Below are positions 1 to 64,000 of a DNA stretch of 64,000 bases, piece after piece. Made by a program: the position numbers and the translations under genes. The DNA comes from Actinoallomurus bryophytorum. Lineage in GTDB: Bacteria; Actinomycetota; Actinomycetes; Streptosporangiales; Streptosporangiaceae. The DNA is taken from assembly GCF_006716425.1 (NCBI RefSeq), contig NZ_VFOZ01000001.1:5952001-6016000 (forward strand), written 5' to 3'. Position 1 is the stretch's first letter, and every line of letters starts with the position of its first letter. The notes under the pieces were generated by a model. That model was not told the DNA's origin, did not search any database, and worked only from the letters and a program-made list of their open reading frames with translations.

Positions 1-512
1 TTGACCTTCCCGCGGGCGGCGTTCCACTCGACGACCCGCGATCCGCGCCGGTGCGAGGTCTCCTCGCGGCGGATGCCGGTGATCCATGCGAGGTACGGGT
101 CGAGAGCGCGGTTCAGCGGCTCGACCTTGCGCAGATGGCAGCACAGGTCGGGGTTGCGGCCGTTGAGCCGTGGCCCGAGGTCACGCTCCTGCTCGGCCAC
201 CGTCCGCGACGAGGTCACGTTCACCACGTTGATCGGATAGACGAGCTCGACGGCGTCGCGGGTGCCGATCGTCTCGGCGAAGTGGTAGCCGGTGTCGACG
301 AACAGCACGTCGATACCGGGCCGGATCTTGGCAGCGATGTCCACCAGCACGGCGTCCTTCATCGAGGACGTCACGCAGATCCGGTCGCCGAAGGTCGCGA
401 TGGCCCAGCGGACGATCTCCTCGGCCGGCGCCTCCTCGAGGGCGTCCGCGGCCGACTCGACGATGTCGGTGAGGTCGAGTGCGGCCGGCGCGCGTTCGAA
501 GGTGAGGGTCAT
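1..512 (-). CDS. cysH: Phosphoadenylyl-sulfate reductase CysH, C-terminus cut by window edge
   Basis: Reduces PAPS or APS to sulfite in assimilatory sulfate reduction. About 170 N-terminal residues are visible, starting MTLTFERAPAALDL. They include the nucleotide-binding signature CVTSSMKDAVL, the segment VLFVDTGYHFAET, and the Cys-Cys pair in PDLCCHLRKVEPL. That Cys-Cys pair is one half of the 4Fe-4S site of APS-type CysH enzymes, so APS may be the true substrate; the second Cys pair would lie beyond the window. WITGIRREETSHR is also family-typical. The ATG overlaps the stop of the upstream zinc-ribbon gene (ATGA), indicating translational coupling in an operon with sulfite reductase. Confidence 0.93.
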   Translation of the reverse strand, partial: MTLTFERAPAALDLTDIVESAADALEEAPAEEIVRWAIATFGDRICVTSSMKDAVLVDIAAKIRPGIDVLFVDTGYHFAETIGTRDAVELVYPINVVNVTSSRTVAEQERDLGPRLNGRNPDLCCHLRKVEPLNRALDPYLAWITGIRREETSHRRGSRVVEWNAARGKV

Positions 513-703
513 CTCCTGGCCTCCTTGTGCTCGCCGGACGGCAGCCCGGGATCGGTGGCGGCGCTCAGCGCGCCCGTACCCACGTACCGGAGCCGGAACG
601 CGCGGGTGCAGGCACGGCAGTGCCAGCCACCGTCGCTCTCGTACGGCTCCAGGTCCTCGTCTCCGCAGTAGGGGCAGTAGAACGGAACGGCGCGTTCGGT
701 CAT
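509..703 (-). CDS. Small zinc-ribbon protein in the sulfite reductase operon
   Basis: This 64-residue protein starts MTERAVPFYCPYCG. It has two CxxC pairs (CPYC near residue 10 and CRAC near residue 29), the layout of a zinc ribbon or rubredoxin-like knuckle. Its start overlaps the end of sulfite reductase and its stop overlaps the start of cysH, so the three genes are tightly coupled. Small proteins of this kind are common between sir and cysH in actinobacteria. A role in metal or electron handling for sulfite reduction is inference; no catalytic function can be read from the sequence. Confidence 0.85.
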   Translation of the reverse strand: MTERAVPFYCPYCGDEDLEPYESDGGWHCRACTRAFRLRYVGTGALSAATDPGLPSGEHKEARR

Positions 704-2352
704 GCGAGATCCCCCTGCTCGGCTCGCTGGACCCAGTCGGCGAAGGACTCGCCGTCGGTCTTTTGCTTCTGGAACCTGCGGAGCACCCGCTCGACGTAGT
801 CGGGCAGCTCGTCGGCGGTGGTCTTGAGCCCACGGACCTTCTTGCCGAAGGCGCCGCCGATCGAACCGCCGAGGTGGATCTGGTAGCCCTCCACCTGGTT
901 GCCGTCGGCGTCCGTGACGAGCTGGCCCTTCAGCCCGATGTCGGCGACCTGGATGCGCGCGCAGGAGTTCGGGCAGCCGTTGATGTTGATCGTCAGCGGC
1001 TCCTCGAAGTCCGGCAGCCGCTCCTCCAGCTCGGAGATCAGGTCCATACCGCGCTGCTTGGTCTCGACGATGGCCAGCTTGCAGAACTCGATGCCGGTGC
1101 AGGCCATCGTCTGCCGCCGGAACGTCGACGGCCGCACCTGCAGGTCGTTGGCCTCCAGATCGGCCGCGAGGGCCTCGGTGCGCTCCTCGGGCACGTCCAG
1201 GATGACCATCTTCTGCTCGGTGGTCGTGCGGACCCGGCCCGAGCCGTACTCCTGGGCGAGATCGGCGATCACATGCAGCAGCTCGCCGTTGATCCGGCCG
1301 ACCTTGGGCGCGAACCCGACGTAGTAGTTGCCATCGCGCTGGGGACGGATGCCGACGTGGTCGCGGCGGGCACCGGCCGGAGCACCGGGCGCCGGGCCGT
1401 CGGGCAGCGCGTAGCCGAGGTAGTCCTTCTCCAGCAGCTCGCGGAAGCGCTCGGGGCCCCAGTCGTTCATCAGGAACTTGATGCGGGCGCGGTGGCGCAG
1501 CCGCCGGTAGCCGTAGTCGCGGAAGATCCCGGCGACCCCGGCCCAGACCTCGTGCACCTGGTCCGGCCGGACGAAGGCGCCGAGCCGCTTGCCGAACATC
1601 GGGTTGGTGGACAGGCCGCCGCCGACCCAGATGTCGTAGCCCTTCTCGCCATCGTCGTTGACGACGCCGACGAAGGCGATGTCGTTGATCTCGTGGACCG
1701 TGCACTGCGCCGTGCAGCCGGACAGCGCCGACTTGAACTTGCGCGGCAGGTTGGAGAACTCCGGGCTGCCGATGTAGCGCTCGTTGATCTCGTGGATCTG
1801 CGGCGTGGCGTCGATCACCTCGTCGGCGTCGATCCCGGCGAGCGGGCAGCCGAGGATGACCCGCGGGGTGTCGCCGCACGCCTCGGTCGTGGACAGCCCG
1901 ACCGACTCCAGCGTCTCCCAGATCGCGGGTACCGACTCGATCTCCACCCAGTGGAGCTGGATGTTCTGCCGGTCCGTCAGGTCGGCGGTGCCGCGTGCGT
2001 ACTTGGTGGACACGTCCGCGATCGCGCGCAGCTGCTCAGGGCTCAGCTGACCGCCGTCGATGCGGACACGCATCATGAAGTAGCGGTCGTCGAGGTCCTC
2101 GTCCTCCAGGATGGCGGTCTTGCCGCCGTCGATACCGGGCCGCCTCTGGGTGTAGAGGCCGTACCAGCGGAAACGGCCGCGCAGGTCGGCGGGGTCGATC
2201 GAGTCGAAGCCCGCCTTGGAGTAGATGTCGACGATCCGGTCGCGGACGTTCAGGCCGTCGTCGTTCTTCTTGTTCTCTTCGTTCTTGTTGAGTGGCTCGC
2301 GATAACCGAGGGCCCACTGACCCTCGCCTCGCCTCTGCTGACGGGGTGGCAT
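700..2352 (-). CDS. sir: Ferredoxin-dependent sulfite reductase (NirA/Sir family)
   Basis: This 550-residue enzyme reduces sulfite to sulfide with six electrons, using siroheme and a 4Fe-4S cluster in the cytosol. The cluster ligands are visible as CTGIEFC (Cys418, Cys424) and GCPNSC (Cys460, Cys464). Two ferredoxin-like repeats (DRQNIQLHW and TTEQKMVILDV regions) and the RFRWYGLYTQR segment are typical of the family. The ATG at MPPRQQ is chosen because a GGAGGA ribosome site lies about 10 nt upstream. The reading frame extends further upstream without family similarity. It is the first gene of the operon with the zinc-ribbon gene and cysH, and the leader peptide upstream suggests cysteine-responsive attenuation. 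A nitrite reductase role is less likely given the cysH linkage. Confidence 0.93.
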   Translation of the reverse strand: MPPRQQRRGEGQWALGYREPLNKNEENKKNDDGLNVRDRIVDIYSKAGFDSIDPADLRGRFRWYGLYTQRRPGIDGGKTAILEDEDLDDRYFMMRVRIDGGQLSPEQLRAIADVSTKYARGTADLTDRQNIQLHWVEIESVPAIWETLESVGLSTTEACGDTPRVILGCPLAGIDADEVIDATPQIHEINERYIGSPEFSNLPRKFKSALSGCTAQCTVHEINDIAFVGVVNDDGEKGYDIWVGGGLSTNPMFGKRLGAFVRPDQVHEVWAGVAGIFRDYGYRRLRHRARIKFLMNDWGPERFRELLEKDYLGYALPDGPAPGAPAGARRDHVGIRPQRDGNYYVGFAPKVGRINGELLHVIADLAQEYGSGRVRTTTEQKMVILDVPEERTEALAADLEANDLQVRPSTFRRQTMACTGIEFCKLAIVETKQRGMDLISELEERLPDFEEPLTININGCPNSCARIQVADIGLKGQLVTDADGNQVEGYQIHLGGSIGGAFGKKVRGLKTTADELPDYVERVLRRFQKQKTDGESFADWVQRAEQGDLA

Positions 2353-2482
2353 TCTGCGCGTCCTCCGTGTGGTGTGGCGGGACGCGAGGCACGCCGGCAG
2401 GTCATACTGCTGGCTCAACATTGAGCTTTGGGACAGACACCGGCACACCGCGCGCCCATGAGGCAATAGCGGTAGATCAGTG

Positions 2483-2533
2483 TCAACGACAGACGGCGCT
2501 GCCCACGCGGAGGTAGTCAACGTGCCGGCGCAT
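2483..2533 (-). CDS. Cysteine-type leader peptide upstream of sulfite reductase
   Basis: A 16-codon frame encodes MRRHVDYLRVGSAVCR and stops 130 nt before the sir start. The RRHVDxxRVxSAxC pattern matches the conserved actinobacterial putative leader peptide family found ahead of sulfur-assimilation genes. These peptides end in Cys codons and are thought to sense cysteinyl-tRNA supply. An ATG at 2560 in the same frame would add nine residues (MAAANPLLV). Neither start has a good ribosome site, so a leaderless transcript is possible. The match is seen directly; the attenuation role is inferred from the family and position. Confidence 0.75.
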   Translation of the reverse strand: MRRHVDYLRVGSAVCR

Positions 2534-2651
2534 CACCAGCAACGGATTAGCAGCAGCCATACACCGATGATGACATGCCGTTCGATGAGTGTCCAACCTT
2601 GTCCGATATGTGGACTTCTGTCCCACGTGCCGACCGGTCGTTCCGGGGTGC

Positions 2652-2834
2652 TCAGCCCTGCCGGAGCCAGTTGACGCCGGGCTCAGGCCCCTCTTCGTCG
2701 GACTCGCCGGACCCGCCGGGTTCGGCCGTCACGGCCGGAGCGGTGTCATCGCCGGCCGGCTGGTGCTGGCAGTCGCACCAGGTGCCGCGCGGGCAGTCGC
2801 CGTGCCGCCGGTCGCGGCAGGCTTCGCAGATCAT
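2652..2834 (-). CDS. Small cysteine-rich hypothetical protein
   Basis: This 60-residue protein begins MICEACRDRRHGDCPRGT and continues with WCDCQHQ. The N-terminal 25 residues contain five Cys and two His in CxxC and CxC spacing, suggesting a small zinc site. The rest is acidic, Pro/Gly-rich and probably disordered. Short proteins with this cysteine pattern are widespread in actinomycetes and have no known function. It diverges from the DinB-like gene at 2917. Confidence 0.7.
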   Translation of the reverse strand: MICEACRDRRHGDCPRGTWCDCQHQPAGDDTAPAVTAEPGGSGESDEEGPEPGVNWLRQG

Positions 2835-2916
2835 GCCCTCATTGTCCTCCCAGCGTACGTATGCCGGGGTGAATCACCAGCAAGACCCCCGAACGCCGTT
2901 CTGTACGCTGGGGCGG

Positions 2917-3714
2917 ATGGCTGTGGCGATGAACGTACTGATCGGCGACCTCCTCGCGGAGTCGGCCGACCTCGAACGGCTCCTCGCGCCCGATGTCCTG
3001 GCGGTCCCGACTCCGGCGGCCGGTTGGACCGTACGGGACCAGATCACGCATCTGGCCTGGTTCGACGGCGCCGCGGCGCGCGCGGTGACCGGACCGGGCG
3101 CGTTCCGCGAGGAGGTACGCGCGGAGCTCGCGAAGGGCCTGGACACGGACCTGCTCGTACGGGAGCGGCGGTCCATGGCGGCCGAGGAGGTCCTGGAGTG
3201 GTTCGGCGCGGCGCGCCGCCACCTGACCGAGGTCCTCTCCTCCGCGGACCCGGAGGCACGGATCCCCTGGTACGGCCCTGACATGGGTCTCGTGTCGTTC
3301 ACCACGGCGCGGCTCATGGAGACGTGGGCGCACGGGCAGGACGTCGCCGACGGGCTGGCGGCCGGTGGGTATGACGGTGGGCGTGAGCCGACCGACCGGC
3401 TGCGTCACGTCGCCGAGATCGGCGTACGCGCGCTGCCGTGGAGCTTCGCCGTGCACGGACGCCGGCGCCCGGACGCCGCGGTACGGGTCGAGCTCACCCT
3501 CCCGAGCGGTGCCCCATGGGCGGCCGGACCCGAGGGCGCCGCCGACGTCGTGCGCGGGACGGCACTGGACTTCTGCCTGGTCGTCACACAGCGGCGACAC
3601 CCGGCCGACGTGAATCTGGCGGTTTCGGGGCCTGTGGCGGAAGAATGGATCAGTATCGCGCAGGCCTTCGCGGGCCCGCCCGGCGCCGGTCGCCGGCCGG
3701 GTCAGTTCACCTGA
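2917..3714 (+). CDS. TIGR03084-like metal-binding DinB/maleylpyruvate-isomerase-fold protein
   Basis: This 265-residue protein has an N-terminal four-helix-bundle domain of the mycothiol-dependent maleylpyruvate isomerase type. The motifs QITHLAWFD (near residue 50) and METWAHGQDVAD (near residue 135) supply the His residues expected to bind a divalent metal. The C-terminal 100 residues form the small beta domain typical of TIGR03084 proteins. Members are probably thiol-dependent transferases or isomerases, but the reaction is unknown here. The start MAVAMNVL is preferred; ATG at 2929 is an alternative. It appears monocistronic. Confidence 0.8.
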   Translation: MAVAMNVLIGDLLAESADLERLLAPDVLAVPTPAAGWTVRDQITHLAWFDGAAARAVTGPGAFREEVRAELAKGLDTDLLVRERRSMAAEEVLEWFGAARRHLTEVLSSADPEARIPWYGPDMGLVSFTTARLMETWAHGQDVADGLAAGGYDGGREPTDRLRHVAEIGVRALPWSFAVHGRRRPDAAVRVELTLPSGAPWAAGPEGAADVVRGTALDFCLVVTQRRHPADVNLAVSGPVAEEWISIAQAFAGPPGAGRRPGQFT

Positions 3715-3907
3715 ACGGCGACGGCGACGGCGATCGGAAGAAGGTCGGTAAATGGGCGGGACCCGCGCGAGGTGCCGGACATGGGACGTCATGACGGGAG
3801 TCCTGCCAGCGGTAGCCCTCTCGTGCGCCGTGACGTTCCGTAGGCGACAGCACACGAAGTGGTCGTTGCAGCACGTACCGGGCGTGCCCCGGCTACGGTA
3901 GGGCGTC

Positions 3908-5050
3908 GTGACCACCCTCTCCGACGCTTCGGCGGACGTTGCCGCGGCATCGGCTCCCGCCAGGGCCCGTGCCGCGCTCTGGCAGATCGTCCGCGGTACG
4001 AGCATCTCCGCGTTCCGCTACCGGGTGACCGGCCTGGCGGCCGAGGCGGCCTTCTTCACGCTGCTGTCGCTGCCGCCGCTGGTGCTCGGGCTGATCGGCA
4101 CGCTGGGGCACTTTCGCTCGATGCTCGGCAACGCCACGGTCACCGAGATCCGCACCTGGGTGATCGAGAAGGCGCAGACGGTGCTCACCGAGCAGTCCGT
4201 CGACACCGTCGTCAAGCCGCTGCTGGACGACGTGCTCAGGGGCGGCAGGGTCGAGCTCGTGTCACTGAGCTTCCTGGTCTCGCTGTGGGCCGGTTCGCGA
4301 GCGCTCAACGTCTACGTCGACACGATCACGATCGCGTACGGCCTGTCCGGGGTGCGCGGCGTCGTCCGTACCCGGCTGCGGGCGTTCTTTCTCTACATCG
4401 GGGGACTGGGCGTCGGCCTGGTGATCATCCCGGTGATGGTCGCGGGCCCCACGCTGGTGCTGCGCTGGCTGCCCGAGGGCGCGCGCGTGCTCCATCTCCT
4501 CTACTGGCCCGTGCTGATCATCGTCTCGGTCGTCTTCCTCGCGTCGCTGTACTACCTCAGCGTCCCGGCCCGTACGGCGTGGTGGCGGGGCCTGCCCGGC
4601 GGCGGCGTCGCGCTGGCGATCTGGGCGCTCGGCAGCCTCATCCTGCGGCTCTACCTCGACGGTTCCGCCTCGGGCGTGACGGTGTACGGCTCGCTCGGCG
4701 CCGCGATCGCGGTGCTCGCCTGGCTCTACGTCACCGCCCTGGCGGTGCTGATCGGCGCCGCGCTGAACGCCGAGATCGACAAGCGGTGGCCCGGTGAGTA
4801 CACCGCACGTGCCCGCGCCGAGGCGGCCGAGGCACGGGCCAAGGCGGCCGACAAGCAGCTCAAGGCCGCGGCGCAGCGGGTCGAGGTCGCCGAGGCCGAC
4901 ACCGGCGACGAGGGGGAGTCCGAGGCCGAGCAGGAGCCGGAGCCGGACGTGCGGCGGCACGAGGCCGCCTCCGACGCCGGGCCGGGGAACGACGGCGAGC
5001 CGGAGAGCGAGCGCGAGTCGCGGTCCGGGGCCGAGCAGCGCAGCGCGTAG
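3908..5050 (+). CDS. YihY/BrkB family inner-membrane protein
   Basis: This 380-residue protein carries the YihY/virulence-factor BrkB domain across about residues 25-300, with six hydrophobic segments such as AAFFTLLSLPPLVLGLIGTL, GGLGVGLVIIPVMV and LIIVSVVFLASLYYL. Family members were once called RNase BN in error; transport or envelope roles are suspected but unproven. The C-terminal 85 residues form a charged Ala/Glu/Arg-rich tail, probably cytosolic and partly coiled coil, which is longer than in most relatives. GTG at MTTLSD is the only plausible start. Confidence 0.88.
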   Translation: MTTLSDASADVAAASAPARARAALWQIVRGTSISAFRYRVTGLAAEAAFFTLLSLPPLVLGLIGTLGHFRSMLGNATVTEIRTWVIEKAQTVLTEQSVDTVVKPLLDDVLRGGRVELVSLSFLVSLWAGSRALNVYVDTITIAYGLSGVRGVVRTRLRAFFLYIGGLGVGLVIIPVMVAGPTLVLRWLPEGARVLHLLYWPVLIIVSVVFLASLYYLSVPARTAWWRGLPGGGVALAIWALGSLILRLYLDGSASGVTVYGSLGAAIAVLAWLYVTALAVLIGAALNAEIDKRWPGEYTARARAEAAEARAKAADKQLKAAAQRVEVAEADTGDEGESEAEQEPEPDVRRHEAASDAGPGNDGEPESERESRSGAEQRSA

Positions 5051-5221
5051 GACGCCGCGCCGAGCACGGCCGTTGGCGGGTCTCACGGTGGCATGGCCTG
5101 AGGCCTGCCTGGCCGGTCCGACGCGAAAAATCGGTTGCCCGCCCGCTGGGGGCGAAGCCTATGATCGGCGCGCCGGGAGACTCGTCGCGGCCGGAGGAAC
5201 ACCGGGAAGAGGTGAGCACGC

Positions 5222-5278
5222 ATGACCGTCTTTGGCCTTGCCCTGCCCTCGCCCCTGTTCCTCCGGGTGCCCGCCTGA
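5222..5278 (+). CDS. Possible 18-residue upstream peptide before rsgA
   Basis: A short frame encodes MTVFGLALPSPLFLRVPA and has a good ribosome site (GGAAGAGGTG) about 8-10 nt before its ATG. It ends 33 nt before the chosen rsgA start. The 252-nt gap after the YihY gene otherwise shows no gene. It could be a leader peptide or chance, and its Leu/Pro-rich sequence matches no family recognised here. Confidence 0.3.
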   Translation: MTVFGLALPSPLFLRVPA

Positions 5279-5311
5279 GCAGCGCGCACCCGCACCTGAA
5301 GGGTGCTCGCG

Positions 5312-6361
5312 TTGTCTTTCACACCTTTTCTGTCCTCCCTCGGCTGGGACGAGGCCTGGGCCTCGTCCTTCATCTCGTACGCCGGCCTTGAGCCGGGCCG
5401 CGTGGCGCGTGTCGACCGTGGCCGCTGCGACGTACTGACCGAACACGGCGACATCCAGGCCGGCTGGCGCGGCGCCCCGCCCAGCGCCGGTGACTGGGTC
5501 GCGCTCCGCGAACTGCCGGACGGCGGCCATCAGGTCGCGGCGATCCTGCCGCGGCGCACCGCCCTCGTACGCGGCGGCGTCGCACGCGAGTCCCGCGGCG
5601 GGCTGTCCGGCGACTCCCAAGGGCAACTGCTCGCGGCCAACGTCGACGTGGTCCTCATCGTCGAACCGGCGTCGCCGGACACCGGTCTCGCCCGCATCGA
5701 ACGGCTGCTCGCGCTCGCCTGGCAGAGCGGCGCGACACCGTACGTCATCATCACCAAGGCGGATCTGGCCGCCGACCTCCCCGGCCTGCTGGAGACGGTG
5801 ACCGCGGCGGCGCCCGGCGCCGACGTGCACGCGGTCTCGGCGGTGACGGGGGAGGGGATCGACGCCGTACGCGCCCTGGCGACCGGAACGTCGGTGCTGC
5901 TCGGCCCGTCCGGCGCGGGCAAGTCGACACTCGTCAACGCGCTCGCGGGCGAGGACGTCATGCGTACACAGGAGATCCGCGCCTCCGACGGACGGGGCCG
6001 GCACACGACCACCCACCGCGAGCTGGTCATGGTGCCGGGCGGACTCGTCATCGACACGCCGGGCGTGCGGCGGGTGGGGCTCTACGAGGTGGAGGAGGGC
6101 CTGGCACAGGCGTTCGCCGACATCGAGGACCTGGCCGCGGAGTGCCGCTTCGGCGACTGCGCGCACACGGCCGAGCCGGGCTGCGCCGTACTGGCCGCCG
6201 TCGAATCCGGCGACCTGCCGGAACGCCGGCTGACCGGCTGGCGCAAGCTCCGTCGCGAGGCCGAGTGGATGGCGTCCAGGACCGACGCGCGCCTACGGTC
6301 CGAACGGACGCGCCGGTACAGGCTGACCACCCGCCAGTCGAGACGCGACCGGTCGAGCTGA
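5312..6361 (+). CDS. rsgA: Ribosome small subunit-dependent GTPase RsgA (YjeQ/EngC)
   Basis: This circularly permuted GTPase acts in late maturation of the 30S subunit. It has an N-terminal OB-fold RNA-binding domain (about residues 20-90). The G-motifs follow in permuted order: G4 ITKAD, then P-loop GPSGAGKSTL (near residue 198), then G3 DTPGVRRVGL. A C-terminal zinc knuckle (CRFGDCAHTAEPGC) is present. The 349-residue length is normal. TTG at 5312 is preferred because GAAGGG lies 8 nt upstream; GTG at 5303 would add three residues. It is probably monocistronic. Confidence 0.93.
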   Translation: MSFTPFLSSLGWDEAWASSFISYAGLEPGRVARVDRGRCDVLTEHGDIQAGWRGAPPSAGDWVALRELPDGGHQVAAILPRRTALVRGGVARESRGGLSGDSQGQLLAANVDVVLIVEPASPDTGLARIERLLALAWQSGATPYVIITKADLAADLPGLLETVTAAAPGADVHAVSAVTGEGIDAVRALATGTSVLLGPSGAGKSTLVNALAGEDVMRTQEIRASDGRGRHTTTHRELVMVPGGLVIDTPGVRRVGLYEVEEGLAQAFADIEDLAAECRFGDCAHTAEPGCAVLAAVESGDLPERRLTGWRKLRREAEWMASRTDARLRSERTRRYRLTTRQSRRDRSS

Positions 6362-6613
6362 GCCAGGGCGGTTCGCGACCGCGGAGGACCGGAGCCGGCC
6401 CGCGTCATTCGACGGGGGGTTCGGCGGGGAGATGGCGGCGGCGAGCTACCGGCAGCGCGACGGCTTCGACCTCGCGTAGTGGAAGGCCCTGGCCGCGCTC
6501 ACCGCCCTGGTACCCGGTACTCCCGGCGCCCCGCCTGACCCACAGCCGGACGGGACGCCCGGACCGGATGCCGACCGGGCCTGGTCGTCGCCCTCGGGAC
6601 GTCCGGACGTCCT

Positions 6614-6760
6614 CTGGACGTCCCGAGCCGTCGTCTGGACGTCCCGAGCCGTCGTCTGGACGTCCCGAGCCGTCGTCTGGACGTCCCGGGCCGTCGTCTG
6701 GACGTCCCGGGCCGTCGTCTGGACGTCCCGGGCCGTCGTCTGGACGTCCTGGGACGTCTC
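6614..6760. repeat. Tandem repeat, seven 21-bp units
   Basis: Seven head-to-tail copies of a 21-bp unit begin ctggacgtccc at 6614, 6635, 6656, 6677, 6698, 6719 and 6740, with one or two substitutions between copies. Because 21 is a multiple of three, several frames remain open through it (DVQTTAR or SSGRPEP repeats), but none has a ribosome site or a conserved flank. The 442-bp stretch between rsgA and the next gene holds no convincing gene. It is probably a minisatellite at the 3' side of the DevS-like gene. Confidence 0.85.
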
Positions 6761-6803
6761 CGGCGCACCGGGGGCCGTCCTTCGCATGGGTGACGGACGG
6801 GTC

Positions 6804-7805
<1,002 letters not shown>

Positions 7806-8168
7806 CAAAGGGAGATATGTCCGTCCTATTCTGCCTGATACCCATTAATCCTGTTCAGTGCACCTACCGCCGTACACTGGACATGCCTAACTTGCGCCCT
7901 AACCGCACTTCAGGTGTCACGCGATCGGGTGATTAATCAGCACTGAGGCCTATGGGGGAGTTTTTCCCCCAGAACTCAGGACCTTCGGCCCTGGATGATG
8001 TGGGACTTGTGGCGCAACGTGTAGATGGGGACCTACGGGGGAAAGGGGTTCGACCGCACGTTGGGGGAACGGGCCGGGGATCCCAGCCATCTCGGCCGGA
8101 AGGCTCAATGGTGAGTGTGACGGTGGCGTACCGCGTCAATGGGACGGCACCGCCCCGCGGAGGTGGTC
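7806..8168. other. Intergenic region between two divergent genes
   Basis: This 363-bp divergent region lies between the kinase-like gene and the hydrolase. It contains a short hairpin (GGGGGA then TCCCCC at 7954-7969) without a U-tract and the DosR-like box listed separately. Short open frames here have no ribosome sites. No RNA gene was recognised. Confidence 0.5.
7978..7992. promoter_or_regulatory. Candidate DevR/DosR-type inverted repeat
   Basis: The sequence AGGACCTTCGGCCCT forms an inverted repeat of the AGGnCC / GGnCCT kind and resembles the GGGAC-n-GTCCC-like sites bound by DosR/DevR regulators. A near-identical core (GGACCTTCGCCCCT) occurs at 10567-10580 upstream of the Rip3-like protease. 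It lies roughly 175-190 bp from both divergent genes, further than usual for a site adjoining a start codon. Confidence 0.4.
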
Positions 8169-9275
8169 ATGTCGTTCTCGGACATCGCCGGCGCGCTGGC
8201 GCATCAGGGCGAACGACTTTTGCTCCCGATACCCGGCATATCGGCCATCGGCGCCGGATCTGAAGATCTGCCTGAGGGCCCGCCGCCGACGCGGCGGCTG
8301 ACCGTCACGGCCGACGACGGCGTCGAGCTGCACGTGGAGATCCAGGACGCTCCGGGCGCGTCCCTCACTGTCGTCTTCTGCCACGGTTACCTGCTCAACG
8401 CCACCAGCTGGGACGTCCAGCGCACGATGCTCGCCGGCAAGGTGCGCGTGGTGCTCTGGGACCATCGTGGCCACGGCAGGTCCGGCTGGGGGACACCGCC
8501 GAACGCCACCATGGACCAGGTGGGCCGCGACCTTTTCGCCGTGATCCGGGCGGCCGCGCCGCGCGGGCGGCTCGTCCTGGTCGGCCATTCGATGGGCGGG
8601 ATGGCCGTCCTCGCGCTCGCCAAGTCGCACCCGGGGCTGTTCGGCGGCCGCGTGGTCGGTGTCGTACTCGCCTCCACCTCGGCGGGGGGCCTGTCCTCCA
8701 TCACCGCCGGCCTGCCGCCGATCACGGCGAGGTTCGTGCACCGGCTCGTGCCCGCCACGCTGACCAGGCTCCGGCGGCACGCGCGCCTGGTCGACGGCGC
8801 CCGCCGCTCCGCGAGCGGCGCGACGTACCTGATCGCCTGGCCGTACCTGTACGGCTCCCGCGTGCCGCGCCCGGTGGCCCGGATGACCACGAAGCTCATG
8901 GCGTCCGTGCCCATCCAGGTGATCGCCGAGTTCTACCTCGAGCTCGTCCGCTACGACCTGCACGCCGTCCTGCCGGCCCTCGGCCGCGTGCCGGTGCTCG
9001 TCATGGTCGGCCAGCGCGACATCATCACCCCGATCGCGCATGCCGAGGCCCTGGTCGCGGCGATCGACGACGCCGAGCTCGTCGTCATCCCGGACGCCGG
9101 GCACCTGCTGGTCCTGGAGCGGCCGCGTGAGGTGGGCGAGCAGGTCTGGAGCCTGATCACCCGGGTGAACCCGCCGAAGCTCGTCAGCGCCGACCCGGCC
9201 CGACCGCGGGTGAGCGGGAGGCGGATCGGAAAGCCCCTGAACAAGGAGCACCGCGGCAAGCAGGACACGCCCTAA
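8169..9275 (+). CDS. Alpha/beta hydrolase
   Basis: This 368-residue alpha/beta-hydrolase fold protein has the nucleophile elbow GHSMGG (near residue 140), an oxyanion segment FCHGYLLNATSW, the acid residue in GQRDIITP and the catalytic His in DAGHLL. A cap region follows the nucleophile (about residues 165-250). Substrate is unknown; the sequence resembles esterase, lipase or epoxide-hydrolase-like members. The ATG at MSFSDI is chosen for the GGAGGTGG ribosome site just upstream. The C-terminal 35 residues are basic and extend beyond the fold. Confidence 0.85.
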   Translation: MSFSDIAGALAHQGERLLLPIPGISAIGAGSEDLPEGPPPTRRLTVTADDGVELHVEIQDAPGASLTVVFCHGYLLNATSWDVQRTMLAGKVRVVLWDHRGHGRSGWGTPPNATMDQVGRDLFAVIRAAAPRGRLVLVGHSMGGMAVLALAKSHPGLFGGRVVGVVLASTSAGGLSSITAGLPPITARFVHRLVPATLTRLRRHARLVDGARRSASGATYLIAWPYLYGSRVPRPVARMTTKLMASVPIQVIAEFYLELVRYDLHAVLPALGRVPVLVMVGQRDIITPIAHAEALVAAIDDAELVVIPDAGHLLVLERPREVGEQVWSLITRVNPPKLVSADPARPRVSGRRIGKPLNKEHRGKQDTP

Positions 9276-9290
9276 GGCGAGAGCAGGCCC

Positions 9291-10436
9291 TCACTCGACC
9301 GGCGACGGGGTGCTCCGTGCGCGCAGCAGGCTCTGCTGGACCAGGCGGCCGAGATCGTCGGTGGTGACCATCCCGACCACGCGGCGGTCGGCGACGACGG
9401 CCGCGAGCAGCGCGCCCGCGAGCGGGATCCGCCCGACCAGCGACGAGGCGGGATCGTCCGGGGCCGCCGCGTAGTCCGGCGGCAGTGCGGTCGCGACCGA
9501 GTCGACGCGGTCGCCGGCGCGCGCCGGCGGAACTCTGGACAGCCGCGCGAGGGTGACGACGCCGCACGGCAGGCCGTCGAACCCGGTGACCGGGAAGACG
9601 GACTGGCGCGATCGCGCCGCCACGGTGGCGATGAACTCCCCGACCGGCCGCCAGGCGGTCGCGCATTCGGGCTCGGGCACCATCAGGTCGCGGATCCGTA
9701 CGCCCGCGGCGGCCTCCTGTACGGCGCGGGCCTTGGCCTCGCTGCCCGCGGCCCAGACGAGGAACCAGCCGATGAGCATCAGCCACAGGCCACCCGTCTG
9801 ACCGAGGAAGATCAGCTCGGCGATGCCACCGCCGGCGAGTGCCGCGCCCATGATCTGGCCGGTGCCGGTGGCGGCACGGTCACCGCGCGCCCGGTCGCCG
9901 GAACGCATCCACACCAGCGCCCGCAGGATGCGCCCGCCGTCGAGCGGCGCGCCGGGGAGCAGGTTGAAGACGGCGAGGAACACGTTGGTCGCGCCGGTCC
10001 AGGCGAGTGCCGCGACGATCGCGGCCGGCGTGCCGAGAGAGGCGGCGGCCTGCGCGCCCCCGAGCAGGACCCCGCCGATGACCAGGCTGGTCAGCGGGCC
10101 CGCGGCGGCGATGGCGAAGTCGGCCCGTGCGTTCGGCGGCTCACCGTCGAGCTGGGCGACGCCGCCGAGCATCCACAGGGTGATCGAACGCACGCCGAGG
10201 CCCCTCCTGCGCGCGATGGCCGCGTGGGCGCCCTCGTGGGCGAGCAGTGAGGCCAGGAAGAGCACGGCCGTGGGGATCGCGATGGCCCAGTACAGGGTCG
10301 TGGACCGGCCGGCGTCCGCGCGCGGGAGAACGTTCCCGGCGACGATGTCGGTGATCAACACGAGGATCACGAGCACCGACCAGTTGATCCCCACCGGGAT
10401 GCCCGCGACGCGGCCCAGCCGGAGACTCTGCTTCAT
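9291..10436 (-). CDS. Rip3-like site-2 intramembrane zinc protease with CBS domains
   Basis: This 381-residue membrane metalloprotease of the M50 (S2P) family cleaves substrates inside the membrane. The zinc site HEGAH is at residues 67-71 and the third ligand lies in NLLPGAPLDGG (Asp166). Four to six hydrophobic segments fill residues 18-240. Two CBS-like regions follow (about 248-300 and 325-375), as in mycobacterial Rip3 (Rv2625c), a DosR-regulon member. The start MKQSLRLG has GGAGGAGGCGG upstream. DosR-like repeats lie about 110-145 bp upstream of the start. Confidence 0.88.
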   Translation of the reverse strand: MKQSLRLGRVAGIPVGINWSVLVILVLITDIVAGNVLPRADAGRSTTLYWAIAIPTAVLFLASLLAHEGAHAAIARRRGLGVRSITLWMLGGVAQLDGEPPNARADFAIAAAGPLTSLVIGGVLLGGAQAAASLGTPAAIVAALAWTGATNVFLAVFNLLPGAPLDGGRILRALVWMRSGDRARGDRAATGTGQIMGAALAGGGIAELIFLGQTGGLWLMLIGWFLVWAAGSEAKARAVQEAAAGVRIRDLMVPEPECATAWRPVGEFIATVAARSRQSVFPVTGFDGLPCGVVTLARLSRVPPARAGDRVDSVATALPPDYAAAPDDPASSLVGRIPLAGALLAAVVADRRVVGMVTTDDLGRLVQQSLLRARSTPSPVE

Positions 10437-10543
10437 CGCCGCCTCCTCCATGGTCCTACGCCTCAACTGTGGGCGCGGGCGGCCACGGCGGGGTACGTCC
10501 GTTGGTCCCCGGTCGGGGGGCAAAGGTCAGCGGCTCGCGCCAC

Positions 10544-10580
10544 GCGCCGAAGGTCCCGTCGCGTGGGGACCTTCGCCCCT
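10544..10580. promoter_or_regulatory. Paired DosR-like sites forming a 10-bp inverted repeat
   Basis: CGAAGGTCCC (10548-10557) and GGGACCTTCG (10566-10575) form a perfect 10-bp inverted repeat with an 8-nt centre. Each arm extends into a GGGACCTTCGnCC-like half reading outward (GGGACCTTCGGC on minus, GGGGACCTTCGCCCC on plus). No U-tract follows, so an operator pair serving the protease (minus) and the phosphoribosyltransferase unit (plus) fits better than a terminator. Confidence 0.5.
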
Positions 10581-10654
10581 GGAAGAGCCGCTCCCTGGTG
10601 AAAGCCTGAGATCAGGCCTGCGGGACGTGCAAGGGAGCCGGACGGCCGGCCTTC

Positions 10655-10780
10655 GCGGAGCGAAAGGGGCTCCGAATGAGGACCGGCGGAAGGGCTGAGA
10701 GGCCGGACCGGCACGACTACCGGTACCGGCGACCTTCAATACCTGATCCGGGCAATACCGGCGAAGGGAAATCGCCTCGC
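10655..10780 (+). promoter_or_regulatory. TPP (thiamine pyrophosphate) riboswitch aptamer
   Basis: The THI-box core is visible: GGGGCTCC, then GGGCTGAGAGG, then ACCTGATCCGGGCAATACCG followed by GCGAAGGGAA. A short closing stem can form from GCGA (10660-10663) and TCGC (10772-10775). The variable P3 arm (CCGGACCGGC...) lies between. It is followed after 25 nt by a strong terminator hairpin, which implies transcriptional control. The next gene is a phosphoribosyltransferase rather than a thiamine gene, which is unusual. Confidence 0.88.
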
Positions 10781-10804
10781 AGGTCTTCGTCGCCCGATCA
10801 GAGT

Positions 10805-10853
10805 CCGTCCAGGGGTCGATACCCGCCGCTGAGCGCCCCCTGGACGGCTTTCG
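10805..10853 (+). terminator. Intrinsic terminator / riboswitch expression platform
   Basis: CCGTCCAGGGG (10805-10815) and CCCCTGGACGG (10837-10847) form a perfect 11-bp stem with a 21-nt loop, followed by CTTTCGGCTT. Placed between the TPP aptamer and the next start codon, it is the likely off-state hairpin. The U-tract is weak, as is common in high-GC genomes. Confidence 0.7.
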
Positions 10854-10932
10854 GCTTACTCAACGCTCCCCGTTGCGCCCCGCCCTCCGATGGGTAGGGG
10901 CATCGACAACCGGCGTTTCGAGGTGGTTCACC

Positions 10933-11580
10933 GTGGGGTCGAGCGGCCATGGCGTACGGCTGCCGTTCACCGATCGGGCCGAGGCCGGGCGCGCGCTGGC
11001 GGGCCGTGTGGCGTCCCTCGGGCTCACCGATCCGGTCGTACTCGCGCTACCGCGTGGCGGGGTGCCCGTGGCGCACGAGATCGCCGAGCGGCTCGGGGTG
11101 CCGTTCGACGTGCTGGTCACCCGCAAGATCGGCTGCCCGGGTCAGCCGGAGCTCGGCGTCGGGGCGATCGCCGAGGGCGGCGAGCCGGTGTGCGACGCCG
11201 ACCTGTTGCGCCGGCTGGGGCTGACCGAACGCGACCTCGACACCACGATCAGGCGGGAGCGGGCCGAACTCGCCCGCAGGGTCACCGCCTACCGCGGCGA
11301 CCGCGCGCTGCCGCCGATCAAGGGGCGTGACGCCGTCGTCGTGGACGACGGGCTCGCGACCGGAGGGACCGCACGCGCCGCGCTCGGCACCGTACGGAGT
11401 GAGGGCGCCTCACGTGTCGTGCTCGCCGTACCGATCGGCGCCGCCCAGACCGTTCTCGAACTCTCCGCCGACGCCGACGACGTGGTGGTGCTCGCGGCCC
11501 CGTCCGTGTTCCGCGCGGTGGGCCAGTGGTACACCCACTTCGAACAGCTCACCGACGCCGACGTCCTCGCGCTCTTGTAA
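10933..11580 (+). CDS. Phosphoribosyltransferase (DosR-regulon Rv0571c-like N-terminal type)
   Basis: This 215-residue PRTase-fold protein has the PRPP-binding loop VVVDDGLATGGT (residues 135-145) and LALPRGGVPVAHEIAERL (about 38-54). The acceptor base is not evident. Similar proteins occur in DosR/OsdR regulons, sometimes fused to a hydrolase as in Rv0571c; this one is the PRTase alone. GTG at 10933 is preferred, with GAGGTGG 8 nt upstream; GTG at 10894 or ATG at 10873 would lengthen it. Upstream lie a TPP riboswitch and a DosR-like site, and a terminator follows. Confidence 0.8.
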   Translation: MGSSGHGVRLPFTDRAEAGRALAGRVASLGLTDPVVLALPRGGVPVAHEIAERLGVPFDVLVTRKIGCPGQPELGVGAIAEGGEPVCDADLLRRLGLTERDLDTTIRRERAELARRVTAYRGDRALPPIKGRDAVVVDDGLATGGTARAALGTVRSEGASRVVLAVPIGAAQTVLELSADADDVVVLAAPSVFRAVGQWYTHFEQLTDADVLALL

Positions 11581-11620
11581 GGGAGAGGGAGGACGCCGAC
11601 CGGCCGCGAAGAAGGACAAG

Positions 11621-11656
11621 AGCCGGAACCGCTGGCTTGACGGTCCGGCTCTTTAT
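11621..11656 (+). terminator. Terminator after the phosphoribosyltransferase
   Basis: AGCCGGAACCG and CGGTCCGGCT form a 10-bp stem with one bulged A, followed by CTTTAT. A second GC stem (CGGCCCCG / CGGGGCCG, about 11662-11682) lies just beyond and may serve the convergent whiB gene. Confidence 0.7.
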
Positions 11657-11698
11657 GGAAACGGCCCCGCGGGGCGGGGCCGCAGGTAGCGCTCCTGC

Positions 11699-11995
11699 CT
11701 AGGCGGCGTTGGCGCGACGCATGCGGCGACGACGCTCCGAGGCGCGCTCGTCCTCATTCAGGCCGCCCCACGTGCCGTACTTCTCCGGCCGGGACACGGC
11801 GTAGTCAAGGCATTCTCCTCGCACGGGGCAGCGCATGCAGACCGACTTGGCCTTGCGCTCGCGGATCTCCCGCTCCGGCTGACGTTCACCGTCCGGGCCG
11901 AAGAACAGGATGAGGTCCTCCCCCCGGCACTCGGCAGCGTCCTGCCAGCCCCAGCTGGGACGGGGGAGGTTTGCCTGCCGACGTACCTGAGCCAT
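11699..11995 (-). CDS. WhiB-family iron-sulfur transcription factor
   Basis: This 98-residue Wbl protein binds a 4Fe-4S cluster through four Cys: one in AAECRGED (near residue 23), CMRC (Cys53, Cys56) and GEC (Cys62). The Wbl turn GTWGG and a basic C-terminus (ASERRRRMRRANAA) follow. Wbl proteins usually act by binding the sigma factor and respond to redox, NO or development. It lacks the AT-hook of WhiB7; the subclass is not clear. The start MAQVRR has GAGGTGG about 9 nt upstream. Confidence 0.93.
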   Translation of the reverse strand: MAQVRRQANLPRPSWGWQDAAECRGEDLILFFGPDGERQPEREIRERKAKSVCMRCPVRGECLDYAVSRPEKYGTWGGLNEDERASERRRRMRRANAA

Positions 11996-12150
11996 AGAAC
12001 TACCACCTCGTAGCTTGCTGGTGAGCAAAAATTTCGGTCACGGACGCCAAACGGTGATACGTGCCAAAAATTGCAACGTCGTGAAGCGCCGTGATGTTCC
12101 CCAGAGAGCGCCGTATCCCCTCGGGATCGGCGTACAGGGCCTCGGAGAGG

Positions 12151-13050
12151 TTACACGAGGGCCGTCTCGTTGAGAAGAGTGAGGTCCCGTTCAATATAGG
12201 TTCGGATGTCCTCGCCGCATCCGGGACCGCACGCGTCCATGGGCCGCTGCTCCACCCGGACCCTATATCGAGCCTGGCCCGCGCGCACGATCGCGAGGTC
12301 ACCGACCACGCGTTCGACCGCGACGGCCTCGACACCGAGGACCCCGCTCCGCGCGCGCACGAAATGCTCCGCGGCCTGCACCGGCTCGGCAAGCCCGGCA
12401 CGGCCACGATAGCCCTCCAGGACGACCCGCCCGTGCCGGTACTCCTCGGCGGCGGTCATCGCGCGTTCTTCGTCGAGGTCGCCGTAGTAGAGGCCGTGCG
12501 GCAGGCACACGAGATTGGCGGCGTACCGGTCGCCGCCGACATGTGTGGTCTCCCACACATCACCGAACCGCTCGTGGAGGAAACGGGCCAGTGGCGCGCC
12601 GACACGCGCGCAGCAGGCGTTGTGCCGGCCGTGCGTGCACACGAGCAGCACGGGGCGGGTGACCGGCAGCCCGAACCCGGGGGAGCGGCCCGCACCCACG
12701 GCCTCCAGGTCGAGGTCGGCCAGCTCCTCCAGGTCCTCGAGCTCGCGTCCCTCCAGCCAGGCGCCCTCCGGGCCCGACGGCTCCCCGGAGAAGCCCGCGT
12801 ACACCCGCAGCGGTGGTGTCGCCCGCCGTCGCCGGGGTGACCGGATGAACTGGGGACGCACCCCGTGCCGCCGCGCGCGGGCGATGGCCTCCGCCAGCGG
12901 GGCGGGCAGCGCCATCCGGTCGATCTCCTCACCCCACGGGCCGGGGTGCTCGACGAGCAGCCAGGCGCGCGTGCCGGCGGTCGCGCTGGCCAGGCACGGG
13001 CGCTGCCCGGTGTGGCACCCGGCGCAGTGCGTGCAGCGGTTGTCCGGCAA
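12151..13050 (-). CDS. Sucrase/ferredoxin-like (Suc_Fer-like) thioredoxin-fold protein
   Basis: This 299-residue protein of the sucraseferredoxin-like family carries the C-terminal thioredoxin-like 2Fe-2S ferredoxin motif CTHGRHNACCARVG (near residue 137). A distal Cys-containing segment (DACGPGCGEDI) and N-terminal Cys pairs (CTHCAGC) may bind metal. Function is unknown; an electron-transfer role is likely from the fold. The start is TTG, preceded by an AAGGGGGC-like site. The iron box only 21 nt upstream suggests repression by an IdeR/DmdR regulator, in keeping with a role in iron reduction or siderophore release. Confidence 0.82.
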   Translation of the reverse strand: MPDNRCTHCAGCHTGQRPCLASATAGTRAWLLVEHPGPWGEEIDRMALPAPLAEAIARARRHGVRPQFIRSPRRRRATPPLRVYAGFSGEPSGPEGAWLEGRELEDLEELADLDLEAVGAGRSPGFGLPVTRPVLLVCTHGRHNACCARVGAPLARFLHERFGDVWETTHVGGDRYAANLVCLPHGLYYGDLDEERAMTAAEEYRHGRVVLEGYRGRAGLAEPVQAAEHFVRARSGVLGVEAVAVERVVGDLAIVRAGQARYRVRVEQRPMDACGPGCGEDIRTYIERDLTLLNETALV

Positions 13051-13071
13051 CGAGCCCCCTTCACAGACTAA

Positions 13072-13090
13072 TTAGGTAAGACTAACCTAA
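13072..13090. promoter_or_regulatory. DtxR/IdeR/DmdR-type iron box
   Basis: TTAGGTAAGACTAACCTAA matches the 19-bp consensus TTAGGTTAGGCTAACCTAA at 17 of 19 positions and is a near-perfect inverted repeat. It lies between the Suc_Fer-like gene (minus) and efeO (plus) and can control both. This is good evidence that the locus is iron-repressed. Confidence 0.9.
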
Positions 13091-13235
13091 CTAACTGTCG
13101 TCGCGCGAGGAACACCGGTCACGGGTGAACGCCGTATGAACACCCGGCTCAGAGATGCGTCAAGGGATCGACGTGGGCCGGATCGCACGTTCTAGAGTGT
13201 CCTCGTCCCCCCTGAGGCCGAGAAACGGGAGCTCC

Positions 13236-14369
13236 ATGCGTACGCCGCTGCTGATCGTCGGTGCGGTGTTGCTGCTGGCCGCCGCGGGTGACGCGCGTCC
13301 ATCGCCGGCCGGCGCGTCGCTGCCGGCCGCCATCGAGGCGTCCACCACCGGCTGCGGCACCGGCTGGACACGTCCCCACGCCGGGGACCAGGTGCTCTCG
13401 CTGCGCAACGACGGCGCCACGGCGGCCGACGTGATGCTCATCGACCCGGCCAACGGCGCGGTGTACGCCGAGGTCGAGGGCCTCGGGCCCGGGGTGACGC
13501 GGCAGCTGCGGCTCGACCTGGGCAACGGCACCTACGCCTTCCGCTGCGGGGACGACGGAGGCGGCGACCCGGTCGTCGGGCGGCCGACGCGGATCACCGG
13601 CCCGGCCGGTACGAGCCCCGCGATCCAGCCCGTGAGCACCAACGACCTGTACGCGCCCGCCCGTTCGTACACCGACTACGTCTCGGCCGGCCTCGACCGG
13701 CTCACCGCCAAGACCGACACTCTGCGGGACGCCGTCGACGACGGCGACCTGGACGCCGCGCGGACCGCATGGCTCCCCGCGCACGTGGCCTACGAGAGGC
13801 TCGGGGCGGCGTACGGCACGTTCGGTGACTTCGACGGCGCGATCAACGGAGGTACGGCCGGCCTTCCCGGCGGCGTGCACGACGCCGGTTTCACCGGGTT
13901 CCACCGGCTGGAGTACGGCCTGTGGCACGGCGAGTCCGCCTCGTCGCTGCGCAAGGTGGCCGACCGGCTGGCAAAAGACGTTCATGGCCTGAAGAGCGAC
14001 TTCCCCGATCAGCGCATGGACCCCGCCGACCTGCCGCTGAGAGCCCACGAGATCCTGGAGAACACCCTGCAGTTCCAGCTCACCGGCCAGGCCGACCAGG
14101 GCAGCGGCACCACGCTGAAGACGGCGGCCGCCAACATCGAGGGCACACGTGAGGTCCTCGGAGTGCTCCGGCCGGTTCTGCGCCCGCGCTACCAGCGGCT
14201 GCCCGAGGTCGACACCTGGCTGGACCGGATGGACGCCCTGCTCAAGGGGCACTCGTCCGTCGACAAGCTCTCCACCGCCCAGCGCGAGCGCCTGAACGGC
14301 GCGGCCGGGCAGTTGCTGGAGCTCCTCGCGCCGGTCGCCACCATCGCCGAACCGAGGCGTACCTCATGA
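13236..14369 (+). CDS. efeO: EfeO-type periplasmic/extracytoplasmic iron uptake protein
   Basis: This 377-residue secreted protein has an N-terminal signal segment ([16 protein letters not shown]), a cupredoxin-like domain (about residues 40-125) and a C-terminal M75-peptidase-like domain containing [10 protein letters not shown] and the HxxE site HEILE. EfeO binds ferrous/ferric iron for the EfeUOB transporter. The start MRTPLL has GGGAG upstream. Its stop overlaps the efeB ATG (ATGA). The permease gene efeU is not present beside it, so the partner permease must be elsewhere or absent. The upstream iron box predicts iron repression. Confidence 0.88.
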
Positions 14370-15598
14370 GCGAACGAAGCGACCGCCGGTCCTTTCTGCG
14401 CGGTGCGCTGGTGGCCGGTGTCGCCGGGTCGCTGGCCGGCGCCTCGGGGAGCGCGGTGGGAGCGCGCGCCGGTACGCCCGGAGCCGAGCCGCCGGCGCGG
14501 CCGTTCCACGGCGAGCACCAGGCGGGCATCCTCGACGCGCCGCGACGGCGGACCGTGATGACCTCCCTCGACGTCATCGCCTCGAACCGGACGGAGCTGA
14601 CGGAGTTCTTCCGCGCGCTCACCGACCGGGCACGCGCGCTGACCGCGGGCGTGCCCCCGGCCGACACCGGCATCAGCGCGCCGCCGGCCGACTCGGGGGT
14701 GCTCGGGCCCGGCATGCCCGGCGGCGGGCTCATGGTCACCGTGGGAGTCGGCTCGTCCCTCTTCGACGACCGGTACGGCCTGGCGAGCCGCAAGCCGGCC
14801 GGCCTGAAGCCGATAAAGATGTTCCCCAACGACGACCTCGACCCGGCCTGGTGCCACGGGGACGTCAGCCTGCAGCTGTCCGCCGACGACGATGACACCG
14901 TCGTCCACGCGCTGCGCGACATCGCGCGCCAGACGCGCGGCGCGGCCCAGATCCGCTGGCGGATGAGCGGCTTCACCAGCCCGCCGCGCCCGAGCGGCAC
15001 CCCGCGCAACCTCATGGGCTTCAAGGACGGCATCGCCAACCCGGACGTCACGAGCGCCAGGGACATGGACCGGCTGGTCTGGGCGGACCGGTCGGCCGGC
15101 GGCGGCGAGCCCGCCTGGACGGCCGGCGGCTCGTACAAGGTCGTCCGGCTGATCCGCATGCTCGTGGAGTTCTGGGACCGGGTGGGGATCACCGAGCAGC
15201 AGCAGATGTTCGGCCGCGACCGTGACACCGGTGCGCCTCTCGACGGCGTCCACGAGCTCGACGAGCCGAAGTACGCCCAGGACCCGATCGGCAAGGTCAT
15301 CCCGCTGACCAGCCATATACGGAAGGCGAATCCGCGCACCCCGCAGACCGACGCCGAGCGGATCCTGCGCCGCGGCTTCAACTACGACCGCGGCGTCGAC
15401 AAGGTCGGCGACCTCGACATGGGCCTGATCTTCACCTGCTACCAGCAGAACCTCACGCGCCAGTTCGAGACCGTGCAGGGACGGCTGGCCGACGAGCCGC
15501 TGGTGGACTACATCACGCCCTTCGGCGGCGGTTACTTCTTCGCACTGCCGGGCGTGCGGGACTCGAAGGACTTCCTCGGCCGGGCCCTGCTCGCCTGA
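14366..15598 (+). CDS. efeB: EfeB deferrochelatase / Dyp-type haem peroxidase, Tat-exported
   Basis: This 410-residue protein begins with a twin-arginine signal ([15 protein letters not shown]). It carries the Dyp peroxidase signature [10 protein letters not shown], with the catalytic Asp at about residue 221. DyP proteins of the EfeB class act with EfeO in iron uptake, by ferrous oxidation or iron release from haem. The C-terminal region [13 protein letters not shown]-like and FFALPGV is characteristic. It is translationally coupled to efeO and ends before a short terminator hairpin. Confidence 0.93.
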
Positions 15599-15655
15599 AG
15601 TCCCGGTTTCCGTGGCATGAACGCACGGCGGGCGCAAGCCGACAAAAGATCCTTT

Positions 15656-15678
15656 AAGCCCTCATGGGGGCTTGTTTA
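15656..15678 (+). terminator. Terminator after efeOB
   Basis: AAGCCC, a 6-nt loop and GGGCTT form a short stem followed by GTTTA. It lies 57 nt after efeB and before the phosphoesterase promoter. It is modest in strength. Confidence 0.5.
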
Positions 15679-15800
15679 CGTTCGCGCCACCTTCCGTCAG
15701 CGCGGCGGTCGTTCCCGTCCGATGTGATCCGGCTGGACCGACGCGGCCCCCGGGACCCCTCATCGAGGACCCGGAGCTTCATATTCACGCAGGAGGCAAG

Positions 15801-17417
15801 ATGGGTCCCGGTAAGTGGAAGAGACGGAGACCGGTGGTGATCGCCGCTTCGCTGGTGGCCGCCGGAACGCTGGCCCTCGCGGCCTGCGGGACGACCGGCG
15901 GCGGGGCGACGTCCCTGACCGCGGCGGAGTCTCCCGTCCGGACCACGACCCCGATCAAGCACGTGGTGGTGCTGTTCGACGAGAACATCTCGTTCGACCA
16001 CTACTTCGGCACCTACCCCAAGGCGGCGAACACCGACGGCACGAAGTTCACCGCCAAGAAGAAGACCCCCAAGGTCGACGGGCTGAGCAAGAAACTGCTC
16101 ACGAAGAACCCCAACCAGTACAACCCCACGCGCCTCACCCACGAGCAGGCCCTGACCTGCGACCAGGACCACGGCTACGCGCACGAGCAGAAGGCCCTCG
16201 ACGCCGGCAAGGCCGACAAGTTCGTCGAGAACACCGGCCATGACACCTGCACGGGTCAGCCGGTCCTGTTCGGCGAGCCCGGCCTGGTGATGGACTACTA
16301 CGACGGCAACACCGTCACCGGTCTGTGGAACTACGCGCAGAACTACGCGATGAGCGACAACTCCTGGGACACGACCTTCGGGCCGTCCACGCCGGGTGCG
16401 CTCAACCTGATCTCGGGCCAGACGCACGGCGGCTACGCCGTCGACCCGGTGACGCACGCGAAGGTCACCGACGCCGGCGTCGTGTCCTCGGCGGACAAGA
16501 AGGGCGTCGGCACGGTCATCAACGACCCGGACCCGGCGTTCGACGACTGCTCGGACACGAACCACACGGCCAAGAACAACCTGGCCGTGATGACGGGCAA
16601 GAACATCGGTGACCTGCTCAACAAGAAGAAGGTCACCTGGGGCTGGTTCCAGGGCGGCTTCCGGCCGACCGGCTCGGGAGGTGGCTACGCGGTCTGCGGC
16701 GCCACCCACCAGAACATCGGTGGCGTGACGGTCAACGACTACAGCCCGCACCACGCGCCGTTCCAGTACTACCAGTCGACCTCCAACCCGAAGCACCTTC
16801 CGCCGTCCTCCGTCGCCAAGATCGGCCAGACGGACCAGGCGAACCACAACTACGACCTGACCGACTTCGACAAGGCGCTCAAGGCGGGGAACCTGCCCGC
16901 GGTGAGCTTCCTGAAGGCCGGGGCGTACCAGGACGGCCACGCGGCCAACTCCGACCCGCTGGACGAGCAGCAGTTCGTCGTCAACACGATCAACGAGCTG
17001 CAGAAGTCCTCGGCGTGGAAGTCCACCGCCGTCGTCGTCGCCTACGACGACTCCGACGGCTGGTACGACCACGTCGCGCCGAAGGTCACCAACGGCTCGG
17101 CCGACGCCGCGGCCGACGACCCGACCGAGTGCGGCAAGGGCAAGGTGGCGGGCGGCTACCAGGACCGCTGCGGTCCGAGCCAGCGCCTGCCGCTGCTGGT
17201 CGTCTCGCCGTACTCCAAGGTCAACTTCGTTGACCACCACTACACCGAGCAGGCCTCGATCACGAAGTTCATCGAGGAGAACTGGGGCGTCGGCCAGATC
17301 GGCGACGCGTCGTTCGACGCTCGCGCGGGGGACCTGGACCACATGTTCAACTTCCGCAAGCCGCAGGCGGGGAACCTCTTCCTCAACCCGAAGACGGGTG
17401 CCCGTCAGGTCGGCTGA
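15801..17417 (+). CDS. Secreted phosphoesterase (phospholipase C / acid phosphatase family), copy 1
   Basis: This 538-residue lipoprotein-type protein has a basic N-terminus (GKWKRRRPVVI) and the lipobox LAACG near residue 30. The PF04185 phosphoesterase domain follows, with DENISFDHYFGTYP carrying the metal-binding Glu-Asn and His. GHAANSDPLDEQQFVVNTIN and AYDDSDGWYDHVAP supply further metal ligands. Members hydrolyse phospholipids or phosphomonoesters outside the cell. AGGAGG lies 7 nt before ATG. It is followed by a terminator and then by a close paralogue in the same orientation. Confidence 0.9.
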   Translation: MGPGKWKRRRPVVIAASLVAAGTLALAACGTTGGGATSLTAAESPVRTTTPIKHVVVLFDENISFDHYFGTYPKAANTDGTKFTAKKKTPKVDGLSKKLLTKNPNQYNPTRLTHEQALTCDQDHGYAHEQKALDAGKADKFVENTGHDTCTGQPVLFGEPGLVMDYYDGNTVTGLWNYAQNYAMSDNSWDTTFGPSTPGALNLISGQTHGGYAVDPVTHAKVTDAGVVSSADKKGVGTVINDPDPAFDDCSDTNHTAKNNLAVMTGKNIGDLLNKKKVTWGWFQGGFRPTGSGGGYAVCGATHQNIGGVTVNDYSPHHAPFQYYQSTSNPKHLPPSSVAKIGQTDQANHNYDLTDFDKALKAGNLPAVSFLKAGAYQDGHAANSDPLDEQQFVVNTINELQKSSAWKSTAVVVAYDDSDGWYDHVAPKVTNGSADAAADDPTECGKGKVAGGYQDRCGPSQRLPLLVVSPYSKVNFVDHHYTEQASITKFIEENWGVGQIGDASFDARAGDLDHMFNFRKPQAGNLFLNPKTGARQVG

Positions 17418-17436
17418 CACACCGGACGCGTAAAAG

Positions 17437-17476
17437 GGCGCCCCTGTCACGGCTCAGCCGGACGGGGGCGCCTTTC
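17437..17476 (+). terminator. Terminator between the two phosphoesterase genes
   Basis: GGCGCCCCTGTC and GACGGGGGCGCC form a 12-bp stem with one G-U pair, followed by TTTC. It separates the two paralogues into individual transcription units. Confidence 0.75.
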
Positions 17477-17569
17477 GCATGGCCGGGGCGGCAATGCCCG
17501 CGAAGCTGTTTACGCGACAGTCAGGATCAGGCAACATGATCGTCGCTTCGTATTCAGCCAGGAGGCGTA

Positions 17570-19183
17570 ATGGGTCCCGGAAAGTGGAAGAGACGCCGGT
17601 CGACGATGATCGCCGCGTCTTTGGTGGCGGCCGGTTCGCTGGCCCTCGCGAGCTGCGGAGACGGTGCGACCGGGGCGACCGCCCTGACCGCCGCCGACTC
17701 GCCGGCTCGTACGGGCACGCCGATCAAGCACGTCGTCGTGCTGTTCGACGAGAACATCTCCTTCGACCACTATTTCGGCACCTACCCGAAGGCGGCCAAC
17801 ACCGACGGGACGAAGTTCACCGCCAAGAGGCACACCCCCAAGGTGAACGGGCTGAGCAAGAAGCTGCTCACCAAGAATCCGAACCAGTACGACCCCGTAC
17901 GGCTGACCCACGAGCAGGCGCTGACCTGCGACCAGGACCACACGTACGGGAAGGAGCAGCTGGCGGTCAACGGCGGCAAGATGGACAAGTTCGTCGAGAA
18001 CACCGAGAAGGACACGTGCACCGGCCAGCCGATCCTGTTCGGTGAGCCGGGCCTGGTGATGGACTACTACGACGGCAACACCGTCACCGGCATGTGGAAC
18101 TACGCGCAGAACTACGCGATGAGCGACAACAACTGGGACACGGTCTTCGGCCCGTCGTCGCCCGGCGCGATCGACCTCATCTCGGGCAACACCCACGGCA
18201 TCTACGCCGTCGACCCGGTCACGCACGCCAAGGTCACCGACCCCTACGTCGCGCAGTCGCCGGACGAGGACGGCGTCGGCACGATGATCAACGACCCGGA
18301 CCCGGCGTTCGACGACTGCTCCGACGCCAACCACACGTCCAAGAACAACCTCGGCGTGATGACCGGCCGGAACATCGGTGACCTGCTCAACCGGAAGAAG
18401 GTCACCTGGGGCTGGTTCCAGGGCGGCTTCCGGCCGACCGGCTCGGGAGGTGGCTACGCCGTGTGCGGCGCCACCCACCCGAACGTCGGCGGGATCCCCG
18501 CGGTCGACTACAGCCCGCACCACGAGCCCTTCCAGTACTACAAGTCGACGGCGAACGAGAAGCACCTGCCGCCGTCGTCGCCCGCCGCGATCGGCCGTAC
18601 CGACCAGGCCAACCACCAGTACGACCTGACCGACTTCGACGCCTCGCTCAAGGCCGGCAGCATGCCCGCGGTGAGCTTCCTGAAGGCGCCGCAGTACCAG
18701 GACGGGCACGCGGGCTACTCCGACCCGCTGGACGAGCAGCAGTTCGTCGTCAGCACGATCAACAAGATCCAGCAGTCGCCGGAGTGGAAGTCGACCGCGA
18801 TCTTCATCGCCTACGACGACTCCGACGGCTGGTACGACCACGTCGCACCGAAGGTCACCAACGGTTCGGCCGACGCCTCACAGGACACGGCGCTCTGCAG
18901 CAAGGTGCACGCCGCGGGTGGCTACCAGGACCGCTGCGGGCCCAGCCAGCGCCTGCCGCTCCTGGCGATCTCGCCGTACTCCAGGGTCAACCACGTCGAC
19001 CACTCGTACGCCGAGCAGACGTCGGTGCTGAGGTTCATCGAGGACAACTGGGGAGCCGGCCGCATCGGCGACTCTTCCATGGACGCGCGTGCCCGTGGAG
19101 TCGGCGGCCTGTTCGACTTCTGGCACCCGAGGGCACGCAAGCTGACCCTCGACCCGAAGACCGGAGCGCCGGTCTCCGGCTGA
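17570..19183 (+). CDS. Secreted phosphoesterase (phospholipase C / acid phosphatase family), copy 2
   Basis: This 537-residue paralogue of the preceding gene has the same plan: GKWKRRRSTMI, lipobox LALASCG, DENISFDHYFGTYP and AYDDSDGWYDHVAP. Most of the protein is identical between the copies, with differences in the signal region, some loops (DAGVVSSADKKG versus DPYVAQSPDEDG) and the C-terminal 40 residues. This indicates a tandem duplication with some divergence. An AGGAGG site precedes the ATG. The gene ends in a very stable bidirectional hairpin shared with glpD. Confidence 0.9.
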   Translation: MGPGKWKRRRSTMIAASLVAAGSLALASCGDGATGATALTAADSPARTGTPIKHVVVLFDENISFDHYFGTYPKAANTDGTKFTAKRHTPKVNGLSKKLLTKNPNQYDPVRLTHEQALTCDQDHTYGKEQLAVNGGKMDKFVENTEKDTCTGQPILFGEPGLVMDYYDGNTVTGMWNYAQNYAMSDNNWDTVFGPSSPGAIDLISGNTHGIYAVDPVTHAKVTDPYVAQSPDEDGVGTMINDPDPAFDDCSDANHTSKNNLGVMTGRNIGDLLNRKKVTWGWFQGGFRPTGSGGGYAVCGATHPNVGGIPAVDYSPHHEPFQYYKSTANEKHLPPSSPAAIGRTDQANHQYDLTDFDASLKAGSMPAVSFLKAPQYQDGHAGYSDPLDEQQFVVSTINKIQQSPEWKSTAIFIAYDDSDGWYDHVAPKVTNGSADASQDTALCSKVHAAGGYQDRCGPSQRLPLLAISPYSRVNHVDHSYAEQTSVLRFIEDNWGAGRIGDSSMDARARGVGGLFDFWHPRARKLTLDPKTGAPVSG

Positions 19184-19194
19184 CGTCCGGACCC

Positions 19195-19230
19195 GGTGAC
19201 GGCGGCCCCGTGAGCGGGGCCGCCGTCACC
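19195..19230. terminator. Bidirectional terminator, 16-bp perfect stem
   Basis: GGTGACGGCGGCCCCG and CGGGGCCGCCGTCACC pair perfectly around a TGAG loop. The hairpin lies between convergent genes and includes the glpD stop codon (19226-19228) in its 3' arm. It lacks a U-tract on either side, but its stability and place fit a shared terminator. Confidence 0.7.
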
Positions 19231-20809
19231 GGTGCAGCGAGGCCGACGTGAGGGCCCGGCGTGCGGCGGGGAGTGCCGCCTCGCGGTCGGACGTGATCAG
19301 GCCGACCCGCGTGCGCCGGTCCAGGAGGTCGCCCTCGTCCAGTGCGCCCTCGTGGCGGACCGCCCAGGCCAGCTCCGCGCCGATGGTGGCCGAGCCCGGG
19401 GCCACCGGCTCCAGTAGCGACGGGTCCTCCGTCGCGAGGGCCATGACGTCGCGGGCCTCCGCCCCGTACCTGCGTACGAGATGGGCCGGTGCGACGAGCC
19501 GGGCCAGGTCCTGGGCGGGGCCGGCGCCGATGAGCGGCAGCCGCGCGGTACGGCAGGGCCCCGCGGTCAGGCCGCGGCCCTCCAGCACGGCGTCGACCGC
19601 GTCCTGTGCCATCCGGCGGTACGTCGTGAGCTTGCCGCCGACGATCGTCACGACACCGTTCTCCGAGGTCAGCACGGCGTGCTTGCGGGACAGGTCCGCG
19701 GTGCTGCCCGTCGCCCCGTACAGCAGCGGGCGCAGTCCCGCGTACGCGCCGGCCACGTCCGCACGGCGCAACGGCACGTCGAGCGCGGAGTCGAGCAGGT
19801 CCAGCAGGAACCCGATCTCCGCCTCCGACGGCTGGGGCACGTCCGGAATGGGGCCGTCGGCGTCCTCGTCCGTCAGCCCGACGTAGATCCGGCCGTCCTC
19901 CTGCGGGAGCACCAGCGCGAAGTGGCCCGGCGCGCCGGGGACCGGCAGGTGCAGTCCGGCGGAGAGGCCGCCCAGGCTCGCGGCCCGCAGCACGAGGTGG
20001 GTGCCGCGCGAGGGCCGCAGCCGTACGCCGTCGGCGAGGCCGCCCGCCCACACGCCCGCCGCGTTGACCACGGCACGTGCGCGCAGGAAGAACTCCGTGC
20101 CAATCAGCTCGTCGCGCACCTCCGCGCCCTCGCCGGTCAGCTTGAGAGCGCGGCAGCGCGTGAGGACACGGGCGCCGTGCGCCGCGGCGGTACGCGCGAT
20201 CGCGGTGACCAGGCGCGCGTCGTCGACGAGCTGGCCGTCCCAGGACAGCAGCCCGCCGCGCAGCCCGTACGACCGCAGAGCGGGGGCCAGCCGCAGGGTC
20301 TCCACCGCGGTCAGCCGGCGTGGCCGGGGGAGCGCCGCCTGGTGGGTGCGCGCGGTCATCCGCAGCACGTCGCCGGCCTTGATGCCGGCCCGCGCGATCG
20401 TCTCCGCCGGACCGGAGACCTGTGCGGTCAGCGGCAGGATGAACGGCAGCGCGCGCACGAGGTGCGGGGCGGTCCGCTCCATGAGGGCACCGCGCTCGAC
20501 CGCGCTCTCGTACGCGATGCCGAGCTGGCCGGACGCGAGGTACCGCAGCCCGCCGTGGATCAGCTTGGAGCTCCACCGGGACGTGCCGAAGGCGAGGTCG
20601 TGCGCGTCGATCGCGGCGACGGACAGGCCGCGCGTCGCGGCGTCCAGGGCGACACCCGCGCCGGTCGCGCCGAGCCCGACGACGAGGACGTCGACCTCCG
20701 CGCCGCCGGAGACTTCGGCCAGCTCACGTGCGCGCCGCGCGGCGTTCAGCGAGGACTCGGGAGAGGCGGGCAGTGGTGCCGCGTCGGGCGGCCGGTGATG
20801 ACGGTTCAT
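19226..20809 (-). CDS. glpD: Glycerol-3-phosphate dehydrogenase/oxidase GlpD
   Basis: This 527-residue FAD enzyme oxidises sn-glycerol-3-phosphate to dihydroxyacetone phosphate at the membrane. The FAD-binding Rossmann motif DVLVVGLGATGAGVALDAATRG and the family signature FGTSRWSSKLIHGGLRYL are near residues 40-95. IVGGKLTTYRRMAQDAV is the C-terminal FAD contact, followed by the GlpD C-terminal helical domain. The start overlaps the stop of the upstream TetR gene (ATGA), so the regulator and glpD form one operon. Function in glycerol catabolism or lipid precursor balance is expected. Confidence 0.93.
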   Translation of the reverse strand: MNRHHRPPDAAPLPASPESSLNAARRARELAEVSGGAEVDVLVVGLGATGAGVALDAATRGLSVAAIDAHDLAFGTSRWSSKLIHGGLRYLASGQLGIAYESAVERGALMERTAPHLVRALPFILPLTAQVSGPAETIARAGIKAGDVLRMTARTHQAALPRPRRLTAVETLRLAPALRSYGLRGGLLSWDGQLVDDARLVTAIARTAAAHGARVLTRCRALKLTGEGAEVRDELIGTEFFLRARAVVNAAGVWAGGLADGVRLRPSRGTHLVLRAASLGGLSAGLHLPVPGAPGHFALVLPQEDGRIYVGLTDEDADGPIPDVPQPSEAEIGFLLDLLDSALDVPLRRADVAGAYAGLRPLLYGATGSTADLSRKHAVLTSENGVVTIVGGKLTTYRRMAQDAVDAVLEGRGLTAGPCRTARLPLIGAGPAQDLARLVAPAHLVRRYGAEARDVMALATEDPSLLEPVAPGSATIGAELAWAVRHEGALDEGDLLDRRTRVGLITSDREAALPAARRALTSASLHR

Positions 20810-21390
20810 GGAGTGAGGTACCTCTCGAGAATCCGCCGCAGCTCCTCGTCGAAGGCGGCCGCGGACAGCGCCGGGTCGTCGCCGGTCATGATGTGGCCGG
20901 ACATGGCGAATGACTGGAGAATGAGCAGGACCGAACGCGCCTGCCGCGCCGGGTGGCCCTTGCGGACGCTGCCGTCCCGGTGGCCCGCCCGCAGCGTGCC
21001 CTCGAGGGCGCGCAGCATGGCGTCCTGGCTCGTGCCCCGCCGTTCGAGGATGTAGGGGAGGAGCACGTCGGGATCGACTTCGAGGATCTTGTGGAAGAGC
21101 GGGTGCGCGCGCAGCGCGGCCACGCCGGCGACCAGCGCGGCGACGGCCTGGGGCCGTACGGGGGAGCCGTCCTCCGGGGGCGCGACGCGTGCGACGACGT
21201 CGGCCCACTCGCGCGTCATCAGGTCGGCGACCAGTGTCTGCACGTCCGGCCACCGCCGGTAGATGGTCATCCGCGACACTCCGGCGCGGCGCGCGACGTC
21301 GGTGAGTGTCGTACGGCGGACGCCCACCGCGAGCACGCAGTCGCGGGTCGCATCGAGGACCGCGTCCTTCTTGTGACGAATCGACGTCAT
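20806..21390 (-). CDS. TetR-family regulator of the glpD / alkyl-DHAP synthase locus
   Basis: This 194-residue TetR-type repressor has an N-terminal helix-turn-helix (TLTDVARRAGVSRMTIYRRWPD, about residues 28-49) and a C-terminal ligand-binding helical domain. It is the first gene of the minus-strand operon with glpD and diverges by 35 bp from the FAD-linked oxidase gene. A partial palindrome in that short gap is the likely operator, so it probably represses both directions. The ligand is unknown; a glycerolipid intermediate or acyl compound would fit the neighbours. Confidence 0.9.
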   Translation of the reverse strand: MTSIRHKKDAVLDATRDCVLAVGVRRTTLTDVARRAGVSRMTIYRRWPDVQTLVADLMTREWADVVARVAPPEDGSPVRPQAVAALVAGVAALRAHPLFHKILEVDPDVLLPYILERRGTSQDAMLRALEGTLRAGHRDGSVRKGHPARQARSVLLILQSFAMSGHIMTGDDPALSAAAFDEELRRILERYLTP

Positions 21391-21392
21391 AT

Positions 21393-21405
21393 GTCACAGT
21401 GTAAC
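21393..21405. promoter_or_regulatory. Candidate TetR operator
   Basis: GTCACAGTGTAAC fits the degenerate palindrome GTyACAsTGTrAC within the 35-bp gap between the divergent TetR and oxidase starts. Any regulator bound here would cover both promoters. The match is by symmetry only. Confidence 0.5.
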
Positions 21406-21425
21406 TCTGCTGAGAGGGGGTAGCC

Positions 21426-23006
21426 ATGCCCATCGTGGACATGTTGTGGAGCGGCTGGGGTGACCCGGAGCGTGCCGAGCGTCTGCCGGCCGCCGTCACC
21501 GGCCTCCTGCGCGAGCTGCTCGGCGTGCACGCGGAGCCGGCCCCGCCGGTGAAGCTCGCCGAGATCGAGCCGCCCACGGCCAGGCCCGTCGCCGGGATCC
21601 TCGCGGAGGTGGTCGGCGAGGAGCAGGTGCGCACCGACGCCGAGAGCCGGATCCGCCACACCCGCGGAAAGTCGACGCCCGACCTGCTGCGCCTGCGCGC
21701 CGGTGACGCGAGCACCGCGCCCGACGCGGTCGTGCTGCCCGGCTCCCACGAGGAGGTCGCCGAGGTTCTGTCCCGCTGCGCCGCACACCGGATCGCGGTC
21801 GTGCCGTTCGGCGGAGGCACCTCGGTCGTCGGCGGGCTCACGCCGGAGGCCGGCGACTTCACCGGGGTGATCGCGCTCGACCTGCGGCGGCTGGACCGCC
21901 TGGTGAGCGTCGACACCATCTCGCGTACGGCCACCCTGCAGACCGGCATGCGCGCGCCACGCGCCGAGGAGCTGCTGAACGAGCAGGGGTACACCCTCGG
22001 CCACTTCCCGCAGTCGTTCGAGTGGGCGAGCATCGGCGGCTTCGCCGCGGCCCGGTCCGCCGGGCAGGCGTCCGCCGGATACGGCCGCTTCGACGAGATG
22101 GTCCTCGGCCTCACACTCGCCACCCCGCGCGGCACGATAGAGGCCGGCCGGTCGCCACGGTCGGCGGCCGGTCCCGACCTGCGCCAGCTGGTGCTCGGCT
22201 CCGAAGGGGCCTTCGGCGTCATCACGGACGTGACCGTACGGATCCGCCCGCTGCCGGAGACCCACGCGTACGAGGGGTGGCTGTTCCCGTCCCTGTCCGA
22301 GGGGGTCACCGCCGTACGGGCGCTCGCCCAGGACGGTCCGCTGCCGACGGTGCTGCGGCTGTCCGACGAGACCGAGACGATGATCGGGCTGGCCCGCCCC
22401 GCCGAGCTGGGCGCGCACCAGGGCGGCGGTGGCTGCCTGGCCGTCTGCGGCTACGACGGCACGGCCGCCGAGGTCGCCGAGCGGCAGGCGAAGGTCCGCG
22501 CCGTGCTGGAGTCGCTCGGTGGCGTCCACCAGGGCGAGGAGCCCGGCCGGAGCTGGCTGCACGGCCGCTTCGCGGCACCGTACCTGCGTGACGGCCTGCT
22601 CGACGTCGGGGTGTTCGTCGACACACTGGAGACCGCGGGGTTCTGGTCGAACCTGTCCCGCCTGTACGACGCCGTACGGCTCACGCTCGCTCACGAGCTG
22701 TCGTCCTCCGTCGTCATGTGCCACGTGTCCCACGTGTACCCCTCAGGGGCCTCGCTGTACTTCACGGTCGTCACCGCCCAGGGCGAGGACCCCGTCGAAC
22801 GCTGGCGGCGCGCCAAGGCGGCGGTCAGCGACGCGATCATCGAGGCCGGTGGCACGATCAGCCACCACCACGGCGTCGGCGTCGACCACCGCGACTGGTT
22901 CGCACGGGAGGCCGGCTCGCTCGGCGTCGAGGCGCTGCGCGCCGTGAAGGACCGGCTGGACCCCGATGGGATCATGAACCCCGGCGTCCTCCTTCCCCGG
23001 AGCTGA
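21426..23006 (+). CDS. FAD-linked oxidase, alkyldihydroxyacetonephosphate synthase-like
   Basis: This 526-residue FAD_binding_4 protein resembles alkyl-DHAP synthase (AGPS), which swaps the acyl chain of acyl-DHAP for a fatty alcohol to make ether lipids. The PP-loop VVPFGGGTSVVGGL (near residue 135), the FAD contact SFEWASIGGFAAARSAGQ, the SEGAFGVITDV segment and the C-terminal ISHHHGVGVDHRDW are all present. The last segment holds the active-site His of AGPS. Neighbouring glpD and a DAG kinase support a glycerolipid role. A D-lactate or glycolate-type oxidase is an alternative, but HHHGVG favours AGPS. Confidence 0.85.
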   Translation: MPIVDMLWSGWGDPERAERLPAAVTGLLRELLGVHAEPAPPVKLAEIEPPTARPVAGILAEVVGEEQVRTDAESRIRHTRGKSTPDLLRLRAGDASTAPDAVVLPGSHEEVAEVLSRCAAHRIAVVPFGGGTSVVGGLTPEAGDFTGVIALDLRRLDRLVSVDTISRTATLQTGMRAPRAEELLNEQGYTLGHFPQSFEWASIGGFAAARSAGQASAGYGRFDEMVLGLTLATPRGTIEAGRSPRSAAGPDLRQLVLGSEGAFGVITDVTVRIRPLPETHAYEGWLFPSLSEGVTAVRALAQDGPLPTVLRLSDETETMIGLARPAELGAHQGGGGCLAVCGYDGTAAEVAERQAKVRAVLESLGGVHQGEEPGRSWLHGRFAAPYLRDGLLDVGVFVDTLETAGFWSNLSRLYDAVRLTLAHELSSSVVMCHVSHVYPSGASLYFTVVTAQGEDPVERWRRAKAAVSDAIIEAGGTISHHHGVGVDHRDWFAREAGSLGVEALRAVKDRLDPDGIMNPGVLLPRS

Positions 23007-23085
23007 GGCGCCGCCGGGACCACGGAACCCGTACGATCCGCAGAGGCCCGCTCGCCCGGCGCGGGCCTTCGGACAGGAGATCGAC

Positions 23086-23967
23086 ATGCGATCGTTCACC
23101 GCCGTGGTGAACCCGGCCGCGGGCAGTGACCCGTCCGCCCGACTGATCCCGGTCGCACGGTGGCTGCGCGAAGCGGGCGCCGAGGTGGCCGTGGAGTACA
23201 GCCGCAGCCTCGAACACGCGGGCGACCTGGCCCGCGAGGCCGCGAAGAAGGGCCACGTCGTGATCGCGGCGGGCGGTGACGGCATGGTCGGCGGACTCGC
23301 CGGTGCGCTCGCGGGCACCGACGCGGTCCTGGGCATCCTGCCCGCGGGGCGGGGCAACGACTTCGCCCGCCAGCTCGGGCTGCCGGAGGAGCCGGAACGC
23401 CTCGCCGAGCTGCTGCTGTCCGCCGAGCCCAAGGTGATCGACGCGATCGAGGTCGAGTCCGAGGACGGCACCAAGAACATCGTGGTGGGCAGCGTGTACG
23501 GCGGCGTCGACTCGGTGGCCAACGTCCATATCAACCGGCTGACGCGGTTGCCGGGGTCGCTCGCGTACTACCTCGGCCCGCTGCGCGCGATCGCCACCTG
23601 GCGCCCGGTGTCCTACCGCATCACGGTCGACGGCGAGACGCGGGACGAGCGCGGGTACACCGTCGTCACGGCCAACTCCGGGTTCTACGGGTACGGCCTG
23701 CACGTCGCGCCGGACGCCGCGGTGGACGACGGGCTGCTCGACGTCGTCATCATCCGGCACGGGCCCAGGCGGCGCTTCTTCGCCGTCATGCGGGAGCTCC
23801 CGCACGGCACTCACGTCAGCCGCCCGGAGATCGAGGTGCTGCGCGGGCGCGAGATCCGCGTCGAGGCCGACCGGGAGATCCCCTTCGGCGGTGACGGCGA
23901 GCTGCTCGGCACGCTCCCCGCGACGATCCGCGTGCTCCCCGGCGCGCTCCGGGTGATCGCCTCCTGA
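23086..23967 (+). CDS. Diacylglycerol kinase family lipid kinase (DagK/YegS)
   Basis: This 293-residue cytosolic kinase of the DAGK catalytic family has VVNPAAG at the N-terminus, the nucleotide motif AAGGDGMVGG (residues 61-70) and LGILPAGRGNDFARQLG, which is the phosphate-binding loop region. The C-terminal beta-sandwich ends DREIPFGGDGELLGTLPA. It phosphorylates diacylglycerol or a related lipid. It lies 79 nt after the AGPS-like gene in the same direction and may be co-transcribed. Confidence 0.9.
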   Translation: MRSFTAVVNPAAGSDPSARLIPVARWLREAGAEVAVEYSRSLEHAGDLAREAAKKGHVVIAAGGDGMVGGLAGALAGTDAVLGILPAGRGNDFARQLGLPEEPERLAELLLSAEPKVIDAIEVESEDGTKNIVVGSVYGGVDSVANVHINRLTRLPGSLAYYLGPLRAIATWRPVSYRITVDGETRDERGYTVVTANSGFYGYGLHVAPDAAVDDGLLDVVIIRHGPRRRFFAVMRELPHGTHVSRPEIEVLRGREIRVEADREIPFGGDGELLGTLPATIRVLPGALRVIAS

Positions 23968-24047
23968 AGCTTGCCCCGCGCTTTGCCGCAGGCTGAGGCG
24001 CCGGTGGATACGTTGCGGGTGCGATCAGTGATTCGGGGGCGTCCACT

Positions 24048-24737
24048 GTGAAACACGCGCTCGCCGTGGTGGCCGGCATCGTCGTGGGGCTGCCGGTGAT
24101 GGCGGCACTCGCGTCCGCGAACGGGCACACCAGGGGTGGCCTGCCGGACCGGTACGTGCCCATCGCGCAGCACCGCCTCCGCACCGGTTACGCCGCGATC
24201 AGGACATCGGTGCGCACTCCACGGCCGAAGACGGTCCGGCGGTCGCGCGTGCTGGTCTCGACCTCGCCGTACTCGCACACGCCGTCGCCTTCCGCCTCCT
24301 CTGAGCCCGCCATGCCGTCCGCCGCCCGGCCCGGCCGGCCCGGCCGGTACGCCGAGCCGGCCGCCGGCCTGAGCGTCACCATCGACGCCCCGCGCACCGT
24401 CCGGCCCGGCGGCACGTACACGTACCGGATCAGGCTCGCCAACCGCGGGCGGGGCACGCCGGGAGAGATCACCGTGCGCAACACGCTGCCGTCCGGGGTC
24501 GTACGGACGGGCACGTCGCTGCCCGGCGGTGCCGGTGGGTACGCCGGCGGCCGTGACACCACGCTCGTCATGCCGCGGCTCGCCCCGGGCAGGTCCGCGA
24601 CCGCGAGGTTCGCCGTACGGGTCCGGCGGAACGCCCATGGGGAGCTGGTCGCGCGCAGCCGGATCGCCTCCATCGACGGTGCCCGCGTCCGGCGAGAGGG
24701 CGGGAACGTCGCGAAGGTGGCCACCCGGGTGCGGTGA
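24048..24737 (+). CDS. Secreted DUF11-type beta-sandwich protein
   Basis: This 229-residue protein has an N-terminal signal segment (ALAVVAGIVVGLPVMAALASA), a Pro/Ser/Thr-rich linker (residues 50-105) and one DUF11-like immunoglobulin-fold domain near residues 108-225, seen in TYTYRIRLANRGRG and NTLPSGV. Such domains are cell-surface spacers or adhesion modules. There is no sortase motif or C-terminal membrane anchor, so it is probably released or wall-bound. The start is GTG. Confidence 0.72.
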   Translation: MKHALAVVAGIVVGLPVMAALASANGHTRGGLPDRYVPIAQHRLRTGYAAIRTSVRTPRPKTVRRSRVLVSTSPYSHTPSPSASSEPAMPSAARPGRPGRYAEPAAGLSVTIDAPRTVRPGGTYTYRIRLANRGRGTPGEITVRNTLPSGVVRTGTSLPGGAGGYAGGRDTTLVMPRLAPGRSATARFAVRVRRNAHGELVARSRIASIDGARVRREGGNVAKVATRVR

Positions 24738-24835
24738 GGCTGTTACGTTGCCGTTGTTCCGGCGATCGGCGGAACCGTTCGGCACCTGTGTTTCGTCTCA
24801 ATTGGTGACGACCGAGACACAGGAAGGCAGGGAGC

Positions 24836-25231
24836 ATGCGTACGCTGCTCAACCTCATCTGGCTGATCTTCGCCGGGTTCTGGCTGGCGCTCGGTTACTT
24901 CTTCGCCGGGATCATCTGTTGCGTGCTGATCATCACGATCCCGTTCGGCATCGCGGCGTTCCGCATCGGCGTCTTCGCGCTGTGGCCGTTCGGCCAGACC
25001 ACCGTGCGCCGCGGCGACGCCGGGGTGATGACCGCGGTCGGCAACGTCATCTGGTTCGTCGTCGCGGGGCTGTGGCTGGCCATCGCGCACCTGTTCACCG
25101 GCATCGCTCTGTGCGTAACGATCATCGGGATCCCGCTGGGCCTGGCCAACTTCAAGCTCATCCCCGTGTCGCTGCGGCCGCTGGGCGTCGACATCGTCCC
25201 CACCGGGGACCCGCGGGCCTTCGTGGCGTGA
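24836..25231 (+). CDS. YccF-domain membrane protein
   Basis: This 131-residue integral membrane protein has two YccF repeats, each a hydrophobic hairpin (LIWLIFAGFWLALGYFFAGI and VIWFVVAGLWLAIAHLFTGI) followed by the conserved IGIPxGLANFKL or ITIPFGIAAFRIG segment. YccF proteins are of unknown function. An AAGGCAGGGAG site precedes ATG. It stands alone between unrelated genes. Confidence 0.9.
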   Translation: MRTLLNLIWLIFAGFWLALGYFFAGIICCVLIITIPFGIAAFRIGVFALWPFGQTTVRRGDAGVMTAVGNVIWFVVAGLWLAIAHLFTGIALCVTIIGIPLGLANFKLIPVSLRPLGVDIVPTGDPRAFVA

Positions 25232-25295
25232 CCGAGATCTACGTCTCTCCCGGCAGGACTCGACAGCGGGCGGCGCCGAGGCCAAACTTGCCCCC

Positions 25296-25574
25296 ATGCC
25301 AGGGGCCAATCCACTGCCCAAGCAGGGCGACGTGTTCTTCGACAACCAGCGGCCGGACCGGTCACTGCGGATCAGCAGGCACCCGGACGCCGGCGTCGTG
25401 GTGCTGAGCATCTGGAACGGCGGCGTCTGTCAGGGCACGTTCCAGCTGCCGTGCGACCACGTGGACCTGTTCGTCGAGGCGTTGCGCCACGGCCCGCCGC
25501 CGGCCGCCGTGACCCAGCCCGGCCCCGAGGTGTTCCGCACCGGCGAGTACAACACGCAGCCGACCATCGCCTGA
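25296..25574 (+). CDS. Conserved hypothetical protein
   Basis: This 92-residue protein starts MPGANPLPKQGDVFFDNQ. It contains an alternating hydrophobic pattern (SLRISRHPDAGVVVLSIW) suggesting a small beta fold, and no Cys cluster, signal or membrane segment. No family is recognised. Codon use matches the neighbours and the frame is uninterrupted, so it is probably a real gene. Confidence 0.65.
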   Translation: MPGANPLPKQGDVFFDNQRPDRSLRISRHPDAGVVVLSIWNGGVCQGTFQLPCDHVDLFVEALRHGPPPAAVTQPGPEVFRTGEYNTQPTIA

Positions 25575-25655
25575 CGAGGCTCGCACCGTCCGTGCTTTGC
25601 CTGAAATGGGGCGAACACGGTGCGTCGCCGCTATTGCGGCTGTTACGGTGCGGCC

Positions 25656-27161
25656 GTGCCCCCCACATCGCCTCTGTCCTCACGTGACTCGGCCACCGGT
25701 GCCGGTTGGCAGTGCGAACAGCCCGGGACCTACGCCGAACTCCTGCCCGGACAGGCCCGCAACCTGTCGTGGCTGAACCCCGCCGTCCTCTGGCGGTCCC
25801 GCAACGACGTCCTGGCCCGATGGTTCGGCGACCCGACCGACGACGAACGGCGCCGCTGGGTGGACCGCCAGCTCCAGGCCGGCGCGTCCCCGGACTTCAC
25901 CATCGAGCGGGACGACCCGGAGTCGTTCTCGTTCATGCTCCTCGGCGACACGGGTGAGGGCGACGCCCCCCAGTACGCCGTGGTGCCCGGCTTCCTGAAG
26001 ATGAGCGAGGGCACACGCTTCGCCGTCATCTCGAGCGACGTGATCTACCCGACCGGAAGCATCAACGAGTACGACACGAAGTTCTTCCGCCCGTACCAAG
26101 GCTACGACGCGCCGATCTACGCCGTACCGGGCAACCACGACTGGTACGACGGGCTCGGCGGTTTCATGCGCGTCTTCTGCGGCGCCCCGGAGCTGCCGCC
26201 GGAGAGCGCGCCGAAGTTCCCGTCCCGCGCGTGGTTGCGGCGGCTGCTCTGGAAGAACCCCGACGTCCCCGACGAGGCGCGGCTCGCCTCCGCCGAAAGC
26301 CTGCGGTCCCGGCCGTCGCAGCGGGCTACGCAGCCGGGCCCGTACTGGGCGATCGACGCGGGCCCGATCCGGATCGTCGGCATCGACACCGGCATCCTCG
26401 GCGACATCGACGCGGACCAGGGCGCGTGGCTGCGGCAGGTGTCGGCGGGCCCCAAGCCGAAGATCCTCGTCACGGGAAAGCCGATCTACGTCGACGGCGC
26501 GTACCATCCCGGCCCGATCGAGGGCGGCGGCACAGTCGACGAGATCGTGCGGGACCCGGCCTGCAACTATGTGGCCGCGATCGGCGGCGACATCCATAAC
26601 TACCAGCATTATCCGGTCAAGGTCGGCGACCGGACCATCGAGTACGTCGTCTCCGGCGGCGGCGGCGCGTTCATGCACGCCACTCACACCATCCCGCGGG
26701 TGAACGTGGCCGGCGTGACCGAGGACGAGTTCAAGTGCTATCCGCTCCGCGGCGACTGCCTGGCGTTCTACGGCCGGATGTACGGCCGCCGGCTGCGGAT
26801 GAGACGCCTCTTCGAGCTCACCAGCGAACAGGCCGCCGCGGTCATCGGGAAACGCCTGGGCATCACCCCGGAGCGCGAGACGAACGCACCGGTGACCTGG
26901 CGGACGAGCCTGGTGGCCTCGCTCCTCGGCGTGCCGGGCAGGCCCCACAGGGCCAACTGGTTCCGGCTGCCGGTCCGTAAGGTCTACCAGCGCTTTCTCT
27001 CTCCGGCCTCGGCGTCGTACGTACCGCCGCTGTTCAAGAGCTTCCTCCGCCTCGACGTGACCCCGGAGAGCCTGCGGATCCGCTGCTTCGCGGCGACCGG
27101 CTGCCGGGAGCACGAGATCGCCCCGCCGATCGAGGACGAGGTAACGATTTCGCTTACCTGA
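25656..27161 (+). CDS. Metallophosphoesterase (calcineurin-like)
   Basis: This protein of about 500 residues has the calcineurin-like dimetal motifs in order: LLGDTGEG (DxG-like, near residue 92), ISSDVIYPTG, PGNHDWYDG (GNHD, near residue 150) and GGDIHNYQH (GxH site). Between the third and fourth lies an insert rich in charged residues. The C-terminal 150 residues are extra to the core fold. Substrate is unknown. GTG at 25656 (MPPTSP) is chosen over GTG at 25620, because the added residues MRRRYCGCYG look unlike coding sequence; the choice is uncertain. Confidence 0.82.
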   Translation: MPPTSPLSSRDSATGAGWQCEQPGTYAELLPGQARNLSWLNPAVLWRSRNDVLARWFGDPTDDERRRWVDRQLQAGASPDFTIERDDPESFSFMLLGDTGEGDAPQYAVVPGFLKMSEGTRFAVISSDVIYPTGSINEYDTKFFRPYQGYDAPIYAVPGNHDWYDGLGGFMRVFCGAPELPPESAPKFPSRAWLRRLLWKNPDVPDEARLASAESLRSRPSQRATQPGPYWAIDAGPIRIVGIDTGILGDIDADQGAWLRQVSAGPKPKILVTGKPIYVDGAYHPGPIEGGGTVDEIVRDPACNYVAAIGGDIHNYQHYPVKVGDRTIEYVVSGGGGAFMHATHTIPRVNVAGVTEDEFKCYPLRGDCLAFYGRMYGRRLRMRRLFELTSEQAAAVIGKRLGITPERETNAPVTWRTSLVASLLGVPGRPHRANWFRLPVRKVYQRFLSPASASYVPPLFKSFLRLDVTPESLRIRCFAATGCREHEIAPPIEDEVTISLT

Positions 27162-27208
27162 TAACGATCAGTAGGTAATCGGAATCCCTGCGTTGACGGC
27201 CCTCCAGG

Positions 27209-27220
27209 ATGAGCGCTCAT
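27209..27220. promoter_or_regulatory. Perfect 12-bp palindrome upstream of the DUF4234 gene
   Basis: ATGAGCGCTCAT is an exact palindrome 44 nt before the DUF4234 start and follows a TTGACG hexamer at 27193. A second imperfect inverted repeat (TTACCTGAT / ATCAGTAGGTAA, 27154-27178) overlaps the end of the metallophosphoesterase gene. Either may be an operator; no regulator is encoded nearby. Confidence 0.35.
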
Positions 27221-27263
27221 GTCGGCGATCCGGCCGGCATGATCCCCGTTTCTGGAGACATAC

Positions 27264-27716
27264 GTGAGTCAGTCGTATCCGCAGGAAACCGCGGCGCCCG
27301 CCGCTGCCGCGCCGCTGTCGGGCGCCCAGATGAAGCGCCGCAACCCGGCCGCGGCCTGGCTGGGCCTGCCGATCATCACGCTCGGCATCTACGGGCTGGT
27401 CTGGTACTACCTCGTCCACAGCGAGCTGGCGAACTTCGACCGCCGCCGCAAGGTCAACGCGGCTCTCGCGCTGTGCTCGGTGCTGTTCGGGACGTTCACC
27501 CTCGGCATCTGGCCGCTCATCAACTGGGTGAAGCTCGCGGGTCACATCCGGGGCGCCCAGCGGGCCGCGGGCCTGGAGCCGTCCTGCAGCGGCGGCCTCG
27601 GCTTCCTGCTGGGGATCATCGGCTTCGGCGTCCTGTACTACCAGTTCGAGCTGAACAAGGTCGTCAAGCAGTACGGCGACGCGCCCGCCGGCACCCAGGT
27701 GCCCCTCGCCGCCTGA
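27264..27716 (+). CDS. DUF4234 membrane protein
   Basis: This 150-residue protein has three hydrophobic segments: WLGLPIITLGIYGLVWYYLV, LALCSVLFGTFTLGIWPLI and LGFLLGIIGFGVLYYQ. It fits the DUF4234 family, whose members often carry an N-terminal low-complexity tail as here (Ala/Pro, residues 8-20). The motif YxLVHSELANFDRRRKVN between the first two helices is family-like. Function is unknown. Confidence 0.85.
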   Translation: MSQSYPQETAAPAAAAPLSGAQMKRRNPAAAWLGLPIITLGIYGLVWYYLVHSELANFDRRRKVNAALALCSVLFGTFTLGIWPLINWVKLAGHIRGAQRAAGLEPSCSGGLGFLLGIIGFGVLYYQFELNKVVKQYGDAPAGTQVPLAA

Positions 27717-27823
27717 CCGAGACGAGCCGGCGACCGGCCTCCGCCGAGGCCGGTCACCCCCCGCACCGTCCTCGTCCGAACGCCCACTATGGCCTGTCTC
27801 GAAGTCCCCGGTCTGGGCCCGCC

Positions 27824-28000
27824 CCGTCGTGGAGCCCGCCCGTCGTGGAGCCCGCCCGTCGTGGGATCGACCCGTCGTGGGATCGACCCGCCGTGGAGCC
27901 CACCCCCCTGGAGCCCACCCCCCTGGAGCCCACCCCCCTGGAGCCCACCCCCCTGGAGCCCACCCCCCTGGAGCCCACCCCCCTGGAGCCCACCCGCCCG
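27824..28000. repeat. 15-bp tandem repeat (minisatellite)
   Basis: Six near-exact copies of a 15-bp unit (ctggagcccaccccc) start at 27908, 27923, 27938, 27953, 27968 and 27983. They follow older, diverged 15-bp copies from about 27824 (ccgtcgtggagcccg and gtcgtgggatcgacc forms). The region between the DUF4234 gene and the polymerase-like gene (27717-28350) otherwise shows no gene. Frames through it encode PPWSP or GGWAP repeats but lack conserved flanks. Confidence 0.85.
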
Positions 28001-28350
28001 GGGGTGCCATCCCACTCTCATTGTCCAGCCGGAACAGCGGCGGGCGGAAGTAGAGCGGGGTTCTGTGGATAACCCCAGGTGGCGCCACCCAGGCGCCACC
28101 CAGGCGGCGTCACACGGCTACAGCATGACTTTGAGACAGGCCCAAGGCCGCCCCGGAGACGACACCTGCTTGCCGGTGGTGGTGCGCGAGGTGCTCCATC
28201 CGATCGCCACCGGGTCGCGAGACCGCCCCGCGTACGGCACGGAGGCTGCGCGGCCCCGCTGCCTCGACGCGGCAGCGGGCCGCGGCGGAGCCGGTCCGCC
28301 GGCCGGGCCGGGATGCGCCACTGTCGGAGGTGGCGGGCAGAATCGGAGGC

Positions 28351-29973
28351 GTGCGGATCGCGGTTGCCGAGGCATCGGACGACGGGGGAGTGCTGCTGCC
28401 CGTCGCCGAGGACGGCGCGCCGCTTTCTCCCGCCGAGGCGGTTCCCGATCTCGTCGCCGCGATCGCCGGCCGTGAGGCCTCCGGCGGTGACGTGCGCTGG
28501 GTCTGGGGAGCCACCTCGCGTGTCTATCCGCGGCTGCTCCGCGCCGGCGTGCGGCTCGCGCGCTGTCACGACCTGGAGCTCGCCGAGACGCTCCTGCTCA
28601 ACCACGCCGGGCGCTACGGCGAGCCACGCTCTCTGCGGGCCGCGCACGCCCGCCTCAGCGGGCTCGCGGTTCCCGACGACGTCGCGCCGGGCGACGGGCC
28701 GCCCACCCTCTTCGACGACCGTCCCGCCGACGACATCGACGCGGTCGTGGCCGTCCACGCCGACCAGCAGCGCCGCGCCGCGGAGGCGGGTGTCCGGCTG
28801 CTCGTCGCCGCCGAGTCGGCGGCCGGGCTCGCCGCCGCCGAGATGGGTCATGACGGGCTGCCCTGGCGGCCCGACGTGCACGACTCCCTGCTGACCGAGC
28901 TCATGGGCCCCCGCCCGGCGCCCGGGATGCGGCCGCGCCGGCTGCAGGAGCTCGCCGACCAGATCGGCGAGGCGTTCGGGCACCGCATCAACCCCGACTC
29001 CCCGGCGCAGGTCATCAAGGCGTTCGCAGCCATGGGCGTCACGGTCCCCTCCACCCGGTCCGGGGTGCTGAAAGAGGTCGAGCACCCGGCCGCCGGGCTG
29101 CTCCTCGCGTACAAGGAGCTCGCACGCCTCCACGGTGCGCACGGCTGGTCCTGGCTCGACTCCTGGGTGCGCGACGGGCGGTTCCGCCCGGAGTACGTCG
29201 TCGGCGGCGTGGTCTCCGGCCGCTGGGCCACCAACGGCGGGGGTGCCCTGCAGATCCCCAAGGTCCTGCGCCGCGCGGTCGTCGCCGATCCCGGCTGGAC
29301 CCTCGTGGTCGCCGACGCGGCCCAGCTGGAGCCGCGTGTCCTCGCGGCGCTCGCCGGCGACCGTGCCTTCGCGGCCGCCGCGGGTGAGACCGACCTCTAC
29401 GCCGCCCTGGCCGGCGCGTTCGGCGGCGCGCGTGACAAGGCCAAGATCGCACTGCTGTCGGCGATGTACGGCGGCACCAGCGGCGAGGCACCGCAACTGC
29501 TCGCCGTCATGCGCCGCCGCTTCCCGGTCGCCTACGAATACGTCGAGGCCGCGGCCCGTACGGGCGAGGCGGGCCGGTTGGTGCGCTCCGTCCTGGGCCG
29601 CACCTGCCCGCCCCCGTCCCAGGCGTGGCGCGAGCTCGCGGTGCAGGACGGCGGCGGCGCGGCCGTACGCAGCCGGGGCAGGTTCACCCGCAACTTCGTC
29701 TGCCAGGCCAGCGCGGCCGACTGGGCGACGGCCCTGCTGGCGACGCTGCGCCTTCGCCTGGCCGCGCTGGGCCGGAGCGAGGCCGACCCTCCGCGCCTGG
29801 TGTTCTTCCAGCACGACGAGGTGATCGTCCACACGCCCGAGGCGCTCGCCGAGGCGGTCTCCGGCGCCATCAAGGACTCCGCCGCGGAGGCCCGCCGGCT
29901 GATCTTCGGTGACACCCCGGTCCGCTTCCCCATGGAGACGACCGCGGTCGCCTGCTACGCCGACGCCAAGTGA
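28351..29973 (+). CDS. Family-A DNA polymerase-like protein (bifunctional 3'-5' exonuclease/DNA polymerase annotation type)
   Basis: This protein of about 540 residues resembles the C-terminal two-thirds of DNA polymerase I. Motif A reads DAAQLEPR (Asp322), motif B RDKAKIALLSAMYGG and motif C HDE (488-490). In motif B the conserved Phe (F762 of E. coli Pol I) is Leu. The N-terminal 170 residues occupy the exonuclease-domain position but show no DEDD metal ligands, so proofreading is unlikely. A helical thumb region lies around 180-290. This compact family is common in actinobacteria and its biological role is unclear. The start MRIAVAE fits relatives; GTG at 28330 is possible. Confidence 0.82.
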   Translation: MRIAVAEASDDGGVLLPVAEDGAPLSPAEAVPDLVAAIAGREASGGDVRWVWGATSRVYPRLLRAGVRLARCHDLELAETLLLNHAGRYGEPRSLRAAHARLSGLAVPDDVAPGDGPPTLFDDRPADDIDAVVAVHADQQRRAAEAGVRLLVAAESAAGLAAAEMGHDGLPWRPDVHDSLLTELMGPRPAPGMRPRRLQELADQIGEAFGHRINPDSPAQVIKAFAAMGVTVPSTRSGVLKEVEHPAAGLLLAYKELARLHGAHGWSWLDSWVRDGRFRPEYVVGGVVSGRWATNGGGALQIPKVLRRAVVADPGWTLVVADAAQLEPRVLAALAGDRAFAAAAGETDLYAALAGAFGGARDKAKIALLSAMYGGTSGEAPQLLAVMRRRFPVAYEYVEAAARTGEAGRLVRSVLGRTCPPPSQAWRELAVQDGGGAAVRSRGRFTRNFVCQASAADWATALLATLRLRLAALGRSEADPPRLVFFQHDEVIVHTPEALAEAVSGAIKDSAAEARRLIFGDTPVRFPMETTAVACYADAK

Positions 29974-29974
29974 C

Positions 29975-31243
29975 TCAGCGGCGAGGAGCCCACGACGGGC
30001 GCGAGTTCAACGCCTCCGCGTCCATGTCCGTCGTACGGCGCCAGGCCTCGTGCATCTCGGTCAGCTCGTCCGCGGTCAGGACGTCCTCGATCGAGGCGAA
30101 GCCGTTCGGAGCGCGTTCGGCGACCGTGTCCAGCAGCCGGTCCGCGGCCATGTCCCGGCAGGCCAGCACCACGGAGTTCGCCTCGTCGAGACGGGCGGCC
30201 TCGTACGCCTTCAACGCGTCCACCGGATCGTCGGTACGGGAGAGCTCGTAGGCCAGCACCCGCGCGTCGATGATCGCCAGCGACCCGCCGTTGGCGCCGA
30301 TCGGGTACATCGGGTGCGCGGCGTCGCCGACCAGCGTCACCCGCCGGCGGCTCCAGAACGGCAGCGGGTCCCGGTCCACCATCGGGTACTCCAGGATCTG
30401 CGGCGAGTCCGCGATGAGCCCCGGAACGTCGATCCAGCCGAACTTCCAGTCGGCGTAGTACGGCAGCACGTCCTCGAGCCGGCCCTGGCGTGTCCAGTCG
30501 GCGGCGTCCGTCTCGAGCCGGGTCTCCGGGGTCACCCGGACCTCGGCGACCCAGTTGACCAGGGCGCGGCCCCGGTCCTCGGCGGCCTTGGAGATCGGAT
30601 AGAACACGAGCCGCCCGTGTTCGTGCGAGCCGGCGACGATCATGGACCGGCCGGTGAGATACGGGTCGGCCTCGGCGATTCCGCGCCACATCCGGATGCC
30701 GTTCCACAGCGGCGCGCCCTCGCCGGGGTGCAGCTGCCGGCGTACGGCCGAGGAGAGCCCGTCCGCGCCGATGAGGACGTCGGCACGTAAACCGACCGGC
30801 GCGCCGCCCGTACGGGCGTGCAGGGAGACCTCCACCCCCTCCTCGTCCTCGCGGTAGGACTCGAAGACCAGCCCGGTGCGTACGGCCCCGGGCCCGAGCC
30901 GCTCGACCACCGCGTCATAGAGCAGCATCTGCAGCTCGCCTCGGTGGATGGAGTACTGCGGCCAGGCATATCCGGCGAAGCGTCCTCGGTCGTGGCTCAC
31001 GATGCGGTTCGCGTGCCGGTCGAGGCGGAGCATCTCCCGGGTCTGGATCCCGGTGGCCTCCAGCGCAGGGCCGAGACCCAGCTCGGTGAGCTCGCGTACG
31101 GCGTGGGGCTGCAGGTTGATGCCGACGCCGAGCGGCAGCAGGTCGCGCACCGCGTCGAGCACGACCACGTCGGCCCCGGCGGAGTGCAGGCTGAGCGCCG
31201 CCGTGAGACCGCCGACACCAGCGCCGACGACGACGACCCTCAC
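29975..31243 (-). CDS. FAD-dependent monooxygenase (PHBH-fold)
   Basis: This 422-residue class A flavoprotein monooxygenase has the FAD Rossmann motif VVVVGAGVGGLTAALSL at the N-terminus, a DG-like motif VLIGADGLSSAVRRQL (near residue 155) and the second FAD contact LVGDAAHPMYPIGANGG (near residue 295). It hydroxylates an aromatic or related substrate with NAD(P)H and O2. GTG at 31243 is chosen because it overlaps the stop of the 35-codon ATPase stub (GTGA); GTG at 31252 is possible. The two ThDP enzymes and importers nearby suggest a shared catabolic pathway. It ends 1 nt from the convergent polymerase gene. Confidence 0.87.
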   Translation of the reverse strand: MRVVVVGAGVGGLTAALSLHSAGADVVVLDAVRDLLPLGVGINLQPHAVRELTELGLGPALEATGIQTREMLRLDRHANRIVSHDRGRFAGYAWPQYSIHRGELQMLLYDAVVERLGPGAVRTGLVFESYREDEEGVEVSLHARTGGAPVGLRADVLIGADGLSSAVRRQLHPGEGAPLWNGIRMWRGIAEADPYLTGRSMIVAGSHEHGRLVFYPISKAAEDRGRALVNWVAEVRVTPETRLETDAADWTRQGRLEDVLPYYADWKFGWIDVPGLIADSPQILEYPMVDRDPLPFWSRRRVTLVGDAAHPMYPIGANGGSLAIIDARVLAYELSRTDDPVDALKAYEAARLDEANSVVLACRDMAADRLLDTVAERAPNGFASIEDVLTADELTEMHEAWRRTTDMDAEALNSRPSWAPRR

Positions 31244-31347
31244 CGCTGCCACCCGCCGGCGAACTCATTTCCATAGACCTCGAACGAGACATCTTCGAGA
31301 GTCGTCCGGTCGCTGTACATGTGGGTGATCCTTGACACTTCGAGCAC
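31240..31347 (-). pseudogene. 35-codon N-terminal stub of an ABC transporter ATPase
   Basis: The stub reads MLEVSRITHMYSDRTTLEDV and continues SFEVYGNEFAGGWQR to a stop. It aligns with the first 29 residues of the intact importer ATPase at 37820 ([20 protein letters not shown] then SFEVGDREL), then diverges before the Walker A motif. Its stop overlaps the monooxygenase start. It is best read as a truncated duplicate that now acts as a translated leader for the monooxygenase, though whether it is made as a peptide is not known. Confidence 0.8.
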
Positions 31348-31397
31348 GATTATGAACCCCACGGCTTCGCGTATCGGAAGCGCCGATGATAACGCAG
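31337..31397 (-). repeat. Duplicated promoter/5' region, copy A (upstream of the stub)
   Basis: A 24-nt block (31337-31360) is identical to 37810-37833. After a 10-nt spacer a 27-nt block (31371-31397) matches 37844-37870 with three mismatches. On the minus strand it carries a -10-like TATCAT about 40 nt before the stub GTG. The conservation of spacing suggests a promoter and operator copied with the ATPase 5' end. Confidence 0.85.
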
Positions 31398-31499
31398 AAC
31401 CGGCAGACGCGACCGGATGCCACATTAGGCGGCGAAAGTCACCGTGCGAGGTCGACAGATTGTTTGACGATTTCTGTCAAGCCGGTCATGGCATGTCGT

Positions 31500-33185
31500 T
31501 CAGTTCGGTGCGATGCGTACGTCGACAACGGCGGACCGTCCGGCCTCGACCGCCGAGAGCGCGCGCTCCAGAGCCGGGACCAGCACGGCCCGGTCGTCGA
31601 CGGACTCGCCGTGGGCGTGGCACGCGCGGGCGAGCGCGGCCAGGTCGGGCGCGGCACGGAACCGCGTGCCGACCGCGTCACCGCGCGCCGCCGAGACGCC
31701 GTCGGGGAACAGTTCGAAGACCGGCAGCCGGCTGGCGCGGTAGCCGTCGTTGTTGAGCACGACCGTCAGGGTGGGCGCGCCGGCCTCGGCGGCCAGGCAC
31801 AGCGCGGCCGTCGGCACGGCGAACATGAAGCTGCCGTCGCCGACGACCGCGATCACCCGCCGGTCCGGAGAGGCCAGCTTGATGCCGACCGCACCGCCGA
31901 GCGCCCAGCCCAGCCCCGGACTGCCGGTGCCGGCGAGGGTGCCCGGCCGGGTCCGCCGGACGAACGCGTGCAGCGCTCCCGCGTTGGTGACCATCTCCTC
32001 GACGAGGATGTCGTCCTCGCGCAGGACCGCGTTCAGCGCCTCGACCACCTCACGCGCCGCGATGGGTCCCTCGGCCGCGGCCGGGGCGGCGGGGGTCTCC
32101 CCGGTGCCGCCCGGCCACTTGGCCGCCAGGTCCACCTCGGGAAGCAGCGCCGCCACCTCGTCCAGGACCGTCGCCCCGTCACCGGTCACGGAGATGTCGG
32201 CAGGGAAGGACCACAGCGGCATGTCGGTCCGCAGCGGATCGGCGTCGATCTGCACGACCACGGCGTCCCCGCGCGGGTGGACGAACTTCGGGATCCACGG
32301 CACGTCGCAGTCGGCCACGACGAGCAGATCCGCCTCCGCGACGAGACGGCGGGCGGCCTCGGGCGACCCCACCCGCATCGGATGGGACGTGGCGATGTTG
32401 AGGCATCCGCTCTCGGGCGTGTCGACCACGCGGATGCCCGTGCGATCGGCCAGCCGGGTGATCGCGGCGAACCCCTCGGGCCGCCGCCCGGTCTTGGCGG
32501 TGATGAGCAGCGGCCGCTCGGCCCCGGCCAGGAGGCCGGCGATCCGGAGCGCGGTCTCCCGGCCGGCCATCGCCGGACCGGGTATCGCGTATCCGGACGT
32601 ACGGCCGGGCACGTCGGCGGGTGGGTCCATCAGGACGTCACGGGAGATCATGAGGTACGCGGGTCCGGGACGGCCTCCGCGGGCGATCTGCACGGCGCGC
32701 CCGACGCCGCGCGCCAGCATCTCCGACCGGGTGATCTCCAGGGTCAGCTTGGCGTATCCGCGCACGACGCCGGCCTGGTCGGGGACGTCCTGCTGCCAGT
32801 GGATCACGTGGGAGCGTCCGCCCGCGGACTCCGGGTCCTCCCCGTACGGGGTCTTCCCGGCGATGACGATGACGCCGGCGCGGTCGCGGAAGGCGTTGTG
32901 CATCATCGCGCCGAGGTTCTGCGTGCCGACGTCCACGTGGACGAACACACACTGCGGGCGCCCGGTGACCTGCCAGTACCCGTGGGCCGCCGCCAGCCCC
33001 ACCGACTCGAAGGTGCACGGGATGATCCGCGGGATCGGCACCCCGGCGTCGGTGAGCACCGCCGCGGCCTCCTGTACCGGAGCTGAGTCGGTCCCGGGAT
33101 TGAGGAACAGGTGCTCCACGCCGTGCTCGTGGAGCAGCCACAAAAGGTGTTCCGCGGTGGTCTTGGGCTTGAATTCGTCGGTCAA
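31500..33185 (-). CDS. Thiamine-diphosphate-dependent enzyme, acetolactate synthase/benzoylformate decarboxylase-like, copy 1
   Basis: This 561-residue enzyme has the three-domain ThDP fold. The N-terminal PYR domain contains the cofactor-activating Glu in CTFESVGLAAAHGY. The central domain resembles TPP_enzyme_M. The C-terminal PP domain carries the ThDP/Mg motif VVGDGSFMFAVP followed by LNNDGY. It is related to acetolactate synthase large subunits but lacks a neighbouring small subunit, so decarboxylation or carboligation of an unusual 2-keto acid is more likely than branched-chain synthesis. It follows the importer operon on the same strand after a 231-nt gap. Its paralogue is at 39514. 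Confidence 0.85.
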   Translation of the reverse strand: MTDEFKPKTTAEHLLWLLHEHGVEHLFLNPGTDSAPVQEAAAVLTDAGVPIPRIIPCTFESVGLAAAHGYWQVTGRPQCVFVHVDVGTQNLGAMMHNAFRDRAGVIVIAGKTPYGEDPESAGGRSHVIHWQQDVPDQAGVVRGYAKLTLEITRSEMLARGVGRAVQIARGGRPGPAYLMISRDVLMDPPADVPGRTSGYAIPGPAMAGRETALRIAGLLAGAERPLLITAKTGRRPEGFAAITRLADRTGIRVVDTPESGCLNIATSHPMRVGSPEAARRLVAEADLLVVADCDVPWIPKFVHPRGDAVVVQIDADPLRTDMPLWSFPADISVTGDGATVLDEVAALLPEVDLAAKWPGGTGETPAAPAAAEGPIAAREVVEALNAVLREDDILVEEMVTNAGALHAFVRRTRPGTLAGTGSPGLGWALGGAVGIKLASPDRRVIAVVGDGSFMFAVPTAALCLAAEAGAPTLTVVLNNDGYRASRLPVFELFPDGVSAARGDAVGTRFRAAPDLAALARACHAHGESVDDRAVLVPALERALSAVEAGRSAVVDVRIAPN

Positions 33186-33416
33186 GGACCCTCATTCCCC
33201 GGGGTCTGCGCGGGAGGGCTCATCGGAGGACATCACCGTTCCGATAGGGCGACCTCTTTTCGCGGGTTCCGGCGCGATCGAGCGGAACACTATCCTCGCC
33301 GAACCCCCGGCCCCAGGAAACTGTTCCGTTCTTCGGCACCGGGCGGAGACAACGGCCGTCCTCATACGGCCGGTCACGAGATGAGCGATCCGCGCGGCCC
33401 ATGTGGGGTGCCGGCC

Positions 33417-34193
33417 TCAGGAGCCGGCGCCGTCGCGTACGAGGCGGCCGACCTCCGCTCGCAGGCGGACGAACTCCCGTAGTTCCCTCGTCGTGATCTG
33501 GTCGCGCTCGGCCGGCAGGTCCACGGGCAGGTCGGCGATCACCGTCCCCGGCGCCCGGCTGAGTACCGCCACCCGGTCGCCGACATAGACGCTCTCGTCG
33601 ATGTCGTGCGTCACGAACAGGATCGTCATGCCCTCGTCCCGTACGCGCAGGAGGAGATCCTCCAGTTCCTCACGGGTCTGGGCGTCGACCGAGCCGAACG
33701 GCTCGTCCATCAGCAGCAGCGACGGCCGGAAGGCCAGCGCACGGGCGATGGACACGCGCTGCTGCATGCCGCCGGACAGCTGCCACGGGTACCGGCGCGC
33801 GGACGCGGACAGGCCGACCGCGTCGAGGGCCTGCCCGGCGGCGGCCCGCCGTGACTCCTTCGGCATCCCGCGGCGGCGCAGCGGCAGGGCCACGTTGTCG
33901 CGTACGGTCAGCCAGGGCAGCAGCGAGCGGCTGTAGTCCTGGGACACCACGGCGAGGTCGTCCGGCACGCCGGAGACCTCGGCTCCGCCCACGACGACGC
34001 GCCCCCGGCCGGGCCGCGTCAGCCCGGCGACGCACCGGAGCAAGGTGGACTTGCCGCATCCCGACGGGCCCACGATGCTCACCAGCTCGCCACGGGAGAC
34101 CTCGAGGTTCACGTCCCGCAGCGCGACCTGGCCGGAGTAGGAGTGGCCGACGTCAAGGATCTCGAGGCTCACGTGGCGATCTGAGTCCGTCAT
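33417..34193 (-). CDS. NitT/TauT-type ABC transporter ATPase, system 1
   Basis: This 258-residue ATPase has Walker A GPSGCGKST (near residue 43), the signature LSGGMQQR, Walker [13 protein letters not shown] and the switch His in VTHDID. The Q-loop [11 protein letters not shown] is typical of nitrate/sulfonate/taurine importers. It is the last gene of the system 1 operon, 16 nt after the second permease. It is about 60-65% identical by eye to the system 2 ATPase at 37059. Confidence 0.92.
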   Translation of the reverse strand: MTDSDRHVSLEILDVGHSYSGQVALRDVNLEVSRGELVSIVGPSGCGKSTLLRCVAGLTRPGRGRVVVGGAEVSGVPDDLAVVSQDYSRSLLPWLTVRDNVALPLRRRGMPKESRRAAAGQALDAVGLSASARRYPWQLSGGMQQRVSIARALAFRPSLLLMDEPFGSVDAQTREELEDLLLRVRDEGMTILFVTHDIDESVYVGDRVAVLSRAPGTVIADLPVDLPAERDQITTRELREFVRLRAEVGRLVRDGAGS

Positions 34194-34209
34194 GAGAATG
34201 AGGCTCCCG

Positions 34210-35037
34210 TTATGCGTCGGTACCGCGCGAGCCGCGGTGCCAGGCCAGCACCCGCCGCTCCACCGCGAGCAGGATGGCGTTCAGCACGTATCCGAGGATC
34301 CCGAGCAGGACGATGGCCGCCCACACGGTCGGCAGATCGGAGCGGCTCTGCGCGTCCGTGAGCTCGAAGCCGATCCCGTTGGCCGTCCCCGGCAGGAGCT
34401 CGGAGAAGACCATGAGGATGAGCGACAGCGACAGTGACAGCCGCAGCCCGGCGAAGATCTTCGGCAACGTCGCCGGGAAGATGATCTTCAGGACACGGTC
34501 GGCCGCCGACAGCTTGTAGACCTGGGCGGTCTCCATCTGCAGCGGGTCGACCGAGCGCGCGCCGTCCGTCGTGTTCAACAGGATGGGCCAGATCGCGCTG
34601 AAGACGATGGCGGCGATCTGCATCTGCGTGCCGAGCTTGAACAGAACGATGAAGACGGGCACGAGCGTGGGCGGCGGGATCACGCGGGCGAACTGGAACG
34701 CCGGGTCGAAATAGGCGAACAACCGCTCGGACCGCCCGAGGGCGAGCCCGAGCCCCACGCCCGCGACCAAGGAGATCGTCAGCCCGGTCGCCATGCGCAG
34801 CAGGCTCGGTACCACGTTGGCGGTGGCGTCGGAGGTCAGGAACAGGCGAGTGCCCGGCCCCGAGAACCACAGGTGGTACATCCGGGAGGTGATCCTCGAC
34901 GGAGGCGGGAAGAACGGGCTGTGCGCCGCGCGCGTGCCCACCTCCCAGGCGGCGACGGCGACGGCCAGCGCGAGCCAGCGGTGCAGGACCCCCGCGCCCA
35001 GCCGGACCACCGTACGGCCGCCGGCCCCCGCGCTCAC
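34210..35037 (-). CDS. ABC transporter permease, system 1, second subunit
   Basis: This 275-residue BPD_transp_1 permease has about six membrane segments. The EAA-type coupling loop appears in LQMETAQVYKLSAADRVLKIIFPATLPKIFAGLRLSL, which contacts the ATPase. Its start GTG overlaps the stop of the previous permease (GTGA). It belongs to the NitT/TauT group and pairs with the other permease as a heterodimer. The longer upstream open frame is antisense-type extension with no family similarity. Confidence 0.88.
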   Translation of the reverse strand: MSAGAGGRTVVRLGAGVLHRWLALAVAVAAWEVGTRAAHSPFFPPPSRITSRMYHLWFSGPGTRLFLTSDATANVVPSLLRMATGLTISLVAGVGLGLALGRSERLFAYFDPAFQFARVIPPPTLVPVFIVLFKLGTQMQIAAIVFSAIWPILLNTTDGARSVDPLQMETAQVYKLSAADRVLKIIFPATLPKIFAGLRLSLSLSLILMVFSELLPGTANGIGFELTDAQSRSDLPTVWAAIVLLGILGYVLNAILLAVERRVLAWHRGSRGTDA

Positions 35038-35858
35038 GATCGATCCTTCGTCTGGGAGACGTGCCAGTGGAACAGCCGCCGTTCCCCCAGGACCAGCGCG
35101 GTGTTGATGATCAGGCCGAGCATTCCCGCCCACACCGTGCCGGCCAGCACGTCCGTGGTGCCGTCGACCGTCTGCTGGGCCTGGGCGATGAAGACGCCCA
35201 GGCCCTGCCCGAAGCCGGACAGGATCTCGGTTCCCACGGCAAGGATCAGCGCGATGGCCGCGGCCAGCCGGATCCCGGTGGCGATGAACGGCGCGGCCGA
35301 GGGCAGGGAGACGAGCCAGGTCACCGAGAGCCTGCTGAAACCGAACGCGCGCAGCGTGTCCTTGGCCACCGGATCGACGTCCTGGAGCCCGTAGATCGTG
35401 TTGAAGAGTACGGGCCAGGTCGCGGCGTAGACGATGAGCGTGGCCTCGGTCCGCAGGCCGGTGCCGAGGATCAGGCTGACGAGCGGGATGAGCGCGACCG
35501 AAGGGATCGGCCGCAAAAACTCCACGATGGCCCGCACCGCCGTGTTGAGGACCGGAACGCTGCCGAGTAACAGGCCGAGCGAGACCCCGCCCCCGACCGC
35601 GATCGCCAGGCCGATGGCCCAGGCCCGCACGGTGCTCCAGACGCCCGAGAGGAACTCGGTGTCGCCCAGCAGGCCGACGGAGCGGGCGAGGACGGCCGAC
35701 GCCGGTGGAAGGTAGTCCCGGTCGACGATGCCCGCCCGGCCGAGGATCTCGCTCGCCGCCGCGAGGATCGCGAGCCCGGCGGCGCCCCGTACCCACCGGC
35801 CCGTACGCGTCAGGGCGGGGCGTTCGCCGGATGGTGCGGGCGGCTCTTCAAGGATCAC
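35034..35858 (-). CDS. ABC transporter permease, system 1, first subunit
   Basis: This 274-residue permease begins MILEEPPAPSG and has about six membrane helices. The coupling motif DVDPVAKDTLRAFGFSRLSVTWLVSLPSAAP is the EAA loop. The segment EFLRPIPSVALIPLVSLILG is the usual NitT/TauT permease signature. GTG start overlaps the stop of the binding-protein gene. It forms a heterodimer with the next permease. Confidence 0.88.
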   Translation of the reverse strand: MILEEPPAPSGERPALTRTGRWVRGAAGLAILAAASEILGRAGIVDRDYLPPASAVLARSVGLLGDTEFLSGVWSTVRAWAIGLAIAVGGGVSLGLLLGSVPVLNTAVRAIVEFLRPIPSVALIPLVSLILGTGLRTEATLIVYAATWPVLFNTIYGLQDVDPVAKDTLRAFGFSRLSVTWLVSLPSAAPFIATGIRLAAAIALILAVGTEILSGFGQGLGVFIAQAQQTVDGTTDVLAGTVWAGMLGLIINTALVLGERRLFHWHVSQTKDRS

Positions 35859-36838
35859 TGTGGCTGAGCCGCGAACACCAGACTCCTGACGTCGATCCTC
35901 TGTTTCAGCAGCCCGTCCTGGAGCATGAGGTCGGCCAGGTGCTGGAGCCGCACCTGGTCGATCGACGGCGGGAAGGCCGGGAGGTTCAGCGCCGATGCGG
36001 TGGCGGCGTCCAGGTGCGCGTAGGCGGGCAGCACCTGGTCGACCTGCTTGCGGTCGCTCGTCGCCAGTTGCTGTGCCTTCTGGATCGCGCGCTGGAAGGC
36101 CGCCGCCGTCTTGGGGTACTTGTCGGTGAACCGCTGGGTCGAGAGGTAGCCGCTGACCGGCAGTCCGGCCACGGCCGGGCCGCTACCGCCGTCGACGATC
36201 ATCTTGGCGCCCAGCTTGCGCGTCATGTCGGTGGCGAAGGGCTCGGCGGCGTGCACCGCGTCGACCTGCCCCTTCTGCAGCGCCGCGCCCATCTGCGGGA
36301 ACGGGATCGCGAGGTATCTCACCTTCGCCGGATCGACGTGGTCCGCCCTCAGGATCGCGTTGAGGGACAGCGACTGGATGTTGTTGCGGATGTTCACCGC
36401 GACCGTCCTGCCCTCCAGGTCCTTGGCCTGCTTGATGGGGGAGTTCGGCAGGGTGAGCACACCCATGAAGCGCGGAGCGGCGGCGGCTCCGGGAGCGAGG
36501 ATCCGCAGGTTCAGCGTGCCCTGGGCCTGCGCCTGCAGAAAGGTCACGTAATTGCCGCCCGCGATGACGTCGACCTGCCCGGTCTTCAGGGCGGGGAGTG
36601 CCTGAATGCTCTGCGCCACCGGTTTGATCTGTACGCGCAGCCCCTCGGCTTCGAAGAACTTGCGCTGCACGGCGATGTGCAGTCCGGCCGTGTCGACAAG
36701 GGGAAGTGCGGCGACGGTGACGGTCTTCTTCTCCAGACCGTCACCGCCGGATGACTGAGAACCGCCGCAGCCCGTCAGGAGAGCCGCAATGAGGACAACA
36801 CCCATTAAAAGGGTGGCACGGGATCTGGGTCTGCTCAT
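35855..36838 (-). CDS. ABC transporter substrate-binding lipoprotein (NMT1/THI5-like), system 1
   Basis: This 327-residue lipoprotein has the lipobox LLTGCGG near residue 25 and a two-lobed NMT1/SsuA-like binding fold. Typical segments are AVQRKFFEAEGLRVQI (residues 60-75), GQVDVIAGGNYV and AAEPFATDM. The substrate class of such proteins includes sulfonates, nitrate, pyrimidines and aromatic acids; it cannot be fixed here. ATG has AGGGAGTG upstream. It is the first gene of the four-gene system 1 importer operon. Confidence 0.87.
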   Translation of the reverse strand: MSRPRSRATLLMGVVLIAALLTGCGGSQSSGGDGLEKKTVTVAALPLVDTAGLHIAVQRKFFEAEGLRVQIKPVAQSIQALPALKTGQVDVIAGGNYVTFLQAQAQGTLNLRILAPGAAAAPRFMGVLTLPNSPIKQAKDLEGRTVAVNIRNNIQSLSLNAILRADHVDPAKVRYLAIPFPQMGAALQKGQVDAVHAAEPFATDMTRKLGAKMIVDGGSGPAVAGLPVSGYLSTQRFTDKYPKTAAAFQRAIQKAQQLATSDRKQVDQVLPAYAHLDAATASALNLPAFPPSIDQVRLQHLADLMLQDGLLKQRIDVRSLVFAAQPQ

Positions 36839-37000
36839 GACACTCCCTGGGGGCATTGAGCGGAGCAGCGGACAAACCGTCAGAAGGGCGGTCAGTCAAA
36901 TCACGTAGAAGTGATCATCGCGACCAGTCCGGAGGCTACAGCACCCCGTGAGGGAGAAAAAGGACGCACCTGGCCAGGTCATACATACCCCTGGATCAAA

Positions 37001-37051
37001 CGCCACGGCCCGGTCCGAACCGTGCGGTGAGGTTCGGGCCGGGCCGTGGCG
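37001..37051 (-). terminator. Strong terminator after ATPase 2
   Basis: Two 21-nt arms (37001-37021 and 37031-37051) pair almost perfectly around a 9-nt loop. On the minus strand the stem is followed by TTTGATCC. It ends the monocistronic ATPase 2 gene before the system 1 operon promoter. Confidence 0.8.
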
Positions 37052-37058
37052 TCGCTGC

Positions 37059-37820
37059 TCAGGCGGCTGTGGCGCCCGCGTCGCGTACGAGGCGGCCCAC
37101 CTCGGAGCGGAGGTGCACGAACTCCGGAAGCTCCCGGGTCTCGATCCGGTCGCGCTGGGAGGGCAGGCCGACGGCCAGGTCGCCGATCAGCCGCCCGGGT
37201 GCGCGGCCCATCACGAGGATCCGGTCGCTGACGTACACGCTCTCGTCGATGTCGTGCGTGACGAGCATGATCGTCATGTCACTGGCGGCGCGGACCTGCA
37301 GCAGCAGATCCTCCAGGTCCTCACGCGTCTGCGCGTCCACCGAGCCGAAGGGCTCGTCCATCAGGAGCAGCGTGGGCCGGTAGGCCAGCGCGCGTGCGAT
37401 GGCCACCCGCTGCTGCATTCCTCCGGAGAGCTGCCAGGGGTACTTGCCGCCGGCGTCGGCGAGGCCGACCTCGTCGAGTGCCGCCGCGGCGGCCTTCCGC
37501 CGGGCCGCGCGGTCCAGGCCGCGACGCCGCAGCGGGAAGACCACGTTGTCGCGTACGGACATCCACGGCAGCAGCGACCGGGAGTAATCCTGGAAGACGA
37601 CGGCCAGGTCGTCCGGGACTCCGTTCACCGCCCGGCCCGAGAGTCTGACCTCTCCTGCGGTCGGCGACACCAGCCCGGCGATCGCGCGGAGCAGCGTCGA
37701 TTTTCCGCAGCCCGATTTGCCGACGATGCTGACGAGCTCACGGTCTCCGACCTCGAACGAAACGTCGTCGAGAGCGATCTGATCGCCGTACGTGTGGGTT
37801 AGCTTCAGGACTTCGAGCAC
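37059..37820 (-). CDS. NitT/TauT-type ABC transporter ATPase, system 2
   Basis: This 253-residue ATPase has Walker [11 protein letters not shown]-loop [11 protein letters not shown], signature LSGGMQQR, Walker [13 protein letters not shown] and LVTHDID. It is flanked by terminators on both sides and has its own promoter, whose sequence is copied upstream of the monooxygenase. The probable partners are the permeases at 41216-42966 and the binding protein at 38067, because system 1 already has its own ATPase. The GTG start is conserved in the stub copy. Confidence 0.92.
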
Positions 37821-37870
37821 GATTATGAACCCCTAAGCTCCCTGTATCGGAAGCGCCAATAATAGCGCAG
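37810..37870 (-). repeat. Duplicated promoter/5' region, copy B (intact ATPase 2 promoter)
   Basis: This is the presumed parent copy of the segment at 31337-31397. It includes a -10-like TATTAT on the minus strand and the ATPase start codon. The identical 24-nt block spans the GTG and the 14 nt before it. Confidence 0.85.
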
Positions 37871-38003
37871 TGTTCCCGATTTGTGACCTATGCGTCGGGT
37901 CGTGCAGTGAAACTATCGCGGCGAGGTCACGACCTGGAATTGGATCGCCACGCGATGTGACGGTCCGTTCAAGAATCGCGGCCGATGGCCGTCCTTCTGA
38001 TGT

Positions 38004-38042
38004 CGCGGTCCGGCCGCCCCGAATTGGGCCGGCCGGACCGCG
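38004..38042 (-). terminator. Terminator after binding protein 2
   Basis: CGCGGTCCGGCC and GGCCGGACCGCG form a perfect 12-bp stem with a 15-nt loop, 24 nt after the binding-protein stop on the minus strand. It isolates that gene from ATPase 2. Confidence 0.7.
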
Positions 38043-38066
38043 GTGATGTCGCTTGACGAGGAGTGC

Positions 38067-39023
38067 TTACAGCATTCCCGAGACGTCGTAGTGCTGCTTG
38101 AGGACGCCGAGCTCGGTCATCAGGTCGGCGACGCGCTGCAGCCGGGTCTTGCTCAGCGAGCCCGGGTAGGTGTCGATCGTGATGGTCTGTGCGGTCTGCG
38201 GGCTCAGGCCCTTGACGTACGTCGGCAGGATCTGCCCGACCTGGTTACGGTCGGAGGCGGCGACCTTGGCCTTGGCCATGGCCGCGTTGAACGCGGCGAC
38301 GGTCTTGGGATTCTGCTTCGCGAACTTCTGCGATGCGATGTACCCGCCGGACGGCAGGTTGGCCGTCGGACCGCTCATGGTGTCGACCACCATGCGTGCG
38401 CCGAATTTCGCCTCCGACTGGCTGTAATAGGGCTCGGTCATGAAAGCGGCGTCGATTGAGTGGTTCTGCAGGGCGGCCTGCATATTGGGGTACTGGATCT
38501 CGACCAGGTGGACCTGGTTCGGCGTGACGCCCGCGTTCTTCAGTGCCGCGAAGGTCAGCAGCGACGGGAAGCCCTTCGTGTTGATGACACCGATCTTCTT
38601 CCCCTTGAGCTGTGCCGCGTTGTGGACCGGGGAGTTCGGCAGGGTGACGATCGGGTACAGGTTGCTGCGTCCCTGGTAGCCGTCGGTCACCACCTTGACC
38701 TTCACGCCGGCGCTCGCCGCCTGGACGATCGGGATGTACGCGCTGTAGGCAAAGTCGACTCCGCCGGACATCACTCGGGAGATGGTCTCGGACCCGTTGG
38801 TGAGAATCGTCGGAGTGACGTTGAGGCCTTCAGCCTTGAAATATCCCTTGCTGACACCCAGATAAACGGCTGCGGCGTCGGGAATCGGAAGGAGGCCAAT
38901 CTTGATATTCGTCTTCTCCGGGCCCCCGGATTTCTTCGGCGAATCGGAGCCGCCGCATGCGGTCAGCGCCGATGTGGCAAGCATGGCTATGGCTGTCGCA
39001 ATAGTCCAGCGACGGATTTTCAT
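38067..39023 (-). CDS. ABC transporter substrate-binding lipoprotein (NMT1/THI5-like), system 2
   Basis: This 318-residue lipoprotein has the lipobox LTACGG near residue 24 and an NMT1-like fold with LGVSKGYFKAEGLNVTPTI, SGGVDFAYSAY and DAAFMTEPYYSQSEAKFG. GAGGAG lies 7 nt before ATG. It is a distant paralogue of the system 1 binding protein (both have YP..TLPNSP). It is monocistronic and divergent from the ThDP enzyme at 39514, with which it probably shares regulation. Confidence 0.87.
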   Translation of the reverse strand: MKIRRWTIATAIAMLATSALTACGGSDSPKKSGGPEKTNIKIGLLPIPDAAAVYLGVSKGYFKAEGLNVTPTILTNGSETISRVMSGGVDFAYSAYIPIVQAASAGVKVKVVTDGYQGRSNLYPIVTLPNSPVHNAAQLKGKKIGVINTKGFPSLLTFAALKNAGVTPNQVHLVEIQYPNMQAALQNHSIDAAFMTEPYYSQSEAKFGARMVVDTMSGPTANLPSGGYIASQKFAKQNPKTVAAFNAAMAKAKVAASDRNQVGQILPTYVKGLSPQTAQTITIDTYPGSLSKTRLQRVADLMTELGVLKQHYDVSGML

Positions 39024-39513
39024 GGAGCTCCTCGATGGGGATTCGCGCTGGACCCTTAGTCGGTGAACGCGGGGAGGCAGGGGCAGGCGTCGACCACCGG
39101 CTTCAGGTCTCGAAGTAACGGCCGCGCCAGAGTATAGGACCGCAACATCCGTACGTCTGGGCACCTTCAGCAAAATTTGCCACACATCCGGACGATCCGG
39201 GCGATAGTTACATAGAGTACATATCGCATGTTCGGAACGTGGTTGCGGCGGGCGCTGACCGTGAGCTGAAAAGTATCGGTTACGTGGGGTAACTACTTTT
39301 TGTCAGGTTCGTGCTGCTATAACATCCCATGTCTGCTGAGCCTGGCCGGCGGAGGGGACGCTCCGGTGCGGAGCATGCCGCGTTGCCAGGCCGTCCTGTC
39401 CGCAGGCACCAAGGAAAGAGGGTCATGTCCCGACGTCCAGTCATCCCAGTCCCACCGCCGGCGACGCGTGGCCGAAACGTCCGGCCGTCCGCACCGATCT
39501 CGGGGAGGACGGT
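39024..39513. other. Divergent promoter region of binding protein 2 and ThDP enzyme 2
   Basis: This 490-bp non-coding region includes an AT-richer core around 39205-39330 (TTACATAGAGTACATAT, and TATAAC at 39318) that probably holds both promoters. A regulator gene is not present in the window, so control is unknown. No RNA gene or riboswitch motif was found here. Confidence 0.5.
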
Positions 39514-41166
39514 GTGACCGGTCCTGGCCGCAGCGGCGGACGAGCCGTTCTGGAGACCCTTCGCGCATGGGGCGTACGTCGCGTCTTCACCTGCCCGGGT
39601 AGTACCGAGGCGGCGTTCCTCGACGCCACCCTGGACCACCCGGACTTCGAGGTGATCCTCACTCCCCACGAGTCGATCGCCGTGTCGGCCGCCGACGGCT
39701 ACGCCCGTGCCACCGGTGAACCGGCGGTCGCCTATCTCCACACGCACGTCGGCCTGGCGAACAGCCTCGGCCACCTCAATGCGGCCCGGCTCGCCCACTC
39801 GCCGGTGGTGGTCCTCACCGGCCTGAAACCGGCACTGCTCCAGGCGCACGGAGGCTTCACCTGTATCCAGGACACCGGTCGCCTGGCCGAGCCCTATGTA
39901 CGGTCCTACTGGCAGTCGCTCCGTACCGAGGGGATCCCCGAGGACCTGACCCGCGCCTTCCGCCTCGCGCTCACCGAGCCGGCCGGGCCCACGTGGCTGG
40001 GGCTGTCACAGGACCTCATGAACGACACGTGCACCGCGCCGGTGCCCGACCCCGAACGGTTCCGCCCGCGCGCGCGTACGGCACCCGATCCCGAGCGGAT
40101 CCGCGAGGTCGCGGGCATGCTGGCCACGGCCACCAGCCCCCTGCTCGTGGCCGGCGCGGAGGTCGCGCGGCACGACGCGGTCGCCGACCTGATCGCCCTG
40201 GCCGAGCGGCTGGGCGTGCCGGTGATGAACGAGGACCGGCGGACGTACGAGCGCCCTGGGTTCCCCACGTCGCACCCGAACTACGTCGGTCTGTACGACG
40301 TGAAGCGTCCCGTGGTGGGCGACAGCGATCTGATCGTGTTCGCGGGCTGCCGCCTGTTCACCGAGTTCGAGGTCCCGCGCGGTCCCGATGTGCCGGAGAG
40401 CGCCCGCGTCGTGCACATCCACACCGACGCCGCCGAGATCGGAGCCATCCACGGCGTCGACCTGGACATCGTGGCCGATGAGGGTCTGGCGCTCTCCGGG
40501 CTGCTGGCCGGGCTGCCGGAGGGGGACGTCGCGGTACGGACGGACCGGGTGGCGGAGGCGCGCACGGAGTACCTCGCCGACACCGGTCCGCTGCCGCCCG
40601 AGACCGAAGGCGTGGAGAACGTCGCCGCGGTCGCGGACGCGCTGGCCGCGGTCGTCGACGATCAGACGACGGTCGTCGGCGATGCCACGACGACCGGGGC
40701 GATCCTCCTGCGGAGGCTTCCCCAGAATCCGCCACACCAGTACTTCACCAGCTCATCCGGTTCGCTCGGCTGGGCCATGGGCGCCGCCATCGGCATCAAG
40801 CTCGCGATGCCGGACCGCCACGTGGTCGCGGTCTTGGGCGACGGCGCCTTCCAGTTCGGCCCACAGGGCCTGTGGGTGGCGGCCCGCTACCAGATCCCGG
40901 TCACCTACGTCGTGATCAACAACGAGTCCTACGCCGCCGTGGCGGCCGCACTGCGGCGCTATGGCGGAACCGCCGTCGAACGCCAGGAGTTCCCGGGCAA
41001 GGACCTGTCGGGCATCGACGTCGCCGCGATCGCCCGTGGGTACGGGGTGCACGCCCAGCGCCTGCACCACGCCTCCGAGCTCGGTGAGGCGATGGCGAAG
41101 GCCAAGGCCCACCCCGGTCCGTCACTGATCGAGATCATGACCGACCCGGACTACCTCGGTCCCTGA
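39514..41166 (+). CDS. Thiamine-diphosphate-dependent enzyme, acetolactate synthase/benzoylformate decarboxylase-like, copy 2
   Basis: This 550-residue ThDP enzyme has the activating Glu in TPHESIAVSAADGYARATG, the central domain, and the ThDP/Mg motif VLGDGAFQFGPQG followed by VINNESY. It resembles benzoylformate decarboxylase and acetolactate synthase. The GTG start has GGGGAGGAC upstream. It is only distantly related to the ThDP enzyme at 31500, so it is not a recent duplicate; the two may act at different steps. It converges on the permease pair of system 2. Confidence 0.85.
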   Translation: MTGPGRSGGRAVLETLRAWGVRRVFTCPGSTEAAFLDATLDHPDFEVILTPHESIAVSAADGYARATGEPAVAYLHTHVGLANSLGHLNAARLAHSPVVVLTGLKPALLQAHGGFTCIQDTGRLAEPYVRSYWQSLRTEGIPEDLTRAFRLALTEPAGPTWLGLSQDLMNDTCTAPVPDPERFRPRARTAPDPERIREVAGMLATATSPLLVAGAEVARHDAVADLIALAERLGVPVMNEDRRTYERPGFPTSHPNYVGLYDVKRPVVGDSDLIVFAGCRLFTEFEVPRGPDVPESARVVHIHTDAAEIGAIHGVDLDIVADEGLALSGLLAGLPEGDVAVRTDRVAEARTEYLADTGPLPPETEGVENVAAVADALAAVVDDQTTVVGDATTTGAILLRRLPQNPPHQYFTSSSGSLGWAMGAAIGIKLAMPDRHVVAVLGDGAFQFGPQGLWVAARYQIPVTYVVINNESYAAVAAALRRYGGTAVERQEFPGKDLSGIDVAAIARGYGVHAQRLHHASELGEAMAKAKAHPGPSLIEIMTDPDYLGP

Positions 41167-41177
41167 GCTGATCTGAG

Positions 41178-41210
41178 CCGGGGGGAGCGGCCGCGGGCCG
41201 TTCCCCCCGG
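41178..41210. terminator. Bidirectional terminator between ThDP enzyme 2 and permeases
   Basis: CCGGGGGGAGCGGCC and GGCCGTTCCCCCCGG form a 15-bp stem with one G-U pair and a 3-nt loop. It lies between convergent genes. Confidence 0.7.
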
Positions 41211-41215
41211 CGCGG

Positions 41216-42085
41216 TCACTGCTCCACGCGCCGCGCGCCCCGATGCCAGGCGAGGACGTGCCGCTCGACCCAGAGCAGCGCGGAGTTGAGCGTGTATCCG
41301 AGGATGCCGAGGAGCACGATGACCGACCACATCTCGGGCAGCTCGAAGGAGTCCTTGGTGGTGAAGAGCGTGTAGCCGATGCCGTTGGTGCCACCGACCA
41401 TCTCCGAGATCACCATCAGGATGATCGCCATGGACAGGCTGATCCGGAGTCCGGCGAAGATCTTCGGGGCCGCGGACGGCATGATGATCATCCGGAAGCG
41501 CTGGAGCCGCGTCAGGCCGAACACGTTCGCGATCTCCATCTGAAGCGGCTCGACCGATCGTGAGCCGTCGATCGAGTTGAGCAGGATCGGCCACAGGACC
41601 CCGAAGACGATCACCGCGAGCCGCATCGTCAGACCGAGCTTGAACAGAACGATGAAGACCGGGATCAGCGCGGGCGACGGGATGGCGCGGAAGAACTGGA
41701 TCAGCGGGTCGACATAGTCGAGCAGCCGCTCGGACCGGCCGAGCAGCACGCCCAGGCCGACCCCGATGACGACGGCCAGACCCCAGCCGCCGAGCATCCG
41801 CCCCAAACTCGGCAGAATGTTGCCGGTCGCCGCCGGCGTGAGGAAGACATGGCTCACCGGGCCGGTCAGCCACAGGTGGTACATGCTCCGGGCGATCACC
41901 GTCGGCGCCGGGAAGAAGATCTTCTCGTCCTCGGGCACGGCGACATTGGTCGCGAGCTGCCAGAGCGCGACCGCCACCGCGAAGACGGTCCAGCGGAGGG
42001 CGATGTCCGTCAGCCCGGTCCGGGCGAACGGCCGGCGCCTCCGCTCCGGCGGAGCGACGGGGGCGGTTGTCATGTCGGCGGTCAT
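41216..42085 (-). CDS. ABC transporter permease, system 2, second subunit
   Basis: This 289-residue permease starts MTADMTTAPVAPP and has about six helices. The coupling loop reads EIANVFGLTRLQRFRMIIMPSAAPKIFAGLRISL. It closely matches the system 1 permease at 34210 (shared PVFIVLFKLG, WPILLN, PLQME, VLAWHRG). ATG overlaps the stop of the upstream permease (ATGA). Confidence 0.88.
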   Translation of the reverse strand: MTADMTTAPVAPPERRRRPFARTGLTDIALRWTVFAVAVALWQLATNVAVPEDEKIFFPAPTVIARSMYHLWLTGPVSHVFLTPAATGNILPSLGRMLGGWGLAVVIGVGLGVLLGRSERLLDYVDPLIQFFRAIPSPALIPVFIVLFKLGLTMRLAVIVFGVLWPILLNSIDGSRSVEPLQMEIANVFGLTRLQRFRMIIMPSAAPKIFAGLRISLSMAIILMVISEMVGGTNGIGYTLFTTKDSFELPEMWSVIVLLGILGYTLNSALLWVERHVLAWHRGARRVEQ

Positions 42086-42966
42086 GCCGTCCTCCCGAGA
42101 CGCTCGAAGTGCCAGCGGAACATCCGCCGCTCCAGATATCGCATGCCGAGGTCGATCAGGTAGCCGAGCAGACCGGCGATCGCCGCGGCCGCGAAGACGA
42201 CGTCCGCGTTGCCCGCGACGGCGCTCGCGCTCAGCACGAAGATCCCGATGCCGTGCTCTCCGCCACCGGCGATCAGCTCGGTGCTGATGGTGACGATGAG
42301 GGCGATCGACGAGGCCACGCGAATGCCGGTCGCGACGAACGGTGCGACGCTGGGCAGTGCTATCCGGGTGAGGATCACCAGCCGGCCGAGGCCGAAGGAT
42401 CGCGCCATCTCGCGCGGAACCGGGTCGACGTCGCCGACGGCGTAGATCGTGTTGATCAGGATCGGCCACAGGGCGGCGTACGCGGCCAGGATCTGCTCGA
42501 TCTTGGACTGCTCGGCCACCATCAAGATGACGAGGGGGATCAACGCCACGGCGGGAATGGGGCGCAGGAACTCGATCAGGACCCGGACCGCGGAGTTGAC
42601 CCACGGCAGGCTGCCGAGCACGAGCCCGCTGGGCACGGCGATCAGAATGGCGATGAGCAGGCCGACCGCCCACGCCTTCATCGTGAAGCCGACGTCCTGG
42701 AGAAAGCCGCCGTTCGTCAAAAGGTCGCCGATCCGGAGCAGCACGGCCGACGACGGCGGCAGGTAAGAACGGTCGACCAGTCCTATCCGCCCTATGACCT
42801 CGCCGGCCAGCAGAAACACCAGCACGCCGGCCATACCGCGGATGACCCGCACGCGGCCTGGCGACGAGGGCCGGAGCCTGCCACCTCGGGATTTGCTGAC
42901 GGGCGGCCGGGTGGCCGCCTTCGGACCCGTGGCCGGGACCGGAGTCCTGACACTGCGGTCAGCCAA
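42082..42966 (-). CDS. ABC transporter permease, system 2, first subunit
   Basis: This 294-residue permease has a 40-residue basic N-terminal extension, about six helices, and the coupling region DVDPVPREMARSFGLGRLVILTRIALPSVAP. EFLRPIPAVALIPLVILMV is shared with the system 1 paralogue. The start is TTG, preceded by AGGGAG in a context (cccccagggagtgat) nearly the same as that before the system 1 binding protein start. It forms an operon with the second permease; ATPase 2 and binding protein 2 are nearby but separately transcribed. Confidence 0.87.
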   Translation of the reverse strand: MADRSVRTPVPATGPKAATRPPVSKSRGGRLRPSSPGRVRVIRGMAGVLVFLLAGEVIGRIGLVDRSYLPPSSAVLLRIGDLLTNGGFLQDVGFTMKAWAVGLLIAILIAVPSGLVLGSLPWVNSAVRVLIEFLRPIPAVALIPLVILMVAEQSKIEQILAAYAALWPILINTIYAVGDVDPVPREMARSFGLGRLVILTRIALPSVAPFVATGIRVASSIALIVTISTELIAGGGEHGIGIFVLSASAVAGNADVVFAAAAIAGLLGYLIDLGMRYLERRMFRWHFERLGRTA

Positions 42967-43580
42967 TGATCACTCCCTGGGGGATGGGGGCGTGAGCGCC
43001 TGCCTGACGTGCGCGGAAATGAACAAATCGCGCCGGGCGGGCGTCCTTCCGGGCCGGTGTCCGCCGGATGCCGCCCCCTGGTCTGGCGGCGAGGCGAACC
43101 TATCCTAATGTCAGATACGGACCATTACCCCTGGGGATTCCGGGCAACGGTGTCGACACCCTCGGTAACCACCGGTCGGGGTTAAGGCGTTGTGAAGGCG
43201 AAATCTCTGGGCCGTTGTTACGGGTAGGTCGCCGCCGGTGCACTCCCCGTGATCATTAGCTCTCGGTTCGATCTCGTTGGGACGGTGAGTAGCCGCATGC
43301 TCTTGCCGTCTGGTCCGGTGGCGACAATGATGTTGGCCGCATTCACGCGGGCCCCCGCCTTCCGGGTGGGATGGCCTTGTGCGAAACCGAGGAAAAACTA
43401 GATAGATGGGACATAAGACCGCTTCGGATATATGCTGTCGGTTCCGTTTTGGGCAGCGTGACCACTCTCTGTCGCAGTAACCGTACAAGGGTGGCGCGTC
43501 CCACCTCCCGTCGGTTGTTTGCACCGTTCCGCAGGGGGTCCAAGACGGGTTTGATTCGGTGAGATGCAGCGGAAGGTAGC
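42967..43580. other. Intergenic region before the conservon
   Basis: This 614-bp divergent region holds no gene that can be supported. The stretch at 43390-43450 is AT-richer (with TATATG at 43430) and may hold the conservon promoter. No RNA motif was recognised. Confidence 0.5.
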
Positions 43581-46373
43581 GTGGACAGCGACGGAGAACG
43601 ACCGCGGCCGAGCGTCGCGGACCCTTCCCAGCCGACCGGCGAAACCACTGACCATGGGTCTCGGTCGATCATGCGGCGCTTCGGGCTCCGCAACTGGAAG
43701 GTGTCCGCACGGCTCATCGCGCTCATCGTCATCCCGACGATCGTGGCCGGTGTGCTTGCGGGTCTGCGCGTCAGTAGTGCCCTGGCCAACGCGTCGACGT
43801 TCGGCCGGATCGAGCAGTTGGCCTCACTGGGGGACAAGCTGAGTGTCCTGACGCACGCCCTTGAGGGCGAGCGTGACATGACGGCGCTCTATGTGGCCTC
43901 GAACGGCACCAGCGTGAGCAAGACCGATCTGCAGAAAGTCGAGGGCCAGGTCGACGCCGCGGTACGCCAGGTGCGTTCCCAGGCCGGCACCATCGACGAC
44001 TCCTACTCCAGCCTCGTACGCACGCAGGTACGGGACATCCTCAACCGGCTGGACCAGCTGCCCGGACTACGGCAGCAGGCCACCCAGACGAAGCTTCCCC
44101 CCGAGGCGACGGTCGACAAGTACAGCGAGGTCGTCAGCGACATCCTGAACTTCGACGACCTGATCGCCACGGGCAGTTCGGACGCCGACCTCACGGAGTC
44201 CGCGCGCTCGCTGGCCTCCATCGCCCAGGCGAAGGAGGACTCCTCGAAGGAGCGCGGGTACCTCGCCGTGGCCCTGGCGGTCAAGAACTTCCAGCCCGGC
44301 ACCTACGACGATTTCCAGGCCGCGCGGTCCCAGCGCGACACCGACCTCGCCGCGTTCCAGTCGTCCGCCACTCCGGCGCAGGCGCAGCTGTATCTCGACA
44401 CGGTCGCCGGACCCGAGGTCGACCAGGCGGAGCTGATCCGCCAGCAGGCCGTCTTCGCGGTCGCCAAGTCGCCCGACCTGTCTCTGGACGCCACGACGTA
44501 TCCCGACGCGCGCCTGTGGTTCAACGACATGACGGTCAGGTCCGACAAGATGCGCGTGGTCGAGGACCAGCTCGTCCACTCGGTCCTCGCCGAGAGCCAT
44601 GACCTTCAGGCACAGGCACAACGGTCGGCCGCACTCGTCGGTGGCCTGCTGCTCCTCGTCCTGTTGCTCGTGGTGGCGGCGGTCGTGATCGTCGCGCAGT
44701 CCCTCGTACGACCGCTGCGCCGGCTGCGTACCGGCGCCCTGGACGTGGCGGGCACCCGGCTGCCCGACTTCGTCCGCAGGTTGCGCGAGCCCGACGTTGA
44801 ACAGGTCGGCTTCGAAGTCGAGCCGATCGACGTCAGATCCACCGATGAGATCGGTGAGGTCGCGCGGGCCTTCGACGAGGTCCACCGCGAGGCCGTGCGC
44901 CTGGCGTCCAACGAGGCGCTGCTGCGAGGCAACGTCAACGCGATGTTCGTCAACCTCTCCCGGCGCAGCCAGTCGCTGATCGAGCGCCAGCTGCGGCTGA
45001 TCGAGGATCTCGAGCAGAGCGAGCAGGACTCCACCCGGCTGGACAGCCTCTTCAAGCTCGACCACCTGGCGACCCGTATGCGCCGTAACGGGGAGAACCT
45101 CCTCGTCCTCGGTGGCCAGGAGCAGGCACGGCGGTGGAACAAACCGGTCGCCCTGGTGGACATCGTCCGCGCCTCCCTGTCGGAGGTGGAGCAGTACGAG
45201 CGGATCACGCTGCGGATCCAGGACGACGTCTCGGTCACCGGCCGGGCCGTCAACGACCTCGTGCACCTGGTGGCGGAGCTGGTGGAGAACTCCACCTCCT
45301 TCTCGCCCGAGCACACCAAGGTGGCCGTGTCCGGGCACCTGCTCAGCGGTGGCGGCGCCATGCTCCAGATCTCCGACAGCGGGGTCGGCATGTCGCCCGA
45401 CGAGCTCGAAGAGGCCAACTGGCGGCTGGCCAACCCGCCGACGATCGACGTGTCGATCTCGCGGCGAATGGGCCTTTTCGTGGTCGGCCGGCTCGCCCAG
45501 CGGCACGGCATCAGGGTCGAGCTACGGGCCGCGCTGTCCGGCGGCCTCACCGCGTTCGTCATCCTCGCGCCGAGCACGATCATGCAGGACGCCGACAAGG
45601 TCAGGCCCCAGCGCCTCGACTCGGCCGTGGGTCCCGGTCCCGCGGACCGTCACGGGATCCAGTCGCCCCTCGTACGCGGCGAGATCACCCGGTCCGATGA
45701 GCCGGACCGGCCATCGGTACCGGAGACGCCGCGTGAGCCGGTGCGGTCCTCGGGCACCTCACTGCCCAAGCGCAAACCGGCTCCGACCTCGCCTCCCGGG
45801 CGGGGCTCCGGCCCCACCGCGCCGTCGCGTTCGCGGCCACAGGGCGTACCGCCCTCGGCCAGGCCGTCCGCTCCTCCGCAGGGCCAGCCACCGGAACAGC
45901 CGATGTCCCGGCCGCAGGTTCAGCCGCAGGCGGCAGGCTCGGCGTTCGGTGAGAGCCGGTCGGTGGGCGAGAACAACGGACGTTCGCCTATCTTCGAGGC
46001 AATGCAGTCGGAATGGTTCCAACGGCGTAAGACGGGATCAATGAACCGTGCTGAGTCCTCCCCACCCAGGGAGTGGTCCTCGCCCGGCGACGAAGGGTGG
46101 CGAGCCGCGGAGACGATCCGCGCCCCCGCCACCGGCGGGCAGACCAGCACCGGGTTGCCGAAACGGGTACCCGGGAGCAACCGCATACCCGGATCGGTCG
46201 GCCCGGCGTCCAGGCCCGAGCAGAAGCAGCAGCCCGCAGCGCCGCCGCCGGCCGCTCCTCCCCGCGCTCCTGAGGCCGATGCCGTACGGAACCGTTTCGC
46301 GAGCTTCCAGCAGGGCGTACGCAAGGGTCGCGCCGCGATCCAGCCCGAAGATGATGAACGGGAGAACCAGTGA
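43581..46373 (+). CDS. cvnA: Conservon sensor histidine kinase CvnA (nitrate/nitrite-sensor-domain type)
   Basis: This 930-residue membrane kinase has TM1 near residues 44-66 and an extracytoplasmic all-helical NIT-like sensing domain. TM2 follows near 347-372 (LVGGLLLLVLLLVVAAVVIVA), then a HAMP-like segment. The kinase core carries LDHLATRMRRNGENLLVLGG, the N-box ELVENSTSFSPEHT and the G-box ISDSGVGMSPDELEEAN. The C-terminal 260 residues are Pro/Arg/Gln-rich and disordered. No response regulator is adjacent. As in other conservons it probably signals through CvnB-CvnD to a GTPase switch. It starts with GTG and overlaps CvnB (GTGA). Confidence 0.92.
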   Translation: MDSDGERPRPSVADPSQPTGETTDHGSRSIMRRFGLRNWKVSARLIALIVIPTIVAGVLAGLRVSSALANASTFGRIEQLASLGDKLSVLTHALEGERDMTALYVASNGTSVSKTDLQKVEGQVDAAVRQVRSQAGTIDDSYSSLVRTQVRDILNRLDQLPGLRQQATQTKLPPEATVDKYSEVVSDILNFDDLIATGSSDADLTESARSLASIAQAKEDSSKERGYLAVALAVKNFQPGTYDDFQAARSQRDTDLAAFQSSATPAQAQLYLDTVAGPEVDQAELIRQQAVFAVAKSPDLSLDATTYPDARLWFNDMTVRSDKMRVVEDQLVHSVLAESHDLQAQAQRSAALVGGLLLLVLLLVVAAVVIVAQSLVRPLRRLRTGALDVAGTRLPDFVRRLREPDVEQVGFEVEPIDVRSTDEIGEVARAFDEVHREAVRLASNEALLRGNVNAMFVNLSRRSQSLIERQLRLIEDLEQSEQDSTRLDSLFKLDHLATRMRRNGENLLVLGGQEQARRWNKPVALVDIVRASLSEVEQYERITLRIQDDVSVTGRAVNDLVHLVAELVENSTSFSPEHTKVAVSGHLLSGGGAMLQISDSGVGMSPDELEEANWRLANPPTIDVSISRRMGLFVVGRLAQRHGIRVELRAALSGGLTAFVILAPSTIMQDADKVRPQRLDSAVGPGPADRHGIQSPLVRGEITRSDEPDRPSVPETPREPVRSSGTSLPKRKPAPTSPPGRGSGPTAPSRSRPQGVPPSARPSAPPQGQPPEQPMSRPQVQPQAAGSAFGESRSVGENNGRSPIFEAMQSEWFQRRKTGSMNRAESSPPREWSSPGDEGWRAAETIRAPATGGQTSTGLPKRVPGSNRIPGSVGPASRPEQKQQPAAPPPAAPPRAPEADAVRNRFASFQQGVRKGRAAIQPEDDERENQ

Positions 46374-46771
46374 ACAGCCGCCAGGACCTCAGTTGGCTGG
46401 TGACGACATTCGTCGAACGCGTCCCTCGCGTCGCGCACGCCGTGGTGGTCTCCTCCGACGGTCTGCCAATGGCGTATTCGGAAGGCTTCCCGGCGGATCG
46501 CGTCGACCAGCTCGCCGCGATCGCCTCGGGATTGACCAGCCTCACCCAGGGGGCAGCCCGGATCTTCGAGGGTGGCGCCGTCACGCAGACCCTCGTCGAG
46601 ATGGAGCGAGGCCTGCTGTTCGTGATGGCGATCAGCGACGGTTCCGTGCTCGGCGTCCTCGCCGCACCTGATTGCGATATGGGATTGGTGGCCTACGAAA
46701 TGGCACTGCTCGTCGAGCGCGTTGGCCGGGTGCTGACACCCGCGCTGCGCGCGGAACCCGGGATCGGTTAA
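46370..46771 (+). CDS. cvnB: Conservon roadblock/LC7 protein CvnB
   Basis: This 133-residue roadblock/LC7-domain protein runs LSWLVTTFVERVPRVAHAVVVSSDGLPMAYSEG and on to LLFVMAISDGSVLGVLA. Such proteins resemble MglB and act as GTPase-activating or scaffold partners for the small GTPase. It is coupled to CvnA by a 4-nt overlap and followed 2 nt later by CvnC. Confidence 0.93.
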   Translation: MNSRQDLSWLVTTFVERVPRVAHAVVVSSDGLPMAYSEGFPADRVDQLAAIASGLTSLTQGAARIFEGGAVTQTLVEMERGLLFVMAISDGSVLGVLAAPDCDMGLVAYEMALLVERVGRVLTPALRAEPGIG

Positions 46772-46773
46772 GG

Positions 46774-47223
46774 GTGGACGGCGGCAGGTACGGAAACTAC
46801 GGGTTCGGCTCCCTGCCCGGGTCGAACCCAGGTCCGCACCGAGACCCGCCGCCGGGGCCGCCCTCGCCGCCCTCGGAGACGGGAGACTCGAGTTCGCTGG
46901 TCAGGCCGTACGCGGTCACCGGCGGACGCACCAAACCGCGGTACGACCTACCGATCGAGGCACTCATCTCGGTCGCGCCGTACCCGCGACAGGACCTGAC
47001 GACTCTCACCCCCGAGTACAAAGCCATCATCGATCTGTGCCGTAACTGGCGTTCGGTGGCGGAAGTGTCGGCTCTGCTCAGATTGCCGCTCGGCGTGACC
47101 CGTGTGCTCATCGCGGACATGGCGCACGAAGGTCTGCTGCGGCTGCATCAGTCTCCCTTCACTGAGGGGCAGCCTGACCTCCAGCTGCTGGAAAGGGTTC
47201 TCAGTGGACTTCGCAAGCTCTAA
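46774..47223 (+). CDS. cvnC: Conservon DUF742 protein CvnC
   Basis: This 149-residue protein has a Gly/Pro-rich N-terminus (residues 8-35) and the DUF742 winged-helix-like domain (RPYAVTGGRTKPRYDLPIEALI, then LLRLPLGVTRVLIADMAHEGLL). DUF742 proteins are standard third members of conservons. GTG start (MDGGRYGNYG) is chosen because it follows CvnB by 2 nt. Its end overlaps the CvnD start by 20 nt. Confidence 0.9.
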   Translation: MDGGRYGNYGFGSLPGSNPGPHRDPPPGPPSPPSETGDSSSLVRPYAVTGGRTKPRYDLPIEALISVAPYPRQDLTTLTPEYKAIIDLCRNWRSVAEVSALLRLPLGVTRVLIADMAHEGLLRLHQSPFTEGQPDLQLLERVLSGLRKL

Positions 47224-47803
47224 TCCGGGTGCCTCCTCCGGCATGACCTCCGTCAAGATCATCGTCGGGGGTGGCTTCGGTGTTGGAAAGACGACCTTCG
47301 TCGGGTCGGTCTCGGAGATCATGCCGCTGACCACCGAGGCCGTGATGACCCAGGCCAGTACCGAGGTCGACGACCTCAGTGCGACCCCGGAGAAGACGAC
47401 GACGACCGTCGCCATGGACTTCGGCCGTCTCAGCCTCGACCGGGAGCTCATCCTCTATCTGTTCGGCACGCCCGGGCAGCACCGATTCTGGTTCATGTGG
47501 GACGACCTGGTTAAGGGTGCCATCGGCGCGGTTGTGCTCGTGGACACCCGCCGGCTCGCCGACTCCTTCGCCGCGGTCGACTACTTCGAGGAGTCGGGGG
47601 TGCCCTTCGTCGTCGGAATCAACGGCTTCGACGGCGTCTACTCCCACGCCATCGAGGACATTCGCGAAGCGCTCACGATCGGCCCGCACGTGCCGATCGT
47701 GACCTGCGACGCGCGTAACCGCGAGTCGACCAAGGCCACTCTCATCACGCTGGTGGAGCACGCTCTGTCCATGCGCGGCAGGGGTGTACCCATCAACCAC
47801 TGA
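47204..47803 (+). CDS. cvnD: Conservon small GTPase CvnD
   Basis: This 199-residue MglA/Rab-like GTPase has the P-loop GGGFGVGKTT (near residue 22) and G3 FGTPGQHRFWFMW. The latter has PGQ in place of the usual AGQ/DGQ arrangement, as is usual in CvnD. G4-like GINGFD follows. It is the output GTPase of the conservon. GTG at MDFASSNP overlaps CvnC. The gene ends the operon. Confidence 0.92.
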   Translation: MDFASSNPGASSGMTSVKIIVGGGFGVGKTTFVGSVSEIMPLTTEAVMTQASTEVDDLSATPEKTTTTVAMDFGRLSLDRELILYLFGTPGQHRFWFMWDDLVKGAIGAVVLVDTRRLADSFAAVDYFEESGVPFVVGINGFDGVYSHAIEDIREALTIGPHVPIVTCDARNRESTKATLITLVEHALSMRGRGVPINH

Positions 47804-47848
47804 TCCCCCGGTGAGCGTCGTCACGGGCGTCGTGCATCATTGATCGTT

Positions 47849-48619
47849 GTGGACGACTCCGTATCGACGTACTCCTCTTACGTGGCCCTCGGTGACAGTT
47901 TCACCGAGGGCCTCGACGATCCGGACCCGGCCGGCGGTTACCGCGGCTGGGCCGACCGGCTGGCCGCGCACCTGGCGGCCGCGGACGGGGACCTGCGCTA
48001 CGCCAACCTCGCCGTACGCGGCCGGTTGCTGCGCCAGGTCGTCGCCGACCAGGTCCCGCGCGCGATCGAGCTGCGCCCTGACCTGATCAGTTTCTCCGCG
48101 GGCGGCAACGACCTCCTGCGCCCGCGTACGGATCCGGACGCGCTCGCCGAGGTCGTCGAGGACGCCACCCGGCGGCTGCGGGAGACCGGTGCCGACGTGG
48201 TGTTGTTCACCTCCTTCGACACGCGGGGCGTGCCGGTCCTGCGCCACGTCCGCGGCAAGCTGGCGACGTACAACCTGCACGTCCGTTCCATCGCCGACCG
48301 GTACGACTGCCGGCTGGTGGACCTGTGGTCGATGCGCGTGCTGCTCGACCCGCGTGCCTGGGCCCTGGACCGGCTGCACCTGTCGGCGGAGGGTCACCGG
48401 AGGGTCGCGCTGGCCATCGCCGAGATCCTGGGCGTCCCCGCCGCCGATGACTGGCGCGAACCCTGGCCGGCCGCGCTGCCCGTCGGCTGGCTGAGCTCGC
48501 GCCGGAGCGACCTGGAGTGGGCGCGGGCCTATTTCCTGCCCTGGATCCAGCGCCGTCTGCAGGGCCGGTCGTCCGGAGACGAGGTCACCGCCAAGCGGCC
48601 GGATCTCCATCCGCTCTGA
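47849..48619 (+). CDS. SGNH/GDSL hydrolase
   Basis: This 256-residue SGNH hydrolase shows all four blocks: block I ALGDSFTEG (nucleophile Ser), block II Gly in NLAVRGRL, block III GGND, and block V DRLHLSAEGH with catalytic Asp and His. There is no signal peptide, so it is probably an intracellular esterase or lipase-like enzyme. TTG at 47840 is an alternative start. It lies 45 nt after the conservon in the same direction and may be read through from it. Confidence 0.88.
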   Translation: MDDSVSTYSSYVALGDSFTEGLDDPDPAGGYRGWADRLAAHLAAADGDLRYANLAVRGRLLRQVVADQVPRAIELRPDLISFSAGGNDLLRPRTDPDALAEVVEDATRRLRETGADVVLFTSFDTRGVPVLRHVRGKLATYNLHVRSIADRYDCRLVDLWSMRVLLDPRAWALDRLHLSAEGHRRVALAIAEILGVPAADDWREPWPAALPVGWLSSRRSDLEWARAYFLPWIQRRLQGRSSGDEVTAKRPDLHPL

Positions 48620-48686
48620 CCCTGGGGCGATACGAGCGTGGGGCGTTTGCCGAACGGGCTTGACTCAGGCACCGCCGGGATGAGAT

Positions 48687-48698
48687 GACAACGTTGTC
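48687..48698. promoter_or_regulatory. LacI-type operator
   Basis: GACAACGTTGTC is a perfect 12-bp palindrome with the central CG typical of LacI/GalR sites, 48 nt before the LacI-family gene. A TTTATAGT sequence (48702-48709) follows as a possible -10. It probably mediates autoregulation of the regulator and importer operon. Confidence 0.75.
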
Positions 48699-48746
48699 GT
48701 CTTTATAGTCAGTCGATCTCGTCCCAGTAGTCGCCGGAGAGGACCC

Positions 48747-49748
48747 ATGCGGCCGACCATGCGTGACGTCGCCCGGCGGGCCGGCGTGAGTCTCAAGACC
48801 GTGTCTCGTGTCGTCAACGGCGAGGACGGGGTACGGCCGGACACCACCGAGAAGGTCAACGCCGCCATCTCGGCCCTGGGGTTCCGCCGGAACGACATCG
48901 CGCGTGCGCTGCGCGGCGGAAAGCGGACCCGGAGCCTCGGGCTCGTCATCAAGGACGTCGCCAACCCCTTCTACTCCCTGATCGCCCGCGGGGTCGAGGA
49001 GGTCGCACGTACGAACGACCTGCTGGTGATCTCCGGGTGCTCGGACGAGGACCCGGCACGCGAACGCCACCTCATCCGTTCGCTGTGCGAGCGCCGCGTG
49101 GACGGCCTGCTGGTCGTGCCCTCCGGCAACGACCACCGCTACCTGATCCCCGAGATCAACATGGGCACGCCGGCGGTGTTCATCGACCGGCCGCCGGAGG
49201 ACGCCCTGCAGGCCGACGTCGTCCTCATCGACAACGCGGGCGGCGCGCGTGCGGCCGTCACGCACCTGATCGAGCACGGACACCGCCGCATCGCCTGCCT
49301 GGTCGACCTGCCCGGCATCTTCACCGCCCGCGAGCGCCGTCGCGGCTATGACGAGGCGCTGCGCGAGCATGACGTGCCCGTGGACGAGTCGCTGATCCGC
49401 GTCGGCCAGCACGATGTGGCCGGCGCGGAGTCCGCGATGGCCGAGCTGCTCGCCCTCGGCGACCCGCCGACCGCGGTCTTCACCGGCAACAACCGGCTCA
49501 CCGTCGGCGCACTGCGCGCCATCCAGGCGGCCGGCGCCGGCACGGCGCTCGTCGGCTTCGACGACCTGGAGCTCGCCGACATGCTGGCGACGCCGGTCAC
49601 CGTCGTGGCGCACTACCCGGCCGAGATGGGCCGCCGCGCGGCCGGGCTGCTGTGCCGGCGCATGGCCGGCGAGGAACTGCCGCCGCAACGCGTGGTGCTG
49701 CCGACCCACCTGATCGTCCGCGGCTCCGGGGAGCTGCCGCCGCCCTGA
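48747..49748 (+). CDS. LacI-family transcriptional regulator
   Basis: This 333-residue regulator has an N-terminal helix-turn-helix (TMRDVARRAGVSLKTVSRVVNG), a hinge (RNDIARALRGGKRTRSLGLVI) and a periplasmic-binding-protein-like effector domain. GAGAGGACC lies before ATG. It heads an operon with an ABC sugar-type importer (ATPase, permease, binding protein) and probably senses the imported sugar. No sugar-processing enzyme is linked. Confidence 0.93.
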   Translation: MRPTMRDVARRAGVSLKTVSRVVNGEDGVRPDTTEKVNAAISALGFRRNDIARALRGGKRTRSLGLVIKDVANPFYSLIARGVEEVARTNDLLVISGCSDEDPARERHLIRSLCERRVDGLLVVPSGNDHRYLIPEINMGTPAVFIDRPPEDALQADVVLIDNAGGARAAVTHLIEHGHRRIACLVDLPGIFTARERRRGYDEALREHDVPVDESLIRVGQHDVAGAESAMAELLALGDPPTAVFTGNNRLTVGALRAIQAAGAGTALVGFDDLELADMLATPVTVVAHYPAEMGRRAAGLLCRRMAGEELPPQRVVLPTHLIVRGSGELPPP

Positions 49749-49774
49749 CCGAGCCTGACCGAGGAAGGTGCACA

Positions 49775-50530
49775 TTGACGGATCCGCTGCTGGAGGCACG
49801 AGGCGTCGCGAGGCGCTTCGGTCACGTCCAGGCCCTTCGCGGGGCCTCGTTCACCGCCCACGCGGGCGAGGTCGTCGCGCTGATCGGCGACAACGGCGCC
49901 GGCAAGAGCACACTGGTCAAGGCGCTGGCCGGCGCGCTGCGTCCGGACTCGGGAGAGATCCTCCTGGACGGCCGCCCGGTGCACCTGGCCGACCCGGTCG
50001 CCGCCCAGCGGCTGGGCATCGAGACCGTCTACCAGGACCTCGCACTCGCCTACGACCTGGACGCCGCCGCCAACCTCTTCCTCGGCCGCGAGCTGACCCG
50101 GTACTCATTCCTCCACCTGCTGGACCGGCCGGCGATGCGCCGGCGGGCGACGGAGGCGTTCGAGGAGCTCGGCATCCGCCTGCCCGACATGTCCGCCCCG
50201 GTGCGGCAGCTGTCCGGCGGCCAGCGGCAGTGCGTCGCCGTGGCGCGCGCCGTCGCGTGGGCGTCCAGGGTCGTGTTCATGGACGAGCCGACCGCCGCGC
50301 TCGGCGTGGTCCAGCGGGGGCAGGTCCTCGACCTGATCCGCCGCGTACGGGACCGGGGCGTCACGGTCGTGCTGATCAGCCACAACATGCCCGAGGTCCT
50401 CGCCGTCGCCGACCGGGTCGAGGTGTTACGGCTGGGCCGCCGGGTGGCGAGGTTCACCGCGGCGGACACCTCGGTGGAGGAACTGGTGTCGGCGATGACC
50501 GGCGGCCTGGACCAGGAGGACGCCGCATGA
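49775..50530 (+). CDS. Sugar-type ABC importer ATPase (single domain, RbsA/XylG-like half)
   Basis: This 251-residue ATPase has Walker A GDNGAGKST, the signature LSGGQRQ and Walker B VVFMDEPTAAL. Classical ribose-type importers carry a double-length ATPase; this protein has a single domain, so it must act as a homodimer, as in some FrcA-like systems. TTG start has GAGGAAGG about 6 nt upstream. Its stop overlaps the permease ATG. Confidence 0.9.
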   Translation: MTDPLLEARGVARRFGHVQALRGASFTAHAGEVVALIGDNGAGKSTLVKALAGALRPDSGEILLDGRPVHLADPVAAQRLGIETVYQDLALAYDLDAAANLFLGRELTRYSFLHLLDRPAMRRRATEAFEELGIRLPDMSAPVRQLSGGQRQCVAVARAVAWASRVVFMDEPTAALGVVQRGQVLDLIRRVRDRGVTVVLISHNMPEVLAVADRVEVLRLGRRVARFTAADTSVEELVSAMTGGLDQEDAA

Positions 50531-51546
50531 GCACGACGACCACGGCCGAGCCCCGTGACACCGCCCAGCCGGGGCGGGTGCTCACCCTCCTGCGCTCCAG
50601 CACGCTGTGGACGCTGGCCGTCCTGGTGGCGCTGTTCCTGTTCTTCGCCGTGCTCAGGCCGGCCGAGTTCGCCAGCACGTTCAACATCCGCAACGTGGCG
50701 ACCGACTCGGCGATCCTGCTCGTCCTGGCGGTCGGCATGACGTTCGTGATCGTCAGTGCCGGGATCGACCTGTCGGTCGGCTCGATCCTGGTGTTCTCCG
50801 GCGTCATCGCGGCCAAGACGATGGTGGCGCTGGGCGGCACGACCGCGGGCTGGGGGGCCATCCTTCTCGGTGCGCTGGCGGGTGCCGGCTCCGGCCTCGG
50901 CTGGGGCCTGGTGAACGGCCTGCTGGTCGCCAAGGCGAAGATCCCGCCGCTCATCGCCACCCTGGGCAGCCTGGGCGTCTCCCTCGGCCTCGCTCAGGTC
51001 ATCACCAACGGCAGCGACGTCAACCAGATCCCGGCCAAGCTGTCCAACGCGGTCGGGTACGGGCTGGTGTTCGGCGTGCCATGGCTCGTCATCATCGCGG
51101 TGGCCATCGCGGTCGTCTTCGGGCTGCTGCTCGCCCTCACGCGCTTCGGCCGTCACACGTACGCGATCGGGTCCAATGCCGAGGCGGCGCGCCGGGTCGG
51201 CATCAAGGTCGACCGGCACCTGATCAAGGTCTACGCACTGTCGGGCCTGCTGTCCGGCGTGGCCGGGGTGCTGTCGCTGGCGCACTACACGACCACCACC
51301 ATCGCCAGCCACACCTCCGACAACCTGGGCGCGATCGCCGCCGTCGTCATCGGCGGCGCGAGCCTGTTCGGCGGCGTCGGCAGCATCGGCGGGACCGTCA
51401 TCGGCGTGCTGATCCCCGGGGTGCTGCGCAACGGTCTGATCATCCTCGGGGCACAGCGGTTCTGGCTCGACGTCGCGGTCGGAGCCGTACTGGTCGTCGC
51501 GGTCTTCTTCGACCAGTTGCGCCGCACGGCGCGAGAACGCCAATAG
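50527..51546 (+). CDS. Sugar-type ABC importer permease (RbsC-like)
   Basis: This 339-residue permease of the BPD_transp_2 family has about eight to ten helices. Segments such as VGMTFVIVSAGIDLSVGSILVFSGVI and IGSNAEAARRVGIKVDRHLIKVYALSGLLSGVAGVLSLAH are the RbsC signature regions. It is coupled to the ATPase by ATGA. Confidence 0.92.
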   Translation: MSTTTTAEPRDTAQPGRVLTLLRSSTLWTLAVLVALFLFFAVLRPAEFASTFNIRNVATDSAILLVLAVGMTFVIVSAGIDLSVGSILVFSGVIAAKTMVALGGTTAGWGAILLGALAGAGSGLGWGLVNGLLVAKAKIPPLIATLGSLGVSLGLAQVITNGSDVNQIPAKLSNAVGYGLVFGVPWLVIIAVAIAVVFGLLLALTRFGRHTYAIGSNAEAARRVGIKVDRHLIKVYALSGLLSGVAGVLSLAHYTTTTIASHTSDNLGAIAAVVIGGASLFGGVGSIGGTVIGVLIPGVLRNGLIILGAQRFWLDVAVGAVLVVAVFFDQLRRTARERQ

Positions 51547-51573
51547 AAGGAAACGAGGAGCGGTGAGGGACAA

Positions 51574-52545
51574 GTGACAGTGAACAGGTATGGCGTCGTG
51601 GCTGTGGCCCTGGCATTAACGGTGACCGGCGCGTGCGGAGGCAGTGACTCCTCCTCGTCAGGAACAGGGGCGAAGAAGCTCACCCTGATCCAGGGCATCG
51701 CGAACGAGCCCTTCTACATCTCGATGTACTGCGGGGCCAAGGCCGAGGCGGCCAAGCTGGGCGCGAGCCTCAGCGTCCAGGCACCCGCCCAGTGGGACGT
51801 CGCGCAGCAGACCCAGGTGGTGACCTCGGTCGCCGCGTCACGTCCGGGCGCGGTGATGATCGCGCCCGTCGACAAGGACGCGATGGCGGGCCCGATCCGT
51901 CAGCTCAGCGGCAACGGCAGCAAGGTCATCTTCGTGGACACCGAGCTGACCGACCCGTCGATGGGCGCCTCGCGGATCTCCTCGGACAACAAGCTCGGCG
52001 GGCAGCTGGCCGCCCAGGCCCTCGCCGGGCAGATCGGCGACAAGGGGAAGGTCATGGTGCTGGCGCCCACGAGGGGCATCGCCACCACCGACGACCGGGT
52101 GACCGGTTTCAAGGAGGAGATCGCCAAGCACCCCGGTATCCGGCTCGTCTCCGAGCAGTACCCGGGCGACGACGCGGGCAAGGCCACCGAGCTGGTCAAC
52201 GGTGAGCTGTCCAAGAATCCGGACCTGGCCGGCATCTTCGCCTCGAACCTGGTCACCGGGGAGGGTTCGGGAGCTTCGCTGAAGCAGGCCAAGAAGGTCG
52301 GCTCGGTGAAGCTGGTCGAGTTCGACGCCAGCCCCAAGCAGGTCGAGGACCTCAAGGCCGGCACGATCCAGGCGCTCATCAGCCAGGAGCCGCTGGAGAT
52401 CGGCCGCGAGGGCGTCGACCAGGCGATGAACGCCCTGGAGGGCAAGCCCGTGACCAAGCAGATCAGGACCCGGCTCGTGGCCGTCACCAAGAACAACGTG
52501 GACGACCCCGCGATCGCCAAGTACCTCTACAAGCAGACCTGCTGA
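51574..52545 (+). CDS. Sugar-type ABC importer substrate-binding lipoprotein
   Basis: This 323-residue lipoprotein has lipobox VTGACGG near residue 20 and a Peripla_BP_4 fold (VMIAPVDKDAMAGPIRQL, IFVDTELTD, GIFASNLVTGEGSG). It belongs to the ribose/xylose-type binding proteins; the bound sugar is unknown. GTG start. It is the last gene of the LacI-importer operon and ends in a strong hairpin. Confidence 0.92.
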   Translation: MTVNRYGVVAVALALTVTGACGGSDSSSSGTGAKKLTLIQGIANEPFYISMYCGAKAEAAKLGASLSVQAPAQWDVAQQTQVVTSVAASRPGAVMIAPVDKDAMAGPIRQLSGNGSKVIFVDTELTDPSMGASRISSDNKLGGQLAAQALAGQIGDKGKVMVLAPTRGIATTDDRVTGFKEEIAKHPGIRLVSEQYPGDDAGKATELVNGELSKNPDLAGIFASNLVTGEGSGASLKQAKKVGSVKLVEFDASPKQVEDLKAGTIQALISQEPLEIGREGVDQAMNALEGKPVTKQIRTRLVAVTKNNVDDPAIAKYLYKQTC

Positions 52546-52552
52546 CGCGTCG

Positions 52553-52592
52553 GCGTGGGGGTGGCCCCGACCCCGCAGGGCCACCCCCACGC
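52553..52592. terminator. Bidirectional terminator between importer operon and clpP operon
   Basis: GCGTGGGGGTGGCC (52553-52566) and GGCCACCCCCACGC (52579-52592) form a perfect 14-bp stem, between convergent genes. Confidence 0.75.
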
Positions 52593-52595
52593 GGC

Positions 52596-53213
52596 TCAGC
52601 GGACCTTGCGGCTGGTGATGATCTCGTCGATCAGGCCGTACTCCCTGGCGTCCTGCGCGGTCAGGAAGCGGTCGCGCTCGATGTCGGCGCGTACCTGCGC
52701 GACGGCACGGCCCGAGTGCCGGGCCAGGATCTCCTCCAGCTCCTCGCGCTGCCGGATGATCTCGTTCGCCTGGATCTCCAGGTCACTGGTCTGACCGCGG
52801 CCGCCCTCGGTGCTCGGCTGGTGGATGAGGATCCGCGCGTGTGGCAGCGCGGCGCGCTTGCCCGGCGAACCCGCGGCCAGCAGGACGGCGGCCGCGGAGG
52901 CGGCCTGGCCGACGCACGTGGTCTCGATCTCCGGCTTGACGAACTGCATCGTGTCGTAGATGGCCGTCATCGCGGTCAGCGAGCCGCCGGGGGAGTTGAT
53001 GTACAAACTGATCGTGCGGTCGGTGTCGATCCCCTCCAGCGCGATCAGCTGCGCGATCACGTCGTTGGCGAGGGTGTCGTCGACCGGCGCCCCGACGAAG
53101 ACGATCCGCTCCTCGAACAGCTTGTTGTACGGGTTCATCTCCTTGACCCCGTACGAGGTGCGCTCGACGTAGGACGGCAGGACGTACCGGGCGGTCACCT
53201 CGGGGGCTCTCAC
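52596..53213 (-). CDS. clpP: ClpP-family serine protease, second copy of pair
   Basis: This 205-residue ClpP protein has the catalytic triad visible: Ser106 in VGQAASAAA, His131 in ILIHQPS and Asp181 in [26 protein letters not shown] forms the substrate pocket. Alongside its upstream partner it may form a mixed tetradecamer and needs an AAA+ unfoldase (ClpX or ClpC) encoded elsewhere. GTG overlaps the stop of the first clpP. Because it is not next to clpX, this is probably an extra (clpP3/P4-like) pair rather than the housekeeping one. Confidence 0.9.
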
Positions 53214-53827
53214 GGCGTGACACCTCCCGCCTCCAGCGCGTTCGTCACGACGTGGTCGATGAGGCCGTACTCACACGCCTCCGTCGCGGTGAAGTAGCGG
53301 TCGCGGTCGGCGTCGTGCTCGATCTGCTCGAACGGCCGTCCCGTGTGCTCGGCGATCAGCTCCAGAAAACGGTGCTTCATGTGCAGGGACTGCTCGGCCT
53401 GGATGCGGATGTCGGATGCGGTGCCGCCGATCCCGCCGGACGGCTGGTGCATCATGATCCGCGTGTTGCGCAGCGCGTAGCGCTTGCCCGCGGCGCCGGC
53501 GGTGAGCAGGAACTGCCCCGCCGAGGCCGCCATGCCGAGCCCGACCGTCGACACGTCGTTCGGCAGGTACTTCATCACGTCGTACATGGCGAACATCGCG
53601 TCCATCGAGCCGCCCGGCGAGTTGATGAAGATCTTGATGTCGCGCTTCCCGTCCTGCGCCGCGAGGAGCAGGAGCTGTGAGCACACGCGGTTGGCGAGGT
53701 CGTCGTCGATCTCGGCCCCGATGAAGACGATGCGCTGGGCGAGCAGCCGCTGGAACAGCTGGTCGGTCGCGTGTGTGTCCGGCAGCTCGGTGACCCGTGC
53801 CCGCGGTTCGTACGTCGGAAAGTCCAT
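53210..53827 (-). CDS. clpP: ClpP-family serine protease, first copy of pair
   Basis: This 205-residue ClpP has Ser102 in [10 protein letters not shown], His127 in IMMHQPSGG and Asp176 in [26 protein letters not shown] is intact. AAGGAGG lies 7 nt before ATG. It heads the two-gene clpP operon and diverges from an antitoxin-like gene over a palindromic operator. Confidence 0.92.
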
Positions 53828-53842
53828 CCGCGCCTCCTTGAG

Positions 53843-53872
53843 TTCTGTACAGAATAGCAAGAACGTACAGAA
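53843..53872. promoter_or_regulatory. Palindromic operator with repeated GTACAGAA, YefM/Phd-like
   Basis: TTCTGTACAGAA (53843-53854) is a perfect palindrome, and GTACAGAA recurs 18 nt later at 53865-53872. YefM antitoxins are known to bind TGTACA-centred palindromes, so this fits autoregulation by the adjacent antitoxin. It lies 15-61 nt from both divergent starts and may also control clpP. Confidence 0.6.
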
Positions 53873-53887
53873 TGCTAGAATCGCAGC

Positions 53888-54181
53888 ATGACACGAGAGG
53901 TGCCCGTCACCCAGGCCCGTGCCGACCTGGCGGAACTCGTCAGCCGCGTCGGTTACAGCGGTGAGCGGATCCTGCTGACCCGGCATGGCAAGGCCCTCGC
54001 CGCCCTGGTCCCGGTGAGCGACCTCGAGGAGCTCGAGCGCCCGCCCGCCGAGATCGGTTTCAGCATCACCCCGCCCGCCCAGCCCGAACCCGAGCAGCGT
54101 GAGCGTCCCGAGCGCCCGGCCGGCCCGATGCGCATCGCCGCCGAGCACCGTGAGCCGCGGCGGCGCGACTGGAAACGCTGA
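53888..54181 (+). CDS. Phd/YefM-family antitoxin-like protein
   Basis: This 97-residue protein has the Phd/YefM fold at residues 4-50 (REVPVTQARADLAELVSRVGYSGERILLTRHGKALAALVPVSDLEEL). The charged Pro/Arg-rich C-terminus is where toxin binding normally occurs. No toxin gene follows: the next 500 bp hold only a decayed fragment on the other strand. It diverges from a clpP pair, and antitoxins are classic Clp substrates. It is either an orphan regulator or a remnant of a toxin-antitoxin pair. Confidence 0.85.
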   Translation: MTREVPVTQARADLAELVSRVGYSGERILLTRHGKALAALVPVSDLEELERPPAEIGFSITPPAQPEPEQRERPERPAGPMRIAAEHREPRRRDWKR

Positions 54182-54221
54182 CCGCCCGGCCACGCCTCAT
54201 CCGCGGAGAGCACGTCCGCGC

Positions 54222-54530
54222 TCACCTCGTAGCCCACGCGACGGCCGGCACCTCCTCGGCGTCGGTGACGCCCCCCGTACGCCTGTCGGCGGCGAGCGCG
54301 TAGAACGGAACGAACGCGACCCTCTCCTCGCTCTTCAACGAGCCGCCGGTGACGGCGGGCAGTAGCTGTTCGCCGGCGGCGGCGATGACGGCGCCGAGTT
54401 CGGCGGGCCGGGTGAAGCCGAAGGAGACTCCGGCGACACGTTCGGCGCATCCAGGAACTGCTCAAAGAAGCTCCGGATGTGCTCCTTGGCCGCGCCCGAC
54501 GTGATCGCCGACTTCACCGATGCCTGACCG
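54222..54530 (-). pseudogene. Frameshifted gene fragment of unknown family
   Basis: Two reading frames on the minus strand join to give a continuous protein-like sequence. The first has KEHIRSFFEQFLDAPNV and the second FTRPAELGAVIAAAGEQLL followed by GSLKSEERVAFVPFYALAAD. A one-base shift near 54430 separates them. The joined sequence has normal composition, which the individual frames lack. No family is recognised and no start is clear, so it reads as a decayed 3' fragment. The stretch to 54688 shows nothing else. Confidence 0.45.
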
Positions 54531-54688
54531 GCGGGGCCGGCCGGCCCCGCCCCGTCCTTGAGGGAGGAAACGTTGCCGCGGCGACGCTGCTATCCCTCCG
54601 AAATGCGAAGCCAGACCGCCGTCGGCACGTGCCGAGAGAAGGGCAGTCGACTTGAGCTGTCGATGGTGTAGAGGAGTGGAGAACCAGT

Positions 54689-55575
54689 ATGAAGATGCGC
54701 ACACTCGGTCGAACCGGTATCCGCGTTAGCCCTTACTGCCTAGGCACCATCGGCGGGACGACATCGTGCTCGCGACCAAGTTCACGGGTCCGATGGGCGA
54801 CGCCCCGAACCGCCGGGGCGCGTCACGTCGGTGGATCGTGACTGCCGTCGAGGAGTCCCTGGGCCGACTCGGTGTGGATCACATCGATCTCTACCAGATC
54901 CATCACTTCGACTTCGAGACGGACCTGGACGAGACCCTCTCCGCCCTCACCGATCTGGTCACAAGCGGAAAGGTGCGGGCGATCGGCTCATCGAATTTTC
55001 CCGCATCGACGATCGTCGAATCGCAGTGGATCTCCGAACGCCGCGGGTTCGCACGACTGCGAACCGAGCAGCCGACATACTCGATCCTCGCCCGTGGCAT
55101 CGAGCGCGAGGTGCTGCCGGTGTGCGGCGAGTACGGCATGGGCGTGCTGACATGGAGCCCGCTGTCATGGGGTCTTCTCACCGGCAGGTACCGCCGGGAT
55201 CAGCAGACCCCCGTGACGGCGGGCCGCAAGGCGTGGGGACCCCGTCACATGACCGACCCGCACAAATTCGACGCGATCGAGGAACTGGTCCCGCTGGCGG
55301 AATCGGCCGGCTTGCCGATGACGCACCTGGCGATGGCGTTCGTTGTCGCGCACCCGCAGGTCACGTCCGCGATCATCGGACCCCGAACACTCGACCAGCT
55401 CGAAGACCTGCTCGACGCAGCGGAGACACGCCTCGATGACGATGTCCTCGACTGCATCGACCGGATAGCCCCTCCCGGCACCGATATCGGAGTGATGGAC
55501 GTCGGCCATCGGCCGCCCGCGACCGAAAACGCCGACCTACGGCGTCGCCCGGCGGCCGACCGTAGTGCCGCCTAG
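54689..55575 (+). pseudogene. Aldo/keto reductase with internal deletion and frame change
   Basis: A normal start (GAGGAG ribosome site, then MKMRTLGRTGIRVSPYCLGT) runs about 22 codons. The frame then breaks near 54745 and homology resumes in another frame at DIVLATKFTGPMGDAP. About 50-60 residues are missing, including the AKR catalytic Asp and Tyr; Lys (in ATKF) and His (QIHHFD) remain. The C-terminal 260 residues are intact (AIGSSNF, LTWSPLSWGLLTGRY, SAIIGPRTLDQLEDLL). A short protein from GTG at 54766 would lack the active site. It is best read as a recent pseudogene. Confidence 0.8.
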
Positions 55576-55653
55576 AGAGTCCGGAAAGCCTGGGAAACAG
55601 ACCTGGAAGGTTGCCTCTCCCCTCTGCCGCCCCGGAAGCCCGGCCAGACGACG

Positions 55654-56250
55654 TCAGGCCTCCGGGGTGCCTTCCAGACGCGTGAGGGACTGCGTGATGC
55701 GGCTTCTTCGACTGGTCCCGCTCGGAGCCGTGATCACCTGATGGATGACGGTGTAGCGCTGCGCGCGGGACAGCGCGGCGAAGCGAGCCGCCGCCGTGGG
55801 CGAAGCGGCGAGCGCCTGCGCGAGGTCGGCAGGTACTTCGGCCCCGGCCTGTCCGGGATAGGCCCGGTCCCAGCGCCCGTCCGCCTTGGCCCGTTCGATC
55901 TCCGCGAAACCCCGTGGCCGCATGCGCCCCTGCTCGATCAGCGTCGCGACGATGGTGGCGTTTCGCCGGGACCAGATCGACGCCGTTCGACGCGGGGTGA
56001 AGTGCTGTTGGAACGTGCGTGCGTCGACGGCGTTGCGGCGGCCGTCGATCCAGCCGCTGCAGAGAGCCTCTTCGAGGGCCTCGGCGTAGGTCAGAGAGGT
56101 CGGTTCCGTGATGCCTTTCTTCGCAAGAATCAGCTTCACCCCGGCAGATGAGCTCTCGTGAGCATCGAGCCACGTCCGCCAGGCCTGCGCGTCGGCCACG
56201 ATCAACCGGTCTGTCAGCTCCTCTTTCGTCATGTCTGTCATGTTCGTCAT
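55654..56250 (-). CDS. YdeI/OmpD-associated family protein
   Basis: This 198-residue cytosolic protein of the YdeI family has the N-terminal motif WLDAHESSSAGVKLILAKKG and the central EALEEALCSGWIDGRRNAVD. FTPRRTASIWSRRN and a helical C-terminus (IVATLIEQGRMRPRGFAEIERAKADGRW) complete the pattern. Function is unknown; some relatives are linked to antimicrobial-peptide or stress resistance. ATG at 56250 or 56241 are both plausible starts. Confidence 0.85.
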   Translation of the reverse strand: MTNMTDMTKEELTDRLIVADAQAWRTWLDAHESSSAGVKLILAKKGITEPTSLTYAEALEEALCSGWIDGRRNAVDARTFQQHFTPRRTASIWSRRNATIVATLIEQGRMRPRGFAEIERAKADGRWDRAYPGQAGAEVPADLAQALAASPTAAARFAALSRAQRYTVIHQVITAPSGTSRRSRITQSLTRLEGTPEA

Positions 56251-56367
56251 GAGGTGAGCCTCGCACGCGAAGCGGTCATTTTCTGTCCTGTACTCCCCCT
56301 GCGCTTTCCCGTGCTTCCCTTCACTTCCCCACACTTTCAGCGCGCACGGGATCTTCCCGCTCGACGG

Positions 56368-57330
56368 TCAATCTTCCAGCGACGGCGGAGAGACGGAGGC
56401 CTGGACCCGCCCGGCGAGCTTCGCCGCGGCCTCGGCCAAGGCGTCCGGGCCCACCACGCTGAAGGGGGCGTCGTACCGGACCACGGATGCGAGCAGCCCG
56501 GCCCAGGACCACGAGCCGATCGTGACACGACAGGACCGCTCGGTGAGCTCTTCGACCTCACCGTCACCGATCCAAGGTGTGATGTCACGCGCAGGAAGCT
56601 CGATGACGACCTCGCCCACGCAAGGCCAGCTATCCTCGCTCTGCGATCCCCTGGACCGGGCGGCGAGAAAAGAGCGCGCATCGGCCGCGGGAAGCGTGCG
56701 GGGCGTGAACGCCGGCCCCGTCGGGGTGCGTGGTGCTGCCATGCGGTCCATGCGGAAGACACGCCAGTCGTGCCGGTCCAGATCCCACGCGATCAGATAC
56801 CACCGGCTGTGCCGGGCGACGACCGCGTGCGGCTGCACGCTCCGTGGAGGAGCGCTGCTCCCGCCGTAGTCGAATCGGAGCGTGTGCCGGTCCCGGACGG
56901 CGACGCTGACACTCTCCAGCACGGACGGATCGACACGGGAGGAGGTCTCGGTTCCGGTGAAGCGGATGCCGTCGATGCGGTGACGGAGCCTCGACGGCAT
57001 TACCTGGCGGACGGTGGCCAACGCGCGAGCTGCCGCCTCGTCGATGTCGACCCCGGTGGAGGGCACACTCTGGAGCGCGACCGCGATCGCGACCGCCTGT
57101 TCGTCGTCGAACAGCAGCGGAGGCAGCTCCGAACCGGCCTCGAGCCGGTACCCGCCGTCGGGTCCCTTCATCGACCCGATCCGGTAGCCGAGTTCCCGCA
57201 GGCGGTCCACGTCACGGCGGACCGTGCGCGGGCTCACCTCCAGGCGCTCCGCAAGGACCTGCCCCGGCCAGTCCCGTCGCGTCTGCAGGAGGGACAACAG
57301 AGCGAGCATCCGCGAAGTACTTCCGATCAT
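56368..57330 (-). CDS. WYL-domain transcriptional regulator (HTH_11, YafY-like)
   Basis: This 320-residue regulator has an N-terminal helix-turn-helix (LAERLEVSPRTVRRDVDRLRELGY). The WYL domain follows around residues 130-200 (DYGGSSAPPRSVQPHAVVARHSRWYLIAWD) and then a WCX C-terminal domain. The start MIGSTSRM is chosen for the HTH context. It diverges from the VOC-family gene at 57436 and probably regulates it, a common pairing in actinobacteria. Confidence 0.9.
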   Translation of the reverse strand: MIGSTSRMLALLSLLQTRRDWPGQVLAERLEVSPRTVRRDVDRLRELGYRIGSMKGPDGGYRLEAGSELPPLLFDDEQAVAIAVALQSVPSTGVDIDEAAARALATVRQVMPSRLRHRIDGIRFTGTETSSRVDPSVLESVSVAVRDRHTLRFDYGGSSAPPRSVQPHAVVARHSRWYLIAWDLDRHDWRVFRMDRMAAPRTPTGPAFTPRTLPAADARSFLAARSRGSQSEDSWPCVGEVVIELPARDITPWIGDGEVEELTERSCRVTIGSWSWAGLLASVVRYDAPFSVVGPDALAEAAAKLAGRVQASVSPPSLED

Positions 57331-57435
57331 GAATCCAGTGTGCTCCGAGTAGAGGACCGTCATCGACCTCTTCTTTCGTGATGCTCATCCCTGACGGCAC
57401 CCGCCGGTCGCATCCATCGAGGAGAAGAGCAGATC

Positions 57436-57903
57436 ATGACGATCAGGACGACCACCCACCTGAATTTTCGCGGTACCGCTCGCCAGGCGCTCAACTTCTA
57501 CGCGACCGTGTTCGGCGGCCGGACCGTCATCGCCACCTACGGCGACCTCGGCATGCCGAAGGAGGCCCCCGGCGCCGACAAGGTCGTGTTCGGCCAGGTC
57601 GAGAACGAGGACGGGTTCCGCGTCATGGCCTACGACATCCCGGGCCAGGACGACACCGACATCACGGTGACGGCCGGCTCCACGCACCGGGAGAACGGTG
57701 TCACGATCACCGACCGGACGTTCTTCCAGTCCGTTCGCGCCGGCACCCTCGACGAGATCACCGGCTACTGGGACGCCCTCGCCGAGGGCGGCACCGTCGT
57801 CGAACCCCTCACCGCGTCGGCCTGGGCACCTGGTTTCGGCATGCTCACCGACCGGTTCGGCGTCACCTGGGTCCTCGATGTGCAGGCCCTCCACGCCGGC
57901 TGA
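57436..57903 (+). CDS. VOC-family protein, PhnB/3-demethylubiquinone-like
   Basis: This 155-residue glyoxalase/bleomycin-resistance fold protein of the PhnB-like group has HLNFRGTARQALNFYATVFGG at the N-terminus and WAPGFGMLTDRFGVTWVLDV at the C-terminus. Two beta-alpha-beta-beta-beta repeats are implied. Function is unknown. It is the likely target of the divergent WYL regulator. GAGGAGAAGAGC precedes ATG. Confidence 0.9.
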   Translation: MTIRTTTHLNFRGTARQALNFYATVFGGRTVIATYGDLGMPKEAPGADKVVFGQVENEDGFRVMAYDIPGQDDTDITVTAGSTHRENGVTITDRTFFQSVRAGTLDEITGYWDALAEGGTVVEPLTASAWAPGFGMLTDRFGVTWVLDVQALHAG

Positions 57904-57907
57904 CTCC

Positions 57908-57958
57908 CCGCACCGGTGCAGGGCCTCACGGCACCATGCGAGCCCTGCACCGGTGCGG
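57908..57958. terminator. 17-bp inverted repeat after the VOC gene
   Basis: Two 17-nt arms (57908-57924 and 57942-57958) are exact reverse complements around a 17-nt loop. No U-tract follows. It lies just after the VOC stop and overlaps the first codons of the ArsR-like fragment, so it probably terminates the VOC transcript. Confidence 0.6.
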
Positions 57959-58208
57959 CCCCTCCTTACCGCACGAACATCAGCCGGCGTCCACCACCGA
58001 CCTCGCCCGGCGCGCCGGCCTCTCCATGGCCGGGGTCTCCCGGTACCTCACCGCGCTCCCGGACGCGGGCCTGGTCAGCGCCCACCGCGCGGGCCGGTCC
58101 GTGCTCTGTGCCCGCACCTCCGCGGCGGAGTCCCTCCTCGCCGCCTCCCCGGCCACGGGGCGAGCCGGGCCTCGCGGTCGCCGGGGGCGAATCACGGAGC
58201 TCCGTTGA
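57936..58208 (+). pseudogene. Truncated ArsR-family regulator fragment
   Basis: A 90-codon frame contains the C-terminal half of an ArsR-type winged helix: STTDLARRAGLSMAGVSRYL, then TALPDAGLVSAHRAGRSVL, then SAAESLLAA. The upstream part of the protein, including the N-terminal and effector region, is absent. The nominal start lies inside a hairpin with no ribosome site. It is probably a remnant, although a short HTH-only protein cannot be excluded. Confidence 0.6.
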
Positions 58209-58238
58209 CACCCCGGTGAACGGTCGTAAGGTCTACCC

Positions 58239-61200
58239 GTGAGCGCCCCACGCCTACCCGAACACCTTGAGCTGCTGCTGACCGACGAGCCCCTGCTCGA
58301 CCTGTACTCCCACGGCCCCTGGCGGGTCCCGGACGGGCTGTACGACGAGGTGCGCGAGCGCGCTCTGGAGTTCGACAAGGACGACCGGGCCAAGGAGCTG
58401 ACCAGCGGGCTCAGCGATTTCTACGGTCCCGGCACCTCGGCGGCGGGCGCGGAGCTGTGGTCACTGTTGACCTTCCTGCTGGGGGCGTCGGCCATCCGGG
58501 CGGGTTCGCGCGGTGATGTCGACTACGAGCTGTTCGCGAGCTTTCTGGCCAAGCCCGAGGCGCCCGTGCGCGACCCGCACGCCTGGTTCAGCCAGGGCGG
58601 ACGGCTGCGTCCGCCCGGACTCTGGCTCGTGGAGAACGTCGGGGACGACCGCGACCGTCGCGAGACGATGTTCACCCTCGCGCGCGAGGCCCTCGACGTG
58701 CTCGGCGGGATCGAGCCGGTGGAAAAGCGCCGCCAGGCGCTGATCGGGCTGTTCGACCGGCGCGCCGCCGACCCCGAGCTGCGCGCCGCCGACCTGGCCA
58801 CGCCGCAGGCCGAGCTCGAACGCCTGTGGGCCACCGACCTGCCCGAGGAAACCGTCACCGCCCTTCCCGAGCTGGCCGGCCCGGTCGGCTACCTCGGCTG
58901 GGTGTGCTCGGGATGGGTCGCCGCGCACGAGCGGCTGCTGTCGGCGGTGCCGGGCCACGACACGCTCGACGTCGCGCTCGCGCGGCTGCTGTTGCAGGCC
59001 GAGGTCACCGCGGTCCCGGCCGAGCTCGCCTTCGCGGTGGGCGTCGAGCACTACGAGAACGTCCAGGAGCAGTTCCAGCGGCTCGGCGAGGGTTTTCGCG
59101 TCGACCCCTGGCAGGCCGAGGTCCGCTCGTGGCTGGCCCGCGCCCTGGTCGCCGGCGAGGCCGACGGCTGCCGCGCCTGGCTCGACATGGCCCTGCGCAT
59201 CACCGGCTGCGTACAGGGACTGCCCGAGAGCGCGGTCAGCCCCAAGTGCCGGGTGCCGGTGCGCGGCTTCCAGATGGACCTGCGGCGCCTCTTCCGCGCG
59301 CCCACCGTCGTCAACCCGCTCGCCGCCGCCTTCGCGGGCCCCGCGCCGGCGGAGGAGTCGCGAGCGGCGGCGGTGGCCGAGGAGGTCAAGGACGACATCG
59401 TCGGCCAGCCCGACCTGGTCACAGCCGTCGCCGACCTGCTGCGCGGCGACTCGGCACGGCCCCTACGCCTGCTCATCAGCGGCCCGGAGGCGACCGGCAA
59501 GGGCACCGCCGTACGCACGCTGGAGAGTGCCCTGATGGCCCGCGGCGACGTGCGCGAGACGGTCTGGGTCTCCGACCAGGTCTTCGCCAACCTGCACGTC
59601 AGCGACACGATCCTCTACTTCCTGGCACGCGTGCGCGAATGCCTCGAGGGCAGGCTTCTGGTCATCGACGGGCTGGACCGCATCCTGGCCTTCGAGAACT
59701 GCGGCACGGCGTTCGCCGAGGAGCTGCGCCGCGCGCTCGAACGCCACCAGAAACTGCACGTCATCGTGTTGTGCCGCGCCGGCGGCGACCGGCGGGTCTT
59801 CGACGCCAACCCGGCACTGCACCAGCACTTCCGTCTCGCACGCACGCAGGACTTCGGCGAGGACGCGTACGCGGAGCTGTTCCGGCGTGCCGTCGCCCGG
59901 CGCGAGATGACGGCCGGGCGCGAGGCCGCGGTCACCGCCGGCCTGCTGCTCACCCGCACCCCGCCGCTGATGAACCTCCGCGGCGCGCGTCTCGTCGAGT
60001 ACCTCGCCGAGCAGTGCGTGACCGCGGCGGTGGCGCGCGGCGAGACCGAGGTCGCGCCGGCCGACCTGCCGCAGCGGGTCATCGCGGGCAGCGCCGCGCA
60101 CTCCGACCCCATGGCCGAGCTGGAGTCCTGCGTCGGCCTGGGCTCGGTCAAGAGCGAGGTGCGGCTCCTCGTCGCCGAGGCGGAGGCGGCACGTATGCGC
60201 CGGGAGGCGGGCATGCCGGTCGCCTCGCGGCCGAAGCACATCGTCTTCACCGGCGGTGCCGGCACCGGCAAGTCGAAGGTCGCCCGCATCCTCGGCCGGA
60301 TCTACGCCGAGCTGGGCGTCCTGTCGTCCGGGCACCTCGTCGAGGTGGACCGCTCCGACCTCGTGGGGGAGTACGTCAGCGAGAGCGGACCACGAGTGCG
60401 CCGGGCCGTCGAACGCGCGCAGGGCGGTGTCCTGGCCATCAACGACGCGCACAACCTGATGCCCGGCGAGTCGCCGCGCAACCGTGAGGCCATCGACGTC
60501 CTGCTCGCCTGCGTACAGGGTCACCCCGAAGACCTCGTGGTCGTCCTGTGCGGCCCGGAGGGGCAGATGAACGGCCTGCTCAAGAGCGATTCGGAGCTGT
60601 CGGCCCTCTTCCCCAAGCGGCTGCGCTTCCCGGGTCTGTCCGAGGACGAGCTCATCGAGATCTTCCAGGTCAAGGCCACCGACGCCGGGTTCGCGCTGCG
60701 CGAGGGCGTGCTCGACAAGGTCCGCGAGCTGGTGCACGGCAGCACCCGCGACAGCAACGTCGGCAACGCCCGCGCCATGATCAGCCTGCTCGACCGCGCC
60801 GTCGCGATGCAGTCCCGCCGGGTCCTGGACGACGGAGTCCTCACCGACGACGAGTCCCTGGACGAGATCCTCGCCGCGGACATCCCCGGCACGCTCACCG
60901 CCGGCGGCCACATCGAGCTGCCCGGCGACCCGCTCGCCGAGATCGAGAAGCTCATCGGCCTGGACGCGGTCAAGCAGGAGGTGCACCTGCTCGTCGCCGA
61001 GGCCAAGGCCGAGCAGCTCCGCCGCGACGCGGGCATCCCGATCGCCCCGCCCACCCGGCACATGGTCTTCACCGGCAACCCGGGCACCGCCAAGACCACC
61101 ATGGCCCGTCTGCTGGCCGCGGTCTACGCCAAGCTGGGCCTGCTGTCGTCCGGGCACCTGGTGGAGTTCTCCCGCCCCGACCTGGTCGGGGAGTACATCG

Positions 61201-61760
61201 GGCAGACCGCGCCCAAGGTGCGCGCGGCGGTGGAGCGCGCGCTCGGCGGCGTGCTGTTCATCGACGAGGCTTACTCCCTCACGCCCGCCGACTCCGGCCG
61301 CGACTATGGTCACGAGGCCATCGCCGAGCTGCTCAAGCTGATGGAGGAGCACCGCGCCGACCTCGTCGTCATCGTGGCCGGCTACGAAGGGCCGATGCTG
61401 CGGTTCCTGGACTTCAACCCGGGCCTGGCCTCACGCTTCCCGAGGGTGCTGCGGTTCCCCGACTACACCGATGACGAGCTCGTGGCGATCTTCGAGGTGA
61501 TGGCCGCCGACGCGGGCTTCACCCTCGGCGACGGCGTCCTCGACCACGTACGCCGCCGCCTGCGCACGGCGGCACGCGGCGAGTCGTTCGGCAACGCCCG
61601 GCTGATGCGCAACCACCTGGACCGCGCCATCGCCCTGCAGGCACAGCGCATCCTGAGCCAGGACGGCCCGAAGCGCAGCGAGATCGGCCTGCTGCGAGTC
61701 GAGGACCTGCCGGAGGCCGAGGGTCCCCACGTCGACGAGAACCTCGGCCACTACCTGTGA
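58239..61760 (+). CDS. Three-module AAA+ ATPase (CbxX/CfqX, SpoVK family)
   Basis: This 1173-residue protein has an N-terminal helical region of about 390 residues, possibly a repeat scaffold, then three AAA+ modules. Module 1 (Walker [10 protein letters not shown] near 415; Walker [10 protein letters not shown]) is divergent. Module 2 (GGAGTGKSK near 672; Walker [10 protein letters not shown]) has Asn-Asp in place of the Asp-Glu. Module 3 (GNPGTAKTT near 946; Walker [10 protein letters not shown]) is intact with an [13 protein letters not shown] sensor region. Only module 3 is expected to hydrolyse ATP efficiently. CbxX-family proteins remodel target complexes such as rubisco, and EccA-type relatives serve type VII secretion. 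The target here is unknown. Confidence 0.88.
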
Positions 61761-61793
61761 CGCCGGCGACCGCTTTCCGGTGGTGAAGGGCCG

Positions 61794-62054
61794 TCAGCCG
61801 CGCAGGTACTCGATGTAGAGCGGGCGCAGGGCTTCGGCGACCTCGCCGTCGCCCGCGTGGACGAGTTCGTTGAGGATCGAGGACAGGTGGGAGACGTCGG
61901 CCTCGGCCTGGTCAGGATGGCCGACGGCCGCCTGGGCCGCCGGGATCGCCCGCAGCAGCCGCCACAGGAAGCCCACGTCGAGGTGGTGCACGGCACGCTC
62001 GACCGCGCGGTCGTGCAGCTCTTTGGACGTCAGGTTCTCCAGCTCATCCGCCAT
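61794..62054 (-). CDS. Small hypothetical protein
   Basis: This 86-residue protein starts MADELENLTSKELHDRAVER and appears all-helical (HHLDVGFLWRLLRAIPAAQA, SHLSSILNELVHAG). It lacks Cys and membrane segments. It converges on the AAA+ gene and is divergent from the nitrile-hydratase-like operon 63 nt away. No family is recognised; conserved small helical proteins of this type are common in actinobacteria. Confidence 0.65.
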   Translation of the reverse strand: MADELENLTSKELHDRAVERAVHHLDVGFLWRLLRAIPAAQAAVGHPDQAEADVSHLSSILNELVHAGDGEVAEALRPLYIEYLRG

Positions 62055-62117
62055 GCCCCCAGCCAACCAGACCGGATGGACTACCCGCGCCGCACGGGGT
62101 CGGCTAACGTCGGGAGC

Positions 62118-62378
62118 GTGAGCAGAGTCCACGACATGGGTGGTCAGGATGGGTTCGGACCGGTCCCGGTGGGCGACGACGGCGCACCGTTCCAGGCCGA
62201 CTGGGAGGCCAAGGTCTTCGCGCTGAGCCGTGCGCTCCGGCGCAACGGGGCGTTCAACCTCGACGAGATGCGCGACGCGATCGAGCGGATTCCCCCGGAG
62301 GACTACCTCGCCGCCTCCTACTACGAGCGCTGGCTGATCGCGATGGAGATGATCCTGGCGGAGAAGGGCCTGGCATGA
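62118..62378 (+). CDS. Nitrile hydratase beta-subunit N-terminal half / thiocyanate hydrolase beta-like subunit
   Basis: This 86-residue protein matches the N-terminal helical half of nitrile hydratase beta subunits: VHDMGGQDGFGPVPV, then FQADWEAKVFALSRAL, then YYERWLIAMEMILAEKG. The usual beta subunit continues into an SH3-like domain; here that domain is encoded by the next gene. GTG start has GGGAGC nearby. The stop overlaps the following ATG (ATGA). Confidence 0.87.
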   Translation: MSRVHDMGGQDGFGPVPVGDDGAPFQADWEAKVFALSRALRRNGAFNLDEMRDAIERIPPEDYLAASYYERWLIAMEMILAEKGLA

Positions 62379-62656
62379 CGTACGGCCCCGGCACCCGCGT
62401 ACGCGCGCTGGCAGGTGACCCTGATCATCACACCCGCGTGCCCCGCTACGTGCGCGGTCACGTGGGCGAGATCGTCGAGCAGGAGGGGGAGTGGCCGCTG
62501 CCGGACGACCGGGCCCGCGGCATCACGCCGCCGCGCGTCGAGGCGGTCTACGCCGTACGCTTCCCGGCCCGGGACCTGTGGGGGACCGGATCGCACACGG
62601 TCACCGTCGACCTGTGGGAGTCCTACCTGGAGGAGGTCGCGCCGCGTGAGTCATGA
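62375..62656 (+). CDS. Nitrile hydratase beta-subunit C-terminal half (SH3-like) / thiocyanate hydrolase alpha-like subunit
   Basis: This 93-residue protein is the SH3-like barrel half of a nitrile hydratase beta subunit: TRVPRYVRGHVGEIVEQEG, then AVYAVRFPARDLWG and VTVDLWESYLEEV. In most nitrile hydratases it is fused to the previous protein. Separate genes for the two halves are known in thiocyanate hydrolase (ScnB, ScnA) and in the three-subunit ToyJKL enzyme. It overlaps the next gene by 11 nt. Confidence 0.87.
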   Translation: MTYGPGTRVRALAGDPDHHTRVPRYVRGHVGEIVEQEGEWPLPDDRARGITPPRVEAVYAVRFPARDLWGTGSHTVTVDLWESYLEEVAPRES

Positions 62657-63224
62657 CGAGAGCCACGAGGATCTGCACGTCGCGGCGCGGGTGCGCGCGC
62701 TGGAGGAGCGGGTGGTCGCGGCCGGCCTGACGACCGACGACGAGCTCGACGCGTTGCTGGACGGGCTGCTGGCCGGCGCGTCACCGGTGAACGGCGCCCG
62801 CATGGTGGCCCGCGCGTGGGCCGACCCGGCCTACCGCGAGGCGCTGCTCGCCGACGGCAACGCCGCCGCCGGCGCGCTCGGCTTCTCCACGAGCGGCTAC
62901 CGGCTCCGCGTGGTCGAGAACACCCCCGAGACGCACAACGTCGTCGTCTGCACGCTGTGCTCGTGCTATCCGATCACCCTGCTCGGCCCCTCGCCGGGCT
63001 GGTACCGCAGCTTCGCCTATCGCTCGCGGGTCGTGCGCGAGCCACGCGCCGTCCTGGCCGAGTTCGGCCTGACCCTGCCGGACGGGGTCGAGATCGCCGT
63101 GTGGGACTCCAGCGCCGAGACGCGCTACCTGGTGGTCCCTCTGCGGCCCGAGGGCGACCTGTCCGAAGAGGAGATGGCCGCGCGGGTGTCCCGCAGGGGA
63201 CTGATCGGTACAGCGGCGGTGTGA
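62646..63224 (+). CDS. Nitrile hydratase alpha-subunit / thiocyanate hydrolase gamma-like subunit, cobalt type
   Basis: This 192-residue subunit carries the metal-claw motif CTLCSC (Cys102, Cys105, Cys107); Thr after the first Cys marks the cobalt type, whereas iron enzymes have CSLCSC. The two latter Cys are oxidised to sulfinate and sulfenate in active enzymes. SFAYRSRVVREPRAVLAEFG and VWDSSAETRYLVVPLRP are canonical. The reaction is hydration of a nitrile to an amide, or of thiocyanate to carbonyl sulfide and ammonia. No amidase or cobalt chaperone is linked in the window. Confidence 0.9.
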   Translation: MSHDESHEDLHVAARVRALEERVVAAGLTTDDELDALLDGLLAGASPVNGARMVARAWADPAYREALLADGNAAAGALGFSTSGYRLRVVENTPETHNVVVCTLCSCYPITLLGPSPGWYRSFAYRSRVVREPRAVLAEFGLTLPDGVEIAVWDSSAETRYLVVPLRPEGDLSEEEMAARVSRRGLIGTAAV

Positions 63225-63316
63225 GCGCGGCCCGGCCGCGAGGATGACCGCGCCGGGCCGTTAATCACTCGTGAAGCTGACGCGCCCACTCGGCCGGACC
63301 CTCTACGGTTGCTGGC

Positions 63317-64000
63317 ATGAACGATTGGGCGGATCACGGGCAGAGCGGCGCGGCGCCGTACGCCGATGACCGGCGGGCCGGCGCACATGGCGGTACTCCC
63401 GTGCGCAAGCGCCGCCACTGGCTGCGGACCACTCTGATCGTCATCCTGGTGCTGCTCCTGCTGCTGGTCGGCGTGTACTTCTACCTCGACTCGCGGCTGC
63501 ACCGCATCGACGTCTTCTCCGACTACGCGGGGCGTCCGGCGGACACGCCGGGCACCAACTGGCTGGTCGTCGGCTCCGACAGCCGCGAGGGCCTGTCGAG
63601 CGAGCAGCGCAAGGAGCTCCACACCGGCAAGGCCGCCGGGAAGCGCACCGACTCGATGATGCTGCTGCACATCGGCGACCACGGCAACACCCTGGTCAGC
63701 CTGCCGCGCGACTCCTACGTCCCGATCCCGGGCCACGACCCCAACAAGCTCAACGCCGCGTACGCCTTCGGCGGGCCCAAGCTGCTGGTCCGCACGGTCG
63801 AGCAGGCCACCAAGATCCACATCGATCACTACGCGGAGATCGGCTTCGGCGGGTTCGTCGGCATGGTCGACGCGGTCGGCGGGGTCGACATGTGCATCCC
63901 CCAGCGGATCAAGGACACGGCCGCGGGCATCGACCTGAAGAAGGGCTGCCAGACGCTCAACGGCCCGGAGGCCCTGGGCTTCGTCCGTACCCGCCACGCG
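63317..64000 (+). CDS. LytR-CpsA-Psr (LCP) family cell-wall glycopolymer transferase, 3' end cut by window
   Basis: The first 228 residues are visible. A basic N-terminus (KRRHWLRTT) and one TM helix (IVILVLLLLLVGVYFYL, near residue 40-57) give a type II membrane protein. The LCP domain follows with NWLVVGSDSREG, KRTDSMMLLHIGD, VSLPRDSYVPIPG and VDAVGGVDMCIP. The conserved Arg and Asp residues in these segments bind polyprenyl-pyrophosphate. LCP enzymes attach glycopolymers to peptidoglycan. Confidence 0.93.
   Translation, partial: MNDWADHGQSGAAPYADDRRAGAHGGTPVRKRRHWLRTTLIVILVLLLLLVGVYFYLDSRLHRIDVFSDYAGRPADTPGTNWLVVGSDSREGLSSEQRKELHTGKAAGKRTDSMMLLHIGDHGNTLVSLPRDSYVPIPGHDPNKLNAAYAFGGPKLLVRTVEQATKIHIDHYAEIGFGGFVGMVDAVGGVDMCIPQRIKDTAAGIDLKKGCQTLNGPEALGFVRTRHA

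Follow-up and report, generated by a model that had tools for sequence, protein, structure and literature searches.

Two complete NitT/TauT-type ABC importers are encoded, together with two divergent ThDP enzymes and a class A flavin monooxygenase, at positions 29975-42966 of the window (the whole 64,000-nucleotide stretch analysed, from the soil actinomycete Actinoallomurus bryophytorum). A complete conservon, cvnA-cvnB-cvnC-cvnD (43671-47803), lies back to back with importer B. We give roughly even weight to the reading that these genes constitute a sensor-importer-enzyme module, associated with the conservon, through which aromatic carboxylates are taken up and converted, with arylglyoxylates as the substrates of importer A. 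The parts are known ones in a family-wide assembly. The sensor-importer-enzyme arrangement recurs across the bacterial family of A. bryophytorum, and the enzyme content of the locus varies between genera. The importers, ThDP enzymes and monooxygenase had been listed in the first-pass annotation, and all are present with small coordinate corrections.

Importer A is encoded on the reverse strand by SBP1 (35855..36838; NMT1, 1.3e-23), a binding protein with an SsuA/TauA-like fold whose start fits a lipoprotein signal, the permeases PermA1 (35034..35858; BPD_transp_1, 3.6e-16) and PermB1 (34210..35037; an open frame with a 4-nt overlap with PermA1), and the ATPase ATP1 (33417..34193; ABC_tran, 7.2e-32). 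The top NCBIfam model of ATP1 is of the taurine/nitrate type, below its cut-off. Importer B, also on the reverse strand, comprises ATP2 (37059..37820; ABC_tran, 8.7e-33), SBP2 (38067..39023; NMT1, 1e-30; start codon ATG at 39023), PermB2 (41216..42085; NF040733, TIGR01183 and TauC models, all below cut-off) and PermA2 (42082..42966; NF040733, SsuC and TauC models, all below cut-off), the two permease genes overlapping by 4 nt. The importers are paralogous, as was proposed earlier: the ATPases are 68% identical, PermB 56%, PermA 47% and the binding proteins 36%. All importer, ThDP and monooxygenase genes show the coding G+C pattern. In the tree of binding proteins SBP1 is placed in clade A (support 100/99), and "B-type" refers to all binding proteins outside the A-type, which do not form one clade.

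Shared operator sites were sought by pairwise comparison of 10-mers and repeats in the intergenic regions and were dropped as candidates. The comparison gave instead terminator-like hairpins at 37000-37052, 38004-38042 and 41177-41211, an inverted pair whose halves are far apart (42961-42973 and 43249-43261) and an ATPase remnant. The remnant (31260..31413, reverse strand), just before the monooxygenase gene, is what is left of an ATP2-like ATPase gene, namely its first codons and the sequence preceding them. Over 155 nt it is 82% identical to the beginning of the ATPase gene occupying the same place in a related locus (L014), and over 122 nt it is 79% identical to ATP2.

The conservon is encoded on the forward strand. 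CvnA (43671..46373), divergent from PermA2, is a sensor with NIT (4.3e-55), HAMP and HATPase_c domains; its start is taken as the ATG at 43671, with a GTG at 43581 as a possible alternative. It is followed by the roadblock/LC7 protein CvnB (46370..46771; PF03259, 5.6e-24), the DUF742 protein CvnC (46768..47223; PF05331, 4e-33) and the small GTPase CvnD (47243..47803; PF03029, 4.5e-34). The kinase-like, roadblock, DUF742 and GTPase domains are thus found in order in one operon, with 4-nt overlaps and one 19-nt gap. The earlier statement that no regulator is linked to the importers does not hold, and the linkage extends across the family. At loci selected only by a monooxygenase of at least 53.5% identity, importer genes are present in 42 of 43 and CvnA in 36 of 43, and neither importer genes nor CvnA occur at any of the 17 loci sampled whose monooxygenase is less similar. 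In 15 genomes, 17 of the 104 NMT1 genes have a NIT gene at a distance of 15 kb or less, against 2.4 expected and a maximum of 9 in 2000 draws. Because the linkage amounts to a single ancestral locus in each genome (10 of the 13 genomes with NIT genes), the locus copies are not independent, which counts against the best reading. Genes were called with a simple ORF picker based on codon scores, which missed small genes in several loci, most of all CvnC.

A NIT sensor beside NitT-type importers could also indicate a module for nitrate or nitrite, with the ThDP enzymes and the monooxygenase as hitch-hikers. The NIT-NMT1 linkage and the transporter type are consistent with it, as is the detectable similarity of the CvnA NIT domain to the nitrate regulator NasR (4akk; E 4.3e-8). 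The NIT arginines are conserved (R68 and R134 in 96 of 98 sequences, R257 in 84 of 98), which is compatible with the module reading as well. We consider the nitrate explanation improbable. Both binding proteins match NMT1 (PF09084) more strongly than NMT1_2. Their AlphaFold2 models (pLDDT 89.5 for SBP1 and 87.7 for SBP2, the latter begun at 39053 and so carrying ten extra N-terminal residues) have SsuA (2x26) as the top PDB fold; SsuA and TauA are the nearest folds, and NrtA appears only at ranks 31 and 35, although a nitrate-soaked bicarbonate-transporter domain is found at ranks 12 and 13. No nitrate model reaches its cut-off (ntrCD: 213.4 and 224.8 bits for the ATPases, cut-off 291.8), and no nitrate reductase is found among the neighbours looked up. 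At places without the conservon (L239, L034), the ThDP enzymes still accompany the importer. The available portion of the 2026 paper on actinobacterial G protein systems (AGPS; PMC13343842) also expects ligands other than nitrate or nitrite for NIT-type CvnA.

Importer A lies in one operon with a ThDP enzyme, a predicted benzoylformate decarboxylase in many relatives (ThDP3) and ThDP1 in the window. ThDP1 (31500..33185, reverse strand; Pfam TPP_enzyme N, M and C) is co-directional with importer A and passes the PRK08327 family model NF006203 (550.7 bits, cut-off 456); this family has no named function, which weakens the best reading. ThDP2 (39514..41166, forward strand) sits within importer B and is read in the opposite direction. 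The pairing of each importer with a ThDP enzyme in the first-pass annotation is therefore retained for importer A but not in its simple form for importer B, which is usually accompanied by the monooxygenase or an O-methyltransferase. ThDP2 resembles benzoylformate decarboxylase, whose catalytic residues we take to be numbered Ser26, His70 and His281. It keeps the catalytic Ser and the first His, but Phe replaces the second His and its NF005485 score is below the cut-off (333.8 against 493), again to the disadvantage of the best reading. ThDP1 and ThDP2 are only 28% identical to each other, so they represent different subfamilies, unlike the paralogous importers. The earlier label acetolactate synthase, as an enzyme without its small subunit, was rejected for both (TIGR00118: 109.3 bits for ThDP1 and 208.7 for ThDP2, cut-off 538.35).

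No ThDP3 match is present in the window at E <= 1e-110, a further point against the best reading. ThDP3 of the relatives is a benzoylformate decarboxylase by model (NF005485, 691.8 bits for one copy). All 18 fetched copies (at least 60% identity) are in the A operon with the catalytic Ser/His/His intact, and the gene overlaps PermB1 by 4 nt in 11 of the 18. All 19 copies of at least 68% identity found across 249 genomes, counting the query's own, adjoin an A-type binding-protein match (listings compared by eye). ThDP3 or ThDP1 lies within 6 kb at 19 of 26 A-type loci. By neighbourhood analysis, the check suggested with the first-pass annotation, the enzyme is thus no mere passenger of importer A. 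The identity thresholds (monooxygenase 53.5%, A-type binding protein 50%, ThDP3 60%) were fixed after data inspection. Against the best reading, 6 of the 26 A-type loci lack a ThDP enzyme, with the contig unbroken where it would stand. That ThDP1 relatives generally accompany importers was dropped as an idea, since a NitT/TauT binding protein or permease is found at only 12 of 79 of their loci, some on short contigs, and at 0 of 7 in Sphaerisporangium; these counts also weigh against the best reading.

Importer and ThDP enzyme also occur together at other genomic places. A megaplasmid of Streptomyces sp. NBC_01483 (L239) carries SBP1-PermA1-PermB1-ThDP3-ATP1 alone, without the conservon. In L029 and L034, SBP1-PermA1-PermB1-ThDP1 is found at unrelated genomic places, without a conservon in L034; neither stretch contains an ATPase, which is less favourable. 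In L232, a related importer is accompanied by a benzoylformate-decarboxylase-type ThDP enzyme (460.9 bits, under the NF005485 cut-off of 493) and an aldehyde dehydrogenase, adjoining genes for IclR, a CoA-transferase and a thiolase and the protocatechuate genes pcaH, pcaG and pcaB. Distant SBP1 relatives adjoin aromatic-ring dioxygenases on pTC1 and pLDW-10, and ThDP1 relatives lie within aromatic catabolic clusters on pBHB and in Novosphingobium. On the other side, four A-type importers of another family (L226-L229) have neither ThDP enzyme nor conservon in the stretch (a P450 adjoins the importer in two of them), and no ring-cleavage gene is found among the window genes whose families were looked up.

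These data bear on the explanation that two unrelated, ordinary importers of aliphatic anions are neighbours by vertical inheritance, the ThDP enzymes making acyloins or acting on aliphatic 2-oxo acids, with the monooxygenase, the O-methyltransferase and the conservon unconnected. The single ancestral locus per genome, the differing enzyme content between genera, and the occurrence of ThDP1 and the monooxygenase without importers would all be expected from it. It is nevertheless unlikely, though the strongest of the rivals, given that importer A and its ThDP enzyme travel as a unit, that they overlap by 4 nt in many copies with the decarboxylase residues retained, and that related sets lie inside aromatic catabolic clusters.

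The first-pass annotation had proposed an uptake and conversion unit for an organic anion, for example an aromatic or sulfonated 2-keto acid. The unit stands, probably for an aromatic (2-oxo) acid; a sulfonated substrate is not supported, as the SsuA and TauA model cut-offs are missed. Ordinary organosulfonate or taurine importers with sulfoacetaldehyde acetyltransferase-like ThDP enzymes would agree with the top solved folds, SsuA and TauA, and with taurine as the best ATPase model (219.9 and 228.3 bits, cut-off 357). Five loci with distant ThDP1 relatives have a neighbour family in common, an observation that speaks against the best reading and would suit the sulfonate one. Where tested (L066), this family is a luciferase-type monooxygenase, and importers of this type are absent there. 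The sulfonate monooxygenase SsuD is a member of the luciferase-type superfamily. The sulfonate explanation is, however, very improbable: Xsc scores of the ThDP enzymes are 78.8 and 164.8 bits (cut-off 676.4), SsuA_fam (TIGR01728) scores of the binding proteins are 108.8 and 123 (cut-off 163.5), and the conserved A-operon enzyme of relatives is benzoylformate decarboxylase.

The flavin monooxygenase FMO (29975..31252, reverse strand) passes the PRK07538/PhzS subfamily model NF005720 (554.8 bits, cut-off 400). Its top PDB matches, 2rgj/3c96 (E 3.5e-111), are titled only "flavin-containing monooxygenase" and are what we take to be PhzS; 192 of 365 aligned residues of 2rgj are identical (53%). PhzS is 5-methylphenazine-1-carboxylate 1-monooxygenase. 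Less similar FMO paralogues sit elsewhere in the same genomes in other contexts, so the PhzS substrate is not transferable to FMO. Three loci with such monooxygenases (L201, L202 and L204) adjoin a different, distant NitT/TauT set, outside the thresholds used. FMO as a marker of the module everywhere was abandoned: copies from outside the order are not accompanied by the importer, and monooxygenases of 55-62% identity at L193 and L206-L208 lack it, contrary to the best reading. A distant conservon is found near the monooxygenase of L208.

The PhzS similarity invites the idea that the locus handles signals or toxins and not nutrients: aromatics of neighbouring organisms, phenazine carboxylates for example, would be brought in and then hydroxylated or O-methylated to inactivate them, with the conservon as an alarm. 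It remains only a rival because the less similar paralogues occupy other contexts, and we regard it as improbable. In its favour, 22 of the 89 B-type binding proteins have a Methyltransf_2 O-methyltransferase, of the family of PhzM, at most 6 kb away, an EmrB-type efflux gene is near the monooxygenase in several loci, and no complete pathway is seen at the locus. PhzM (2ip2) is only the 24th match of the relatives' methyltransferase, however, and the decarboxylase-aldehyde dehydrogenase-pca context of L232 favours catabolism.

Under the module reading, the substrate of importer A would be an arylglyoxylate (an aromatic 2-oxo acid) or a closely related compound. The ThDP enzyme encoded in the same operon would decarboxylate the imported acid or couple the product to another carbonyl. 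An aromatic carboxylate would enter through importer B for hydroxylation by the PhzS-type monooxygenase, perhaps with release of CO2. Relatives have an O-methyltransferase within or next to importer B, and ThDP2 may be an addition to the B side in the window. The divergent NIT-type conservon would sense an extracellular anion, most likely an importer substrate, and regulate the importers. We suggest more tentatively that the NIT-type conservons of this family are receptors for the aromatic anions carried by the divergent importer, coupled to that importer and the converting enzyme. If so, a NIT conservon would gain an organic ligand and arylglyoxylates an ABC route, which would name a transporter class for them. 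The conserved importer and diagnostic enzymes beside the NIT sensor reduce the candidates for its signal to a small number of aromatic acids.

Compared with the mandelate/benzoylformate pathway, in which an aldehyde dehydrogenase acts after the benzoylformate decarboxylase MdlC, ThDP3 of relatives agrees in model and catalytic residues, and the order of decarboxylase-type enzyme and aldehyde dehydrogenase in L232 is that of two annotated plasmid mdlC loci. The transporter genes at those two loci are of the MFS or tripartite-tricarboxylate type, in contrast to the NitT/TauT importer here, and the window itself lacks ThDP3. FMO resembles PhzS in sequence and model, but no phenazine genes are found among the neighbours looked up. 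SsuABC, TauABC and NrtABCD share the gene set, the NMT1 family and the fold with importers A and B, which differ in that no substrate-specific binding-protein or ATPase cut-off is reached and that the linked enzymes are of aromatic-acid types. The open-licence literature, where NitT/TauT is searchable only as two words, gave no link of a conservon or a benzoylformate decarboxylase to such an importer; the available parts of PMC4316618, PMC3123327 and PMC3897704 mention conservon and ABC transporter without linking them. The conservon agrees with those described (cvnABCD, AGPS) in its four genes in order and their NIT, HAMP, HATPase, roadblock, DUF742 and GTPase domains. According to the available portion of PMC13343842, large-genome actinomycetes have several conservons per genome, and the described accessory genes are P450 (cvnE) and GAF (cvnF), overwhelmingly with CvnA without sensory domains, whereas here a NIT-type CvnA is accompanied by importers.

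The locus is a conserved sensor-importer-enzyme module whose parts are known. No description of such an assembly was found in the available text of the literature searched. The genes named in the first-pass annotation are real, according to gene calls and family searches in the window. On the minus strand, from right to left, the order is PermA2 and PermB2 (permeases of importer B), SBP2 and ATP2 (its NMT1-type binding protein and ATPase), SBP1, PermA1, PermB1 and ATP1 (importer A), the ThDP enzyme ThDP1, and the class A flavin monooxygenase FMO. The second ThDP enzyme, ThDP2, is encoded on the plus strand between PermB2 and SBP2. PermA2 and PermB2 overlap by 4 nt, and SBP1, PermA1 and PermB1 are also joined by 4-nt overlaps. 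Between importers A and B, the identity is 68% for ATPases, 56% for PermB, 47% for PermA, and 36% for binding proteins; ThDP1 and ThDP2 are only 28% identical. A complete conservon, composed of CvnA (with NIT, HAMP and ATPase domains), CvnB, CvnC, and CvnD, is divergent from PermA2. Because of this NIT-type conservon, a regulator candidate is linked, and the earlier statement that no regulator is linked does not hold.

The window genome is 9.47 Mb in size. The conservon and a GDSL gene are directly followed by genes for a LacI regulator and a ribose/arabinose-type ABC importer (48747-52545, plus strand), a set also observed in two same-genus relatives (L017 and L019). Two neighboring genes at 52596-54193 on the minus strand encode ClpP-like proteases, judging by visual inspection of their translations. 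A family A DNA polymerase gene of the bifunctional exonuclease/polymerase type (28330-29973, plus strand) delimits the locus on the left in many relatives.

Searches with SBP1 and with FMO covered one set of 249 genomes from the order; SBP1 relatives (E <= 1e-35) were present in 212 genomes and FMO relatives (E <= 1e-90) in 106. From these genomes 100 stretches were fetched, their genes were called, and the loci were split by the reason for selection. The 20 loci selected mostly for SBP1/FMO proximity all contain the importer and CvnA, as selected. Among 43 loci selected on FMO alone (at least 53.5% identity), importer genes are present in 42 and CvnA in 36; six of the seven CvnA-less loci have importer genes, and L179 has neither. 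For 11 loci among L126-L145 with FMO of at least 53.5% identity, the counts are 10 and 9, respectively. At the thresholds used, neither the importer (0/17) nor CvnA (0/17) was found at 17 sampled loci with FMO below 53.5%. This importer is absent beside four other FMO copies that reach 53.5% identity, one within the order (L193) and three from outside (L206-L208). The L208 monooxygenase, 56% identical to FMO, has a distant conservon in its vicinity, together with genes for a terpene synthase and an M1 peptidase.

The proximity of NIT and NMT1 genes was analyzed in 15 genomes, selected mostly because they comprise few contigs; NIT genes occur in 13. Seventeen of 104 NMT1 genes are less than 15 kb from a NIT gene, whereas 2000 random placements gave 2.4 on average and never more than 9. 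These 17 genes fall at a single locus in each of 10 of the 13 genomes, so the count reflects inheritance of one locus rather than repeated events. A divergent SBP or PermA gene adjoins 72 of 97 long CvnA copies in the fetched loci, which were chosen for SBP or FMO. In the same genome set, NIT domains are importer-linked in 15 of the 25 best-scoring cases versus 19 of 91 overall. The same NIT-conservon/importer pair is found outside the family (L230). In other genera (L115, L121, L122, L123, L141, L162, L168, L222, L223, and L225), the importer/conservon locus lies next to the genes for SRP54 and ribosomal protein S16, and a second conservon is often present on the importer's other side.

The CvnA NIT domain is alignable to NasR. 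R68 and R134 are kept in 96 of 98 copies and R257 in 84; R68 and R257 coincide with or adjoin the two nitrate-contact arginines of NasR. It is plausible that the ligand is an anion. Since the layout is divergent and conserved, we infer that this conservon may control the importers. The available text of a conservon study states that CvnA NIT domains probably sense ligands other than nitrate/nitrite, and that accessory genes are mainly beside CvnA without NIT (PMC13343842).

In the tree of 79 binding proteins, SBP1 is in clade A (support 100/99) beside a copy from Actinomadura sp. DC4, and SBP2 clusters with a pair of same-genus copies within the non-A proteins, which form no single clade. A-type proteins were defined by a 50% identity threshold, chosen with the data already in view. 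Among 26 A-type proteins in L106-L225, 18 have ThDP3, the benzoylformate decarboxylase of relatives, within 6 kb, one has ThDP1, and six have none; the remaining one is on L210, where the contig stops short of the ThDP1 position, and in that genome ThDP1 is on L014. Among 89 B-type proteins, FMO is within 6 kb in 74 and an O-methyltransferase in 22, many loci being chosen on FMO. Single loci have an amidohydrolase (L126) or a carbon-nitrogen hydrolase (L138) at these places. In L220-L223, L225, and L235, the importer operon includes an O-methyltransferase gene, and the sequence fetched has no monooxygenase gene (the L220 contig is short). An EmrB-type MFS efflux gene is near the monooxygenase in L109, L146-L148, L150, L155, L157, and L159 (family search for the L109 copy only); its protein possibly exports the monooxygenase product.

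One ThDP3 copy tested passes the NCBIfam benzoylformate decarboxylase model (691.8 versus the cut-off of 493), and it also matches solved benzoylformate decarboxylases (E 7.8e-123). The catalytic Ser, His, and His, located by motif, are kept in all 18 fetched copies; they correspond to S26, H70, and H281 in benzoylformate decarboxylase from Pseudomonas putida. All 18 fetched copies of at least 60% identity are within the A operon, 11 with a 4-nt overlap with PermB1. In the 249 genomes, 19 of 25 matches, the query itself being among the 19, are at least 68% identical, and each adjoins an A-type SBP hit in a visual comparison. The other six matches are weaker; the four of them that were fetched (L216-L219) lack this importer, and a distant NitT/TauT set is near one. 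A linear megaplasmid of Streptomyces sp. NBC_01483 has SBP1-PermA1-PermB1-ThDP3-ATP1, and the stretch contains no conservon. L029 and L034 (the same place as L211) have SBP1-PermA1-PermB1-ThDP1 amid unrelated genes, with no ATPase in the stretch. Two same-genus loci (L015 and L018) have ThDP3 and ThDP1 together with one importer. By these gene orders, the ThDP enzyme belongs to importer A.

No ThDP3 match was found in the window genome at E <= 1e-110. ThDP1 passes the model PRK08327, a family there without a named function, and this name was absent from the literature searched. ThDP2 is benzoylformate-decarboxylase-like, under the model cut-off, with Phe at the place of the second His; it is also present in the genomes of two relatives, G003 (L125) and G006 (L210), on the strand opposite to the importer. 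Distant ThDP1 relatives without this importer (L060, L066, L076, L082, and L085) share a neighbor family, a luciferase-type monooxygenase in L066. The neighborhood of a ThDP1 relative in Geodermatophilus sabuli (L053) looks like a different pathway: it holds an NMT1 importer together with aconitase-type pairs, a creatinase-type peptidase gene, and a gene of the ornithine cyclodeaminase type.

The G003 locus has importer B only, in the order FMO-ATP2-SBP2-ThDP2-PermB2-PermA2-CvnA; in the window, importer A lies between FMO and B. G006 has halves matching the window locus on two contigs (L014 and L210). The ATPase adjoining FMO in L014 is 85% identical to ATP2. In the window, a remnant of an ATP2-like ATPase gene is before FMO (31260-31413, minus strand), with the upstream region and the first codons left, 82% identical to the L014 gene over 155 nt.

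Arylglyoxylates are suggested as the importer A substrate by the benzoylformate decarboxylase that relatives encode in the A operon. In the established pathway, hydroxybenzoylformate is converted via hydroxybenzaldehyde and hydroxybenzoate to protocatechuate. In another genus of the family (L232), one side has IclR, two SBPs, two permeases, an ATPase, a ThDP enzyme of the benzoylformate decarboxylase type (460.9 bits, short of the 493 cut-off), and aldehyde dehydrogenase; the other side has a CoA-transferase gene, thiolase, pcaH (PDB 2pcd, E 2.1e-72), and pcaG and pcaB, named from plasmid matches of 51% and 46%. This gene order is that expected for the pathway; no hydroxylase was seen. Among seven plasmid records with SBP1 relatives, four were examined (NBC_01483, pTC1, pLDW-10, and Amycolatopsis sp. 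AA4). pTC1 and pLDW-10 (32-33% identity) have genes for an IclR-family regulator, amidase, ring-hydroxylating dioxygenase, and ABC transporter; no such genes surround the AA4 copy. Among nine with ThDP1 relatives, three were examined: those of pBHB (aldehyde dehydrogenase, protocatechuate dioxygenase) and a Novosphingobium plasmid (pcaF, catC) are in aromatic catabolic loci, and that of a Thermomicrobium plasmid is not. To the contrary, A-type importers of another family (L226-L229) are without ThDP or conservon in the stretch; L226 and L227 have a divergent cytochrome P450 gene, the enzyme kind of CvnE beside conservons in the available text of PMC13343842. The best reading, about evenly balanced in our estimate, is the uptake and conversion of an aromatic (2-oxo) acid, with only candidate substrates for the window ThDP enzymes.

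Two further substrate clues come from the window proteins. FMO shares 53% identity with the chain of PhzS. The structure models of SBP1 and SBP2 are confident, and the closest folds are SsuA and TauA; proteins that bind thiamin precursors, bicarbonate, nitrate, or PQQ (PqqT) also appear in the fold lists.
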